This document shows positions 1 through 64,000 of a stretch of DNA of 64,000 nucleotides, piece by piece (position 1 is the stretch's first letter; the number at the start of each line of letters is the position of its first letter). The notes beneath the pieces are model-generated. The model was not told the DNA's origin. It did no database searches and worked only from the letters and a program-made list of their open reading frames with translations. A program made the translations under genes and the position numbers. Origin of the DNA: Polytrichum commune. Lineage: Eukaryota; Streptophyta; Polytrichopsida; Polytrichales; Polytrichaceae. Location: contig OX485809.1 of the NCBI GenBank assembly GCA_950295325.1, positions 28,658,144-28,722,143 on the forward strand, written 5' to 3'.

Positions 1-16
1 CTGCAAAAAAAACTTA

Positions 17-136
17 TGGTGGTATGAGATACAAGGGTCCATCAAGAGCTATATAAAATCTTGTGAGATTTGCCAATGCAATAAAACTCATGCTCTGAAG
101 CTAATCGGCCTATTACGACCATTGGAGATTCCCAAA
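17..136 (+). pseudogene. Ty3/gypsy integrase zinc-binding (H2C2) fragment
   Basis: Read from position 17, the plus strand gives about 40 codons ending at TGA 137-139. They contain WWYEIQGSIKSYIKSCEICQ followed by CNKTHALKLIGLLRPLEIPK. This matches the integrase H2C2 zinc-binding domain of Ty3/gypsy polyproteins (the usual form has W-P-x-M, a V-x-x-C-x-x-C-Q-x-x-K core and G-L-L-x-P-L-x-I-P). The CxxC pair and the downstream LLRPLEIP are both present. Just after the TGA the same frame keeps a Trp at the position that normally precedes the catalytic core, then degrades. The histidine half of the finger lies outside the window. It is a decayed internal fragment whose element continues to the left; no LTR is visible. 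Confidence 0.7.
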
Positions 137-139
137 TGA

Positions 140-647
140 TCTGGTAGGTGGTTGACATGGAATGTCCGTTGCATATCATTGTACATACTTCCACTTTCAC
201 ATACAACTTTGACCATTTGGATCGATTCAAGAAAAATTTAATTTGGCTAATAATTATGAAAAGTTATCGAAAATCAAAGTAAATATTCCCATTCTCTTTA
301 AGTAAGCACACACAATCCCTTAATGAAGTGTTGAAATGTGATCTTAGGTATTTGTATTTTGAGCACACATTTTAGTCTTATCATAACTCATACGTTGGAC
401 CCATGCCATCCCAACCCCATAGCACCCGTGCCTATGAATAAAGAATCGTGCACCTAGCATTGCTAAGCTTTGGGTCCCTCACCCATTTCAAACAAATAAG
501 ATGTTTGTGTTTCCATAGGGAGCTTGCCGCAACACTAAGACTCGAGCCATCGTTTTTTTGGTAATCACAACATGTAAATTCTCATGTCCGAAGATAAGTG
601 GCGAGTGGAACTTACCAATGTTATGGAGGATGTGCAATCCACATTTC

Positions 648-678
<31 letters not shown>

Positions 679-2303
679 TCCTTTTTCTTACTAATCTCAA
701 TGGATGATTTTATCCCTTGACTAAGTGCACAACTTTGTAATTTTTATTTTTTAAATGTTAACTATTCTAGGATGAATGATGAACATCCTTAAAATAAACT
801 ATATTACAATCATTAAAATAAAAGCCTAATCTTTGCTTTCATTACAATTTGTTAGAACTTTCTGACAAGTGTTTAAAAATATATAGTGATTAAAAAGAAA
901 GAAAATACCCTCCTGCTAAGGAAATAAAAAATCCTACCCTCTAAACCCCCCGAAAAAGAAAAAGAAAAAGAACCCAAGCCTAACCTGGCCTCCAACCAAC
1001 CTAGCCCCTAGCCCCAACCTAGGCCCCGCCCTAGCCTTTACCGCTCTACATTACCTCCATATGCACCCGGGTATCTTCCAGCGCAGAATCCGGGTATCTT
1101 CCAGCGCAAGACCCGGGTATCTGTTGCCTCCCTTGCAATGGCCTCCCAACTCCTATTGCACGTGGCACTGTAGCCCACCTCCCCTGTACACGTTCTTCCA
1201 TAAGCCAACCCTGAAGACCCACGTGGCACTAGTCAGACGGGCTCTCCTCCTTTTTCAAGTAGCTTAGAAGAACGGGGAACGGCCAATGACCATGGCTACT
1301 CAATACACTAGGAGTGGAATGATTCTTGTTTGGACCCAAATGGTTAATTGCAAAAGTGGTGGTTTGAACACGATAGGTTAGATGCAAGGGTAGGTTAGAT
1401 GTTGTGATTGGTCGGAGGGAGTGATTGGCTGGATAAATCATGTTTCACATCACTTGGGACCACTTTTTTGGGTGTCATTGGTGCCCTCCACTTGCCTAAT
1501 GATGGGCCCAACTAGTGGATGACTCCCACCAATATGCAAGACTTTTCCAACGAACGGTTGAAACTAACACATGTGACATCCAATCTCTGGCTTGAAGTGA
1601 CGGAAAAGCCCTCCATACTTGTTGGGAGTTGTCCGTTGGTTGTGCCCACCATCAGGTGTGTGGCAAGGTATGAGTTAACCGTTTTATCTGTGTTTGTGTA
1701 CAAGATTATGATAAGTTGATGCTCAAATGAGGGAGATTCTACTATACAAGTAGGGGGTTGTTACTTACTTGCCTCTTTGGGAAAACATGAATGATTTTCT
1801 TTCCGGGGAATACAATCACAAAACAACTTGCATTCTTTCTTGTGTTCCGTGCTTCATTACAAATGACATTTGCTTCTCTTTTTAAATCCCTAAACTTGCA
1901 TGAATGTTGAACTTGTATAATATGTCATGTATTGCATTCTGCACTAACCTTAATTCATCCACTCTTTGGTCAAGCATATATTACACTTGTAGAGACAATC
2001 CAAGTCAATTTACTAATACCTACAAGTATTTTTTTAAAAGAAAAATGAAAGTAAACATAAAATAAAAAAATAGAATTAGGCTAAACTAGGCTGAAAAAAA
2101 TTGTGCTAAATGCCCAAAATTTACCACCTCCAACCAAATAGTCCTATCATGTATACTAGATGTGATTGATGATCACCATTGAAGGTAATCAATGTTTTAG
2201 TTTTTAGGCATTGTATACATAAACTATGAATCTTAACTATGTGTTGATGATAGGTGTGTCGAAAATTGACCCTAGGCTCTCATTGTCAAGCCATGTTCAC
2301 TTC
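140..2303. other. Spacer without a recognisable gene
   Basis: AT-rich sequence with short unconvincing ORFs. It contains a (TA)n run at 652-678, a C-rich stretch at about 955-1035 built of CCTAGCCCC-like words, and two and a half copies of a 23-bp tandem unit at 1065-1128 (core CCGGGTATCTTCCAGCGCA). I see no gene or RNA gene. Confidence 0.5.
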
Positions 2304-3291
2304 TAGAGTCCGGGGAGGATTTTGGGCAGAATCGGTTAAAATGCTAGCATTTTCAAGTCTTACCAGTTACATGATGTGCAACATATTCAATGTTGTGACA
2401 AATTGGACCTCTTTATCATAATAACGAGGTAATTCATGAAAACACACAATAGATATTTTGCCACATATACAGAATAATTTGTCTTTCAAACGTCTTTACA
2501 AATATGCATATTTCTCTCATGAAATTGATGTGGACTTGGAGAAGGAATCAATAGTCCATGATGTTGGTGAATAATAATTGCAAAAGAGACAGAAGCTAAT
2601 GAGTCTCTTGATTAGGTTTTGAGATAGAGAACCTAGTTCCCTTCGTTCCCATGTTTTAACATCATCTCACATTAAATTATCCACATTTCATTTGTGAAAG
2701 ATACATACTATTCGTTATGTCTCAAATTAATATATGGACCACAACAACATGGTCTAATGTTTGGGTCGTCCTACCTAAACCATCTTGATATGAGTTCTTA
2801 ATTTGGTGCTTGATATGAACACCCGCTTCAAAGTATTTGCATCTTACAACATTCTCCAATATCTGTGTGATTTTATCCATGTTCTTATATTTGTAACTGT
2901 CTCAAAATGCCGAAAAAGTCCCAAATTAACGAATATAATGATATATTAGTTCAATATTAACTATGTACTTATACGTGTGTGGGACATGTTATATATACAT
3001 TTATAACCTCTATAATATGACATTTTGGGGGTTCAAAAGTGTCGTATTAGCAATGTCATAGTTGTATCATAGAGGTAGATTTCAACTAGAAGGTTTCGTT
3101 TACAAAATTTGTGTCATTATATCGAGGTTGTCGTTTATCAAGTGTCGTATTAGAGACGTAGGATTGTATTCCATAGATTCCTCTTAAACAATTAGTATTT
3201 TTTGTGAAGTCTTGAACTTCAACCCGGTAATTGTGGATTTGAATTGATTCACGTGTAACTCGCGGCCGTGGCCGACTCTCCTTGTTCATTG
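2304..3291 (-). mobile_element. hAT-family nonautonomous element, 988 bp, 8-bp TSD
   Basis: Flanked by a perfect 8-bp direct repeat TTCACTTC at 2296-2303 and 3292-3299. The left end TAGAGTCCGGGGAG and the reverse complement of the right end, CAATGAACAAGGAG, match the ends of the 226-bp copies at 7191, 7574, 8040 and 53481 and of the transposase-bearing hATs at 39134 and 54633. Inside both ends is the family signature (GGGCAGAATCGGTT on the left, TTGAACTTCAACCCGG on the right). The middle ~770 bp are unrelated to the short copies, so this is either a longer family member or a 226-bp copy carrying an insertion. No ORF. Strand is given relative to the transposase copies. Confidence 0.75.
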
Positions 3292-3309
3292 TTCACTTCT
3301 TGGGTCCGC

Positions 3310-3326
3310 GGGGGGGGGGGGGGGGG
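3310..3326. repeat. Poly-G run, 17 G
   Basis: Seventeen uninterrupted G residues about 20 bp right of the hAT element at 2304-3291. It is one of several long mononucleotide G/C runs in the window (also 5731, 6163, 8661, 38390 and 52818). Exact length could be uncertain because such runs sequence poorly. Confidence 0.9.
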
Positions 3327-4789
3327 TGCATCAAATGAAATGAAATTGATTTTGAAGTCAAGGAAGCGGAAAAGGCTAATGGGACTAAAAGTACATCATG
3401 ATGGTTTCAAACTAGCTAATTCTCTAGAGTGATGGAGTGCGGTAGCCTCTGTGAGATAGAGGCTAATGTCAACTTGATGGTCTAATTAAAAGAAATACTT
3501 GAGGCTCCCTAGAACTACATCCTCAAATAGTGATGGAATCTCATCTCTAATTGGGTTATAGGGGAATTTCCAACACAAAATATGCCTCATTTTCAACTGC
3601 ATCATAGGAGGAAAAATGGCATAGTCTAGTATCTCTGTAGATAGGGATAGTCATCCATTGTCCAATTTCAATTGCAAGTCTATGGTTCAAGTTGCGGTAG
3701 GCAACAATGATCTTGTGTTGAGGTGGAGGTAATCTAGCTTCTTCCCTAAGAGATAAAGAGTTTCACTCTTTTGCAAGAAATACCTCCTTAATATCATCAT
3801 ATATATATATATATTTATATTTAAGTGGTTGGGTTTTCATGGGTTTCCTAGTAAGATATACTCATGATGTCTTCCATATGGTTGTCAATGTGTGCCATGT
3901 GTTAAAACCTTGTGTCAGGAAAGTGAGGTTGCTTTATCGGCTAACTAAGAGGGGGGTAGATGGGCAAGTTGTTGTTGAAAGTCCGTAATGACCTTGAGAG
4001 CATATAATTCTATGGGAAGGATCCGACCAATAAAATATGATAAGGAGTCAAAGAATGCACTTCGATGTGAGTCATCATATGCATCTTCCTGCCATCTTCA
4101 AAAACATTCTAATGTAGCCCATACAATACCACATGGGTGTACAAAAGAGGAGTTTGGCTTACAAAATATACATATGAGAGGGGTTTTGTTCCACTTAGTA
4201 TTGTACAAAGACATAAGGTACCATAAATTTTTGGGGAGAGTAAGTACTTAGTATACTCTAAGGGCCTCCTTAAGGTTTCTCACATGAGGAGTTTAGTTCA
4301 TTCATATAGACATGATAGCCCCCAAAAGTTTGTAAATATTAATCTACAAAGCAAATACTTATCATCCCATGCAATCATGCTTTATTGACTTTGTCAATAC
4401 ATAGATTTATAAGCATGTATTCAAGGAGTGCCAAGGAAAACTCCAATTGATTGTATTTTTGTATTCATACTTGAGACAATTTAAGTAGAAAGAGTTCAAA
4501 CTTGACACAGACAAACACACACACACATGAAAATATTATGTAGTGTAAGATTTTTGTGAAGTCTTCTTTTTTGTCTTTGCAAAATTTATATACATGAGGT
4601 TTAAATAAGGGTTCCTGCCCTTCCCACATGTATATAGCTCTGACTCTCAAAAATTAAAGTGCCCCCCCACTCCCCATTGGTTCACTCTACGCAAAATCAT
4701 TACGGGTATATTCCTTACTTTATGGTTCGAATAAAAGCATTTCAACACATGAAGGCCATGCCACAATAATAGTCATATGAACTCTTAAA
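3327..4789. other. Spacer without a recognisable gene
   Basis: AT-rich spacer with a short AT run near 3797-3815. The 87-codon reading frame at 3988-4251 has no recognisable motif and codon use no different from the surrounding spacer, so I do not call it a gene. Confidence 0.4.
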
Positions 4790-5345
4790 TTGGTTTAGAG
4801 AGCAAGCATGATCAAATATACAGAAAAATGCTCTAGAATAGTAAAACCATTATGATGTTTTTGGTCAAACATCTAAAAATAATAGCAAAGTGTTGTTTAA
4901 ATTGGATTCTTTTTCATGGTGCCCTCTATTGTTGGGTTGGGCATTCAAATATAGAATATAAAGATGAGGTCTTCAAAAATTGTCATTAAAAATACTATTC
5001 AAAAGGTAATGGCTATATATGGTTTGGGCGTAAATTTCATGACCTTAAATACTTTGAAGTTGGAATTTTTTCATATTCCTTGAATTCGTTATAAACTTAA
5101 GGGCACCATTACAAAAATTTGTAGAAAAACATAAATTTAATGTATTTTTATCATGTTTCAAACACATTTTAAACAACTATGTTATCAATATATCTACTTG
5201 CACCGTCTTTTAAAGTATGTACACTTTCCCTGGAGAAAAACTTGTTAACATAAATCAATTAACATAAAGCTTTGTAGATCAATGTGTTTCTCAAATTTTT
5301 ATGATTTTTGCTTCACAAAATTCAAAGTTAATGTATAGTTTTGAA
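4790..5345 (-). repeat. Dispersed repeat R, inverted copy
   Basis: Read in reverse, this segment matches 58695-59300 over its length and 57725-58060 over part. Shared blocks include the reverse complement of CAACTTCAAAATATTTAAG, the block TGCAATTTAAACAACACTTT (59184 region), and a stretch around TAACTTTGAATTTTGTGA. The copies are diverged and AT-rich. No terminal repeats or coding domain could be recognised, so the class is unknown. Confidence 0.6.
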
Positions 5346-5714
5346 TCACTTTCACTTAACCTATGTAGGGTAACGGAGTTGTGTACATAACCATACTTGC
5401 ACCCTTTAGTAGGAGGGCCACTTTAATGTCAATGTTCCAATATGAGGAAAAGTGCAAAATAACCCAGAGATAATAACTAAGAAGGCACTTGTTAACAAAT
5501 GTGAGAGTCTTCCTTCAAATATCTAAACAACCTAAGTGGTCATGTTAGTACATAATGGTCAAAGATAGCCTTGAGATAGGGTAGACCAAAAAAAATAAAA
5601 AATAAAAAATCGTCTATGCCTCAAGTGCAAAGGGGAAGTCTTTGAGTAGTCTTCTTGAAGAAGGTTACTCTCTTACATGTGTGCACACAACCGCAAGCAT
5701 CTAGGTGTTGGGGT

Positions 5715-6176
5715 GACTTGTGTAACCACAGGGGGGGGGGGGGGGTCACTCCATTGTCAAGTTGAACACCACGTGCGACCAAAAAAAACTTCTTTTGGTA
5801 AGTTGCACCACCAAAATGGGTCAAAATTTTATCAATTTTTTTCATGAGTAGATATACACAGTACCTATGACATAGTTAAAAGTGGTAACTAAATTTGATG
5901 ATTTGTTTTTTTCATAAAACATACCGTTTCTAACTAGAATGACACAAAATTGAACTAAAACAATTACTAAAAAAAATAAAGATGACTAAAAATTTCAAAA
6001 AAATATACAAAAGATACTATCAATGGTTATGTGTATGTAGAAAAAATATCATAAATTTTAAAATTATATATGGCATGTAATATAGGGGTAGCAAACTTTG
6101 TCCGCATGTGGTGTCAACTTGACAATGAAGTGACCTCCCCGTGTGTGTAACCCACTTGACAACCCCCCCCCCCCCC
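5715..6176. repeat. MITE-like inverted repeat with poly-G/poly-C at its ends
   Basis: The segment after the 15-G run (5731-5745), beginning TCACTCCATTGTCAAGTTG, recurs as its reverse complement at about 6101-6140 (…CAACTTGACAATGAAGTGAC), giving arms of roughly 60 bp round a 330-bp AT-rich core. The arms share GTGTAACC-like sequence and CCACGTGCG/CGCATGTGG. The right arm is bounded by a 14-C run at 6163-6176. In the second arm the site of the first arm's G run is only four G, so the run seems to have expanded after duplication. No clear target duplication was found. Confidence 0.5.
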
Positions 6177-6871
6177 TATGTATTTAATTAAGAAATTAAA
6201 GAACATGCACTTTCGATAACCATAACAAAATAAGGGTAGATCTAATTTTCAATCCAATTATTGCAGATGTTTTATTATGGATTTGCTAATGCACCACAAG
6301 TTTTGTTGTGTAAATCTAATGGGTAGAAGTTGGAGACCTTGAAGAAAACCAAATAACACCCACAATCTAAACCTCAATTTTTTTGGAGTTTTCCATTACA
6401 CTATTTTATAAACCTCGATTTTTATTGTACCTAAAAGGAAGGATGTTGCTCATGATTTTAAGATCACATCAATATGGCATGAATATTTAGTGATTTCATG
6501 ATTTGTTTATAATCGATTTAGAATCATTAAGCTTCAAGAACTTGTGATACATATATGCAATAAAATCACGGTCCAATCTTTCATGATTGTCTTAAGAAAA
6601 AGCTATGCACTTTGAGGTAAGAAAAAGAATCCATACAAAATTGACAATTGTCAAAATGAGTTCACATTACTATATGTAGTAATTGATCAACGAAGGGAAA
6701 GTTTGTTCATTCTTGACTTTAAAAATCTATTGTGAACAACCATCTTATCATATGGGAACGGGATTATCGCCACTCACAATAAAACCTCACCAGTAATACG
6801 GATGATACCTATAATCATGACCATGCTAGTACCTTTCTTATGGACGAAATTGCAAGTAACCAATGAACTAA
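6177..6871. other. Spacer without a recognisable gene
   Basis: AT-rich DNA; no ORF over 60 codons, repeat or RNA gene that I can recognise. Confidence 0.4.
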
Positions 6872-6935
6872 GGGCCGGTTTACACTATGGACCAGGAAGT
6901 CGTCCCATGACTCTGTAAGAGCACTGATTAGCTGT
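6872..6935 (+). mobile_element. Left end of a PIF/Harbinger-type MITE (truncated)
   Basis: After a TAA (6869-6871) comes GGGCCGGTTTACACTATGGA, which aligns with the left end of the 556-bp MITE at 56679-57234 and with the reverse complement of that element's right end (GGGCCGGTTTACAC). About 60 bp are alignable (…ACCAGGAAGTCGTCCCATGAC against ACCACGACGTCATCCCA). I could not find a matching right end nearby, so this is probably a broken copy. Confidence 0.5.
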
Positions 6936-7190
6936 AGACCATGTTTAACATTTGTGGACATTCAACTTCTGCTGCCGGACTTCGCAATAACTGGGCATGG
7001 CCTTCCCTGTTCTGCATCGTTGATTACCTAATTAAGCAGCCTTACGACTTCTGGAAGATCAACCTGCTTGCCATAGTACAGCGTGATTTAGCTGGCCTTC
7101 ATTTGAGGAACAACAAATGAATTCTTCTTCACTTGCATCCACAATGTTTCGTACATCAGCAGCGTGCACAAACATTCTGGCAGTCTAGAG

Positions 7191-7416
7191 CAGTGCCGCC
7201 GGGAAGTTTTTGGGCATAGTCGGTCATGATCCTAGTGATTCTAAATCCAGCCGGTTACATGTGGACATCTTCTGGTTTTGCTTTCATTCATTTGAGGTAT
7301 ATTCTATAGATTCCTCTAACATGATCGGTAATTCTCCTGAAGCCGTGAACTTCAACCGGTTATTTCTCAACTCAACCGGTTCATCTTAACTAACTGCCGG
7401 TTCTCCCTGGACATAG
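7191..7416 (-). mobile_element. 226-bp hAT MITE, copy B, 8-bp TSD
   Basis: Perfect 8-bp duplication GTCTAGAG at 7183-7190 and 7417-7424. The left end is CAGTGCCGCCGGGAAG and the right end …CTCCCTGGACATAG. The body carries several AACCGGTT motifs and the blocks TTTTTGGGCAT, CCGGTTACATGT and GAACTTCAACCGGTTATTTC shared with copies at 7574, 8040, 9013 and 53481. Its length is exactly that of the copy at 8040. There is no ORF; mobilisation would need a transposase like those at 39134 and 54633, which have related ends. Confidence 0.85.
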
Positions 7417-7573
7417 GTCTAGAGTGTTGAAGGGTTGGAAGATGCGACATGTGCTTCTCGTGACTTGGGTTATGTACCAGGAGGCATTCCCATCCAATTA
7501 AAGTTATGAAAAGTACAGACTCTTCGGTGGATGCGAACTAAAAGAGATGTTGACGAGGAGGAAGTGGCAGATA

Positions 7574-7795
7574 CAATGAACCAGGAGAACCGTCCACTAG
7601 TTACAGATGAACTAGTTGAGTTTGAGAAATGACCAGTTGAAGTTGGAGACTTCAGGAAAATCATTGAAGAGGAATATATAGAATATACCTGAAAGTAATA
7701 ACAATTAACTGAAAGATCACAAGATCACGTAAACCGGTTGGACTTGGAAACACTAGGATTTTGACCAATGATGCCCAAAAATCTCCCCGACACTG
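7574..7795 (+). mobile_element. 222-bp hAT MITE, copy C, imperfect 8-bp TSD
   Basis: Same family in the opposite orientation to copy B. It begins CAATGAACCAGGAGAACCG and ends CCCAAAAATCTCCCCGACACTG. Flanks GGCAGATA (7566-7573) and GACAGCTA (7796-7803) agree at 6 of 8 positions, as for an old target duplication. It lies only 157 bp from copy B and 244 bp from copy D. Confidence 0.75.
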
Positions 7796-8039
7796 GACAG
7801 CTATTCCTACCAAGTCTGGCATCGTCAAACACAGTGCCTCTTGCTCTCAACCCTGGGTCAATCTGGAGGACAAGGGTGGATCTCGCAGGCCATACTAACG
7901 AATCACAAAACTAGTTATGTTCTGGACAGGCAGTGGCTCCCCAAACGGCTGTTGCACCGAGGAGATGACATTGTATCGTGTTGGAAGTCTGCAACTACTC
8001 ACACAAAAAGAAAACTGGGGAATCAATGCTTACCTGCAG

Positions 8040-8265
8040 CAGTGATCGGGGAGATTTTTGGGCATAATCGGTTGAGATCCTAGTGTTTGCAAGTCCAACC
8101 GGTTACATGTTGACATTCTTCGGTTTTCCTTTATTAAATTGGGGTATATTCTATAAATTCCTCTAAACTGATCGGTAAGTTTCCTGCAGTCTTGAACTTC
8201 AACCGGTTATTTCTCAAACTCAACCGGTTCATCTGTAACAAACTGCCGGTTCTCCCTGATCATAG
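8040..8265 (-). mobile_element. 226-bp hAT MITE, copy D, perfect 8-bp TSD
   Basis: Perfect 8-bp duplication ACCTGCAG at 8032-8039 and 8266-8273. The terminal inverted repeat is CAGTGATCGGGGAG against CTATGATCAGGGAG. The interior is close to copy B. Ends starting with CA, 8-bp duplications and a short imperfect TIR are the hallmarks of hAT elements. Confidence 0.88.
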
Positions 8266-8660
8266 ACCTGCAGTGTCTGCCAATCCACACATTGAAGACA
8301 ATGTGTCGAATGGGTTGTAAATCCAAGCAATGGGTGTCCATGTATGGCACATGCATGTGAATAAAAGTTCAATCACATGTGATCATTCTTGGCATAATAC
8401 TACTAAAATTCCATTCTCACGGTCCATAGTCACGACTCCCAATCATCGAGATGGAATTTCCTTAACATCCTCCGGCCTGCCAATTTGAACGACGTTCACT
8501 CTGAGATGACTCACTGTTGTTCGTATAACATCATGCTGCCACTCAAATATTCTGCTTGTTGTAATCAAGAATCCTGCTTCAGAAGAAGGTACTGTAAGCA
8601 AACGTGAGCCCCTGCATTCTCCTTGAATGCGATTATCATCACTTCGGAAAATGGTGATTT

Positions 8661-8681
8661 GGGGGGGGGGGGGGGGGGGGG
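8661..8681. repeat. Poly-G run, 21 G
   Basis: Longest mononucleotide run in the window, inside otherwise AT-rich spacer. Assembly length should be treated with caution. Confidence 0.9.
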
Positions 8682-9012
8682 TTATTAACATATTTGGTGT
8701 CACCTGGTGTCACCAACACTAAATGTTAACCCAACATTATTTGTCATTCCTTGTAAATTTTTTGGGGGATTATAGATAAATTACAGTGTTACAATTACTA
8801 TCACTTATCAAGTGATTTTTCATCCAAATTGGAATCGTCCATGACAATATTTCATCACAAGTTGCTGACAAGAGAAGGTAGGGTTTTGGCCAATGCATGT
8901 ACATCCATGACAACATCTGTTCACTTATTCAGAAGAAGTGGCATCCGAAAAGTTACAATAGTGACATAAAATACCATATGACACTAAATATCATATTTAG
9001 TTTAGTGTAGTT

Positions 9013-9200
9013 ACAGTTGAACCAATTGAGTTTGAGAAATAACTGATTGAAGTTCAAGGCTACAGGAAAATAATTGATTATCTTAGAGGAATTTATGGGA
9101 TCTACCCCAAATCAATAAAGAAAATCAAAACATGTAACCGGTTGGGCTTGGAAACATTAGGATCTCGACCAATTATGCCCAAAATCCTCCCTTGACATTG
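9013..9200 (+). mobile_element. hAT MITE, copy E, left end missing
   Basis: From GTTACAGTTGAACC to CCTCCCTTGACATTG the sequence follows the 226-bp family in the same orientation as copy C. The left terminus expected before GTTACAG is absent: instead there is a family-F-like end (GACACTAAATATCATATT then TTTAGTGTAG, 8978-9012). The left end was therefore probably replaced or interrupted. Confidence 0.65.
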
Positions 9201-10570
9201 TCTTGGGCTTCCATATATAGTTAATCAAATTCACTATATTTGTTAATCGGAGACTTTGGAAAGTCTTAAAATAAATGCAAATGGTTTAATATTTGGTCCA
9301 ATTTCTTATTATGATGACATGTATTTGTGCCAAATTGGTTAGTGCCGCCCATGTGAATGGGTTTATTAAGTCACATTGAATATATATATATATATATATA
9401 TTTGTGTTTTGAATGCCTTGTTCTTTATTTGAAAACCATGTCCTAAAGTAGTCTCAAAATCATGAAAAAGTCTCCAATTACCGAACATAGTATGTGAGGG
9501 TACTAAAGAGGTGTGAAATTTGAATGGCACTTAATAATGTCTAGTTCCCACTCCCGTAGCTTGAAAACCATGGTCCTCCAAGCCCTTGTCGTACAAGGGC
9601 TACTCTACACTAGAGCTTGAGGGTCCGTGACCATTGACATCATGAATTTGTCATTAGTCAAATTTTTGGATGAAAAATTGGAGATTGTCTCATTTCACTT
9701 TAAGGTACCCAACACCTTGAGGGCCTAAGGGATCAAGGGAAATTGAATGGAGGGTAAACTTTAGATGGAGTTCTACATGGCAACAAAAGGATAATGTTGC
9801 CTCAGGATATTGCCTCAGGTGTTGGCTTAGAGGTAGACTATGAAGGGTTACAAAGTTGGGAATTGGATGTTGGGGGTTGCTAACCATATTGTTCCGCGCT
9901 TGACGTAATATCCAATTCCAACTAGATAAGCATTTTAGCTATGCATCCACAAGTTTTCATTGGATGTGAAACATGAATCATTGTAAGATAATTAGCAAAT
10001 CCAAATGGTGTTTGTATCCATTTCCTTTATAATTTTGGAGCCCATATGATATTCTTAATCTTTGTCAAAGAGAATGTTATTTTCCGCCACTAAATGAACA
10101 TAAAGCCCCCCCCCTTATTATATTGATTGTTGAGCTTACACTAGTTAACATATATGAGAATGTGATTTAGTCTCTTTTGAACACATGTCTTTCTAGTGTC
10201 CATTCTTAGATCCACACCTAATCTCACACCACCCAAATATAAGTGTCCAATTAAGGAAAGTAATTGAGTGAAGCATGCACACCTTATGCCCCCTTCCCAC
10301 ATGACTTTAGCTAAGAATAAAAGTTGGTTCTAACAAACCGGCCTTCACACCATCGACATTATCTAGTGCCGAGCCTAGTTGGCAAATGATGTGGCATGGC
10401 TTAAAGTGGAGGTTTTAAGTGTCAAGCACCGACCCTCTCATTGGTACCTAAACATGAGGCAAGAATGTAGGACCTTTTAAAGTGTCGCCTCCCGCCCTTG
10501 TCATTGGTTGTTTTTTAGTCTTAACTATGATGACACGACCCAACATTCATTGCTTGGTTGATAAAACAAT
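9201..10570. other. Spacer without a recognisable gene
   Basis: AT-rich, with a (TA)n run at about 9381-9401 and a 7-C run near 10107. No coding sequence or recognisable element. Confidence 0.4.
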
Positions 10571-11973
10571 AGGGGTTGTTACACCACTTTCTTCCCATTC
10601 TCGGAGAATGGAGAATGGGGACGTGGCACGCTCTCCTTGAATGGCGGAGGGCCCATTCTCGGATAATGGAGAATGGAGAAAACTTCTTGTGAGAAGGTTT
10701 TACTGTTTTTCACCTGGGGTCGCTTCTTTCACATGGGGTCGCTTCTTTTTGTTGCGGCGGGGCTATAGGGTCACTTTATACTTGGGGCCGGATTGAGGAC
10801 CGGCCGGAACTCTCAAAATTTGGGCCAATAGGATCGCTCGATAACAACGCATCAATTAGCTAAAATGTGATAGCATTAGGCTAATAATACAACAATTAGG
10901 GTGCTAATCACACATTTAAGATAAAAATGAAACATTGAAGTATTTAATCAAGCACATAGTATGGCTTAGGCTATAGGTTGGTTTAATAAGGCAACAATTA
11001 GTATAAATATGTTAGCAATAGGGTATAACACAACAATTAAGACGCTAATCATACATTTAAGATAAAAATGAAACATTTTAAGTTGTCAATCAATAATTTG
11101 GCGTACATTATTCAATGGGTTAGTCCACTAACACAATAATTAGCACAAATATGGTAGTTAGGCTAATAACACAACAATTAGGATGATAATCACACACTTA
11201 AGATAGAAATGAAATATTTAAGCATTTAATCAAGCATATGGTATGGCTTAGGCTATGGATTAGTCTAATAAGATAACAATAAGTGTAAATATGATAGCAT
11301 TAGGCTAATAATACAACAATTAAGGTGCTAATTATGCACTTAAGACAAAAATGAAACATTTAATCCGTTAATCAAGAATATGGTGTGCCTTCTAAACCAC
11401 GCCCATCGGTGGTCAATCCATTGAACATGGTAGATAAATTTATAAGAGCATTTTGACGCTGGAATAGATTCAAAGGCCCCAATTTAGTCTAGTGGGACCC
11501 AATTTCGATTCGCTAACCACAACCCTATAGATGTCATCCCCCATAGTATTAAGTGTCATGAAACTTAATTGTCGAGAACACCGGGCATTGACCACAGTAA
11601 GTTCTGTGAAACTTAACCCTCAAGACCATCGGGCCCTAAAATCAGGCCTCACCACTTTACATGTGACAAGGTTAGGCCCCAAAAAAGTTCATAAAGTGGG
11701 GCCGGATTGAGGGCTTAATCAGGCCGGTGCTCCGGGCGGCCCCAACCCGTGTATAAAGCCGCCCTTAGTTGATCGAACTTCAAATCCGAGCATGTGAATA
11801 GAGCACAAATTCTTACCACATGCAGGCGGCAATGGTAATTCTCATTCTCCATTCTCCATTCTCCACAGGCCACAGAGGGGTGTCACACCTTTCTCCATGG
11901 AGAAGCTATTCTATTGGCTCCTCTTTTTCCTCATTCTCCATTCTCCATTCTCCGAGGAGGTGTGACAACCCCT
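10571..11973. mobile_element. 1.4-kb TIR element with internal tandem repeats
   Basis: Left end AGGGGTTGTTACACC and the reverse complement of the right end, AGGGGTTGTCACACC, form a clear terminal inverted repeat. It continues as repeated CATTCTCC/GGAGAATG words on both sides. Flanks read AAT on both sides, which can also be read as TA if the TIR starts one base later, so the superfamily (PIF/Harbinger or Tc1/mariner type) is unsettled. There is no transposase. Interior: four diverged tandem copies of a ~140-bp unit (10869-11395) and a direct repeat of GGGGCCGGATTGAGG near 10775 and 11700. Confidence 0.7.
10869..11395. repeat. Four diverged ~140-bp tandem copies
   Basis: Each unit contains TAGCATTAGGCTAATAA, ACAACAATTAGG, TAAGATAAAAATGAAACATT and TTTAATCAAGCA in the same order. 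Spacing between units is about 133-150 bp. It lies inside the 10571-11973 element. Confidence 0.7.
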
Positions 11974-12580
11974 AATGAACATGTGTGAAAGCTACTCAAC
12001 TAAGGGCTTGGCTGCACTTGGAACGGGTGCGGTAACCGGCCTTAAGGCAGCTCCGGCATCCGTATCCGGTGGGTCCATGCCGGATAGCCTGTAGGTGTGT
12101 CGGGGATTGTCGGGGCCATGTTCCTCCCAGAAAACGGAGCGAAGCACCAAAACATGATGATTTTCAACCGATCCTCTCAGGCAACGTTAGAGGTGAGCTT
12201 GGATGAGAACGCGCACTTCGGTGGACATAATTTGTTGTTGAGTCTTCAAGTGACAGGGTTTGCAGTTTTGTCCTTAGCTTGCTTCTTTAGCTTCGGTTCT
12301 CCCCGCACACTGTGAGGACCCAAATTTATCTCGTGAGTGGGCCGTTGCTTTCGATGTTTTGGGGGTGTTGGTGGTATCATGCAGTTTTGATGACTGCTTC
12401 TTGATATTAGGGTTTCCGGCTTCTTACACTACTGCTCAAACGTATAGTTTTGGGGAGTTTGGTGTTTGCATTTGCTGGCAATCTTTCGTCCTTGGCTCTG
12501 AAACTGTTGTGAACTTCACAATCGGGAAAGCTTATGGCCCCGTGTTGGCAGGAGTTCACCTGCAGAGGTGAGATTTCTCG

Positions 12581-12967
12581 TTGTGTTGGTTCTGTGGTCG
12601 AATACTGTTGTGGGTTTTTTATTTCCCTGAAGGCTGTGGTGTCACTTTCTGTTTCTGCTTCGCAATCGGTCAATCTTGTGGCAAAGTTAGAGCTCCCCTC
12701 TCCCCTCCCTTTACACTAGAGCTCAGCCTGCCACTAACTCGACGCAGGTATCCTTTCGGAGATCAGCTGAAAGCATCTTTAGATGATCTTCCACCGAAAG
12801 TAGACATGATGCTTTCTGAATCAGATGATGGTAAAGACCAGTGTATTCTCACGCTTAGGCGGGCCTCCGCATCACGTCTGTCAACCAAGAAATTTCATGT
12901 GGCCGAATTGGTCAGTTCTCAAACCGGATTCATTTGCAATTTGAATGGTCGGAGTATGCAAGAATAA
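12581..12967 (+). CDS. Unassigned 128-codon ORF in the Harbinger 5' region
   Basis: I do not recognise this protein. The N-terminal ~45 residues look like translated noncoding sequence, but from about residue 52 (RRYPFGDQLKASLDDLPPKV onward) to the stop at 12967 composition resembles a soluble, charged protein, and a CAG lies just upstream at 12744-12747 (…GACGCAG) as if a splice acceptor. It does not resemble transposon proteins I know. Two readings: a host exon captured by the element, or a chance ORF. It sits 1.1 kb upstream of the Myb-like gene on the same strand. Confidence 0.25.
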   Translation: MCWFCGRILLWVFYFPEGCGVTFCFCFAIGQSCGKVRAPLSPPFTLELSLPLTRRRYPFGDQLKASLDDLPPKVDMMLSESDDGKDQCILTLRRASASRLSTKKFHVAELVSSQTGFICNLNGRSMQE

Positions 12968-15790
12968 CGCTGCTGAAGGAGTCTTCAACATTAAGGTCAT
13001 AAGTCATTTGATATCCCCCCGCATACATATGAAGATGTGAATAAGTGCAAATTGATGACAAGACTAAATTTGATACTTTTGAGTGCTCAATAGTGAACCA
13101 CAACAACAACCATACCGCAAGAAAAAAACAAATGCAATGCCAGCAATGACTTGTACATCTTTGACACAGAATAATGAAAGCCAATGCTATCAGGTTCTAG
13201 TCTAACCACGATAATGCTTATTCATTGTCACCTTCTAGCTCATGTCACATTGATCGATTCTCTGCCATTGTTACAATAAGGGCTGAGTCAATGGCGAGGT
13301 CAATGGGGGAAGTCACACTATTAAATTGTGACCTCTCAAAGGAAATGTCCAACAGAAGGACAAGAGACCTAGATAAAGGATTAGTTTCCTGATAAGTTGA
13401 GGTTATGAACATGAGACAGATATATGAATGGGACACACACCTATGCTGACTTGAAACTTGCAATTACTTGTTGAGGCTCTGATTGACCGATTATGCCCAA
13501 AAATCTGCTTCCCACAGTGGGAGGCTCATTATTCTTCTTTGTTCTTTGTGCCCTGGAGATACCAAGAATTCTGTAATTTTTTACACTCTGGGCCAGTGTC
13601 AATGTTTATTGTGCAGATATTTTTGGAAACTCTGCTTCTATTCGAGAATTTGGCTGCACAACGTCTTCCGTCTTGGTCTTTTGAAACCTCGGGAGCAAAT
13701 TGTTCTAGTGAGCAAACTGGTGCTTCCTTGTTCTTGGGAAGCAAGTTGTCGGAGTTGTTGTATGTTTAGAAGGCCATAAGTAGACAACAATTCAGCCCTC
13801 TTGTGTGGGAGCAAGTTTTTGCGAGCCTAATAAGTCAGCATATGCATTGTCAAGAATGACACATCGCACGCAGTGTTTGTTCACACCTAGCCTTGAATCC
13901 AAAAGAAACTGCGAGCATTCATTGGTCCCCCAACTTGCATCACTATATGTGTTTATTGAACGTACATGGCCATGCCTTTCATGGTTCTTGGACCATCTAT
14001 AGATGATTTTCCTTTTTCCTGACATGTTCGCACCTTGACTTTGGCGTGAAATCAAATTGTTCCTTTTCCATGTGTGTTAATAGGGTTCTTTGTTAAGCGA
14101 TGGATGACATCGTGGATTTGAGCGAGAGCTCACAATGTCCATCTACTCAAGTGCCCATTGACGTGAATTTTGGCTTTAGGTCGGAGTTTCTGGACAACCA
14201 AACATTGGCTTCCTCTATGCCAACCGCTACAAAACGAGGTGAATCAAATACTGCACAATCATTGTCGGTTCCATCGGTATCACAAGCTGCACTTCCCCAC
14301 AAGGTTTGAGGGCCCAACTGGACTGAGGCGGAGATGCTTGTCCTCATTGGCCAAAAACATATAGAATGGGACGGGAGGCACAATTCCAATCATCCTTCTC
14401 TTGCCAAATTTGTATATGGAACCACGGCATGGAAAATGGTCTTGGCGAGATGCATGAGTGTGGTGGGTTTCGGGGTTAGGAATGCCGACCAAATAACCAA
14501 CAAGTGGGATGGCTTGATCAAGGACTACAAAATAATCAAAGAGTACATAGAAGGGACATGTTCCGCCAATTGGTGGGGGATGAGTAGGGATGAGGAGAAA
14601 AAATTGTCCAAAACTAGAAAAATGTCATTGGAGTTTAGTGAGTCTATGTACATAGAAATGGAAGGCTTTGTTGGGAAGAGACAAATTTTGGACCATACAA
14701 CGGATGTGGTGGACTCCAATAGGTTGACTCCGCCGGTTGCAAGGCATTTTGGTCACTCCCCTCCTACTCCACATGTTCCTTATGTTGGAATGGAAAGCCC
14801 TGCGACTAGTGCCGCGACTGCACCCGAGTTTCCAACGGAGAGAACGCCCAAAGACAATATACATGGCTCAACATGCCGAAAGTGGAAAGCCGTGGGCACT
14901 GACAACTTGGTGGACTTTCTCAAAAATTTCATTTACGAGTACCTTGCACATACAGAGACACAAGACAAAGACAAACGCGTTTCACTAGTAGAAATTATGC
15001 GTCCGGATCAACAAAAAATCAACAAAAAGGCGTTGGTCGCGGTTGTTACTTAGGACGCGTTGACCTGGACATGATGTAACACAGTTTTGTTGATTTTTTC
15101 TGTTGATTTGGTCACAAACTTTTTTTAAAAAAACTTTTTTAATTTATATATATATATATTGCTCAGACGTCATTTAATTTAATTATATATATATATATAT
15201 ATATATCATTAAAAATTATACGTGGATGCTTGGTAGGTCCGCACCTTCTAACCCCTTCCAAGTAACCCTCAACCTATACACCACCTTCAAGGATAAATTA
15301 CCCATCACTCACCTAGGTGGTAAGGCCAAGGGTGGCGGCCAAGGGGTTCGAACCTTGCACCTAGTGACACCCACACATGTGCCTTCACCACTACGTCATC
15401 ACATCACATATGACATACATGGAGTGCTTCAAACCTTTCTAGACTAAGGCCACTATTTTCTCTCTACTACCTACTTGATGTATATATTTATTGTAAATAT
15501 ATACTGTAAATATTGGGAATTGATATTTCTACATCTTTTTTAGCTAGATTCACATATTTTTGCCGGTTCGGTTGTTATGTCACTGAGGCGCTATATATGA
15601 GATTCTTCGTGGTGCATCTGGACCGTTGATCCACCAAGGGCCTCAATGATCCTAGGTGGCGGTGGGATGGGGGGCGGGGGTGGTGCTTGCCACCAAGGCG
15701 GGGTGGGGCCGTGGGCCTCATGTCTTTTTTGGGAAGGCCGGATTTAGGGTGGTATCGGGCCTAGTGGCTAGGTGGGCCCAGTGGCTAGGC

Positions 15791-16028
15791 CTACTTATTA
15801 TATAACTAGTTGGTTACCTTTACTCTACTTACTAAATGACTAGTTGGTTACCTTTATTCTACTTACTAAATGACTAGTTGGTTATCCTTCCTCTACTTAC
15901 TAAATGACTAGTTGGTTACCCTTCTTCTACTTACTAAATAACTAGTTGGTCATTTTTACTCTACTTACTAAATAACTAGTTGGTCACTTTTACTCTACTT
16001 ACTAAATAACTAGATGGTTACCCTTACT
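15791..16028 (+). repeat. 34-bp tandem repeat, 7 units
   Basis: Unit CTACTTACTAAATGACTAGT followed by TGGTTACCTTTACT, seven near-identical copies in the left foldback arm. Confidence 0.9.
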
Positions 16029-16279
16029 TGGTATTTTGATAGACTATCATATTACAACCATTGCAAAGAAGAAGACTATCCACAATCATATAGCATAGAA
16101 TTACAACATAATAGTACTGTCATTAGAGGTATTACATTTCCGGATGAAAATATTCGATTTGCTTGACAATAGCGATGATACATAAATTATGTAATATCAT
16201 GTCATACCTATTTGTTTCATATCATACCATAAGTAGGCTAGTTTGAAAATTAACCATTTAAGACCCATCTACATTAAGA

Positions 16280-16449
16280 GTAAGGCTAACCAACTAGTTA
16301 TTTAGTAAGTAGAATAAGGCTAACCAACTAGTCATTTAGTAAGTAGAGTAAGGCTAACCAACTAGTCATTTAGTAAGTAGAGTAAGGCTAACCAACTAGT
16401 TATTTAGTAAGTAGAGTAAGGCTAACCAACTAGTTATATAATAAGTAGG
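16280..16449 (-). repeat. 34-bp tandem repeat, 5 units, inverted
   Basis: Reverse complement of the left-arm unit (GTAAGGCTAACCAACTAGT…TAGTAAGTAGA), five copies in the right foldback arm. Confidence 0.9.
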
Positions 16450-16694
16450 CCTAGCCACTGGGCCCGTCTAGCCACTAGGCCCGATGCCACCCTAAATCCG
16501 GCCTCCCAAAAAAGACATGAGGCCCATGGCCCCACCCCGCCTTGGTGGTAAGCACCACCCCCGCCCCCCACCGCCACCTAGGATCATTTTGGATGCACCA
16601 TGAAGAATCTCATATATAGCGCCTCAGTGATACGGCAACCGAACCGGCAAAAATGTGTGAATCTAGCCAAAAAGGTGTGGAAATATCAATCCCC

Positions 16695-16912
16695 TAAATA
16701 TTTACTGTATATATTTATAGTAAATATTTACTAAATATTTATTGTATATATTTACATTAAATATTTACTATATATAATATATTGCCTTTCTTTACTATAT
16801 ATTTACTGTATATATTTATTGTATATATTTACAGTAAATATTTATTTTTTTATAAATATTTATTTACTATATATATTTATAATAAATATTTAATATAAAT
16901 ATTCTAGAATAT
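16695..16912. repeat. AT-rich repeats of TAAATATTTACTGTATAT type
   Basis: Imperfect tandem arrangement of TAAATATTTACTRTATATAT words inside the CACTA element, continuing the same low-complexity sequence seen left of the foldback (15480-15514). Confidence 0.7.
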
Positions 16913-17334
16913 TTCTAAAAGATTCTAAAAGATTCCACATTTACTGAAATTTTGTTGATTTGGTCATTGTACTATTCAGATCAACAAAAAAGTAGGCAGC
17001 AAACTGTTGATTTCTACAAAAATTCAAAAATCAGTGAAATCGGTCATTGCAGTGCCGGATCAACATAGATCTGTTGATTTTTTGTTGATTTGGTCATGAT
17101 TTTCTAGTAGTGTTTGGAGGAGTGAAGTGTTGGTATTGGATACGGCACGTGAAGGAAGAATTATACAAAAAGAAGTACAAGTTGTGAGCATAGATCAAAA
17201 AATTTATGAATTGAAGGTGGAGAGGACAAAAAAATTGGGAAATTTAACTAACAGTTTGTTGATGTTGGCGTCGTTTATGGATGTTGTTACAAGGTTTTGT
17301 ACTCCACCATCCTCCTTTGAATTTTAGCTTATTC

Positions 17335-19061
17335 TTAAGGTCTTGGTCTTCTTGGATGTCTTGCTATATAGTTGGCATTTTGGATACGTACTAGATAATC
17401 TAGAAAATACTCATTTGCCATCTTTCCTTCTAGCAAGGTTTTTTCTTCATTCATAAGGTCCATTGGTCTTGGGGATTGAAAGACATTTTCTTCGTATCTT
17501 TGTAGCAAGTTATTGTCGTCCATTGGCGGAAGATGATAATCTTCCAAAATTTGATCCAATGTCCGGTCATTGCTAGTAAGTAGTATGTTGTATAAGACAC
17601 AATAACAATGAACAACCGTATGTAGAAAATCGAGTTTTAAGAAGGATTTCGTTCCAATCTCTTTGAATCTTGCTTTAAGTATGTCAAATGTTCGTTTGAC
17701 GTTCGTTCACTTAGTTGAGTGTTTTTGATTGAACCAAACCTTTTTTTTAAAGAGACAATCCCATAGGTCTCATCTTGTATGACGTAATACACCAACTCAA
17801 AAGAGGGTATCCACGGTCCGCCACAATGTATGAAAGACTTGAAAAACCTACCGGCCAAATTAATGGATCATCATAAAACCTACTCATAATTCCCTCTTTT
17901 ATTTTTTGGTATAATTCTGTGGTTCAAAGTGTATGATATCATATAAGGATCCTGGCGGTCCAGTGTTAATAGATATAAAATAACATTTGCTATCTACAAC
18001 ACCTTGTGGTAGAATAAAAAATTATTTGTGTTGGTTGCGGTGATCAGCTACCACAATGGTATTTGATGGCGCCGCAATATAAATATGTGAGTCGTCTATA
18101 ACACCAATACAATTTGGCATCCACTGCTTGGCTTGGAACGCAGACGTGATTTTAGCCAACCTTCAGCTTACCGACCAAGCAATGAGATGTCCAAAATTAT
18201 TGCTTATGACTGAGCACATTTGTCGAATAATCTTATGTACGGTATATTTGTCTAATGTTGTTTATTCTGCAACCAGATATATAGAGACACCATGCATAAG
18301 CTTGAAAAGCGTGACTACCATTTTTTTCTCCACTCCAATTGATTGTCTTTAATGTATATGTTGTCCTTGTATGAACAGTCGAAGGTTATGTACCAATATG
18401 TTAAAAGTCTTCTTCCTCATTCGCAAGATGTCATAAAATATATCCGAGGTTTAGATGTTGAAAAATAATTCTTTAAACCGTCATGTGGATCTAGGTTAAA
18501 CATACCATTTAGCATCCACATTACTATTATGTCAAACAAGAAAGTCAAAAAAATTTGCTTCTCATGTAGGTGTTCTAATGGATCCTCCTCGGACTCATGT
18601 CTTTCCAATGTTTTATGCATTGGGCCAAAACCATCGTAATCAACCTTACTTTTCAAAAAAATTCTATATGCAATATGAGCTTCATTTGTCTCCGTTAATG
18701 TAATGTATATGTGTATCATAATTACAAACATGTCGATCATTGTTATCACAATGAGAATGACGGAGACAATATCTAATGTGGACATTGACCTTTGATGCAG
18801 TGCGAGATGTAGGGGAATGTTGGTGGGTCCGCCGCAACGGAACAATGGTGGAATACATGGAATCGTTGGTGGTGATTGAGGTGAAAATCGTGTGCCGACA
18901 AAAAACTCCCCTTGAAGGACAAAAAGTGTCGGCATTGAAAGTGGAGTTGGGACCTCGAGCTCATAAGGAAAAAAATCAAGAGGTGGAAAATACACAGAGA
19001 AAAAATCTAGTTCGGAGTCGGATTGAACTATCTCTTCTTCACGTGATTCTGCAACCTTCAA
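17335..19061 (-). pseudogene. PIF/Harbinger DDE transposase, decayed
   Basis: Read on the minus strand, the catalytic core is recognisable: CIGVIDDSHIYIAAP with the first Asp (near 18090), GPPGSLYD with the second Asp (codon 17938-17940), a DRGYPLLSW block (near 17815), then NQKHSTK and TFDILKARFK, and the C-terminal FLHTVVHCYCVLYNILL. These are the signature blocks of plant PIF/Harbinger transposases. The third acidic residue, normally E in V-E-R-x-F-G, is K here (VKRTFD). Stops interrupt the frame (for example after the HRNQHK block and just before the third motif) and a frameshift lies near 17740. The 214-codon open frame 18417-19061 is probably the N-terminal part. Stop TAA is at 17335-17337. 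It converges on the Myb-like gene. Confidence 0.82.
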
Positions 19062-19553
19062 TTACAAAAAATATGATTAAGGTTACATATCAATGTATAT
19101 TGGAGCAATGTACGTAACATTATGCACAAAATATGAATTACTGTCATAGTGTTGGCATTTTGATTTTGAATAGCTTTCAACAGACACGGAAATGGACTTT
19201 AATGTGACGCCAAATCATAGTTAGAAATGAAAGTCATCTTAAATGTCATTGGAAGTGGTATGTGAACTTCAACATTGTTTTATGTTTTCATGTGAGCTCC
19301 TACATGGATCTCAATGTCAATTTAAGTTGTGAAGTTGTTAGGTGATTTAAGACCAAAACCAAATTGTTTCACAATCAATTTAGAAGTCATGCCAAATGGC
19401 ATTCGAATTGAATGTGAAGATGTTTATATATTATAATTATATGCATGAAAAACAATGTGTTTCTCACGTTGCCGACAAAGACGAAAGAAAAGTAAAAGTA
19501 AAGCAAGACAACCGTGAAACTGTGGAATTTAGAAAAAAAAAACCTATAACTAC

Positions 19554-19830
19554 GTGCACTTGTGGATGAAGTTCTCAAAATTCCAAATCAACCTCGGCCA
19601 ACCTCTTCCTAACGACATCAAAAGGGTTGGACATCGCAATGAGGTTATCGCGCCGTGGCAAACTATCAAAGCCAGCATCACCGTCATGGACCATGAACAA
19701 AAGCGAGCGGCCCAACTCATGCGACTCCAAATCTTATTCAGAGTCGAACCGAAGCATGAGAGCTCGGAGATTGGTGCAATCTTCTTGCAACTCCCACTTG
19801 TACATCTCCACAAGAGAAAGAAGTTGCATG
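19554..19830 (-). pseudogene. Coding-like fragment upstream of the transposase
   Basis: On the minus strand one frame reads VEMYKWELQEDCTNLRALML, then a stop, DLESHELGRSLLF, GFDSLPRRDNLIAM and NPFDVVRKRLAEVDLEF, then a second stop. The composition is protein-like and charged. It lies 490 bp upstream of the transposase frame on the same strand, so it could be an N-terminal exon of it, but I recognise no domain. Both stops (TAA, TGA) are one C-to-T change from CAA and CGA. Confidence 0.3.
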
Positions 19831-20926
19831 CATGTGATATAGATCACATGATGGGAAGGAAGAAGCAACCGAACATGACAGCGCCATACAAGTTGCCATG
19901 TGCAAACACAACCATTGCGGAAACCTCAAAAAACAACACACAACATCCATGCACATAAACTTCCAACGAAATAAAATAATAAATAAATTTGGATTGACGA
20001 AATTCGGTCTCATGTCGCAATGAGTGTGAATAGTGAGCATAGCAAAACATCTTGTACCCTTGCCAATAATCCTCCACCCTACACACATATTTCCGGAAGT
20101 TGATGAACCAAACATTCATACATGTGAGCATGATGAAGCACTTCCAAAGCACGCTACCAACGACCGAGTGATTCCGGATACAAAAATGGCGAACCAACCC
20201 ATGGTATGCCAGCCATTAGCTTCGAGAGGTGGATTGACCAAGACGAGGTGGATTGACTTGCGAACATGGGTGGGACTTGAAACTCCATGTGAACTTATTG
20301 ATGGATAGAGTAACCGCAATTCAAAGATATGCAAAGTAGAAAGGCATTTGAATAAGGCAGATGGGTCTTTAATGGATATGTTTTCCTAATAGCCCACTCC
20401 TCACAGGATATGAAACACACAATTAGTACGAGATGGTTAACTAATCCAAAGCACATTGCCTCATGTTTGAAGTTGCATCGTGATTATTTAGACCTACAAT
20501 GGTCTCAATACTATTTGATCTCTCTGAGGGCAAATATCATTCTTGGTTTGAAAAAGAAATGACAACAAATGGCAAAAACTCCATCAAAATGACTACATTA
20601 CATTTTTGAGTGTCGTCTTTGTGAGGGAGCAACTAGAAGACGATATTGATCACATTGTGTTAGTGTTGTAATAATGCTCAAAACGGGGTACGAGTTCTCC
20701 TTCAGTGGTGGACTGTGATGAATTCAGAGCTGCAAAAATTTGAAGATTGCTTAAATTTTTTGTTCGAGAGGGAGGCAAGATCTGAATTTTCCTGTAGTCA
20801 GGACACATCCATCTCCTCGAACTGGAATAGTGAGCGAGTGCTCAAAGCTGGGACAGATGTGTTGTAGAAAACCGGCAAACAAAAATGTGTGTTTTTTTTT
20901 TCCCCATTCAATGGAAACTGTAATTC
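19831..20926. other. Harbinger interior without a recognisable gene
   Basis: Several overlapping open frames on both strands (for example 19844-20197 and 20116-20334 minus) without motifs. Treated as noncoding or decayed DNA. Confidence 0.35.
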
Positions 20927-22085
20927 CCACCTCTAAATTGTGTAACCTTGAATCTAGTCAAAGCAGTTCCGAACAAGGGACCAGAGTCTCTCTGAGCACT
21001 GAACCATCTACAGGGATTGCATAAATCCAAAATTACTGAAATAACATCCTCACATGTCACCTCCAGATATATGCTCCTTCTCTCTCACTCTAGTTTGTGA
21101 CTGCTTCTTTCTTGGCGAATCAGGAGAGATCAAATTACAAGTGCGCAATGCATTCGCTCTACCTGTCGGTCATCTACTTGAAAGAGAAAACAGACTCCTC
21201 ATTGACAATGTTTCCCAAGCACTAAGACTGCAAACATACATAAATGTTTTTACCTCTATCTTCGTCGCTCACTCAGCGTTTTCCGCCTCTGACTGCCTCC
21301 GAATGATCAAATTTCCTGAGTTATACCTCCCTTCCTTCTCCCTCACTCTAGTTCTGACTGCTTCCTGCTTGACGACTTACCAGAAACCTACTTCTTCGCA
21401 ATGTATCCACTCTCCCTGTCGCTCTTCTACTTCTCTTTCTCCCCCTAAACCACTTCAGAGAAGCAACAAATACCTCGTGTACATTGTTTCGCCTCCACAA
21501 GGAACTGGAAATATGTACAGTCGATTACGATGTCGCTTAATCAGATATTTCCATCTCCGACTGCCTCACTTTCTTCTCCCGCACTCTGGTTCATGACTCC
21601 CTCTTTCTTGGCGAATTAAAAAGAAACTACTTCGACGAAATTCGTTCACTCTCCTTATAGCTCACCTACTGCTTATCTCCCTGCAAATCTGCTTCAGCGC
21701 GGAAGCAAATTCCTCCAGGACATTGTTTCCCTTGCACAAGGAACTGCAAATATGTAGAGAATTCCCTCTCAATCAGACAATTCCATCTCCAACTGCCTCA
21801 CTTCTTGGTGAATTAAGAAGGAACTACTTCGATGAAATTCATCCACCCTACCTGTTGCTCACATGCTGCTCGTTCTCCCTGCAAACCGCTTCAGAGAGAC
21901 AATATCGAATTCCTTGTCGACATTATTTCGATACCTCAAGTGTGTAGAGTCTGAAATCAGTTTACATTTCTGTGAATGAGTAACTTCGCAGAATACTAAC
22001 AAGGGACCAACATGGATTGGCGAAATTCCCACCTCTAAATTGTGTAACCTTGAATCTAGTCAAACCAGTTCCGAACGAGGGACCA
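20927..22085 (+). repeat. Degenerate ~250-bp tandem array bounded by a 57-bp direct repeat
   Basis: CCACCTCTAAATTGTGTAAC begins a ~57-bp block at 20927 that recurs at 22027. Between them are about four diverged copies of a ~220-260-bp unit (starts near 21070, 21340, 21585 and 21790). Shared words include CATTGTTTC, ACTGCCTCAC, GACTGCTTC, CTACTTCGA and GGAACTGCAAATATGTA. A 180-codon frame at 21054-21596 runs through two units and is not considered a gene. Confidence 0.65.
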
Positions 22086-22792
22086 TTCCGAACGAGGGAC
22101 CACAATAATGTTGGGCACTAAGATAGATAGGGTTACTTTCTCCAACCAGCACACTTCTCTTAGGATATGAAATCATGATTAGTACAAGATGGTTAGCAAA
22201 TGGTGGATTTTTGGGACTCCCGTTCCAACGAGCTTCCAACTTAACCCTGAAGAAATCCTCAAGGATACAGACAGACAGACACCCGGGGTCCGGATCCAAG
22301 AAATCTAACTTTCAAGCTTAAATGCACCTTAGTATCGCAATATTGCTTTTCTGTAAGTTCGCTTCCATTCGGTCTCCTCCATTCAGGAGATACGGAGATT
22401 GAAGCAAGGGAGGGTTCACCGAAACAAGAGGAGATGGGAGGAAAATGAGACATGCACATCCAACGATCCCTTGCATATCAGATCAAAAAGGGGAAGGTTA
22501 TCCATGAAACATTACAGCTCTCGGAGCTCCCTCTCAATCGCAGTCACATGCTCCATCAACCTCACTCAACGCGGATCTTGGAGCGTGGGAGCTAGGAGAG
22601 CAGAGCCTGGGAGCCGACATAAAAGTGTGGATGAACGTGGAAGGCTCTCCGGCACATACCCAGCCGGTGCAGCTTCCGAGCCAGACCCGGCACTAGGGGT
22701 TGGCTAACCTTCTTACCCGGTTGGGAGCTTCTGGGTAGGCCTTGGTCAAATCCGGTTCCGGGCTGGCACCTCCACGTGCGGCCAGGCCCTAA

Positions 22793-25173
22793 GACCCACT
22801 TGAAAATCTCCGGAGCAAGTTTTTGTAGGTGCATTGGGATAGCCGGATGCCTCCGCTATAACCTTTACCCGGTTTTAAAAAATACTTTGGTTATTTGGTA
22901 AAGTCAAGTGGGAAGGGGGCATTAGAACCATAGGATTTGTAAATTTAGTTTTTGGACCTAGGAACCACCACTTGAGTTCAACCTAAAAGGTTTGGCATAA
23001 CTCATTTACCTTAGGCAAGTTGATATTATGGAGTTCAATCGTGAGTTCAATATTTTCATAATACGGCTCTCTACTGTTTTCATTACTAGGTGGTCATAAT
23101 CCCAATATATGGTGGGATAGAAATATGCTATGTCACATGGGTGGTTAAATTGAATGAACCAATTTACCTTAAATTAATGTCTTCACGTCTACCCAAGCCA
23201 TGCTCACCAAAATACCTTGTATTACCTTATAATCCTTATATGAGCAATGCATATCAAATTCCATTCAACATCGAAATTGGGATAAGTGAAGCAATAGCAT
23301 GCATACATAACAGTATTCAGATTCATAACAGTGTTCCATGGGATTGATATTATTTTCACATAATATTCTTGAATATTATTATATTCAGACTGAGCTTGGA
23401 AGAATATTTCACGAAATCATATCAGTCCCACATAACATTGTTATGAATATGAATAATATTATATATGTGAGCTCAACAATGTTTTAATCACGAGGACGGA
23501 AGATGCAATGGATAGGTATAACGAAGTGCAAGTGGGTGTGATGAAGGGAATCACTCGGTGCAAAACATGGGCCCACATGACTATTCTTGAAAGGTGTGCA
23601 ATCACGTCATCATCGCACCCAACAACATGTGCTCCCAACTACAAATCCTATCTCAACATGCACCCCTTTATCAAACTTATACAAAGGTTCAAACGAGGTG
23701 TGTGACTTTAAACCTTTTCACACAAATTAGATTTGCTCTGATTCATGTGTTTTTGGTGCCATTGTTGCTTTAACACGATTGCTTATTAAAATATTTGATG
23801 TTTGATAGGGAACTACGATGCTCAAAGCGTCTCAATGACCATGGCAAAGACTTGATTGGCATTGGACCCTGGTATATTCTATCGACTTGTTGGGCCATAC
23901 CTGGACTCAAGGCCTTGGGACTCCCACCAAACATCTCCAAAGAGGAAAGTTGCCGGAATTGTACTGAACTCAACCCCCCAATTATTCACTATGTCTACTA
24001 TGTTCACTACGTTGTCCTTCTTGTTTCCGATGCACGATCGAAATCTTCTGGTATTTGCATGGTTTTTAACATTTCATGTCAATGCTGTGTATGTGCATCC
24101 TTTTAGGACCTGCAAGATGTATTGTTTTTTTTTTTTTTGTAGTAGTTCTCATGTAGGAATGAATGAGATAAACCTCTAATGTCCCTTATGGATGGTTTTG
24201 TCCAAATTACCACCTTCGAAAGGAAGATTTCATTTGCATCATGCTTTTTGATATGTCCATAAATCATGCATAAGTCTAGATCTAATTAAAACACATTTTA
24301 ATGCGGGTCATGAATATGACAATATGCCAAGGGGCATTAAGACAAAAAGATTATAGTAAATTATGACAAGATGACACATCAATTTTTGGTAGCTAAGATA
24401 TTCATCTGGTCCATGATAAATATGTGACCCATCAATTCTAATATTATACTAATTTGGATATATGATGTACCATTTCAGAGTGTCCAAAGATTAGGTTGCA
24501 ATCTCATTGTAGTTCCTCAACATAGTTTACTTTCACTTCATACAAAGGGTGTGTTTATGACAAAGACCAAGGGTCGTTGCCATGGCTTTCTAACTTCCCT
24601 CATTGGTTGGAAAATGAGTGATGGACCTATTTTTCTTGACACTAGTCTACCCCACATTAGGTCATCAAAAACGAGGTCGACCGTGTCAAAAGATAGGATC
24701 ATAACGTACATGGAATGCTACATGTCATGAAATGGATAATGTTTGGTAATTGTTTGGATTTTGCAACTAGACCACCCTAATAGGTTGTCTCAACAAAGTA
24801 AAGGTGATTGTCCACTTTACATTATGTCATGTGACCAAGGCTTTTAGAGAATGTTGTGGATTCCTCTAGGTCGTGGCTATGGACCAAGGACCAAGACCAT
24901 GAGAGATCATAACCATTTGGCCTTCATTTGGTGCACGAGGTGGCATTTTGTGATTGGGAACAAAGACGACCTCCTCAAAGCATAACCCTCTCCCTCCCCT
25001 AGCCTTAAATTGAATTTTTGATCTCCATGAGTTGAGAGTCCAAAGAGGAAATTCGCTAAAATGGTTTACCTCAAGTAAAATCTTGCTCGGGTCTCTCGGC
25101 CCCTGTGCCCCTCCCCCCCATGAGTCTAGGTTGACCCTAATTCTCTTAAATCATTTTTCTCCCCATCTTTAGT
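22793..25173. other. Spacer without a recognisable gene
   Basis: AT-rich. Palindromic ATATTC/GAATAT words cluster at 23340-23480. Reading frames at 23795-24179 are unassigned. A 14-T run lies near 24123-24138. I see no RNA gene or element ends. Confidence 0.4.
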
Positions 25174-27334
25174 CACTACACCATTATGTTATTTAGTGTT
25201 ACACGTGTAATATTGTCGCCCACTCTATTATGAGGCTTATCCTAGGCTACACTAATGACCAACAACCAGGCAACAAATTTAACCATTAGTGTAACTATAG
25301 TTTTGATTTTGAATAAAAAAAAACCTAAGAAAACACTTAGGGAATACTTAAAAGGTTATCTTTGTATCGTCTAGGTGTCTCATATAAGTTCTATTCGGTC
25401 AATTTCAAGTTTATTTCAATTTATTTAGGATTTTGGGTGGACAATTCATACACTCAAACATAAGGGTTTAGGAGTTTCTTAGCCATAATACATGCATTTG
25501 AAGACAGTCTCTCAATCTCACACTATTTACCCAAACAATAGTTTGACAGTGAGTTCATATTAATTGGACCTTGTGTTGTGCACAAGCATAAGCACAACCA
25601 TTGGTGCATGCAGTAACATTGTAAGCATACCCAAATGAATAGACCTTGAATGTTACAACGACACCCAACGATAGACTATCACAATCTCTAAATCCATTTC
25701 AACAATATTCCCAGTTTCCTCTTGCTAATGATAGTGCACTCAAGGAAGATAGTCAATAAATTTCAAATTCATAGACCATGGCCTAGGTTTTTGAATTGGG
25801 TATTAAACCAATTACTCCTCACACTATGAACTTATATTTTCTCATTAACTGAGATCCTTGACATGAAAATGTAATCTCATACCCGTTTATCCTTACAACT
25901 CCTCCATCTATTTACAATATTCACACAAGTCAAAGGTCGTTGAGCTTTTCTCAGTAAACAATGACAATCTTTTAACATCTTCTTTCGATTGATGTCAATT
26001 TACTTACATATCACGGACATCAAAGATACCATCTTATTCAATCTTCCATTCAAGTTGACCTATATCTCTCATAGATAATAGGCTTAAAAGAAGAAATCAA
26101 TCCTTTTCATTTAAGGTAGGACTTGATCTTATATTTAATAATCACCAGTCAAATTGACTTCTCAATTCCACTCTCTTGCAGTTATGCTTGTGCATGTGGA
26201 TAGAAAAAACTACAAGGATTGCCTTTCTTTTGTTCATTATTACTTGATAGCTAGTATGTACTCCTTGGTGCTCCACAAACCAAAATTACACCTTCATAGT
26301 CAATAGCCTTTCTTAGTATAACTTCTAGTTGAATTTGTCACACTAAATATGGGTTATTATTGAATACCTTATTTCCAGTAAGGACACGCAAGTCCAACAC
26401 CCCCAATCCATCACTTAAAATAAAAATATAACTTTGATCGTAGACATTACCACACTTGGGACTACAGAAAATCAAGATTAGGAAGAACTAGGATGACCGG
26501 TACAAACTCCTTGGTAATTCCTCACTTCATTCATACATTAGTTGATTAAAGGTGAATCACTTATCTGAATTCACATACATCTTGAGACTACCAAAGGGAT
26601 TGATCAAATTCTAAAATTCAACAGAGGTTAAGCCTCCAACTTCAAACTCTCCCTACATATATATGCCAATGCTTGGGTTGCACACCTTTCTATCGATGAC
26701 CTCTTTCAATTTTATTTATTTATTTATTTATTTTATGAATCTCAAGTTTATAGTCATATGATTCACATGTTTCTTAAACTTTATAGTTCACTGTAACTCC
26801 AATTACACTGCTATTTCCTAAGGAACCAAATTTAGCAAAATAAATAAAACACGATAGTAACCTCATGGTTCTTGGTGTTATTGTGCTTCGTAATATAGTG
26901 GCATTAATATGCTCAATAGTATTATGAAGTCCATGTATAGGTTACAAAATGATTGATATGTTGAACATACGTGTAAACAAATGACATTTGGCATTAGTAT
27001 GCTTAATAATGTCTTCGTCATGCATATTAATTTGATGTGAACACACAACACTTGACACTAGTATGCTCAATCATATCTACCTCTTGCACACTAAATTTTG
27101 AACACGTGACACTTGCCATTAATATGCTTAATAATATGTTCCTCTTACATACTAAAACATAAAACTACCATCTCGTGCTACACTAAACAACATGCACATG
27201 AATAATTATGCACTTCATTTATGTTACTTATGTGAACAAGTGTCATGTTGATAGTTAACGGATGTGATGCTAGGTACTAGCCCTCTATGCATCTAGATTA
27301 GACCATTCGCTAATATAGTAAATGTTGTGTAGTA
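25174..27334 (+). repeat. Family F repeat, putative full-length copy (2.2 kb)
   Basis: Begins CACTACACCATTATGTTATT then TAGTGTTACAC, as do copies at 53838-54324 (inverted) and 63260. It shares internal blocks with them: CTAGGCTACACTAATGACCA and, at 26980-27180, several direct copies of a unit with GACACTTGGCATTAGTATGC and CTCTTGCATACTAAA. A candidate right end TGTTGTGTAGTA lies at 27323-27334. No transposase was found. CACTA-like left end, but the right end lacks TAGTG and I find no 3-bp duplication, so the class is unresolved. Confidence 0.5.
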
Positions 27335-27337
27335 AAA

Positions 27338-27835
27338 GGGCCACTTCTCACACGAGCCAAGAGCCGTGACCATGAAATTGTGAGAGCCCAAAAGAAAGTG
27401 TCCAAAGGCTGTCCCAATACACCTTCAAATCATGTAGTGTGGTCACAAATTCTCAAGTATAGTGTGAAGCCATATGTGATTAGGCCCTCAACCAAATGCT
27501 ATTTCAATGAACTTCTATTCATGCAGGTCTTCACACATCATAAAATAAAATATATCAAGAGTTGTGAATGTTCGGAGTGCCATGGTCTCGCAGTTTTGTG
27601 TTAGACCTACCTCTAAGAGGTGGTTTTTGAAAATAATCCAAGTAACCATGAAACATGATCCATTCGATGCCATGTAGGAATCCATGTAGACTTTACATCC
27701 ATCTTGCATTCACGTAATTAGTTGGTCCCTCAAGCGTAGTGTGATGCGAACTTGGACCGGCTCCGCCTTTCCCACCAATGAGAGTGCTTGAAGGGCAATG
27801 GTCACGGGCTCTCGGTCTCGTGTGTGAAGTGGCCC
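27338..27835. mobile_element. Tourist-like MITE 1 upstream of EIL (498 bp)
   Basis: Begins GGGCCACTTCTCACACGAGC and ends …CTCGTGTGTGAAGTGGCCC. The right flank is TAA (27836-27838) and the left flank AAA. Subterminal words (AGCCGTGACCATG) repeat in the next two elements. TIR form and TAA site are those of PIF/Harbinger-derived Tourist MITEs. Confidence 0.75.
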
Positions 27836-27838
27836 TAA

Positions 27839-28404
27839 GGGCCACTTCACACACAAGGCTGAAGGCCCTTGACCATGGCAAGGTAAGAGCTCTCATTGGT
27901 CGAAAAGGCGGAGACTGTCCAAGTTCACTTCACACTAGGAGGTGAAGGCCCAAAGGCCCAAAGAAAAGTTCGTGGATGAAAAGTCTACATGGAGTCCTAC
28001 ATGGCTAGTTGTGGATAAGGGTGCATGGTCTACCGGAATTTGCGTCAGACCCACCTCCAAGAGGTGGGCTTGACGCAAATTCCGGGAGACCATGACTTTT
28101 TTAATAAATTTTCCAGCAGGACAGACTGCATGGCAAATTCCAGGACAGACAAACACCACCAAGTAGTTATCTTAAATTGATAAACTTGGAGACATATTAT
28201 ATTAAACCAAATCCTCCCCTCTTTTTCCGCCAACAAAATATGCAATGGTCCCGCAACATGGTTCATTCTCACTTCACACTATGCTCGAGGGCCAAAGACT
28301 ACATAAAATGGCTTTCCCAACACCCATGGTACGGCCTTTGGATGAGAGTCAAGGGTCCTCACCATTACAAGGTCACGGCTCTTGGCTCATGTGTGAAGTG
28401 GCCC
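27839..28404. mobile_element. Tourist-like MITE 2 upstream of EIL (566 bp), TAA TSD
   Basis: Begins GGGCCACTTCACACACAAGG immediately after the TAA that ends MITE 1 and ends …CATGTGTGAAGTGGCCC before TAA (28405-28407). The two MITEs thus share one TAA. An internal near-perfect hairpin lies at 28027-28093. Confidence 0.8.
28027..28093. repeat. Near-perfect hairpin inside MITE 2
   Basis: Left arm GGTCTACCGGAATTTGCGTC and AGACCCACCTC, loop CAA, right arm GAGGTGGGCTTGACGC and AAATTCCGGGAGACC. Arms are ~31 nt with three or four mismatches. A diverged relative (GACCTACCTCTAAGAGGTGG) sits at 27605 in MITE 1. Confidence 0.85.
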
Positions 28405-28429
28405 TAAGTTAATCAGCGCCTAAGCTTGA

Positions 28430-28553
28430 GGGCCCGTGGGCCGTGACTATGAGAAATAGGAATCTTTTGCTTCACATGGTACGGTATACAGTACGGCTTG
28501 TGGATGATTTCAAGGGCGTCACGGCCCTTCCTCGGTCCGTGTGTAAGTGGCCC
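28430..28553. mobile_element. Tourist-like MITE 3, deletion derivative (124 bp)
   Basis: Begins GGGCCCGTGGGCCGTGAC and ends GGTCCGTGTGTAAGTGGCCC, flanked by TGA on both sides (28427-28429 and 28554-28556). The right half matches MITE 2's right end. It ends 195 bp before the EIL start codon. Confidence 0.6.
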
Positions 28554-28621
28554 TGAGCTTACGGGAGTTTACTGTCGCTCGCAATTCCCATGACTCGCTC
28601 CGAAGCCTGGCTCGAACCCTA

Positions 28622-28678
28622 ATGCCTTGTGCGTCTCTTCTCTTCTCTTCTCTTTTCTTCGCTCCAATCCTTCGCTAA
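28622..28678 (+). promoter_or_regulatory. Possible 18-codon upstream ORF
   Basis: ATG 28622 to TAA 28676-28678 encodes [18 protein letters not shown], mostly the CT-rich tract. It acts on translation only if transcription starts upstream of it, which cannot be told here. Confidence 0.3.
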
Positions 28679-28731
28679 CGCTCCTCCTTTGGTCTTCAGT
28701 GCTGCCTTTTGCAGATTGTTGTTGCGAGAGG

Positions 28732-28743
28732 ATGAAGAAGTAG
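28732..28743 (+). promoter_or_regulatory. Minimal uORF (Met-Lys-Lys-stop) 5 nt before the EIL ATG
   Basis: ATGAAGAAGTAG ends five bases before the chosen EIL start. So short a gap leaves little room for reinitiation, so ribosomes would have to leak past this ATG; it may limit EIL output. Confidence 0.45.
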
Positions 28744-28748
28744 GCGGG

Positions 28749-30746
28749 ATGGGCCACGAGGGGGGTGGTCCCATGGGGCGGAGTGAGGATATGGAGTCCG
28801 GGGCGAACATGGACATGGGGGAGTTCATGGCAGAGACGGAGGACACCGAGGAGGGCGTGATGACGCAGGAGGACGAGGAGGAGTTGAGTGAGGAGGAGAT
28901 CGATGTGGATGAGCTGGAGAAGCGCATGTGGAGGGACCGTCTGCGCTTGAAGCGCATGAAGGAGGGGCAACGCCCCAAGGAGTTTGGCGTGGAGAGGCCG
29001 CGCCTACATAAGCAGTCGCAGGAGCAGGCGCGGCGGAAGAAGATGTCACGGGCGCAGGATGGGATCTTGAAGTACATGTTGAAGATGGTGGAGGTGTGCA
29101 AGGCGCAGGGGTTTGTGTATGGGATCATCCCGGAGAAAGGGAAGCCTGTGAGTGGGGCATCTGATAACATCCGGGCGTGGTGGAAGGAGAAAGTGAGGTT
29201 TGATCGAAACGGCCCGGCAGCCATAGCCAAGTACCAGGCAGATCACGAGCTGCCGGGAAAACCGATAGGTAATGTGAGCTCTGCCCCTACACCGCACACT
29301 CTGCAGGAGCTGCAAGACACCACATTAGGGTCGTTGCTGTCTGCACTCATGCAACATTGCGACCCTCCGCAGCGGCGGTACCCTCTGGAGAAGGGCCTGC
29401 CGCCTCCCTGGTGGCCCTCGGGGAACGAGGAATGGTGGCCGCAGCTGGGATTGCCCAAGGGCCAAGGTCCCCCTCCTTACAAGAAACCCCATGATTTGAA
29501 GAAGGCGTGGAAAGTGGGGGTGTTGACGGCTGTAATCAAGCACATGTCGCCAGACATTGCCAAGGTTAGAAAGTTGGTTCAGCAGTCCAAATGTTTACAA
29601 GACAAGATGACTGCGAAGGAGAGCGCGACGTGGCTGTTCGTTCTTAACCAAGAGGAAGGGCTCGCTTGGCCACAGAAGGGCATGAATGCGGCCGGAACTC
29701 CCGGAGGGCACAGTTCTGGGAGCCTGGCAGTGAACAGTGCAAGCGAGTTTGATGTGGATGGACTAGGTATTGATCTCCAACAGGGGAATTCCGGAAGCGA
29801 CGAAGCTGAGGATGTGGATGCTGACGACCATGAAGCCCCTAATGCCAGTAGACCCGACTTCTCTGCTCTAACGAAGGGCGGAGTAGAGAGGGATGCGGAC
29901 ACACCGGACTCAGATTTCTCCCTGAGGATACAGGACGGAGATACGATGGAAAGTGGGAGAAAGAAGCGGTCTTCAGGGGGCGCAGATGCAGAGCAGACGA
30001 TTTTTATGTGCCGTTATAAGAGATGCAAACACAGCGAATGGCGGAATGCTTTTCCTGGACGAGAATTGCGCGACAGGCATGTGGAGACCTGCACGATGAG
30101 GTCGGAGATTCAAGGATCTACAATGAGTCGACCGATGTCTGGAAGTATGGCACAAAGCAACGATCAGTTGCAGGCTTTGGGTGGGAACAGTCTTTTCCCG
30201 TCGGATGGAATCGCCAGCAGTCACGCCAATGTGATCCAAGGAATGGCAGCTTATACTCCCCTCCCTCTCCCTGGCCATCTCCAAAGCGTAACCCCTGTGC
30301 AGAGCACGCAAGGAGGTAATGAAAGTCATCATCTGCTTCATGACTTGTTTGCAGGGATATATGGGTCTAGTGGATTACAGCCAATGGACAATCGGATGGG
30401 AGTTGCAAGTATCAGCGGACCAGCACAGGAGCTTGGAGGGGGCCATTTAGGTCTGGATAGTGCGATGGACAATCATCATCACCATCGGCCAATGGAGACA
30501 TCTGACCTTGTTTCCGATGAAAGCTTATTTGGGCATGGGTTCGGGGCATCTGGGAATGGAGTTGGGAATTTTAGTAATATGCAGAAGGAAGGGAATGCAT
30601 TCGAACACACATTCGAGCAACATGGTGTTGAGCTACCGGCAGAGTATAATTTCGGCACCCCTTTTGATATAGGAATGGAGGCTCCAGTGCCACTGGGGCC
30701 TCCCATAGACTTGGATGAGGACCTGATATGGTACTTCGGTGCTTAG
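28749..30746 (+). CDS. EIN3/EIL-family transcription factor, 665 aa, intronless
   Basis: Nuclear DNA-binding protein of the ETHYLENE INSENSITIVE3-like family, which in flowering plants acts below EIN2 to switch on ethylene-response genes. Start ATG 28749 (MGHEGGGP) is chosen because the open frame upstream has no ATG, only GTG. Domain order: acidic N-terminus (~26-52, TEDTEEG…[10 protein letters not shown]); basic helix [20 protein letters not shown] (52-71); core [18 protein letters not shown]…[16 protein letters not shown] with [14 protein letters not shown] (96-156); Pro/Trp-rich link (213-244); [20 protein letters not shown] (248-267); [20 protein letters not shown] (275-294). All core blocks are intact. 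A C-x4-C-x15-H-x4-C-like block (421-448) matches the usual cysteine/histidine region. After LNQEE (299-303) it departs from the angiosperm form. C-terminus [10 protein letters not shown]. Function is family knowledge; whether it is ethylene-responsive here is inference. Confidence 0.95.
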
Positions 30747-31230
30747 AATTCTGACACCAGAAAGTGACATGTTGGTGGTCTTCACTTTGGAAGCCGGCGT
30801 GAGGGACTAGATAGAGAAGTGGATTAGAGTTGGGTTGGTTATTAGCTACTGCTGCAGCAGGCAGTTCCACATAATGCTTATTTTAGCAGGCGTTCTGGGT
30901 TGATCGTGCAGTCTACTCTTATCTGGCTGGCCAACCTGTGATACTGAAATGGGCACACGACTGCAAGGGAGGTGAGGATGGATTCCAGAGGTGTTGGTGG
31001 ATGCAGTTGATGCCAGGATGGGGTAAGAATTGAGCAAGTAGACTCATTCTTGTACTATATATCACCATTGCTATCAACATTGAAGAGAAGGGTACGCAGC
31101 TGGAGTGGGGGATAACAACTTGTTTTCCTGCTTGGTTGGCAACCCTCAGTAGACTTCAGTGGGATGTAACATAAAGCTTTTATGAATGCAAGTACGGGTG
31201 CTTCATCAACTCTCTTTTGTTGGAATAGAC
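30747..31230 (+). other. EIL 3' flank, probable 3' UTR
   Basis: GT-rich, not repetitive, no ORF. No canonical AATAAA is apparent; ATAAAGC follows TGTAAC near 31167-31176 and could serve in polyadenylation. The 3' end is not defined by sequence alone. Confidence 0.35.
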
Positions 31231-33709
31231 TTTAAGTAAACGTCTGAATTTCTAGTTCATCATTGCATAGAAGAAGAACCTCAAGTAGATTTGAAAGTTG
31301 TGTTTGAAGAAATAATATGATTGAAGATGTGCTTCTCTGTAGCCTACCTTGGTGCTTTTAGGCTTTGGATTCAGTCTCTCAATGGAAATTAGTGCTGCTT
31401 GCTGTCCATAATGTAAAACATCTTTTTGTACATTGAAGGTATAGTTATTCATCTTTGGGTGAAACTGCTCCAATTAGAGTTAAGGAAGATAGTTGGGAGC
31501 TGTTCCATTTAGAAGGTCAGTTGGTGACAAGATGGCTGATGCAGGCCTTCTGGGGACATCGTAGGATCTAATGTAGGACCAAAGTGAGGAGCCGATTGTG
31601 ACAGTTTCTGCAAGTTTTTGTTGCTTTACGAAGAACCTTCTTGTTAACTTCAAAGTTGGAGTTCTGAGTCAGAAACAACAGTCTGTGCAGTAGCTTTGAA
31701 TCTGTAGCCTAATAATCTGAAGCTTCTGTGATCCAGCTTTTGGTTTTCTAAGGTTCATCTTCAGGCCATCCCTCTCGTCTTGATTTCAGCTGTTGATGGT
31801 GAGATATATGATAAGAAGCCTTCTGTTGTTCAGCTATGGAGCTCAGAATTACCTCTAGCTTCATCTGCTCAGATGTGTGTACACAGAAGAATCCATTGCA
31901 GCAGGAATAATGATAACTGATTTTTGGAAAACTTCTGGACACTGGTTAGCTGCTTTGGTTGTCAAATATCTGGTTTCTACCACCTTATTATATGGATCTG
32001 CATAGTGTATTCATGTCATGATTATGGGTGGTTGATTCATGTTTGCCAGATGAATCCTTGAATTCAATTGGTGAAAACTTTTTATTACAAATATGGCAGT
32101 CATATTCCTTCTTTGGCACACTGGGTGACATTGCGCCTGAAGTTATGTTGAATAGAGGATGCACGGGGTGCAATTGGTGAGGCCTTTGGTCCTTTTTTAT
32201 TGTTCTAGTTAGACCACCCACACGCTGTCCTGGACTGGGCAAGGGCGGGCATCATTTAGTTTCAGGGTGCATGTGTGTCCCTCAAGGATTTCTGCCTTTG
32301 AATGAATTGATTGCTTCCATATTTTTCACATCAGCTAGTGGGGTTAGCGACCACTTACATGTGAACAAAGTTTTCCTTGAACAAGCTCAGAAGGTGGAAG
32401 TTGATGGTCAAAAAAAGATCCGAAAATGGTAAGGTCTTTTTGAGAGAAAAAAATCATAAAAACAAGTAAGACGGTACTTGAGTATTTGGTATTGATAGCA
32501 GCACCAGCTGGTAAGAGGGAAGATTGAATTTGGAAAGAGTCTCCTTGGCGGGAATCCTCATACAGGTAATCAACATGCGTAATCTGCCTTTATATCTGGT
32601 TGCAATATACAGTGTAATTGTTCTTGTCTTCAAGTTCATAATCATCATAATTATTCCCCAGTTGAGATTTTCTGGGCACTTATCCTGTTCAGATTGTTGA
32701 TGTTGCCAGGCATGTGTCCTCCTTCAGAAGTGAGGGACAAAAGCTTCTGAAGCAGATCCAGCTCTTGACTTTGCTGCCTCCCAGGAATTCTGGGCTGCAC
32801 TCTTGCTTCACCTGACCTCATGTTTGTGTGTATGAATGTGTGCTTCGCTTTCCAGTCATGGTCATGCACTCAAGGAACATGACTCCTACCCATTTCCAGG
32901 TCCCAAAATAACTTTCTTTCGCTCAGTTATCGACTTCAAAGTGAACCAGATTTTAACTTATATCGTATGGATCTGAAATATTCACTTGGCATGCCTTTGA
33001 CACTACTAAAGGATTTTGGACTCATTGTGATGATTGTGAAATATTGCGTTATTTAGTGTTTCATTTTGGAGTGATTTGATCTTGATATTCTACAAGAAAC
33101 ATCCTCTTGGCTTATCCCTAATATTGCAGGAATCGCACAAAGACAGGCGACACTGCCTCTGTTAACTAAAGTCAGGTCAAGTGCACCAAGAAATGCTTGA
33201 AGGTAAACTAGTAAGCAAAGTGCATCGACCAGGCTTTAAACTGTCTATTATATCGACCTCAAGAATCTATTGGTAGGGCCTTTCTCCTGCTAAGGTGTCA
33301 TGGACTTTCATTACTTCCTGTTTTGTCATTGGCATCTTACATAAATGTGTTGGATACCAATTCATCAGCAACAGGTATTTACATTACGTGCTAACAAACA
33401 ATGATGAATAAAACATTTGCACGCATCAAATGCATCCTATTTTCTGAGCTGTGAGTAGGTAGTTTCAGGCTCTCTTGTGACAGCTATGGATTCACTCTCA
33501 CTAAGGTATTGATAGCAACTCCCTTACGTCCCTCTCCAGATTGACCTGTATCAACAAGCTTTACCCTAGAATGTATTCATGGTGTGCAACTAACGACTTA
33601 TACTGAGTGGTGATGACAAAGGCCAAGACTTGTATCACTGATGCTTGCTCTGGTTTATGCAGCTGTTTTCTGTGGCAACATTTCTCCAAGTATCTGATAC
33701 TGAATAACT
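31231..33709. other. Low-repeat gene flank
   Basis: T- and GT-rich sequence resembling plant intron or UTR DNA with no transposon ends recognised. It holds the possible C2H2 remnant described separately. Confidence 0.35.
31988..32242 (-). pseudogene. Possible C2H2 zinc-finger remnant
   Basis: An 84-codon minus-strand frame contains VPKKEYDCHICNKKFSPIEF followed by KDSSGKHESTTHNHD. The C-x2-C-x-K-K-F opening and a later His pair resemble a C2H2 finger, but the spacing from second Cys to first His (about 15) is longer than the usual 12, and the Leu before the His is missing. An adjoining minus frame at 32651-32869 (…ELDLLQKLLSLTSEGG) may be part of the same decayed gene. Start is not an ATG. 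Could be chance. Confidence 0.3.
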
Positions 33710-35332
33710 GCAGAAGGGTGGGAGCTTAAGGAAACAGCGGATGAGTTTCTGAAGATGGATTAGAAAGCCAAAGAAGAGGATTGAGGTGTTTTGTTGGAGC
33801 TTGAGAGGTTAGAGGCAGAGACTTCATGAACCATGGAGGAAGTAGGGTTAGCTGGTGCACCAGGTTTTGTTGAAACTTGTAAGCTTGTCGCTGATGGAAA
33901 GTGCAGAATCGCCGAGGATGCGGCATTTTACTTTGTGGCAAAATGAAATCTCCCAGGCCTTTCTCAAAGTACATATCGGGATTGAGCTCCTGTGTCTTAC
34001 TCGCCTCTTATTTCTCATTCCATTATACCTGCTCCATCCCAGGAATTGTCCTCTCAAGCTCTCAGTATGTACTTTCCTTACGCCTTGCTTTGTAGTTTGT
34101 GAACGGCGATGTCACATTTGATGTAGGGTTTGTGTCTCCCCCACATGAACTACATAGACATTCCCCTGCCTTGAATGATTCTGTTTCCACCATGTCCAGT
34201 GTGAAGTGATAACAACTCCTCGGAGGTTCAGAAATATGTTGAACTTCTTGTGTCTCCATTCTGCATGGACTACTCATACTTCTATGCAGATGCACACATC
34301 GGAGGTGTCTGTATCTCCAATGATCCATAATGTGGCATTTATATCGCCAGAATTGGATGTGATGTTGCATAATCTAGTGGAGGACTCTCTTTCTGTCTCT
34401 GGATTCTTAGTTGTCATTGATCTGCTCTATAAATTGCATCAGGTTTGGGTGACGAGGATAAAGATGATGACATGGTGAGGAGTATATGGATGCAAAACAA
34501 TCCAGTGAGGAGGAAAGCCGATTACATCTGATGTAATGCCAGCATGCAAGAACCAGACTTTGAAAGTTGGTTTGAAAGGTTCCAATCCGCAAAAGACGTG
34601 GAGGTGAGTCAAGTATTTATTAGTAGGTACTAGTCTTGTGCTATTCTCTGTTTATTTGCAACCTTGTCACTGTGTTTTCAACCTCTGCTGGAACTCTCTT
34701 TCTTCCTAGTAATGGAAAACATTAAGAGCTGAAAGTGGGGAGAAGATGAAGGTGGAGCTATAGGCAAGCCACCTTAAATGTGAAGCAGTTTTGTCAGAGG
34801 GAAGAATGCCCGTTGAGATTGGAGAGATTGGACAGGAAACATTCTACTGCCAGGCCCAAAGCAATAGAAAGGTGAAGATTTCCTCGTTTTTGAGTGTGTA
34901 GTAAGATCAGGTTTCACCTCAGCTTTGATTGCAAATTGTAGTCTCTAGGATCCAAGCAGTGACAATATTTTCTAGATTTTTAAGAGACTGCAGACAATCG
35001 TGTGTACTGAAGTTGGATTCCATCAGAAGAAATTTTGTGCTCTGTTGAAGGTATTCTGACATAGTGAACATAAACCCACTGTTACATACATTTGGGAGAT
35101 TGCTAAAGCATTGCTCTTGCCACAGTTACTAGTGCACGAGAGATTAAAACTTACTCATAATCCTTGGCATTGGGAGGCATTATGAGGGTGGCTTGCAGTA
35201 TTGTAGTCTCAGGCAGTATCGTGCCTAATCTAGTCGAGGATATTTGCAATAGGCTTAACAATTATACCGGTGAACTCCTGCAATTGGAAGAAGCGAAACA
35301 ACACTACTGGGGGAATGTAGTATGTCAGTAAG
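33710..35332 (+). pseudogene. Decayed multi-exon gene candidate, unknown function
   Basis: Three separated plus-strand stretches look like old exons. Frame 33710-33946: EGWELKETADEFLKMD, stop, KAKEED, stop, GVLLELERLEAETS, stop, TMEEVGLAGAPGFVETCKLV to a fourth stop. Frame 34448-34603: GDEDKDDDMVRSIWMQNNPV…RRKADYI, stop, CNASMQEPDFESWFERFQSA, ending GAG before a consensus donor GTGAGT. Frame ~35186-35332: VPNLVEDICNRLNNYTGELL…EEAKQHYWGNVVCQ. Between them runs T-rich intron-like DNA. Every internal stop (TAG 33761; TGA 33782, 33827, 33944 and the one in the second exon) is one C-to-T step from CAG or CGA. I do not recognise the family. Confidence 0.35.
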
Positions 35333-38300
35333 TTATCCTGTACCCAACCCTACTGGTTTGAAAGGGTGAAGGTTCTCATACTACTAGTACTGTGGTGCTG
35401 TGACATGCACTTGTCTTGACCACTCTGGGTTTAGGATAATTGCATGTCCTAACACACTAATCTCCACGTTACTAGGAACCTTCACTCATGTATCTTCCAT
35501 AATTGCTTCTTTAGTAAACATGAAAACCCTAAGCATTCTGCAGGAATGATAGTGACAATGATAATGGAATCCAGTAAAACTATTTTTGTTGGCCTTGAGT
35601 ATTTTATGTGAACAGTTAGAGCATAATTAATGTACATAAGTGGTGATCATAGAGTATCTACGTTTTCTATCTATCGGATTCTCAATAGCTGGTAAAATGC
35701 TACCTTGCTTATTTTGATTGGTGTGGATTACCATTTGAAGTTCCATATTTCTAGCACTCTCCAGTAACCACAAGCTCTTACTACAATACTGGGCCGGGTT
35801 GGGACAGGACGGGATGCACATTGTCTCTGAACCACCTGCCGCAAATTTTATTATTTTGTGACAATGCTCCTGTTATCAAGTTCCTCTATCAACCCTGCTT
35901 GTACAAACAGCTAGAGAACTCCACACTTGCGACCAGTGTAGGAGAAATGAAATTGCAGACTTTCATGTTTGGGATGTAGCCTTAAATCCATGTGCTCCAA
36001 AGAGGTTGTGTTGAGAGTAATCTGCTACTTCATTTGTCTTGAACGTCGTTGTTTTATTCTCTGTTACCTTCAGACATGTGTTTATGGAGGTTTCTTCCCA
36101 TCTGATCCACACCCTCTGGTTCAGTCTCATGTTTGCATCTGGAGTGATCTTCAGCCATTTATATTACTAGAAAGTATGAGAAGTGTGTTGTAAATATTCT
36201 AACCTCTGGTAAACACCACTATCAGATACACTCTTTTTATCTGTGTCAGAAGAAAACTTCGATCAGGTTGACATAAGATCAGGTTATAGATGTGTTTTCT
36301 TTTTCTTTATAGCATTTTACTATGTGCAGTATTCCTGATGGGTTTATGCTAAAGTGATACAAGGAGGCCTGTGACACGCTTGAGGGCCTTGGCTCCCCTC
36401 CAAATGGATGTGATATTACCTGGTTTGACTTATTCTTGGCGTTGGCAATTGGCCTTCTACATTGATATGTGCAATTATGTTGCCTTTACAAAGAGGTTGC
36501 CTCTTTACCCATGCAGATTACCTTGGGTCAAAATCAATTGACAAGTATTTATAACTTTGTTGGTTCATCTGTCTAGCAACCATATCAAAAAATCAATTCT
36601 TGTATTCATACTATGGTCGATAAATTAGCGTAGGGCAACCTAATGGCACATACCAATGTACCTATCTAAAAAATGAAGGACAGAGACATGTGTAAGGAGT
36701 TCTCCAGCCTAACAATCTTGACCTCTTGTATCTGTCAAAAGAGCAACATTTGGGTTTTAAGCAACATTTGGCACTTGAAGGCCATCTACATTTTTTGCTT
36801 GTGCCCTTTGTGCTCACGATATATGTAACTTGTGCTTTTCATTCTACATTTTAGAGGTGGTGAAGGTTCTAGAGAGATGCCCTTAATCATAGTGGTCAAG
36901 CCAAGGGATTTTGTCGATGTGTTTAATAATTCTCGATTGGACCCAAGGAGATACACTTATGATGTATCACCACTGCGTTTGGTAATGGATATGTGTTGCC
37001 CCACCATTGGTTGTAGTAGGCACCAACATCAACCTTCAAAATCATCATGTGAGTCCTAGGTAATCGTCCTACATTGGTGAAAGAAACAAGCAAATTAACC
37101 ACCGTGGTAGATTTGCATATTTTTATGTAAGACAAGTTTCTAATGATGCAAGTCAATTGCCTAAGGCTCATATCCTTGTAATGCTTGCTGCTATTGTGGG
37201 TTGGTAGGCTTGGCGCGCACTACACATTGTGGCAAGGCTCCTTATATCCAATAGCTAATCTGTAGTGAATGTAGGAGTATAAATAAGCTTGTGCATATGT
37301 TGACACAAGAATACGATTGACATTTTCTGGTCACCTGAATAATATTCATGGCGTGATCTTCCTTGATGTTTTTGAGCAGGAGGTAGCAGGCTGTGCGACC
37401 TCTTGCTTTTCTTTCGAGCTGGTACTGCAAATCCTTGTACGTTCATATCCGCCCTATATTGATTGCTTGTAAAGTGATTGAAGATAAGGTTTCGTTTTGT
37501 GATTATTGATGATGTGCAGACCTGGTCACGTTCTTCAAGCTTAAAATTCAATCATTGTCTTGGGGCAGATATCTATCTGTATCAATTTCGTGAGCACTAT
37601 TCTCCCTGTTGAGCTTGGTTTTGGCAGTGAATGTTCCACTGATTACTGCTGAGACAAGCGCACGTAGTAGCTAATAACCTACTCAATAAATTGCTTCTAC
37701 TACCATCAGACAGAGCCCCCTGGGCTGTCACTTCTGCAACAGTGAATAAAATTTTGAGACACCTGGCATGGGGAGAATTTGAAAGAAAAATACTTAAATT
37801 TCTTTTACAGACAGTAATAGCTGACACTTCCTAAAATGTCATCCATGTCCTACTCTAGAGCGCATTGTATTTGCAACATTCAAGAAATTAGACCTCTGTT
37901 TCTGTGTAATTTTGGAAAAGATGCAGAAGGAAGGATAAGAATAAATGTCGCATCTTCAATCCCCACTTTCGAGCAGCGATTGCTCCTGGGTCGGCTTGCC
38001 GTTTTTCTGGGCTCCTATAAGCACCTTGAGTGTGTCGCGTGAAGACATATTTAACACAATCATTGACTGGTTTGCAGCACAATGCACATCGAGTTATAAT
38101 GTGTGTACTTAAGAAACACTTTTCTTGAATGGTTCCCAAGGCAAGACACTCCTAAACTGAAGTAACATGGAACATTTTTAGAAGATTTTTGACAGTAGGT
38201 GGCACATACATTATTATTATTATTATTATTAGAGCATGTTGTTGTGGCCGGACATCATCACAATTGTCATAGAATAGACTCAACACATGTAAATGGGGTT

Positions 38301-39133
38301 ATGTCCTAATGACCTTCATGTCAAATGGAAGCGTGTTCTAGGCCCTACAATCCTAGTGGTCAATATTGGTGTGCTTTCGCCTTCTGTCTCCCCCCCCCCC
38401 CTCAAACCAAAAAAAGAAAAAAAACCCAACAAAAATACGAAACAAAACACAATATTGATAAGCTAATCAAGAAGCCATATTTCACACAACTATCAACCAT
38501 GTTGCAACTAATTGATTAGTAGCTATAAGTTGAGTTTAATTTGTGTATTCCACATGAGGACACCCTTGTTGTGGCCTGACATCATCACATTATTGGTACA
38601 CTATGCATAAGCGGAAGAGAGGGGGTTATTGTATAAGAGCATACCTCATCCATCCAACACAAAAACTTGACCCCCTAGGTTTATTACCGATTCATCTCAA
38701 ATGACCTCGAATACACTAATTTGTGGTCCTTTAAAACTGGTTCAGGTGTCAAATCCACTAAGAAAATGAACCACCGAATTGCGTACTGTTTCAGGGCGTT
38801 TATGTTGGATGAATAGATGATAATTCTGTCTCTCTGAATTAGCCTTATATATATTGTAAGCTTTATATATATTGCCAATTACCTGCCTGTTTGCTTGCTA
38901 CTGGGATCCTCTGTTGGTGGCAGTGCATACACCTAGTGTTTCCCTAGAAATAGGCATGTCGTGAGAAAAGAGACACCAAATCATTGTGAAGCTTCATCAT
39001 TTTATAATACCACTTAGCCTTGAGCCAGGTCGTTGATACTCTTTAATATTGAGAAGCCCCAAACATTTGCAAGTTTGTTGGAAATTGGTGTGGTCTAATC
39101 CAGGATGACTTGACTTGGCCACTGGCTCACAAT
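35333..39133. other. Low-repeat spacer, no gene called
   Basis: Contains scattered protein-like fragments (for example 36858-36945 plus, GEGSREMPLIIVVKPRDFVD) without start, stop or splice context, a 12-C run at 38390-38401, a (TTA)n microsatellite at 38208-38231, and a ~33-bp direct repeat (TTGTGGCCGGACATCATCAC at 38241; TTGTGGCCTGACATCATCAC at 38568). Confidence 0.35.
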
Positions 39134-40140
39134 CAATGAATGGGTAGTGCCGGCAGTTAGTTACAAGCTAGCCGGTTGATTTTGAGAATTTCCGAATGCA
39201 ATTGGAAAGTTTAGGAAGGGGTTCCGGAAGAAAATCAAGGTTTACGGAAATGGGCCGATTAGAAGAAAAAAATTGCCGGCATTAAGGCAAGCTGCCCTAG
39301 AGTATCCACGGCAAATTACCGATTGAAAATTTATTTTCACGGCGGGTAGTGGTACTCCAACCTCCTTATTCTTGCAGAGTTAGCTCATGTGCAATGTGTT
39401 TCTACAGCGACATGTGAGCGTGCTTTCAGTGTGCATAATTTGATCAAGACCAAAGTTAGAAATAGGTTGGGTAGTAAGAATCTCGATGCAATGCTGCGAA
39501 TTGCCTTGGAAGGGCCAGATGAGGAGGTAGATGACATAATTGGTGACGCTATCCCACTTTGGAAGAAGGACAGTAAGTACCGTTTTTTGTATGCTAATCC
39601 CTCTTCTTGTTTGAATTCTCCTAATACAGTGAGTGTGAGTGATGTGTCTTGTTCGTTTGGGGCAATTGATACTAACGGCAATGGTACGCAAATTTCATGA
39701 TTTTTCAATACTAACTAGCCTCCAGATAATACTTGGACCCTTTTGTGGTGCTTGTATTTTCCGAAGGCTAAATCCTTAGCCCTAATATGGTAGGGGCTTT
39801 GCCAGGTTCAACTCCTGCTAAGGATATTATTTAGATGAAAAAAAATGGAGAGTGAATGCCCACATTATTTAATCCTAAACACTTGAAAAAAGAAAGAATA
39901 AATGACAACAACACATCCACCACCAAAATATAAAACCGGCCCCACTTTAGACCTTTCGGAAATTGCATAAATGAAAAAACAAATGTCGGCTAATTGCCTA
40001 AATACATTAGGAAATGGGGGCTATCAACCGATAAATTTTGCACTCTCTAGGCCCACTTCCGGGTAAAAATTGAAAAATCCGAGCCCCCTCCAGAAAGCTT
40101 GGCAATTAGCCGTTTTCTCTACAGAACTCCCCGGACTCTG
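39134..40140 (+). mobile_element. 1.0-kb hAT deletion derivative, perfect 8-bp TSD
   Basis: Perfect 8-bp duplication CTCACAAT at 39126-39133 and 40141-40148. Starts CAATGAATGGGTAGTGCCGG; the reverse complement of the end is CAGAGTCCGGGGAGTT. The left ~60 bp (GCCGGCAGTTAGTTACAAGC, then AGCCGGTTGATTTTGAGAA) align with the 226-bp MITEs, tying these to a transposase-coding family. Only the transposase C-terminus remains, so most of the gene was lost internally. The sister element is at 54633-56554. Confidence 0.9.
39353..39700 (+). pseudogene. hAT transposase C-terminal dimerisation domain, intact frame
   Basis: The open frame YSNLLILAELAHVQCVSTAT, then CERAFSVHNLIKTKVRNRLG, SKNLDAMLRIALEGPD and KYRFLYANP is the hAT-family C-terminal dimerisation region (the conserved C-E-R-x-F-S and N-L-I-K-T-K-x-R-N-R blocks are exact). 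It is open to a TGA at 39698-39700, unlike its homologue at 55422-56135 with five stops. The catalytic core is absent, so it is not a transposase, but a small dimerisation-only peptide could in principle be made. Confidence 0.85.
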
Positions 40141-40540
40141 CTCACAATGACTCAATAGCAAAGTATATTTAGAGTAATCTCTGTGTTGAACCCCGCCGCT
40201 TTTCACATGGTGTTTGGTAGCTTGCAACTTGTAACAAGATGCACTAAGAGCATCGTCAATGGGCGCCTGTCAAAGGCCATTTGAAGGGTCCCGGGGCACT
40301 GTGGGCGAGTGGTGTGGGGAGGTACAAGGCAGTAGCCTCAATGCGGCACCCACCATGCAGTCCCGGTACCCATTCCCGCGGCCATGGTGGCGTGAGCGGG
40401 GTAGCCACGGAGGCATGGGCTGGCTCTCATAGAGTAGTCGCACTAATGCAGACCTTGAATAACTCACCAACTAATTCAATTATTAGTTAACTAGTCGCCT
40501 TTCATAACTATAGTTGTTCATGATTTGACTTGCCAAAATA

Positions 40541-41308
40541 CAGGGTTGTCTATTGTGTCGTGACGGAGGCTAATCCCGACATAATGTCGTGGCGTCACGA
40601 CACGTATCTGTCACGACATTATGCCGGATGCCGTCTTTATCCTGACGAACTTGAATTTTACCGTATTTTTTTGTGTAATTACATTATCCCAATCAGGACA
40701 CGTAGGATTTACGATGTCCACGTATGGTGCCATGTCAGCAAAGTAGAGGTAAAGTGGGAAAAAAATTACTAGTGCCCGTCCCCCCCCCGTTCCCCCCGTT
40801 CCCCCCCCCCCATCCGAACCCGCCCCCCCCCCATCCGAACCCCCTCCCCCCCCAATCCGAACCCCAATCCAGCCCCCATCCGTACCCCATCCGGCCTCCA
40901 TCCGGTACCCCATCCGGCCCCCATCCGGCCTCCATCCGGTACCCCATCCAGCCCCCATCCGGCCCCCATCCGGCGTTCCCCCCGTCCGCATCCGTTCCCG
41001 CCCCCGTCCGCTCCGTTCCCCTCCCCCCCACACCCTCATTTGTCATATTTTACTACTTTGATTTTAACAGAATGATAAACACAAAGGCAAAATGATTTAC
41101 CTGGCAAGGGAAATATGCACATCCACGTCGGATTTTTCTGCCACATTGGATGCCACCTTGGCAAGTAGGTAAGTATTTTACCCACCCTACTAGCTTCCCC
41201 CTAGTATGACCCTACGTGGACCCTATTATGTCGTGACGGAGGGGTCCGCCCCGATACGACACGTCATGACGTCATGACGGTGGCAGGACGTCGCGATAGA
41301 CAACCCTG
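40541..41308. mobile_element. 768-bp hAT-like nonautonomous element with C-rich core
   Basis: Perfect 8-bp duplication CCAAAATA at 40533-40540 and 41309-41316. Ends CAGGGTTGTCTATTGTGTCG and, reversed, CAGGGTTGTCTATCGCGACG. Both subterminal regions carry repeated GTCGTGACGGAGG and CGTCACGACA/CGTCATGACG palindromes. The core (about 40780-41030) is C-rich. This is a different family from the CCGGGGAG hATs. Nested inside the GAGCATC element. Confidence 0.88.
40780..41032. repeat. C-rich minisatellite, G-quadruplex-prone on the minus strand
   Basis: Runs of 5-10 C separated by GTT or ATCCGAA, then imperfect tandem copies of CCCCCATCCGGCCTCCATCC and GGTACCCCATCC. Both strands give long open frames of low complexity (Pro/Ser/His or Gly/Trp/Asp-rich), which are not genes. 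Confidence 0.85.
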
Positions 41309-42359
41309 CCAAAATATGTAGTTAACTATAGTTGTTATAAATTTATTCTACCAAAAACTCTAGTTAACTCTAGTTATATTTAGTTAATTAAATATCTAGT
41401 TAGTTAAAGTTGAGCACAACATGTTCACGGAATTCTATTGTTTGTTGTAGTGTCACTAGTGTGTTATTTGTGTTGGTGATGTAAATGGAGATTGTTCTAG
41501 AGCCCAACATCGTGACATATAACATTGAGCCCAATCTATTGTATTGATCGTATAAAGACGTTTCTTGATGATCCTTAATGACCTGAGCATATTAGAGACC
41601 CTCAATTAAAGCAAATCAAGAGGCAACGTTCTTTGAATATATAATAATATTTGGATTTTTTCTAGTTATCTATAGTTATTCTTCAAATCGGTTTGAATTT
41701 TTTCTAGTTAACTATAGTTGTTCCCTAAAATGTATTGAAAAAGGTCTAGTTAACAATAGTTATTTTGGCACTTCTCCAAGGTCTGCACTAATGTGACTAA
41801 TGTGATTGTGATTAAGAGTGAAGATGGGAAAAAAATCAACATAAAGATACAAAACAAAAAGAAAAAAATCACGCCAGCATGAAGACACGAAACAGAGACC
41901 AAAAAATCAAGCCACCATCCAAACACAAAATAAACACCAAAAAATCAGGCCAACATCAAGACACAAAACAAACACCAAAAAGAGTCCTTGCCCTTCCCGC
42001 CTCTACGACTGCCATCCTGGCGTTGACTATGTCTAGCGGGAGGAACAAAACTCACAGCAAAGGGACAAAACTTGCCGAGACTGGGAGGTATTTGGCGAGA
42101 CGCGGGAGACTAACGGGAGTCTTCGTGAGCCCGTTGAGGCACGCTGAAATTGCCACGCCCGCCAAGCGCTACTGGCGGGCGCGTTGCGGATGCTCTAAGT
42201 AAGCGCATTCAACCTAATTAAGCGTAATGAAGCCTAAACAAGTGTACTTAAGCACATCATTCCTCATATCTGAATTAAATCATGATTAAGTGCATTTTAT
42301 AATTAATTAGGCTCATTGATAAGCATACTATCTGATTTAATTGGGCTTAATTTGTATTA

Positions 42360-43300
42360 ATTAGGATTATTTAGACTTAATTACATTTAATCACACTTAA
42401 TTAGTTTGAGTGTGTATGAATACTTTGTGAAAGTAGAAGGTATTAATTAACATATTATTAATTAACACAATTAACATAAAATAAAACATACTTAAAATAA
42501 AACACTAATTTTAGTTTCACTTTAGAATGATAAAGACCCTTTCAATGGTAAGTCACAAAAATTATAACCTCAGTGCTAATGAGGGTTTTGTAATGTTTTT
42601 GACTTCCAAGTTAATTACATGCTTTATTGACGATTTCACTTCGAAAAGGAAATCCCAATCGATTGCTTATTTACTCAATGGAAGTGAATATATATATTGG
42701 ATTATGGACCTTGAAAATGAAGTGCACTCAATATAGGTCATATGGATAAGCAACCTTCAAGAATGCAAGGGTCAAACCAAAGTTGGGGGTTAGGCCAGGA
42801 TCGGGGGGCCGAGGCTCTGGCTTTTTCGATGCTGCCCTTGCCCGCTGCCATTATGCGTGCAATGCTCGTAGGGGCTTTTTAGAGAGACCCCAACCTCTCA
42901 ACCGGATTGGTATAATAAAGACAACACCAGAAACTAACCAACAGAGTCGGTCACCGCAGGTACAATACTAGCAGTAAAGCCAAGGGACTACACTAAATAT
43001 GACACTTAGTGTCACCATTTCTAATTGTCTTGCTCAATACCAGTTGTTACCAAAATGAACGATGTTTTCATGAGTCCCAACTGAAGGCTTTCAATCTTAA
43101 GTTACCGATTTGAAAAATCTAAAATTCAAATGTTGCCTTGCAAGCACTGCATGACTCCATGTGAAATCTTGTGGACTTCTCTAGGGTTTCAAGAGACTTT
43201 CAAAGAACTCATTTCTCATTTGTAATTCGATTTTCTTGCATTGGTATTTTGTCATTGGAATTTCATTTCAAAATAAAGATGAAGAAATGTTTTTGGCTTT
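42360..43300 (+). repeat. Long direct repeat, left copy (possible LTR)
   Basis: From GATTAGGATTATTTAGACTT through AAAGACCCTTTCAATG, GGAAGTGAATATATATATTG and GTGCACTCAATAT to AAAGTTGGG (42789) this aligns with 47003-47418, about 80% by eye. A further block (GTCCCAACTGAAGGCTTTCA, 43074) matches 49617. The two copies flank the copia remnant in the same orientation as LTRs would. No TG…CA ends, primer-binding site or polypurine tract could be fixed, so LTR status is inference. Confidence 0.45.
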
Positions 43301-43394
43301 AGGTTATATCTTGTTGGATAGTTGTGGTTGTTGCTGAACATTGGATTGGGAACAATGATGCAATAGAGCAATGAGAATAAAGTTTATGATGGGA

Positions 43395-43849
43395 AGATGA
43401 GCAAAGCACTTCAAACATCGGTTTAGTGTATTAACCGTATTTGCCACTACTTCTACCAAAAATAATTTCTCAAGTTTTTAAGCTTTGAGCATATGTTTTG
43501 CCATTGTGACAATGGTTTGATTTGCACACTCCGCTGGTCCAATGTCTTGACATGTGCTCTCAATGTTGTGTTCCATGAAAAATGCTTTAAAATCTTTTGA
43601 AATGGAAACCCATGCGCTCATCCACTGAAATGCCTTAATTTTGTACTCCGATTGCGTTTTTATAAATGCTCAGAACTCCTTAAATCTCTCAAACCACTTT
43701 CCCTTGGGTTTCATCATGTAAACTGCATATTCTTTAAAAATATCATTAATAAATTTGACAAAATATTTCGCGCCTCCCATGGACATGTTCCTCATGTGGC
43801 TACAAACACCCAAATGTACAATCTCTAAGGGTTTTGTTGCTTGCCCCTC
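43395..43849 (-). pseudogene. Ty1/copia integrase core, decayed
   Basis: The minus strand reads ATKPLEIVHLGVCSHMRNMS, then MGGAKYFVKFINDIFKEYAV, KPKGKWFERFKEF, a stop, and further on MEHNIESTCQDIGPAECANQ and TIVTMAKHMLKA. This matches the copia integrase core (L-E-L-V-H-x-D-V-C-G-P, G-G-x-x-Y-F-V-x-F-I-D-D, H-G-I…T-P-Q-Q-N-G-V-A-E-R-x-N-R-T-I). Catalytic residues are lost: HTDVC is HLGVC, FIDD is FIND, and the E of N-G-V-A-E-R has become C-A-N in AECANQ or lies out of register. The frame joins the GAG-pre-integrase part across the 43850 insertion. Reverse transcriptase is missing. Confidence 0.75.
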
Positions 43850-44344
43850 CCAGGGAGTGCACTGTTCAAGTACTGTATTTATACACGTGGGTGCACAAAA
43901 GGGGTATTATTTAAAACAAGCATGTACAAAATGTACGTACAAGAGACATATTGCTATTAAGCAAGAAGTAGATATACATGAGGCTATAGAAAAATATATG
44001 TAAAGTACGCATTTACGCGTTTACGCGTTCAAGTCAGACCTGGACCAAGAATCATGTGTTTTTTCATCCACTAAGTAACGACTTTATAACTAAAAATCCA
44101 TGATTTGATATTATACATATAATAGGGCCATATTTTTGCATTTCCAAACATTTGTACACATGTTATATACAATTTATGTATTTGTTTTTGGATCCTTGTG
44201 TACGTATGGAAATGCATTTTGAAGCAATGAGATTTGTAAGTATATTGCTTGATTTTAGCAAAAATAAAATGTATACAGGGGTATTTTAATAAGGGGCATG
44301 CACGCACGTGATGCTTGGTTTTAATGAATAGTGCACTCCATGAG
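43850..44344. mobile_element. 495-bp nonautonomous element, 9-bp TSD (MULE-like), nested in copia
   Basis: A 9-bp direct repeat TTGCCCCTC flanks it (43841-43849 and 44345-44353). Left end CCAGGGAGTGCACTGTTCA; reverse complement of the right end CTCATGGAGTGCACTATTCA. It splits the copia polyprotein frame between the GAG-pre-integrase tail (…YNAEGQ) and the integrase (ATKPLEIVH), and that frame is restored in register when it is removed with one TSD. A 9-bp duplication fits Mutator-like elements; no transposase. Confidence 0.8.
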
Positions 44345-44371
44345 TTGCCCCTCTGCATTGTTACCCTAAAC

Positions 44372-44660
44372 CCTAAACCACATATTGCATACCCTCCGTA
44401 CGTGCTTCGCAAACCAATGTAGAGGGGGGATTAGAGGTTTTATCTAGGTTCATGCCCCTCACTATGTTTTGGAATGCATAAATGCTCCTCACATTCAAAT
44501 GACCAAGTTGGCGATGCCAAAGTTTCACCAGACTACCTCCCGCATGTGAACGCACGAAGTTGGCCTCATCCGCTCCACATACCTCCGTAAAGTTCATTTG
44601 GTACAAATTCCCTTCACGTTGAGCTATTGCAACCATAGCGTCGTTTGTACCTCCCACGAT
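44372..44660 (-). pseudogene. Ty1/copia GAG-pre-integrase domain
   Basis: The 94-codon open frame contains EGNLYQMNFTEVCGADEANF and SLVKLWHRQLGHLNVRSIYA. L-W-H-R-x-L-G-H-x-N is the zinc-binding GAG-pre-integrase signature of copia polyproteins. The cysteine half is damaged: TLVCEARTEGMQYVV stands where C-E-x-C-x-x-G-K is usual. Confidence 0.85.
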
Positions 44661-45069
44661 GCATCGTTTATGTGAAATTACACCTTCAACCCTCTGGATG
44701 AAAACTTGCTCACCGAAAGCGGATTGGCTTGCAATTTTGGCACATGAAGCCCATTTGTGATGTGAATTCTAGTTTATTTGCCTCTCATTTTAACTCCATC
44801 GACAATAGATCCCATTCCAATGGCTTCGCCCATGATATCATCATCCAAACGCACGTTGTGTAGAGAAATTACCTTGTACGTGTCGAATATCGCCCTATGC
44901 GAAATCATGTGTTGTGTGGCTTTCAAATGCATGATTCATTTGTAAACGCTCATCGAATGCGTTTTGTGTTCCGTTGCAAATGTAAATTTGTCATTGTCCT
45001 TTGCATTTTTTATATTTTCCCTATCTTTGTTCTTTGCTTTGTAGTAAATTCACACACCGTGGCCCGGTT

Positions 45070-45740
45070 TGCCTTAATAAAAACACGTGAAGGTAGATTG
45101 CTTTTGCCATGAAGGTGGATTGCTTGTTTTTCTTGGACACGACACCATTGACGTATCTTCACCTTGGGGTTTCTTCTCCTTGCACTTCAACATCTCATGC
45201 ATCAAACGTGCCATCACATTCTTCATAGTCAATTTCTGCATCGACGTTATTTCCAAAGCGGTGATCAAGAATTTATGATAAGGCCGGTAAATTGTCGAGC
45301 AAAGTTATGACGATGTCTTCATCTTGCATGGGTACCTCCAAATACACGAGCTGATCCGCAAACACTTTGACGTTATTAATGTGGTCTAACAAGTCATTGC
45401 CTTCTTGCATTGTGCACGTGAAGAACTTGCAATGAACGAAGAGGATGTTAGACAAAGTCTTCGTCTCATGGATGTTGCAAAGGGTCTCCCACGCCTCCGC
45501 CAAGCCTTTGCAACTTTTGATGTGCGCAAGTTAATTGTTTGCCAAGTTGAGGCCAATGATGGACATGACCTTCTTTATGTGCCTTTGGTACTTCAACACT
45601 TTGGGATTCACATTAGAAGGTGGAGCCTTTTTGGATCAGTTCACAATGTCCTAAAGGTTCATGAAAGCCAAAACCATCTCTATTTTGAACTTTCAAAGGC
45701 TAATTTCTCTATGTCGAAGTTGTCCATAACTCTAACCTCT
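45070..45740 (-). pseudogene. Ty1/copia Gag region, decayed
   Basis: The minus strand reads (45740 downward) APPSNVNPKVLKYQRHIKKV, MSIIGLNLANN, a stop, AHIKSCKGLAEAWETLCNIH, ETKTLSNILFVHCKFFTCTM, QEGNDLLDHINNVKVFADQL, EVPMQDEDIVITLLDNLPAL, a stop, then MITALEITSMQKLTMKNVMA. It is the widespread plant copia Gag type (L-x-x-I-x-S-x-x-x-A-x-E-A-W-x-x-L; D-E-D-x-V-x-x-L-L-x-x-L-P). Several stops and a frameshift near 45700. The zinc-knuckle region that should follow is not clear. Confidence 0.82.
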
Positions 45741-47002
45741 TTGCACTTGAGATTTACCATCTTATGCTTAAATAAGTTCCCTCGCTATTCAAATGTCTAT
45801 TTGGAACTCAATGCATTCAAATGACACATTTTCAATTTCCGATGAACCTTTTTGTCTTCTAATTTTGTGTTTCCACTCCATTCCACTTAAATAAGTTCCA
45901 TTCAATTTCAACTCAAAAATGCTCTCATGGCATCAAAAGGGCTTTTGGTCAAATGATGTGAAATCATTCAAGTCAGATGTTATTCACCACCAATAAGAGC
46001 TTATGCTCTCAAATATGCCCTAGAATTATCAAATCACTCAACCTACATTTTCTTCACCTCAAATGAGTCCACTCCCACTCCAAAATGCCTAAAGACACTC
46101 TTTTCACTCGACTCAGATCTCTCATACCTCAAATGAATCCACTTGTTTTCAAATGTGTGTTAGGACTTTTTAATTACTTAAGTTAAATATTTTTTAATTT
46201 AAAAGAGTGCATTTTTCTTCTTCTCAAATACGGATTGCATTCTCCAATTATTCAAGTTATATGCTTAAAATCTCAAATCACATTCAATGCACGCACATAA
46301 GTTTTTCCACCCTCAAGACATTAAAAAAAATACTTCCTTTGTCGCAAGTCTTCCTAGTGCCCCTTAACTTATCTTGACTGCTTCGCAACTCAAGCAAGTG
46401 TCATGACCGCTAACTTGCACATTCCACACACGTGCATGATTAGCTCCCCATACCGTGGACCTCTAAGCTCATGACTTGGTAACCAACCCTCCTACACATG
46501 CACTTGGGACTCTCCCCTTAGTAGGTAGCCAATGATTAGATGTGGACTTCCATTCATGGAAATCCAATTTTGAATTGATCATTGCATTGCCAGAGCAACA
46601 TTACAACAACCCCAAGCATAGTTGCCAAGTATGCTTTGGGTGTGGTTGGTTGGCAACGCCACCTCACCCATATAAGCTTCTAGGACTTTGGGCAGGGCCT
46701 TTATTCCACCGTCAAGTATCCTTTTGTCTCTCTCCTAAGAGTTGAGGCTAAGTAAACATTTTTCCCTAGGCGTTGGGGCTTGGAGCCCCTAGCAGCTTTG
46801 AACCATCATAACTTCTTTGTATGATCTTTGATGTACTAAGGAACCACTCTATTGACATCTACTTGTTGCGTGGATGCCGATGAACTCTTCACGTGCCTCA
46901 TTCAGGCAAGTTTTGAGGAAGTTATGGTTGTTCTAACCTCAGTAGTCTCGGACACCACTTCCAAGGTGTTGTCTCTAGGCAACGCCCCACTCAAATTGCC
47001 AT
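45741..47002. other. Copia flank and spacer
   Basis: AT-rich DNA with CTCAAATGA-type repeated words (45930-46170). It should include the copia 5' leader, but no LTR end or tRNA-primer site was identified. No gene. Confidence 0.35.
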
Positions 47003-49830
47003 GATTAGGATTAATCACACTTAATTACATTCAATCACACTTACTTAGTTTAAATGCATATGAATACTTTGTATAAGTATAAGGTTCTAACTAGACTATA
47101 ATATTTAACATACTAAAAATAAAATAGTAAAATTTAGTTCCATTTTAAGAATGAAAAAGACCCTTTCAATGTCAAGTCACAAAAATAATAACCCCAATGC
47201 TAGTGAAGGTTTTGTAATGCTTTTTACTTCCAAGTTAAATACATGCTTTATTGACGGTTTCACTTTGATAATGAAATCTTAGTCAATTGCTTATTTACTC
47301 AATGGAAGTGATCATATATATTGGATTTTGGACCTTGAAGGTGAAGTGCACTCAATATGGGATTTGTAGATAAGTGGCCTTCAAGGATGCATGGGCAATG
47401 GTTTTTTCAAAGTTGGGTAGGCATGCAGAAGTTTTCGGTCGGGTCTAGAAAATCTGGAATTCTCTCTGGGCGGCTGCCCCTGCCCGAATCTACCTCCCCA
47501 TAAAAGTTTGTTGGGGGGGGGGAGTTTAACATCCCCCGTTATTCAAGGTAGAGGCAAAGTAATTTATAACATAGACACTATGAAGTTGAGAAGTTGTGCT
47601 AGAGAAATTTCCTATTGCTTTAAGAGTACTATGTATAGAAACTTACATAAGGTGAGAATAGTTGCATAAGTTGACGTAAGACATTTCATAATAGAAATTG
47701 ATTGTAGAATTGCAAAGCAAGTGAGTGAGAGTGGATACTCGAGAGCCTTGTACAAAATTGAGTTTCACACATGAGAGTGATTAACAATTGGAGTAGAAGT
47801 GAGAGTGAGATTTATTTGAATATACCAAGGCAATTTGTGAGAGAGAAAATACAAATCAAGAATGTTGGTTTAGAGAAGAGTTGCAATAGGAAGAGTGAGT
47901 GTCCAAAACAAGATTGCGTGGTAATTGAGCATATATATATATATATATTTCTAAATTGACTTGTTGCAAACAAGAGATATAATTACTCAACATGATTCAA
48001 ACATGATTTCCTTGTATATCTAAGTTATTCTTCTAACATTCTCTTTTTATAAGGATCATTTATCCTATCATATCTAAGTCACAAAAATAATTGATTGCCT
48101 ATGTATTGGAAGACTTAGGGATAATGAGAAATAACATGAATGGAAAGCAAATTATGATGTATTGTTTATTGGTATGATTATATTATATAATGAGATTGCT
48201 ACCCAACAAGTATTTATTGATTTCTAATATTCATATAAATATAATGGCTATGTTTAAAAGTACTCTATAACTATTATAATACAACTACGTGCTAACACTT
48301 TATGTCGGAAGTTATCTTTATGAAGAGAGGTTAAGGAAAATTGATAAATATGATAAGTTTTGAGAGAATGATTTAAAGATGCCTCCTCAAGAGTTGACAA
48401 GGAAGTTGAGAGTTAGTAGATGTATTGTCACACATGTGGAAGGGAGGTCTTTCCTACATGGCAAGAGAGTACCCAATAACAACTTGTTAGTTGTTAAAGT
48501 GATTGTTACCTGTATCATACCGAGAGGTGACTCTAATAATGGGAATCAACAATAAGAGGGTAGATAAAAAGCCAAAGAAGGGAGGATTAGTTTGAGAAGC
48601 TAAGGAGAGAAATGTGAAGGTTGATTATTGAAGGAAGGTCAATAAGAGTTTCTTGGCTACTTGGCTACTTGGCTTCATGTTATATACATAAGAGAGACTA
48701 CAAAAAATCATTGGTTGCTCGGTTACTCGGATACTTGAAGATAAGTTATTAGAAATAATTACTTGATCACTTGATTGGTTGGATACTTGAAGAAGAGTTA
48801 AAAGAATCATTTGGTCACTTGATTACTTGCATACTTGCAAAAGGGTTACTACAAAATATTACTTGGATACCTACAAAGGATTATCACAAAAGACTACTCG
48901 GGTACTCATTTATTTGGAAACTTGAAAAAAATTACTTGGAATGATTACTCGATACTCACAAGGGATTTTATAAAAGACTACCGAAGCTATTTGGAGGAAA
49001 AATTAACTAGTTACTTGAAAGATAAGAGCACTGACAGCTTGGAGGAAAATATAACCAACTACTCAAAGGAAAGAGATAACAAGCTAATTGGAGACAATTG
49101 TTGCACCTGAAGAGTTGCAACATACAAGGGTTTGCATGACAATGACCAACACTAAGTAGTAACATTTGAAGCAAACAAACAACTACAACACATAAAGAGC
49201 TCTGACACACGAAGGGAGTTCAATACAACTAAGTTAAAAGATTAAGAGTTACATTTGAGTTGGTAGGAATCATTTGACGAGATAATGCTAAGAGATGGAT
49301 CCATCTCAACAAAGAGCCTTTAAGTGAGATTGAAGGTTCCATCATGAAAACTACAAGGTAAAGAAACTTTTGAAAAAAAATCTACGTCGCCAAAAACACA
49401 AAAGAAGTCTTTGATAGAAGCTTGAAAGAAACGATAAGCGATTGACAAGGAATACAAGTAATTAATCATCTTTATTTAGAAAATGCTCTTAGTCACTACA
49501 ATACAATTAACCTTAGAAACAATTAGAGGTAGTTGAGCTCTATAATTGATTTTTTTATGGTTTGGGGTTTGGCAACAACTTCAAACTTCTTACTGAATTG
49601 GACATTCTCTTCATCAGTCTCAACTGAAGGCCTTCAATCCAAGTTACTTTTGGGTTGAGAACAATGTGTTGTCATTAAGAAATCACTTCAACTTTGATGG
49701 CAAGTCCAACTTTCTCGGTGTGTAAGAGACTCTAGGGCAACACATTTAATTTTTTTTAAAGCCCCAAATCTTTCATCGATTTCTGCATATTATTTGCATT
49801 TGAATATTTACATTGAAATACTAGACTCAA
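47003..49830 (+). repeat. Long direct repeat, right copy, interrupted
   Basis: The first part (47003-47418) matches 42360-42790; the continuation matches again only at about 49590-49830 (TCTCAACTGAAGGCCTTCAA). The ~2 kb between is absent from the left copy and starts close to a poly-G run (47513-47522). It includes a (TA)n run near 47933-47948 and a degenerate array of TTACTTGG/TACTTGGAAA words at 48640-49010 that creates the ORF at 48835-49110. No ends of an inserted element were resolved. Confidence 0.4.
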
Positions 49831-52800
49831 ATGCATTGTATTATGTGGGGTTATGCATATGTGCAACATTTGATTCAGATTTCTCGGCGATGCTTTCATA
49901 GTGTTAATGAATATGTAAATTGTTTTTGAAATCTTTGTTTGATTTCAAAGCATGTGTTGTGCATAGGTTTTGTTACATATGAGATAACATCTTAACATCT
50001 ATGTTATAAAAAGTTGAAACAAAGGATCACTATGGGACCTTAAAATCCTAAAGCCCTTGTGAATGATTTGTAATGTGATCTTATATACTCACATAATTAT
50101 GTGCAAAGTTATACCCATACAATTTTATACATAGATTGTATTGTGTTCAATGTCTCTTTTATTTGTTAGCATATTAGTTGTGTATGCAAAATTTTGATTG
50201 CAAAATTTCCCATTTTGGTGTTCATTGCTGAATTGAGTTTTGGATCTTGTCATTTGTCAAACTTCTCATCATTCAAATGAACATAGGGTGCAAATAATTA
50301 GTTCTCATTAGGTTTGATAGGCAATGGTAGGGTAGTCTCAAAAACATAAATTTAGAGGTTTTGGTTAAAATAGAACTACCTTAAACCCACAATAATACAA
50401 ATAGGTCCCATGTAATTAGGGGCTGAATGCATATGATCAACAAGCAAAGCATATAGAGCATCCCATGAGGGTCTACTACTGGGGGCTACGGGGGCCCTAG
50501 GTGTAGGGGTGAGGGTCATAGGGGATAGGGTAGGGTCCTAGGCTAGAATATGACAATGACATATAGTGTTGGCTTTAAGTTATGTGTTGGTTTTTGGTAT
50601 GTTTACCTTACAACATCATTCAATGTATATAGTGTGACTTGCTATCTAAAGATAATGAGGTACATGGTATTTTAAAGTTGTTTTTCCTTTTTCTTTGTAT
50701 TTCTCCTTTTCAATAGAGCTCAAATAGGTAGTATGCACATTATGTAACATACGAAAGCTAACCATATATGAATCATATTATACATAAGCTTACAGCCTTG
50801 TAGTATCATTTCATATATGAAGTCACTATATAAGACAAACAATGTAGTTCAAATTTCAAACATAATAAATACTAAGTGTTATGATCACATCGTTGTAGTT
50901 TTTGATTGGGTGACCTTTATTTGGGGAACTCTTGAATATAGGTCACAAGTCTCCAAGTGATTGATTGCTTTGAAACTAAAAGTATGAAAAAATATGTTGG
51001 AGTAGCTCGTAGCAATGGCCACCCAACCAAAAAAGGAATACAATTTAAAATCACTACGTACAAGGATCACGGGTCATTGCCACTTGAGGTGGAAATCAGG
51101 TATCCAAAATCTAATGATATAATGGATTTGGTTACTTGAAATCTACCTCGTATTGACAAAGACTACAGTAGTGACAATGATCTCTGATGCTTGTAGTAAC
51201 ATCAATTTATTGGATTTCATTGGCTGTGTTGATGAGATTCTTTCACTGTAGATTTTGACAAGATCTGTATGATGCATGTCACGCATCTAGGAGCTATCAA
51301 AAAGATAATATTTTGTGTCGTTTTTTTTTATTTTTTTTTATTTTTGGTGTGTGTGTGTGTGACAGATTTTGTGTCGAGTTGGGCAGTGAGATTTGTGCAA
51401 GAAGCTCCTTCCACTTTCAGGTAAGAGTTGACCCCTCCTTCGATACTCTTTCCAGTAACTTCCAAATCGAGGATGTTTCTAGCTCCATCTGATTATTCAC
51501 TGTTCACTTGAATTCTTTACGTTAACAAGTATTAAATGATTAGTATGCCCTTGTATCTGAATAAGCATCTTAATAATCAGTGTGAGAAGACTTCCCTATA
51601 TAAGTTGCTAAATTCTACTGTCTCGCCGACCCGATTTCCACACTTTCCCGTATGGCAGTAGCTAGCTGCCTCGGAGAGGCCGTCGAGGCTTCTTATCTAG
51701 ATGTAGGGAAATGTGTAGATACTCGTCGTAATTAGGGAAGGGAAAAATTTATAAAAATAGATAAAACCCTGATTGATTAGGGTTACTCATGGGATGGATT
51801 AGGCATGGAGGCCAAATGGGCTGGGTGTGGAGATGTGAAAACATTGCCTATACCAGCTGAATGTGGGATTATATATGAAGGCCAAATGTGTGTGGCGACA
51901 TATAGGTTGGCCCAGCAAATATTAAAGTCGGTTCGATCGAGGGGGAAGTGACTCTTTTCGCGTGTGGGTTCCAGGCTGGAAGAGCCACTTTGACTTGGGT
52001 CAAGTCATGAAAACTTTCTATGGTGCCCCTTTGATTCTTCAGCCAATCATGCAGCAGCTAGCTGCGCGACACTCTCACGAGTTCACATTGGACCGGGTGC
52101 CAAATAACCAACCCCTCCTTTTGTCTCGCAATAAAAAAAAACAAAGAAAACCGACCATCATGAGGCCCTGCTCATTTGGCCACCAAAACGATTCCGATTC
52201 CTGCAGCTCGTTCCCAGATGACAATCAGGTACGCCCAAGATGCGCCACCCGGGGCGTAATGACAACCGAATAAATAGCACAGTGAAGTGCAAGCGTTACT
52301 CACTCGCGGGAGGATCACCAGGAGTAGTTCCACTTTCATTCGTCGCTGTACAATTTGAACATTCGAGACGATCGAATCACCCTCCTCTTGATGCGGCTGG
52401 GACTTGCCTCGCTGCAACTAGCTCAGCTTTAGATCGCAGAGGTGTGCGAGCGATTTGTGGGAATACATTTATGAATATGCTTTCGTTTCATTGAATCTAC
52501 TCTCGGAACGTGGACAGGAAAAATTTGATATGATACGGTTTGAATGACTCCTTCAGAATTCGAGTACCGTCGAGTGAGAGCCCCTGCAGCAGGAGGATTC
52601 AATATTGTTCACCCTGCCAGTGCTATATATCTCCAACTCACATTCAAGCCAGTGGAATCATACGGCATTATGGCATCAACTTGAGTCTGGCTGGTGACCG
52701 AAATCCTGTTCAAGCTTGTCATGATCTTCTGGTCACACAAATCGATAGTAGCTCAATGAGGCAGGGATTCCACTACTCCAGTAATTGGTGAGTGAAGGAA

Positions 52801-53480
52801 GGAAGAAGGGAAGGGAAGGGGGGGGGGGGGGGGGGAGGGGGACTATTTCGAGTATGCAACAAATGCATAAAACCGTGGATTGAGTCTCCCTGTTGTCAAT
52901 GAGAATGTGAGCATCTCGAGGGCCCTGTTAGTGGGAACATCGTGTCCTGCAAAACGTTAGAGAATTCAGGGGACAAAAAAACCACACAATCCACCCACCT
53001 ACGTCTGCTACGAGCCTGGTGCAGGCAGCTATCAGACTAGGTTAGGTTTGCTTACTTTCAAGGAGCTCGATGGTTGCTCCCCTAACCAACAACCACCCCT
53101 GGTCCCACCCCATTGTAACCTAATAACCTCGCCTTGCTGACTCCGCCATTCAAGCCCTTCATATATATATATATTATTATTATTATTATTACATATGTTG
53201 CTCAGGTATGTGGGCCGCATGGGGTCACGCTTCCTTAATTGGACGCCTGTATTTGAGTCATCATTAGGTGTATGTGCCAACTACTATTGTGGGCACTTCC
53301 ACCTTCGTGGCCCTACCACTGCACCGTTTGTGGTGTTTAGTGTCACGGTGCCTAACTGCCCATGCGGCACTATTTGTTACCACAAGTAACTTCTTGCCAC
53401 GCTTGCTTGCCGCAAATGCAGTATTCCTGCAGATCCTGGTTCTTCACCTTCACAGTTTTGGCAGTTTTCATGGTCACACT
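49831..53480. other. Spacer without a recognisable gene
   Basis: Includes a G-rich patch at 50465-50540, a (GT)n run at 51347-51361, a GC-richer stretch at 51640-52800 with unassigned frames (51962-52273 and others), an 18-G run at 52818-52835, TA then ATT microsatellites at 53160-53191, and a broken family-F end at 53318-53395 (GCACCGTTTGTGGTGTTTAG). No convincing gene. Confidence 0.4.
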
Positions 53481-53706
53481 CTATGGTCGGGGAGAACCAG
53501 CAGTTAGTTACAAATGAACCGGTTGAGTTTGAGAAATAACCGGTTGAAGTTCAAGATTGCAGGAAAATTACCGATCATTTTAGAGGAATCTATAGAATAC
53601 ACCCCAATGTCGTAAAAGAAAACCGAAGGGTGTCAACATGTAACTGGTTGGACTTGCAAACACTAGGATCTCAACCGATTATGCCCAAAAATCTCCCCTA
53701 TCACTG
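53481..53706 (+). mobile_element. 226-bp hAT MITE, copy G, 8-9-bp TSD
   Basis: Starts CTATGGTCGGGGAGAACCAG and ends CTCCCCTATCACTG. Flanks share GGTCACACT, so an 8-bp duplication can be placed in two ways. The sequence follows copies B-E closely (GAACCGGTTGAGTTTGAGAA, then TAACCGGTTGAAGTTCAAG), although 45 kb away. Confidence 0.88.
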
Positions 53707-53837
53707 GGTCACACTACAGTGTGTTCCAAGACTCCTTACCCCTGGTGAAATTGGGATGCATGATATATACAAGCCCCACACGAGCTTATGGAGTTTTGTG
53801 AGGCCCTCAATGAGGTCACATGAAGCTGTAACTTATG

Positions 53838-54324
53838 CACTACACCGTTGATGGTATTCAGTGTCACATGCACTATTTGCGAAGGGCCTAAACTAGATGC
53901 CTAGAGGTCTCAAAGTGTCACGCCTGCTAATTGCCTATATGATTCCATTCGTCAACATAAGTAAACTTCTTTAAGTGGGAAAAACATATACATTATGACA
54001 TTCAGAGTAGCACATTGGGATACATTAGATGATAGCCTTGCGTTTTAGTATGCAAGGGGAAGATTATTTTGAGTGTACTAATGGCAAGTGTCATTTGTGT
54101 ACATTTTTGTCAACTCGTAGACCATTGCGTAACATAGGCACGCACCTCGTAACACTATTGAACATACTCATGCCAAAATATTAGCAAGCACACTTGAACG
54201 CCAAGTGTCATGAGTTGACACTTATGATGAAAGTTGGTAATCGTCAATGTAACCTAGCATATCCCCCAAAATATGGTAAGTGACACTATTACACATGTGA
54301 CACTAAATACCATAATCGGTGTAG
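53838..54324 (-). mobile_element. Family F, short copy with terminal inverted repeats
   Basis: Left CTACACCGTTGATGGTATTC and reverse complement of the right CTACACCGATTATGGTATTT continue inward as AGTGTCACATG on both sides. Interior blocks match the copies at 25174 and 63260 in reverse. 485 bp. No convincing target duplication. Confidence 0.65.
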
Positions 54325-55126
54325 ACGTGTTCTTGAGTATTTGTCCTCTTTGATCGATTCTTGGCATGAATACATTCACGATTGGAAGGTTATGTGGTTC
54401 CATGTTGAAGTCAAAATCTGGTAGATGTCATGGTAGAAGGATTGCATCAATTTAGGTGGTTATTGGAGGAGCAAACTCAACATGTGAATTGTTCTCAAGC
54501 TTTCATGGATTCATCTTTCAACTATTTTTGAATAATCGTCAGAGAGCTCCATGCGAGAAGAGGTGGGGAGAGGTACACGCACATTGAGGTAGATATGCCT
54601 CTACTCTTTGCTTCCAGTGGGTTGGTGTCAACCAATGAACGGGGAGTACCGAACTTTAGTTACGAGCTAGCCAAATTTTTTTGGAGATTTCTGAATGAGT
54701 TCGCAATGATTCGGACGAGGTACCGACTTAAAATTGTTAAGGTTGGAAATTGACCAGTTCAAATGAGAAAAGATCGGCAATATAGCCGGTTGAGGCATCA
54801 TATTTTAGGATATTTACCGAGCCAATTTTTAAATTTTAGGCAAGTAGCCGAAGGGACTAGGGATAGGGCGGAAATTTCTACTAGGGTAATACTAGAGTCA
54901 TGACTCATAAGGTCAAGAACCATGTAGGCTAATTAATTTAGGGTTGGTTCCATTCACTGGGCTGATTAGGGTTTTGAGGCTCTAAGCACCCAAGGACCCT
55001 CTCTCATGAGTAGAAGGAGTTTGAGTCCCTTGTGCAAAGTATCTCACTCCTCTCACTCCTCTACAGGGATTTCTCTCTGTGCTCTTTCGCTTCTGCTCTT
55101 CCACTTCTGTTTGTTTCTGCATCCAC

Positions 55127-55393
55127 CTGTGGCGATCCACGTGTGATCTAGTTGGAGACATCTATTTCGGAGGTCCAGTTCGGTGTGGCGATCCACCTGC
55201 GATCCAGTTGGTGACATCTATTTCAGAGGTCCATGGTGAAGGTCCATTTCGGAGGTCCAGTTCGGTGCGGCAATCCACTGCGATCCAGTTGGAGATATCT
55301 GTTTCGGAGGTCTAAGGTGAAGGTCCAATTCGGAGGTCTAGTTCGGTGCGGCGATCCACTGTGATCCACTCGGAGACATTTGTTTCGGAGGTC
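55127..55393 (+). repeat. ~81-bp tandem repeat, 3-4 partial units
   Basis: Units contain GCGATCCACTGCGATCCAGT, TGGAGACATCTATTTCGGAG and GGTCCAGTTCGGTGCGGC. Two units are ~81 bp; the first is shortened and the last is cut off at 55393. The array lies just before the transposase frame. Confidence 0.85.
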
Positions 55394-55421
55394 GTGAATC
55401 TCTTGAAATCATGGTTTTGAA

Positions 55422-56135
55422 ATGGACCGGTCTAGACTAGGAGATGACCTTGAGGAAGCACTTAAATTCCAACGTGCATTTGTAGAGGTTGTTTGTGCAG
55501 GCTTGGATGCTAGATTTATAAACAATGATCTTATTTAATGTTGAAAAATCTTAAATCCTACTAATATGCCTTCAAGGCAAATAGGCCTCCAAAATTAGGG
55601 GGTGATTGAATTAGAAAAATTACTAGCACACTATGGACATGATCGCTACCAAGAAGGTTCAAAATTTCCCTCCTTCGTTGATGTGATGGCTTGTAAGCGT
55701 AAATTTCTAGCTTTCAAACTGCAAGCCACCACTGAATGGGGAGATAAGATTTGTAGAGATTTATGGGGCATGATTACATGGAATCATTCTTTGCAAGACC
55801 GATATCCTAATTTGCTTGTCCTTGCTGATTTGGCTAGAGTACAATGTGTATCAACATCCACTTGTGAAAGGACGTTTAGTGTCTAAAATTTAATAAAAAC
55901 ACGAGTGAGAAACATACTCGAAAATAAAAATTTGGAAGCTATGCTTAGAAGTGCTTTAAAGTGACCAGATGAAAACTTTGATAATATTATTGAAGAGGCA
56001 ATTCCTTTGTGGAAAACTAAAACCAAATACCGGTTTTTATATGCTAATCCTTTACGTTATGTGTCTTCTGCAAGTAATGCATCTTGTTTAGTAAGTTCAT
56101 CTATGTTTTCTAATTTTGAGGATATGGATGTTTAA
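55422..56135 (+). pseudogene. hAT transposase C-terminal half with five in-frame stops
   Basis: One frame runs from ATGGACCGG to TAA 56133-56135: DDLEEALKFQRAFVEVVCAG, LDARFINNDLI, stop, ILNPTNMPSRQIGL, stop, VIELEKLLAHYGHDRYQ, DICRDLWG-like text, ARVQCVSTSTCERTFSV, stop, NLIKTRVRNILENKNLEAML, stop, PDENFDNIIEEAIPLWK, KYRFLYANP. It has the hAT middle region and dimerisation domain. Stops lie at 55536, 55542, 55596, 55884 and 55962, with no frameshift. The upstream catalytic region is missing, so it was probably deleted earlier. Confidence 0.85.
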
Positions 56136-56678
56136 AAGTTGTATGTATTGTTGTACTAACTAGCCTCTAAATAATGTATGAACCATTTTTGGATTTATAT
56201 ATATTTTTAAAGGCTAAATCTTTGGCCCCAAGTTGGTGGGGGTTTGGCAAGGTTCAAATCCTTCCAAGGATACTTGGATTTTCTATCAACACAAATTCAC
56301 CCCTTTAAAAGCATAAGACCAATTTTTTTTACAACATTTAAAAAAACAAATCTGACATACAATACAAATCTTCGGAAACATATCGAAATGAAATTCAGAA
56401 AGTCGAAAAATTACCGAATGGTAAAGTTAAATATCGGTTTTTAACCGAAAAAAAATTGGATTTAGGTAGCTTCCGAGCAAAAAAATAAAAATCCGAATGT
56501 CTTTATAAAAGACCGGAAATGTACCGATTTTTGTTTAAAACTCCCCGGACTGTGGTATCAACCTCAATGCCAAATCAAAATATGTTGAAATGGGAGCTTA
56601 TAAAAGAGATCTGTTGAAAACTGAAAGGGAGTACATAGAGGATGAAGGGAAAAGAACGACAAACATTAGACAAACTAA

Positions 56679-57234
56679 TGGGTTGTTTACACCATGGACC
56701 ACGACGTCATCCCAAGGCCCTGTAAAATATGTGATTGGCTCTTGACCTCATCCCAGGGTCACTTCGGTTTACATTAAAGAAAAAAAGTCAGAGTGATCAT
56801 TGAGTTTGAGCTCCCCAAAAGACATACTTTAAGGCCTACATTATCTACTGACATGGTCCAATGGGTTTTGCGGTGGGAGAGGCAAAAATGTGCTCTAGTA
56901 GAAAGAGACAAGGGCTTATGGTAGAGAAATATTGTTATAATAAAATTTTAATGAATTTTTTGAGGAAGAGAAGATATCGACAAGACAAGACAAAACAAGA
57001 TAAGACAAGAGAATGGTCAAACTTGATTTTTTTCAAAACTGCTTTTTGGGGGCATATATTAAAAAAATCAGCACATTCACTTTTTGGTTCATGGTCATTC
57101 CTCTTGGTCCACATTTGATTTTACACCTAGTGAAGGGTCCAAAGGCTTTGTAAATTGATTTTTTAAGAAATCGGACCATGGGAAAAGGCCATCCTCCATG
57201 GTCCAATTCCATGGTATATTGTGTAAACCGGCCC
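56679..57234. mobile_element. 556-bp Tourist-like MITE, TAA TSD
   Basis: TAA at 56676-56678 and 57235-57237. Left TGGGTTGTTTACACCATGGA against the reverse complement of the right GGGCCGGTTTACACAATATA; both go on to a CCATGGTCC/GGACCATGG block. A truncated relative is at 6872. Confidence 0.7.
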
Positions 57235-57724
57235 TAAGATAAGCATACAATAGACGACATTGAATTTAAATGAGATGACAAGGCAAGGAATTAATGTTAT
57301 TCACCTGTTACACGAGGCAACAAGAGTGCTTGAACCATGTGCAAATATATTTTGTACAACTTAGCTGGCTAGCAAGTGAACATTTTATTTGAGGAGTGCA
57401 CATATTCTTAATAACATCTATAGTTCATTGATAAGGCAAATCCATTAACAATGGTTAGCCTATGCCTTTTGTTACGTCCTTTTTGTACACTTGTGTGTTA
57501 CGCTGTCCAAAAACTTCAATAACTATTTCATGCAAATGTCTTGTTCTTCTCCACTCATAGTTTAACTATTCATTTTGCTATGTGCTTTGATGCTTTTTTT
57601 TTTTCTTTTTTTTCTTTTTTTTTCTTTTTTTCCCATTAGAAAATGCTTAGAGATGAAAACTTCGTTGCAACATATTATTGGAGATGTGTGCAAGCACAAG
57701 AAATTGGATAGTTCTTGATTCCCG

Positions 57725-58060
57725 CCTAGTGTTAAGTGAAAGTGGTTCAAAACTATACACTAACTTTGAATTTTGTGATGAAAAAAAATCATAGACATTC
57801 AAAAAAACATACTAGTGTACAATGCCAAGAAATTTATGATGGATAAACGAAATTCCAAGAAAAGTCTACATATTTTAGAAAATGATGCAAGCAGTGTACA
57901 AGTAAGTGATGTTGAACAAGTAACTATCTATATTTTGTTTAAAATATGATGAAATTATATAAATTTAATGGTTTCTACGCAGTTTTGTGATGATGCCCCC
58001 GAGTACGCAATTCCCATATTATATGCAAGGGGCATTGGCATTAAAATGCCTTAGAGGATG
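57725..58060 (+). repeat. Dispersed repeat R, partial copy
   Basis: AGTGGTTCAAAACTATACAC, TAACTTTGAATTTTGTGA, then AAATCATAGACATTC and CAATGCCAAGAAATTTATG align with 58740-58980 and, inverted, with 5345-5100. Diverged; class unknown. Confidence 0.55.
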
Positions 58061-58514
58061 GTTTTTGTAAAAATTATATCAAATTATATAAAAATAAAAG
58101 GACCAAAAATTTGGGTGAAGACGAAATTAAATTAAATCAGATGTAGAAAAATCAGATTGCATATTTATTAAAAAAAAACTCTACAACATATGTAAAGAAT
58201 TTAAACACTAATTTTTCTTAACCTTGTAGAGCATCTAATTTTAAAAGATCCACATGAGTGGTTGCCTCCAATTAAAATTAAAAGTCATTGGAATTATTTT
58301 ATTTATAATAAGGAATTAAATTTTTTATTAAAAATCCCATATATAATTACAATATATAATTACAATTTTGGATTCCTTGTTAGAAGGGCTACATGAGTTT
58401 CCTACATTAAAACAAATTATATCACTTGAGATTGAATTAAAATGCATTATAAGTGATTATGATCAAGGCCATATAATATGGGAGTTGTGTACATGAGATG
58501 ATGGCCTTCAAGTA

Positions 58515-59300
58515 GATAATGAATTCAAGGAATATGAAAAAAATTCCAACTTCAAAATATTTAAGGTCATGAAATCTACTTCTAAAACCAGATTCAACCA
58601 TTTGCTTTTGAGCATCACTTTTAAGGATAAGTTTTGAAGATCTCAACTTGATATTCTACATTTGAATATTTCACATAACAATAAAGGAGTGCAAGCACGG
58701 TGCAGTACACAGTTCCATTACCTTGCATAGGTTTAATGAAAGTGATTCAGAAGTTTATACTAACTTTGAATTTTGTGAAGGAAAAAATCATAAAAACATT
58801 TGAAAAACACATTGATCTACAAAGCCAAGCAATTTATGTTGAAAACAATTTCAAGAAAATTATACATATATGCGAAGACGTTGCAAGAAATGTGCAAGTA
58901 AGTATATTGAACATGTGATTTTTTTTTTTAAAAGATAAAATTACATAAGATAGATGTTTTACTACAAATTTTATTAATGATGCCCTAACGTTTATAATGA
59001 TTACAAGGAATATGAAAAAAAATCAACTTCAAAATATTTAAGATCATGAAATCTACATCCAAAACCGAATTTAGCCATTGCCTTTTGATTAGTATTTTTA
59101 ATGATAAGTTTTGAAGATCTCACCTTAATATTATATATTTGAGTATCTAACAGAATAATAAAGGGTGCCATGAAAAAAAATGCAATTTAAACAACACTTT
59201 GCTATGACATTTAGGCCTTTGACCAAAAATTTGTGGTTTTAGTATATTGGAGCACTTTTGTTTGGTCCACTTTATCATGCTTGCACCCATATCAAGAAAC
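58515..59300 (+). repeat. Dispersed repeat R, largest copy with an internal duplication
   Basis: The block ATTCAAGGAATATGAAAAAA, CAACTTCAAAATATTTAAGG, TCATGAAATCTAC and GATAAGTTTTGAAGATCTCA occurs at 58520-58690 and again at 58998-59175. The whole aligns in reverse with 4790-5345. A 72-codon frame (58700-58918) lies inside; no domain is recognised. Confidence 0.6.
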
Positions 59301-59487
59301 ATCCAATTCAGTGCTTTCATGATAGTTTGAACATATTCACCTCGTTCATTTTCGATTCCACAAAATACCAACTCTATTAAACCACTAGTCCTTTAAATTT
59401 TTGAAGAATCTTGAGATCTCTAAGAAATTTTACTAAATGCTAAGACTCCTCATAACATTAAGTAGCAAGTCTGGAATGACCGTCTCA

Positions 59488-59527
59488 AAAGAGCATCAAA
59501 CCAACACTTGCCGGTTTGATGCTCTTT
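59488..59527. repeat. Perfect 15-bp hairpin
   Basis: AAAGAGCATCAAACC at 59488-59502 and its exact reverse complement GGTTTGATGCTCTTT at 59513-59527 with a 10-nt loop. Not followed by a T run suggestive of a Pol III terminator, and too short for a plant miRNA precursor. Confidence 0.75.
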
Positions 59528-62500
59528 CAAGAGCAAAGGTAGCACTACTCTTGAGATTTACTTAGGCTATTTTTAATTTATTTGGGTAGTTTTCTAGGAC
59601 AAAACTAATGTCAAGTGGTAGTCAAGGTTCTAATTTAGGCTAAATTATGATTTAAAGAAATCTAAGTAGCCATAAAGCAACAAGAAAGTTGGTGAGGTCA
59701 AAAGAGTAGTTGCACTTTTTGGAAAAGTCTCCCGACACTCGCATTGGAAACCTCTTTGATACCTTTTTGAAACTATTATATTTGATTAATTATCTATTCA
59801 TTCACCCTTGCTTTGAAAGTTTTTTCCCTTCTTGTTGAGATAATATTGCGGGTACTCAAAAGGTACTCTCCTAGCATTGGGTTGGGGTGAAACAACCCGT
59901 ACACTGGTTCCTTGGAGACAAGGGTTTAGGCATCCAACAATGAACGAGTGTATGAGTTGGTTCGCCCAAATCCTAGCATTGCTACTTGATGTTATGTTTT
60001 TCATAGGTTAGAAATTCTCCTTTGAAAATACCTTAGAACTATAGTTATGTAAATGTCCAAAATGGAACCTATAGAAGTTAATCAACAAATATTTCTAGTT
60101 TCAAGATATAATTGTCTTGAAACTTTCTATTGAAATTCCTTATTTTCAACGAGGACATTCACTAGAAGGTGTAAATGTAATTAAAAGTACACCTAGGGGG
60201 TGCACCTTTCACTAAAAACCAAGAACCATGTGTTTTCGCACCATATTCTTCAAACCCCCTATATAGAACTAATTTTTGTTGCAAAATCAAGCAATACACA
60301 TACAAGTTTAATGATAAAAATACAAGTGACAATATGTACACATAAGAAAAAAACACATTCATATGTAGTCATCAAAATAACTATACAAATATACTTTTGA
60401 ATAATAATGAAACCCCTATCATAAGCATCTAAATCTACAATATATGTCAAAGAAGCTAATGCAATCTACCATCCATAAAATTATAAGTCCACTTACTGCT
60501 GGTTTCTTTTTTATACCAACATAAACCAATCTCCATGCTAGATCTAGAACTTTTAACCCTTGGAATTTGCAACAATTGTGACCCCTAAATGCTTGATCCA
60601 AATTGTTGCACACACCGGAGGTTTATTGATGATATGAAAATGATTGAGAGAAAGCCCACCTAGGAATCAACAACTGCGCAATTTTGATGCCGCCCTTGAT
60701 CTAACAAAGGCATCAACCACCTACAACCACCTACAACCACCCACATCAACTATCCACATCCACCACAAAGCGCCACAAAGAAGTGTTGGTCATTCCTCTT
60801 ACAACCCTAAGCAAAAAGTGACCTCGTCCTTAGCTCAACCACCCTTTCCAAAATCCTAATATTGCCTCTTCCATACATACATGGATGAGAGAAGGAAATG
60901 AGAAAATTATTCATCCAATTCTATTTGATAATAAACACTTATCTCATAAAGTCTAGAGAACCCTAACATATAAGTACAAATGTTATATCTAGAGGTCATG
61001 GACATAACTACGAGTTATAATTTGTGTAGCATATGTATAAATAATACAAAAAAATACAAATTGGTACCCAATCTGTGCACTCACGTATACTCATATGTGT
61101 TATGAAAGGTGCGCCCCCTCCCCCCAAGAAACTACAAGGATACCATCATTAGATTATATTTTGCTTCTCCATTTTTTCCTCCCATTTTTGAAGCGGTTGC
61201 AAAGGCCTTCAACAAGGTAGTCATACGATACATATGCGACTCATGACCTGACCATGTGACAATCAACACAAAATATGGTATATCACAAGAGATCCTCATC
61301 CATTTATTATGCTACTTTGAATCTAACTTATACACCTTGTTCATGAATCGGTACGTCGCGCTGCAAGTTGTGTTATTTCCATTGAAAACACAAGCTTCTC
61401 TAGTAATCAAAGCCTCTAGTAAAACAAACATTTGAGGTGGCCTAATTTGGTTACTTGTTTTAATCGGGCAACTACATTAAAAAAATAAAAATTGATTAAC
61501 CCTTAAATAAATCTATGAACTAAATGAGTATTAGGTTACAAATTCACTCAGAGATTTGATTGTTTGTGAAAAGTGTAATAAGGGCTGATAAATTTTTTTG
61601 CTAGCAATTAGTTACCAAGTTTTTGCACCAATGTAAGAGCCTATCATTGCTAAAACAATATTGGTGGCGATCACCATGATTTTTTTACTTGATTTTACCT
61701 TGTCCTCCACAATGGTATTGTAGGTTGATCCTTCAATGCCATCATGAATCACATATAGCTCAATAAACTCCCTATTTGAGAGCCCTTGTCCCATCATCAC
61801 TCAAAAGCATACATATATGTTAGCAAGTGTTGCTCCAAAATTCTACATGTGGCCTCATCAACTATGTGTGTAAAATTGAAACAATTCCAAGTTGCATTAA
61901 TCAAGGTTACTCTGAGGTAAACAAAAATAACTTATAAAAACTTGAGCACACAACGTAAGCTATGCACCATAATTAAGGGGTTTCTCATTACCATCCATCA
62001 TGTTCATCACCCCCTATGATGACAATGTGACACCAATCCCAAAAATGTCCCATCAGGGGGTGGGGTCAAGCAGTTTATTCAAAGATAAACTAATGTAGTC
62101 AACCCACTAGTCAACAATCTAGTTGATTGCAAAAGAAAAAATATAGAAAATTCCCAAACAAATTGAACCTTTAGTTCTTATTGGATGTAAGATCTAATGT
62201 TCTAGATTTTTTTTGAATTATTTGATATTTTTTTTTTGCATTTGACCAGGAGCCATTGACCAACTAGTCCATTGCTCCAAACCGACTACTATAGTTGACA
62301 AAGAGGAGTCAACTTCTAGGTAAACCCAACAAAAAATTCCCCAAAAAATTATGAACAATTAGATCTTGCATCCAATAAAATCCAACATTCCCCCAAAAAA
62401 ATTGGAAATTAAAATTTCTTAAAGAAGTTAGCTAAAAAAGTTGATAAAAAAAGTAATAGTTTACAAAATAATGCTCCGATAAAAAATTACCACGTCAAGG

Positions 62501-63259
62501 GGCATCATCTCCCTATGTGATGCGACATGATGGTATCACATCATTTGTGATGTGGGGTGATGGCTAGGGTCTACATCCATTTGCATGTCCTTGACCATTA
62601 TCATTATTAAGACGACCTATATAAATTATGCCTCCAAATACTTCAGAATGGAGTATAGTTTTTCATATGGAAGATGATACTATCATTTTTCAATATGAAA
62701 TCAATGACCTTCATCAAGGTGATTATCATTGTATTTTCCAAATACTAACCATTGCCTCAACATGTCAATTGGTGTGAGTTTTCTCCTTCACCATCTCCAT
62801 CCTCTTAACTACTCTTGTGTTCCTTAATTGAAAAATGTTTCAAAAAGTAACATCCCTTACTATGTTTGGGGGGTGGACTCTCCATACCATGTACAAACTA
62901 ACGTGAATGTAAGAAGGGGTATAATTTGGGGCATTAGCATATATAGTATACATAAGGGAGATCTATTATTTTCCTCTAGTGTGTACACATACATTTTATT
63001 TATTATTATTATTATTTAATAAACTTCTTGTATATAGGGGTTTCATTCCCACATATGTCATTTAGGTTTCCAATGAAGAGTCCAATCCCCAGGCATGTAT
63101 GAGCCTAACCATCTCTAGCATGCACATAAAGGCACCAAAAACACTCCATATTACCACTTAGAGGACCTCCTTGAGGTTTCGAGTGGATCAAGCATGATCA
63201 AGCAATTTGTTGAGCTTTGAAGGCCGGTGAGTATGTACATTGTCTCCTTGTAGGTTCTA
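59528..63259. other. Spacer without a recognisable gene
   Basis: AT-rich. Short CCTACAACCAC tandem words lie at 60718-60745 and a (TTA)-type microsatellite at 62997-63016. ORFs at 61612-61800 (minus) and 62828-63019 (plus) have no recognisable motif. Confidence 0.4.
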
Positions 63260-64000
63260 CGCTACACCGTTTATGGAATTTATGTCTATGCATAATAGTG
63301 CCACTTACCTTATTTTGAGGCGTATGCTAGGTTACACTGATGACCAACAACTTCAACATTAGTGTCACCTCATGACAATTGGAGTTCGAGTGTACTTATT
63401 AATATCTTGATATGACTATGTTTAATAATGTTAGGGCATGTTCACAAATTGTACACCCAACACAAACACAAAGGGGTGCTAAATCGGGTAACATTATTTT
63501 AGAGGGCAGTATTCTCATTATATGTCCCACATGTTCACTCTATATGAGCTTCATAAAATGTGCATTCCATGCTCAAAACTAATACCTCACAATACACAAG
63601 GCTTTACATAGACATAATAGAATATAAGAATGAATTTGGTCAAAGATCGTGAGGTATTGATACGTATTTGATTCTCTTATAAGGGAGTTGAAAGTTGGGC
63701 CGCAATAGACCCAAGATATTCTGGCCGGGAGAGCATTCCGGGTCCTGCCAACAATGCAATAGCGGTTGGGCTTGATGTGTGGGTCCAACTTCCGGACTAA
63801 ATCCGACATTGTCCCATTGCAAGGCCATGTATTGATAATAGGAGAACATGCTCTTATGAGGTGTATGCTTTTATGTTATACAATGGTCTACAAGTTGACT
63901 AAAGCGTACACAAATGACAATTATCATTAATATGTTCAAAAATATCTTCTTCTTGCATACTAAAATGTCAACACATTAATATTTCATGACATTATTTCCT
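63260..64000 (+). repeat. Family F, left end of a copy running off the window
   Basis: Starts CTACACCGTTTATGGAATTT and has GTATGCTAGGTTACACTGAT, AATGACAATTATCATTAATA and CTTCTTGCATACTAAAATG in the order seen in the copies at 25174 and, reversed, 54324. It is interrupted by a MITE at 63434-63853; homology resumes at TTATGAGGTGTATGC. Confidence 0.6.
63434..63853. mobile_element. 420-bp PIF/Harbinger-type MITE, TTA TSD, nested in family F
   Basis: TTA at 63431-63433 and 63854-63856. Left GGGCATGTTCACAAATTGTA; reverse complement of the right end GAGCATGTTCTCC. The insertion is confirmed because the family-F copy near 54170 reads straight across this site (GTTACGAGGTGCG). The interior is GC-richer than the host repeat. 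Confidence 0.75.

Follow-up and report, generated by a model that had tools for sequence, protein, structure and literature searches.

A nest of DNA transposons in Polytrichum commune: a foldback element within a CACTA element within a PIF/Harbinger element

Introduction

Does the segment at positions 12004–22789 of the window (the whole 64-kb stretch of DNA that was analysed) consist of separate transposons inserted one into another, and can the order of their arrival be read? An earlier note had described a three-level nest at this locus. The three levels, the kinds of element (the foldback as a structural class) and the boundaries were upheld by our analysis, and we consider it very likely (about 95%) that the segment is a nest of ordinary kind, built of cut-and-paste DNA transposons, with a foldback inside a CACTA element inside a Harbinger, lying in a high-copy repeat. 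The existence of the nest and its exact coordinates are demonstrated by boundaries, target duplications, paralogous empty sites and family resemblance; from these we infer the individual cut-and-paste moves, by transposase supplied in trans, and their times. The empty sites compared at all levels are paralogous copies in the same genome, for which an EIN3 gene and seven large contigs point to a land plant.

Results

The Harbinger carries two genes, the first of which is split by the CACTA element:

14100–14982, + strand: Myb/SANT-like gene, part 1, with Pfam Myb_DNA-bind_4 and an in-frame stop just before 14310
14980–14982: TTT target duplication, left (a single TTT in L018 and L057)
14983–17112: CACTA element, non-autonomous, 2130 bp, CACTAGTAGAAA ... 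TTTCTAGTAGTG
17113–17115: TTT target duplication, right
17115–17327, + strand: Myb/SANT-like gene, part 2, after the CACTA insertion; same frame on rejoining, continuous in other copies
17340–19061 (limits approximate), − strand: Harbinger transposase remnant, DDE_Tnp_4, broken by frameshifts and stops

Both genes had been called recognisable, which they are; neither is intact, the Myb-like gene and the transposase both being broken. Myb_DNA-bind_4 was detected at E 4.3e-6 (27.5 bits against a cut-off of 27), and DDE_Tnp_4 in a pieced read-through of the C-terminal part of the transposase at E 1.4e-5 (25.2 bits against a cut-off of 24.8), whereas the N-terminal part reached only E 0.1 and scored below an unrelated family. 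In the relative L065, DDE_Tnp_4 was found at E 1.1e-24 and Myb_DNA-bind_4 at 25.4 bits, below the cut-off. A codon-phase test of the window copy against L018, in which 777 of 4371 sites differ, gave no codon position in clear excess.

As had been proposed, the Myb frame is restored once the CACTA element and one TTT are taken out, and in other copies the sequence is uninterrupted at that point. Of 97 matches to a query spanning the site, 92 had it empty, the remaining five included no second occupied copy, and base-by-base alignment showed no insertion there in any of six Harbinger copies. These results confirm that the CACTA element is a separate guest and not a part of the Harbinger. It has CACTA...TAGTG ends and a 3-bp duplication; of 23 further CACTA copies in which both ends were available, 20 have matching 3-bp flanks and three do not, and a query with its left 258 bp gave 67 matches from 40 scored of 191 candidates. 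The Transposase_21 gene of autonomous members was not found in this copy: no ORF of at least 80 codons lies wholly inside 14983–17112, and the element is thus non-autonomous. Other parts of the genome hold many Transposase_21 domains (643 candidates, 150 of them scored); among the matches listed, all were above the cut-off and most were without stops. These domains and the DDE_Tnp_4 frame of L065 are possible candidates for transposase sources.

Within the CACTA element lies the third element:

15507–15514: 8-bp target duplication TAAATATT, left
15515–16694: foldback, 1180 bp, with arms at 15515–15962 and 16277–16694
15791–16028: 34-bp tandem array, inner part of the left arm, reaching into the middle
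16277–16448: 34-bp tandem array, inner part of the right arm
16695–16702: 8-bp target duplication TAAATATT, right

Nesting identifies guest and host at each level, and to this extent the earlier claim of a readable insertion order stands; neither nesting nor divergence shows if the CACTA element received the foldback before its own move or afterwards. A possible, though rather unlikely, variant that is compatible with the main account is that the CACTA element already contained the foldback when it moved into the Harbinger. Nesting alone allows such prior loading, and the CACTA ends are intact, so a foldback-loaded copy could move. The terminal branches, each of which includes time before insertion too, were 0.071 for Myb, 0.032 for the CACTA ends, and 0.051 and 0.029 for the foldback arms; the CACTA and foldback divergences overlap, and dating does not fix their order. 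However, none of 29 other CACTA loci gave a match to the foldback interior; in four of these (L033, L045, L048 and L051) the alignment is confined to the left of the foldback site, so that they are uninformative there.

The ends of the outer element, and the DNA into which it is inserted, are as follows:

11974–12003: host repeat (high-copy, short; level 0), left piece, from joined-flank matches and alignments
12001–12003: TAA target duplication, left (a single TAA at empty sites L066 and L067)
12004–22789: outer element, decayed PIF/Harbinger, 10,786 bp including all inserts
12004–12017, + strand: left terminal inverted repeat GGGCTTGGCTGCAC
22776–22789, − strand: right terminal inverted repeat GGGCCTGGCCGCAC
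22790–22792: TAA target duplication, right
22793–22925: host repeat, right piece, ending where the L066 and L067 alignments both stop

The two ends are alike at 12 of 14 positions and have TAA on either side, in keeping with the 3-bp TTA/TAA duplication of PIF/Harbinger elements. A scan of the window for end pairs (TAA or TTA, at most two mismatches, a spacing of 2–15 kb, G or C at 7 or more of the 14 positions) returned two pairs, one of them that of the Harbinger, and the same scan on five block shuffles returned 1, 1, 1, 0 and 0 pairs (three of five positive), so that the end pair alone is hardly above chance. The ends were accepted not from this pair, but because other copies stop at the same base: 21 of 27 right-end matches, the own copy included, stop exactly at the last base of the Harbinger. 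Ends lying elsewhere in other genomic copies had been named earlier as refuting the nest; instead they fall at the same bases, for this right end and likewise for the foldback. Both flanks could be read in six of seven short Harbinger copies, giving four TTA/TAA pairs, one AAA pair and one mismatch. The G(N)5GTT motif, a Medicago mining rule that we did not take as defining, is absent from GGGCTTGGCTGCAC.

Alternatively, the coding core might come from a smaller Harbinger lying inside another TAA element that supplied the outer ends, as in the first compared stretch of the C3 copy the core alone was matched. This reading is very improbable: in C3, the closest copy, left-region sequence (92–93% alike) is present farther out, upstream of Myb, and at six loci a Myb match is followed, on its own strand and 4.3–6.6 kb downstream, by this right end. 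From these right-end matches and the C3 sequence, separate elements were rejected. The near-identical pair L064/L065 also forms a single unit of 7.3–8.0 kb, whose ends are related and whose duplications are TTA or TAA, L065 holding Myb and DDE_Tnp_4 frames. In L018 the left end is only 68% alike over 401 columns, and about 11.4 kb separates the two parts of its right end, which counts against the main account.

When the flanks were joined without the Harbinger, the junction was crossed in all 38 non-self scored matches, 37 of which begin at query positions 84–86 (window 11973–11975), and alignment identified L066 and L067 as empty Harbinger sites with a single TAA. Since the Harbinger itself lies within a high-copy repeat, the nest has at least four levels. 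The host-repeat level claimed here above the Harbinger does not figure in the earlier three-level account. An Rfam search of L066 and L067 found no family at E up to 1, and that of the 64-kb window no family at gathering score.

Inside the outer element, one further stretch has to be considered:

20223–22206: stretch without counterpart in two other Harbinger copies

This stretch, absent from the earlier account, is probably further inserted or replaced DNA. Positions 20255–20855 match two C1 loci, and 20352–20450 match a repeat (40 scored of 1267 candidates for the whole query). With 20223–22206 in it, the outer element does not form a single clean unit. The earlier description of 10.8 kb as large for plants did not hold, much of the length here being inserts: 2.1 kb is CACTA, about 2 kb is without counterpart in the two copies, and the complete Medicago Harbingers described in PMC2213677 range from 2,180 to 25,288 bp, the longest also carrying inserts, which makes the length unremarkable.

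The foldback has long inverted arms with tandem repeats, a variable middle and a duplication within the 8–10 bp of this class. Its arms are 92% complementary in the longest ungapped block, and 86.6% when some flank is taken in (485 columns). TAAATATT occurs eight times between 16695 and 16903, and is therefore weak evidence of a duplication when taken alone. Both ends are common to four other copies elsewhere in the genome; these four and a fifth have perfect 8-bp duplications (six of six with the window copy), all six beginning with TA. The shared ends and perfect duplications of the other copies led us to reject TAAATATT as part of the inverted arms. That the arms arose from the CACTA element itself, through rearrangement by inverted duplication, is suggested by flanks that are both AT-rich and partly palindromic and by an inverted alignment extending past the arms, but has almost no likelihood given that the four copies with these ends and perfect duplications lie outside this CACTA element and that the arm query gave 40 scored matches from 416 candidate loci.

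It is a doubtful, speculative suggestion that the foldback represents a high-copy plant family with 34-bp arm modules, TA-starting 8-bp duplications and a transposase superfamily not yet tied to plant foldbacks, which may nest with Harbingers both ways (within one via CACTA here, and with a Harbinger inside a foldback at L065).

Discussion

In the account that we favor, the Harbinger entered a TAA target within a copy of the high-copy short repeat, and decayed through stops, frameshifts and mostly transitions. The non-autonomous CACTA element entered a TTT in its Myb-like gene, and the foldback an AT-rich array native to this CACTA family, generating the 8-bp duplication; foldback entry before or after the CACTA element moved into the Harbinger would fit. 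Nests of this sort are ordinary in such genomes, and this one is a sound observation of ordinary biology that leaves the known picture of the Harbinger, CACTA and foldback families unchanged. With paralogous empty sites for each level, it is a carefully checked case of DNA transposon nesting on which transposon annotation and relative dating can usefully be tried out.

Non-autonomous CACTA (En/Spm) families are characterized by CACTA ends and 3-bp duplications. The same ends and duplications are found here, with Transposase_21 genes in the same genome, whereas in this copy AT-rich arrays replace genes and there is no transposase.

The MtPH elements of Medicago truncatula, as described in PMC2213677, share with this Harbinger the TTA/TAA duplications, the transposase, a second ORF (orf1 in some MtPH), 14–25 bp TIRs, deletion derivatives and nested insertions. 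In contrast, they were mined by G(N)5GTT, which the ends here lack, and the guests given there are unlike CACTA and foldback, comprising gypsy-like retrotransposons as well as an element of 2,191 bp flanked by a 5-bp duplication. The Tetris element of Drosophila virilis, in the account of PMC4079207, resembles this foldback in its long inverted arms, inner tandem repeats, variable middle and, for complete copies, duplications of 8–9 bp (8 bp here). The tandem units differ (34 bp here, about 220 bp in Tetris), as do the TA-starting duplications, seen in six of six copies read here. Finally, the blocks of rice centromere 8 reported in PMC4387472 likewise nest many elements, with CACTA and Harbinger among the superfamilies; there the host is a retrotransposon solo LTR, whereas here it is a Harbinger.

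Nested Elements and Their Empty Sites

The earlier note had described a three-level nest in which each level has its own ends and target duplication, and this description was borne out at every level. The termini of the outer PIF/Harbinger element (12004 and 22789) carry TIRs that are alike at 12 of 14 bases and are flanked by TAA on the left and right. The right end is common to other copies, its last base being the exact stop of 21 of 27 right-end matches, window copy counted; six right-end matches, or their close edge, were located 4.3-6.6 kb downstream of a same-strand Myb match. With the joined outer flanks as query, 40 of 1694 candidates were scored, and the junction was crossed by all 38 scored matches other than the window's own two halves, with a single TAA in two loci elsewhere in the genome (L066 and L067). 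Because the joined flanks recur across the junction in this manner, the Harbinger must be inserted in a short high-copy repeat (~11974-12003 plus 22793-22925); the likeness of L066 extends further left than ~11974.

The middle CACTA element (14983-17112) has TTT on either side. No insertion was found at its site in any of six Harbinger copies aligned in detail, and in two of them (L018, where the site is continuous, and L057) the same single TTT is present. Empty sites in other Harbinger copies, for which the earlier note had proposed a search, were found, as 92 of 97 matches to a protein query across the CACTA site cross it. Two of the remaining matches are the window's halves, two are second halves of copies that cross the site, and the fifth is a piece beginning at the site, its neighbour piece just 186 bp off. 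The CACTA comparison set comprised 29 other loci, with both ends present in 23 (644-1719 bp, median 1143), and the 3-bp flanks match in 20 of these 23. No ORF within the window CACTA reaches 80 codons, and Transposase_21 domains are abundant in the genome (150 scored of 643 candidates).

In CACTA relatives aligning on both sides of the foldback site, the equivalent of ~15514 passes directly to ~16695, without the foldback; four of the 29 loci (L033, L045, L048, and L051) align left of the site only. No same-strand match of at least 50 bp to the foldback interior was found in the 29 loci, and matches beyond the foldback edge comprise 28 bases in L034 and 14 in L029. Both ends of the foldback are common to the window copy and four copies elsewhere, which were picked as facing pairs from 40 scored of 416 candidates and have the target duplications TATATATA, TAAAAAAA, TAGATTTA, and TAATTTTA. 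Comparison of the two arms of the window foldback (15515-16694) shows 15 differences in 253 sites, every one a transition, as might be expected from decay at methylated cytosines; arm differences in the four other copies range from 0 to 3 of 290.

Divergence of the Three Levels

The terminal branch of the Myb sequence, in an alignment of 7 sequences over 1109 columns, was 0.071. For the CACTA ends it was 0.032 over 384 columns, with the window aligned to the 23 two-ended loci (24 sequences), and the two foldback arms gave 0.051 and 0.029 among 10 arms from 5 copies (285 columns). Branch lengths of this kind include change preceding insertion. In this dating, which the earlier note had proposed, the outer level has the longest branch, as expected, and 0.032 against 0.051 and 0.029 does not allow the inner two to be ranked.

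The Harbinger Family

The outer element contains a Myb/SANT domain (Pfam, E 4.3e-6), whose frame has an in-frame stop before 14310, and a DDE_Tnp_4 remnant, which scores E 1.4e-5 in a read-through pieced together for the C-terminal part and E 0.1 in the N-terminal part; the transposase is broken at several places. A Myb protein query gave 132 matches among 150 scored of 154 candidates. Since many of these are stop-free over the full query length and the window frames are broken, the window copy is a decayed member of a large family.

A near-identical Harbinger pair (98.6% and 99.1% over two blocks), with related ends and TTA or TAA duplications, was found at two other loci:
L065, ~787-8098 of its locus: Harbinger, 7.3 kb
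L064: Harbinger, ~8.0 kb, including a 0.7-kb insertion

In L065, the Myb frame stays below the Pfam cut-off, at 25.4 bits against 27; the locus also has a DDE_Tnp_4 frame (E 1.1e-24). The other part of the transposase is apparently encoded in a different frame, of 397 codons and without a Pfam match, so that this transposase may not be intact. This Harbinger sits in the middle of a fifth foldback copy (L065:318-8474, 8-bp duplication TATATGTA), a nesting order that is the reverse of the window's. In another Harbinger copy (L018/L020, C4:43134970-43160557), ~11.4 kb apparently interrupts the element close to the right end; this copy appears to cover ~25.6 kb, a bigger nest than the window's.

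Further inserted DNA is likely within 20223-22206, for which neither L018 nor the compared part of the closest Harbinger copy, on contig C3, has a counterpart. Its 20255-20855 segment is matched by two C1 loci (81-85%), and a 100-bp part of that segment is very common. The match at C1:37080071 is ~10.4 kb from a same-strand Transposase_21 match, and a shorter one at C1:36904610 is ~12.7 kb from another. Separately, 12732-13161 (430 bp) has no match in the C3 copy and is matched on C2 as two pieces ~13.4 kb apart (93-95%).

Genomic Setting and Comparison with Known Elements

The window corresponds to C7:28658144-28722143 in a genome of ~408 Mb in 64 contigs. A tandem repeat (10853-11391; 142-bp unit, 3.8 copies) also occurs in the CACTA locus L033 of contig C3, at ~76-89%. 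The window also contains an uninterrupted 707-codon frame with a complete EIN3 DNA-binding domain, suggesting that the host is a land plant:
28623-30746: EIN3 gene (Pfam EIN3_DNA-bd, E 1.6e-127)

Complete Medicago elements measure 2,180 to 25,288 bp, with nested insertions described among them, the longest one included (PMC2213677); a foldback element with tandem repeats in its arms has 8-9 bp duplications (PMC4079207); and nested blocks are described in a rice centromere (PMC4387472).
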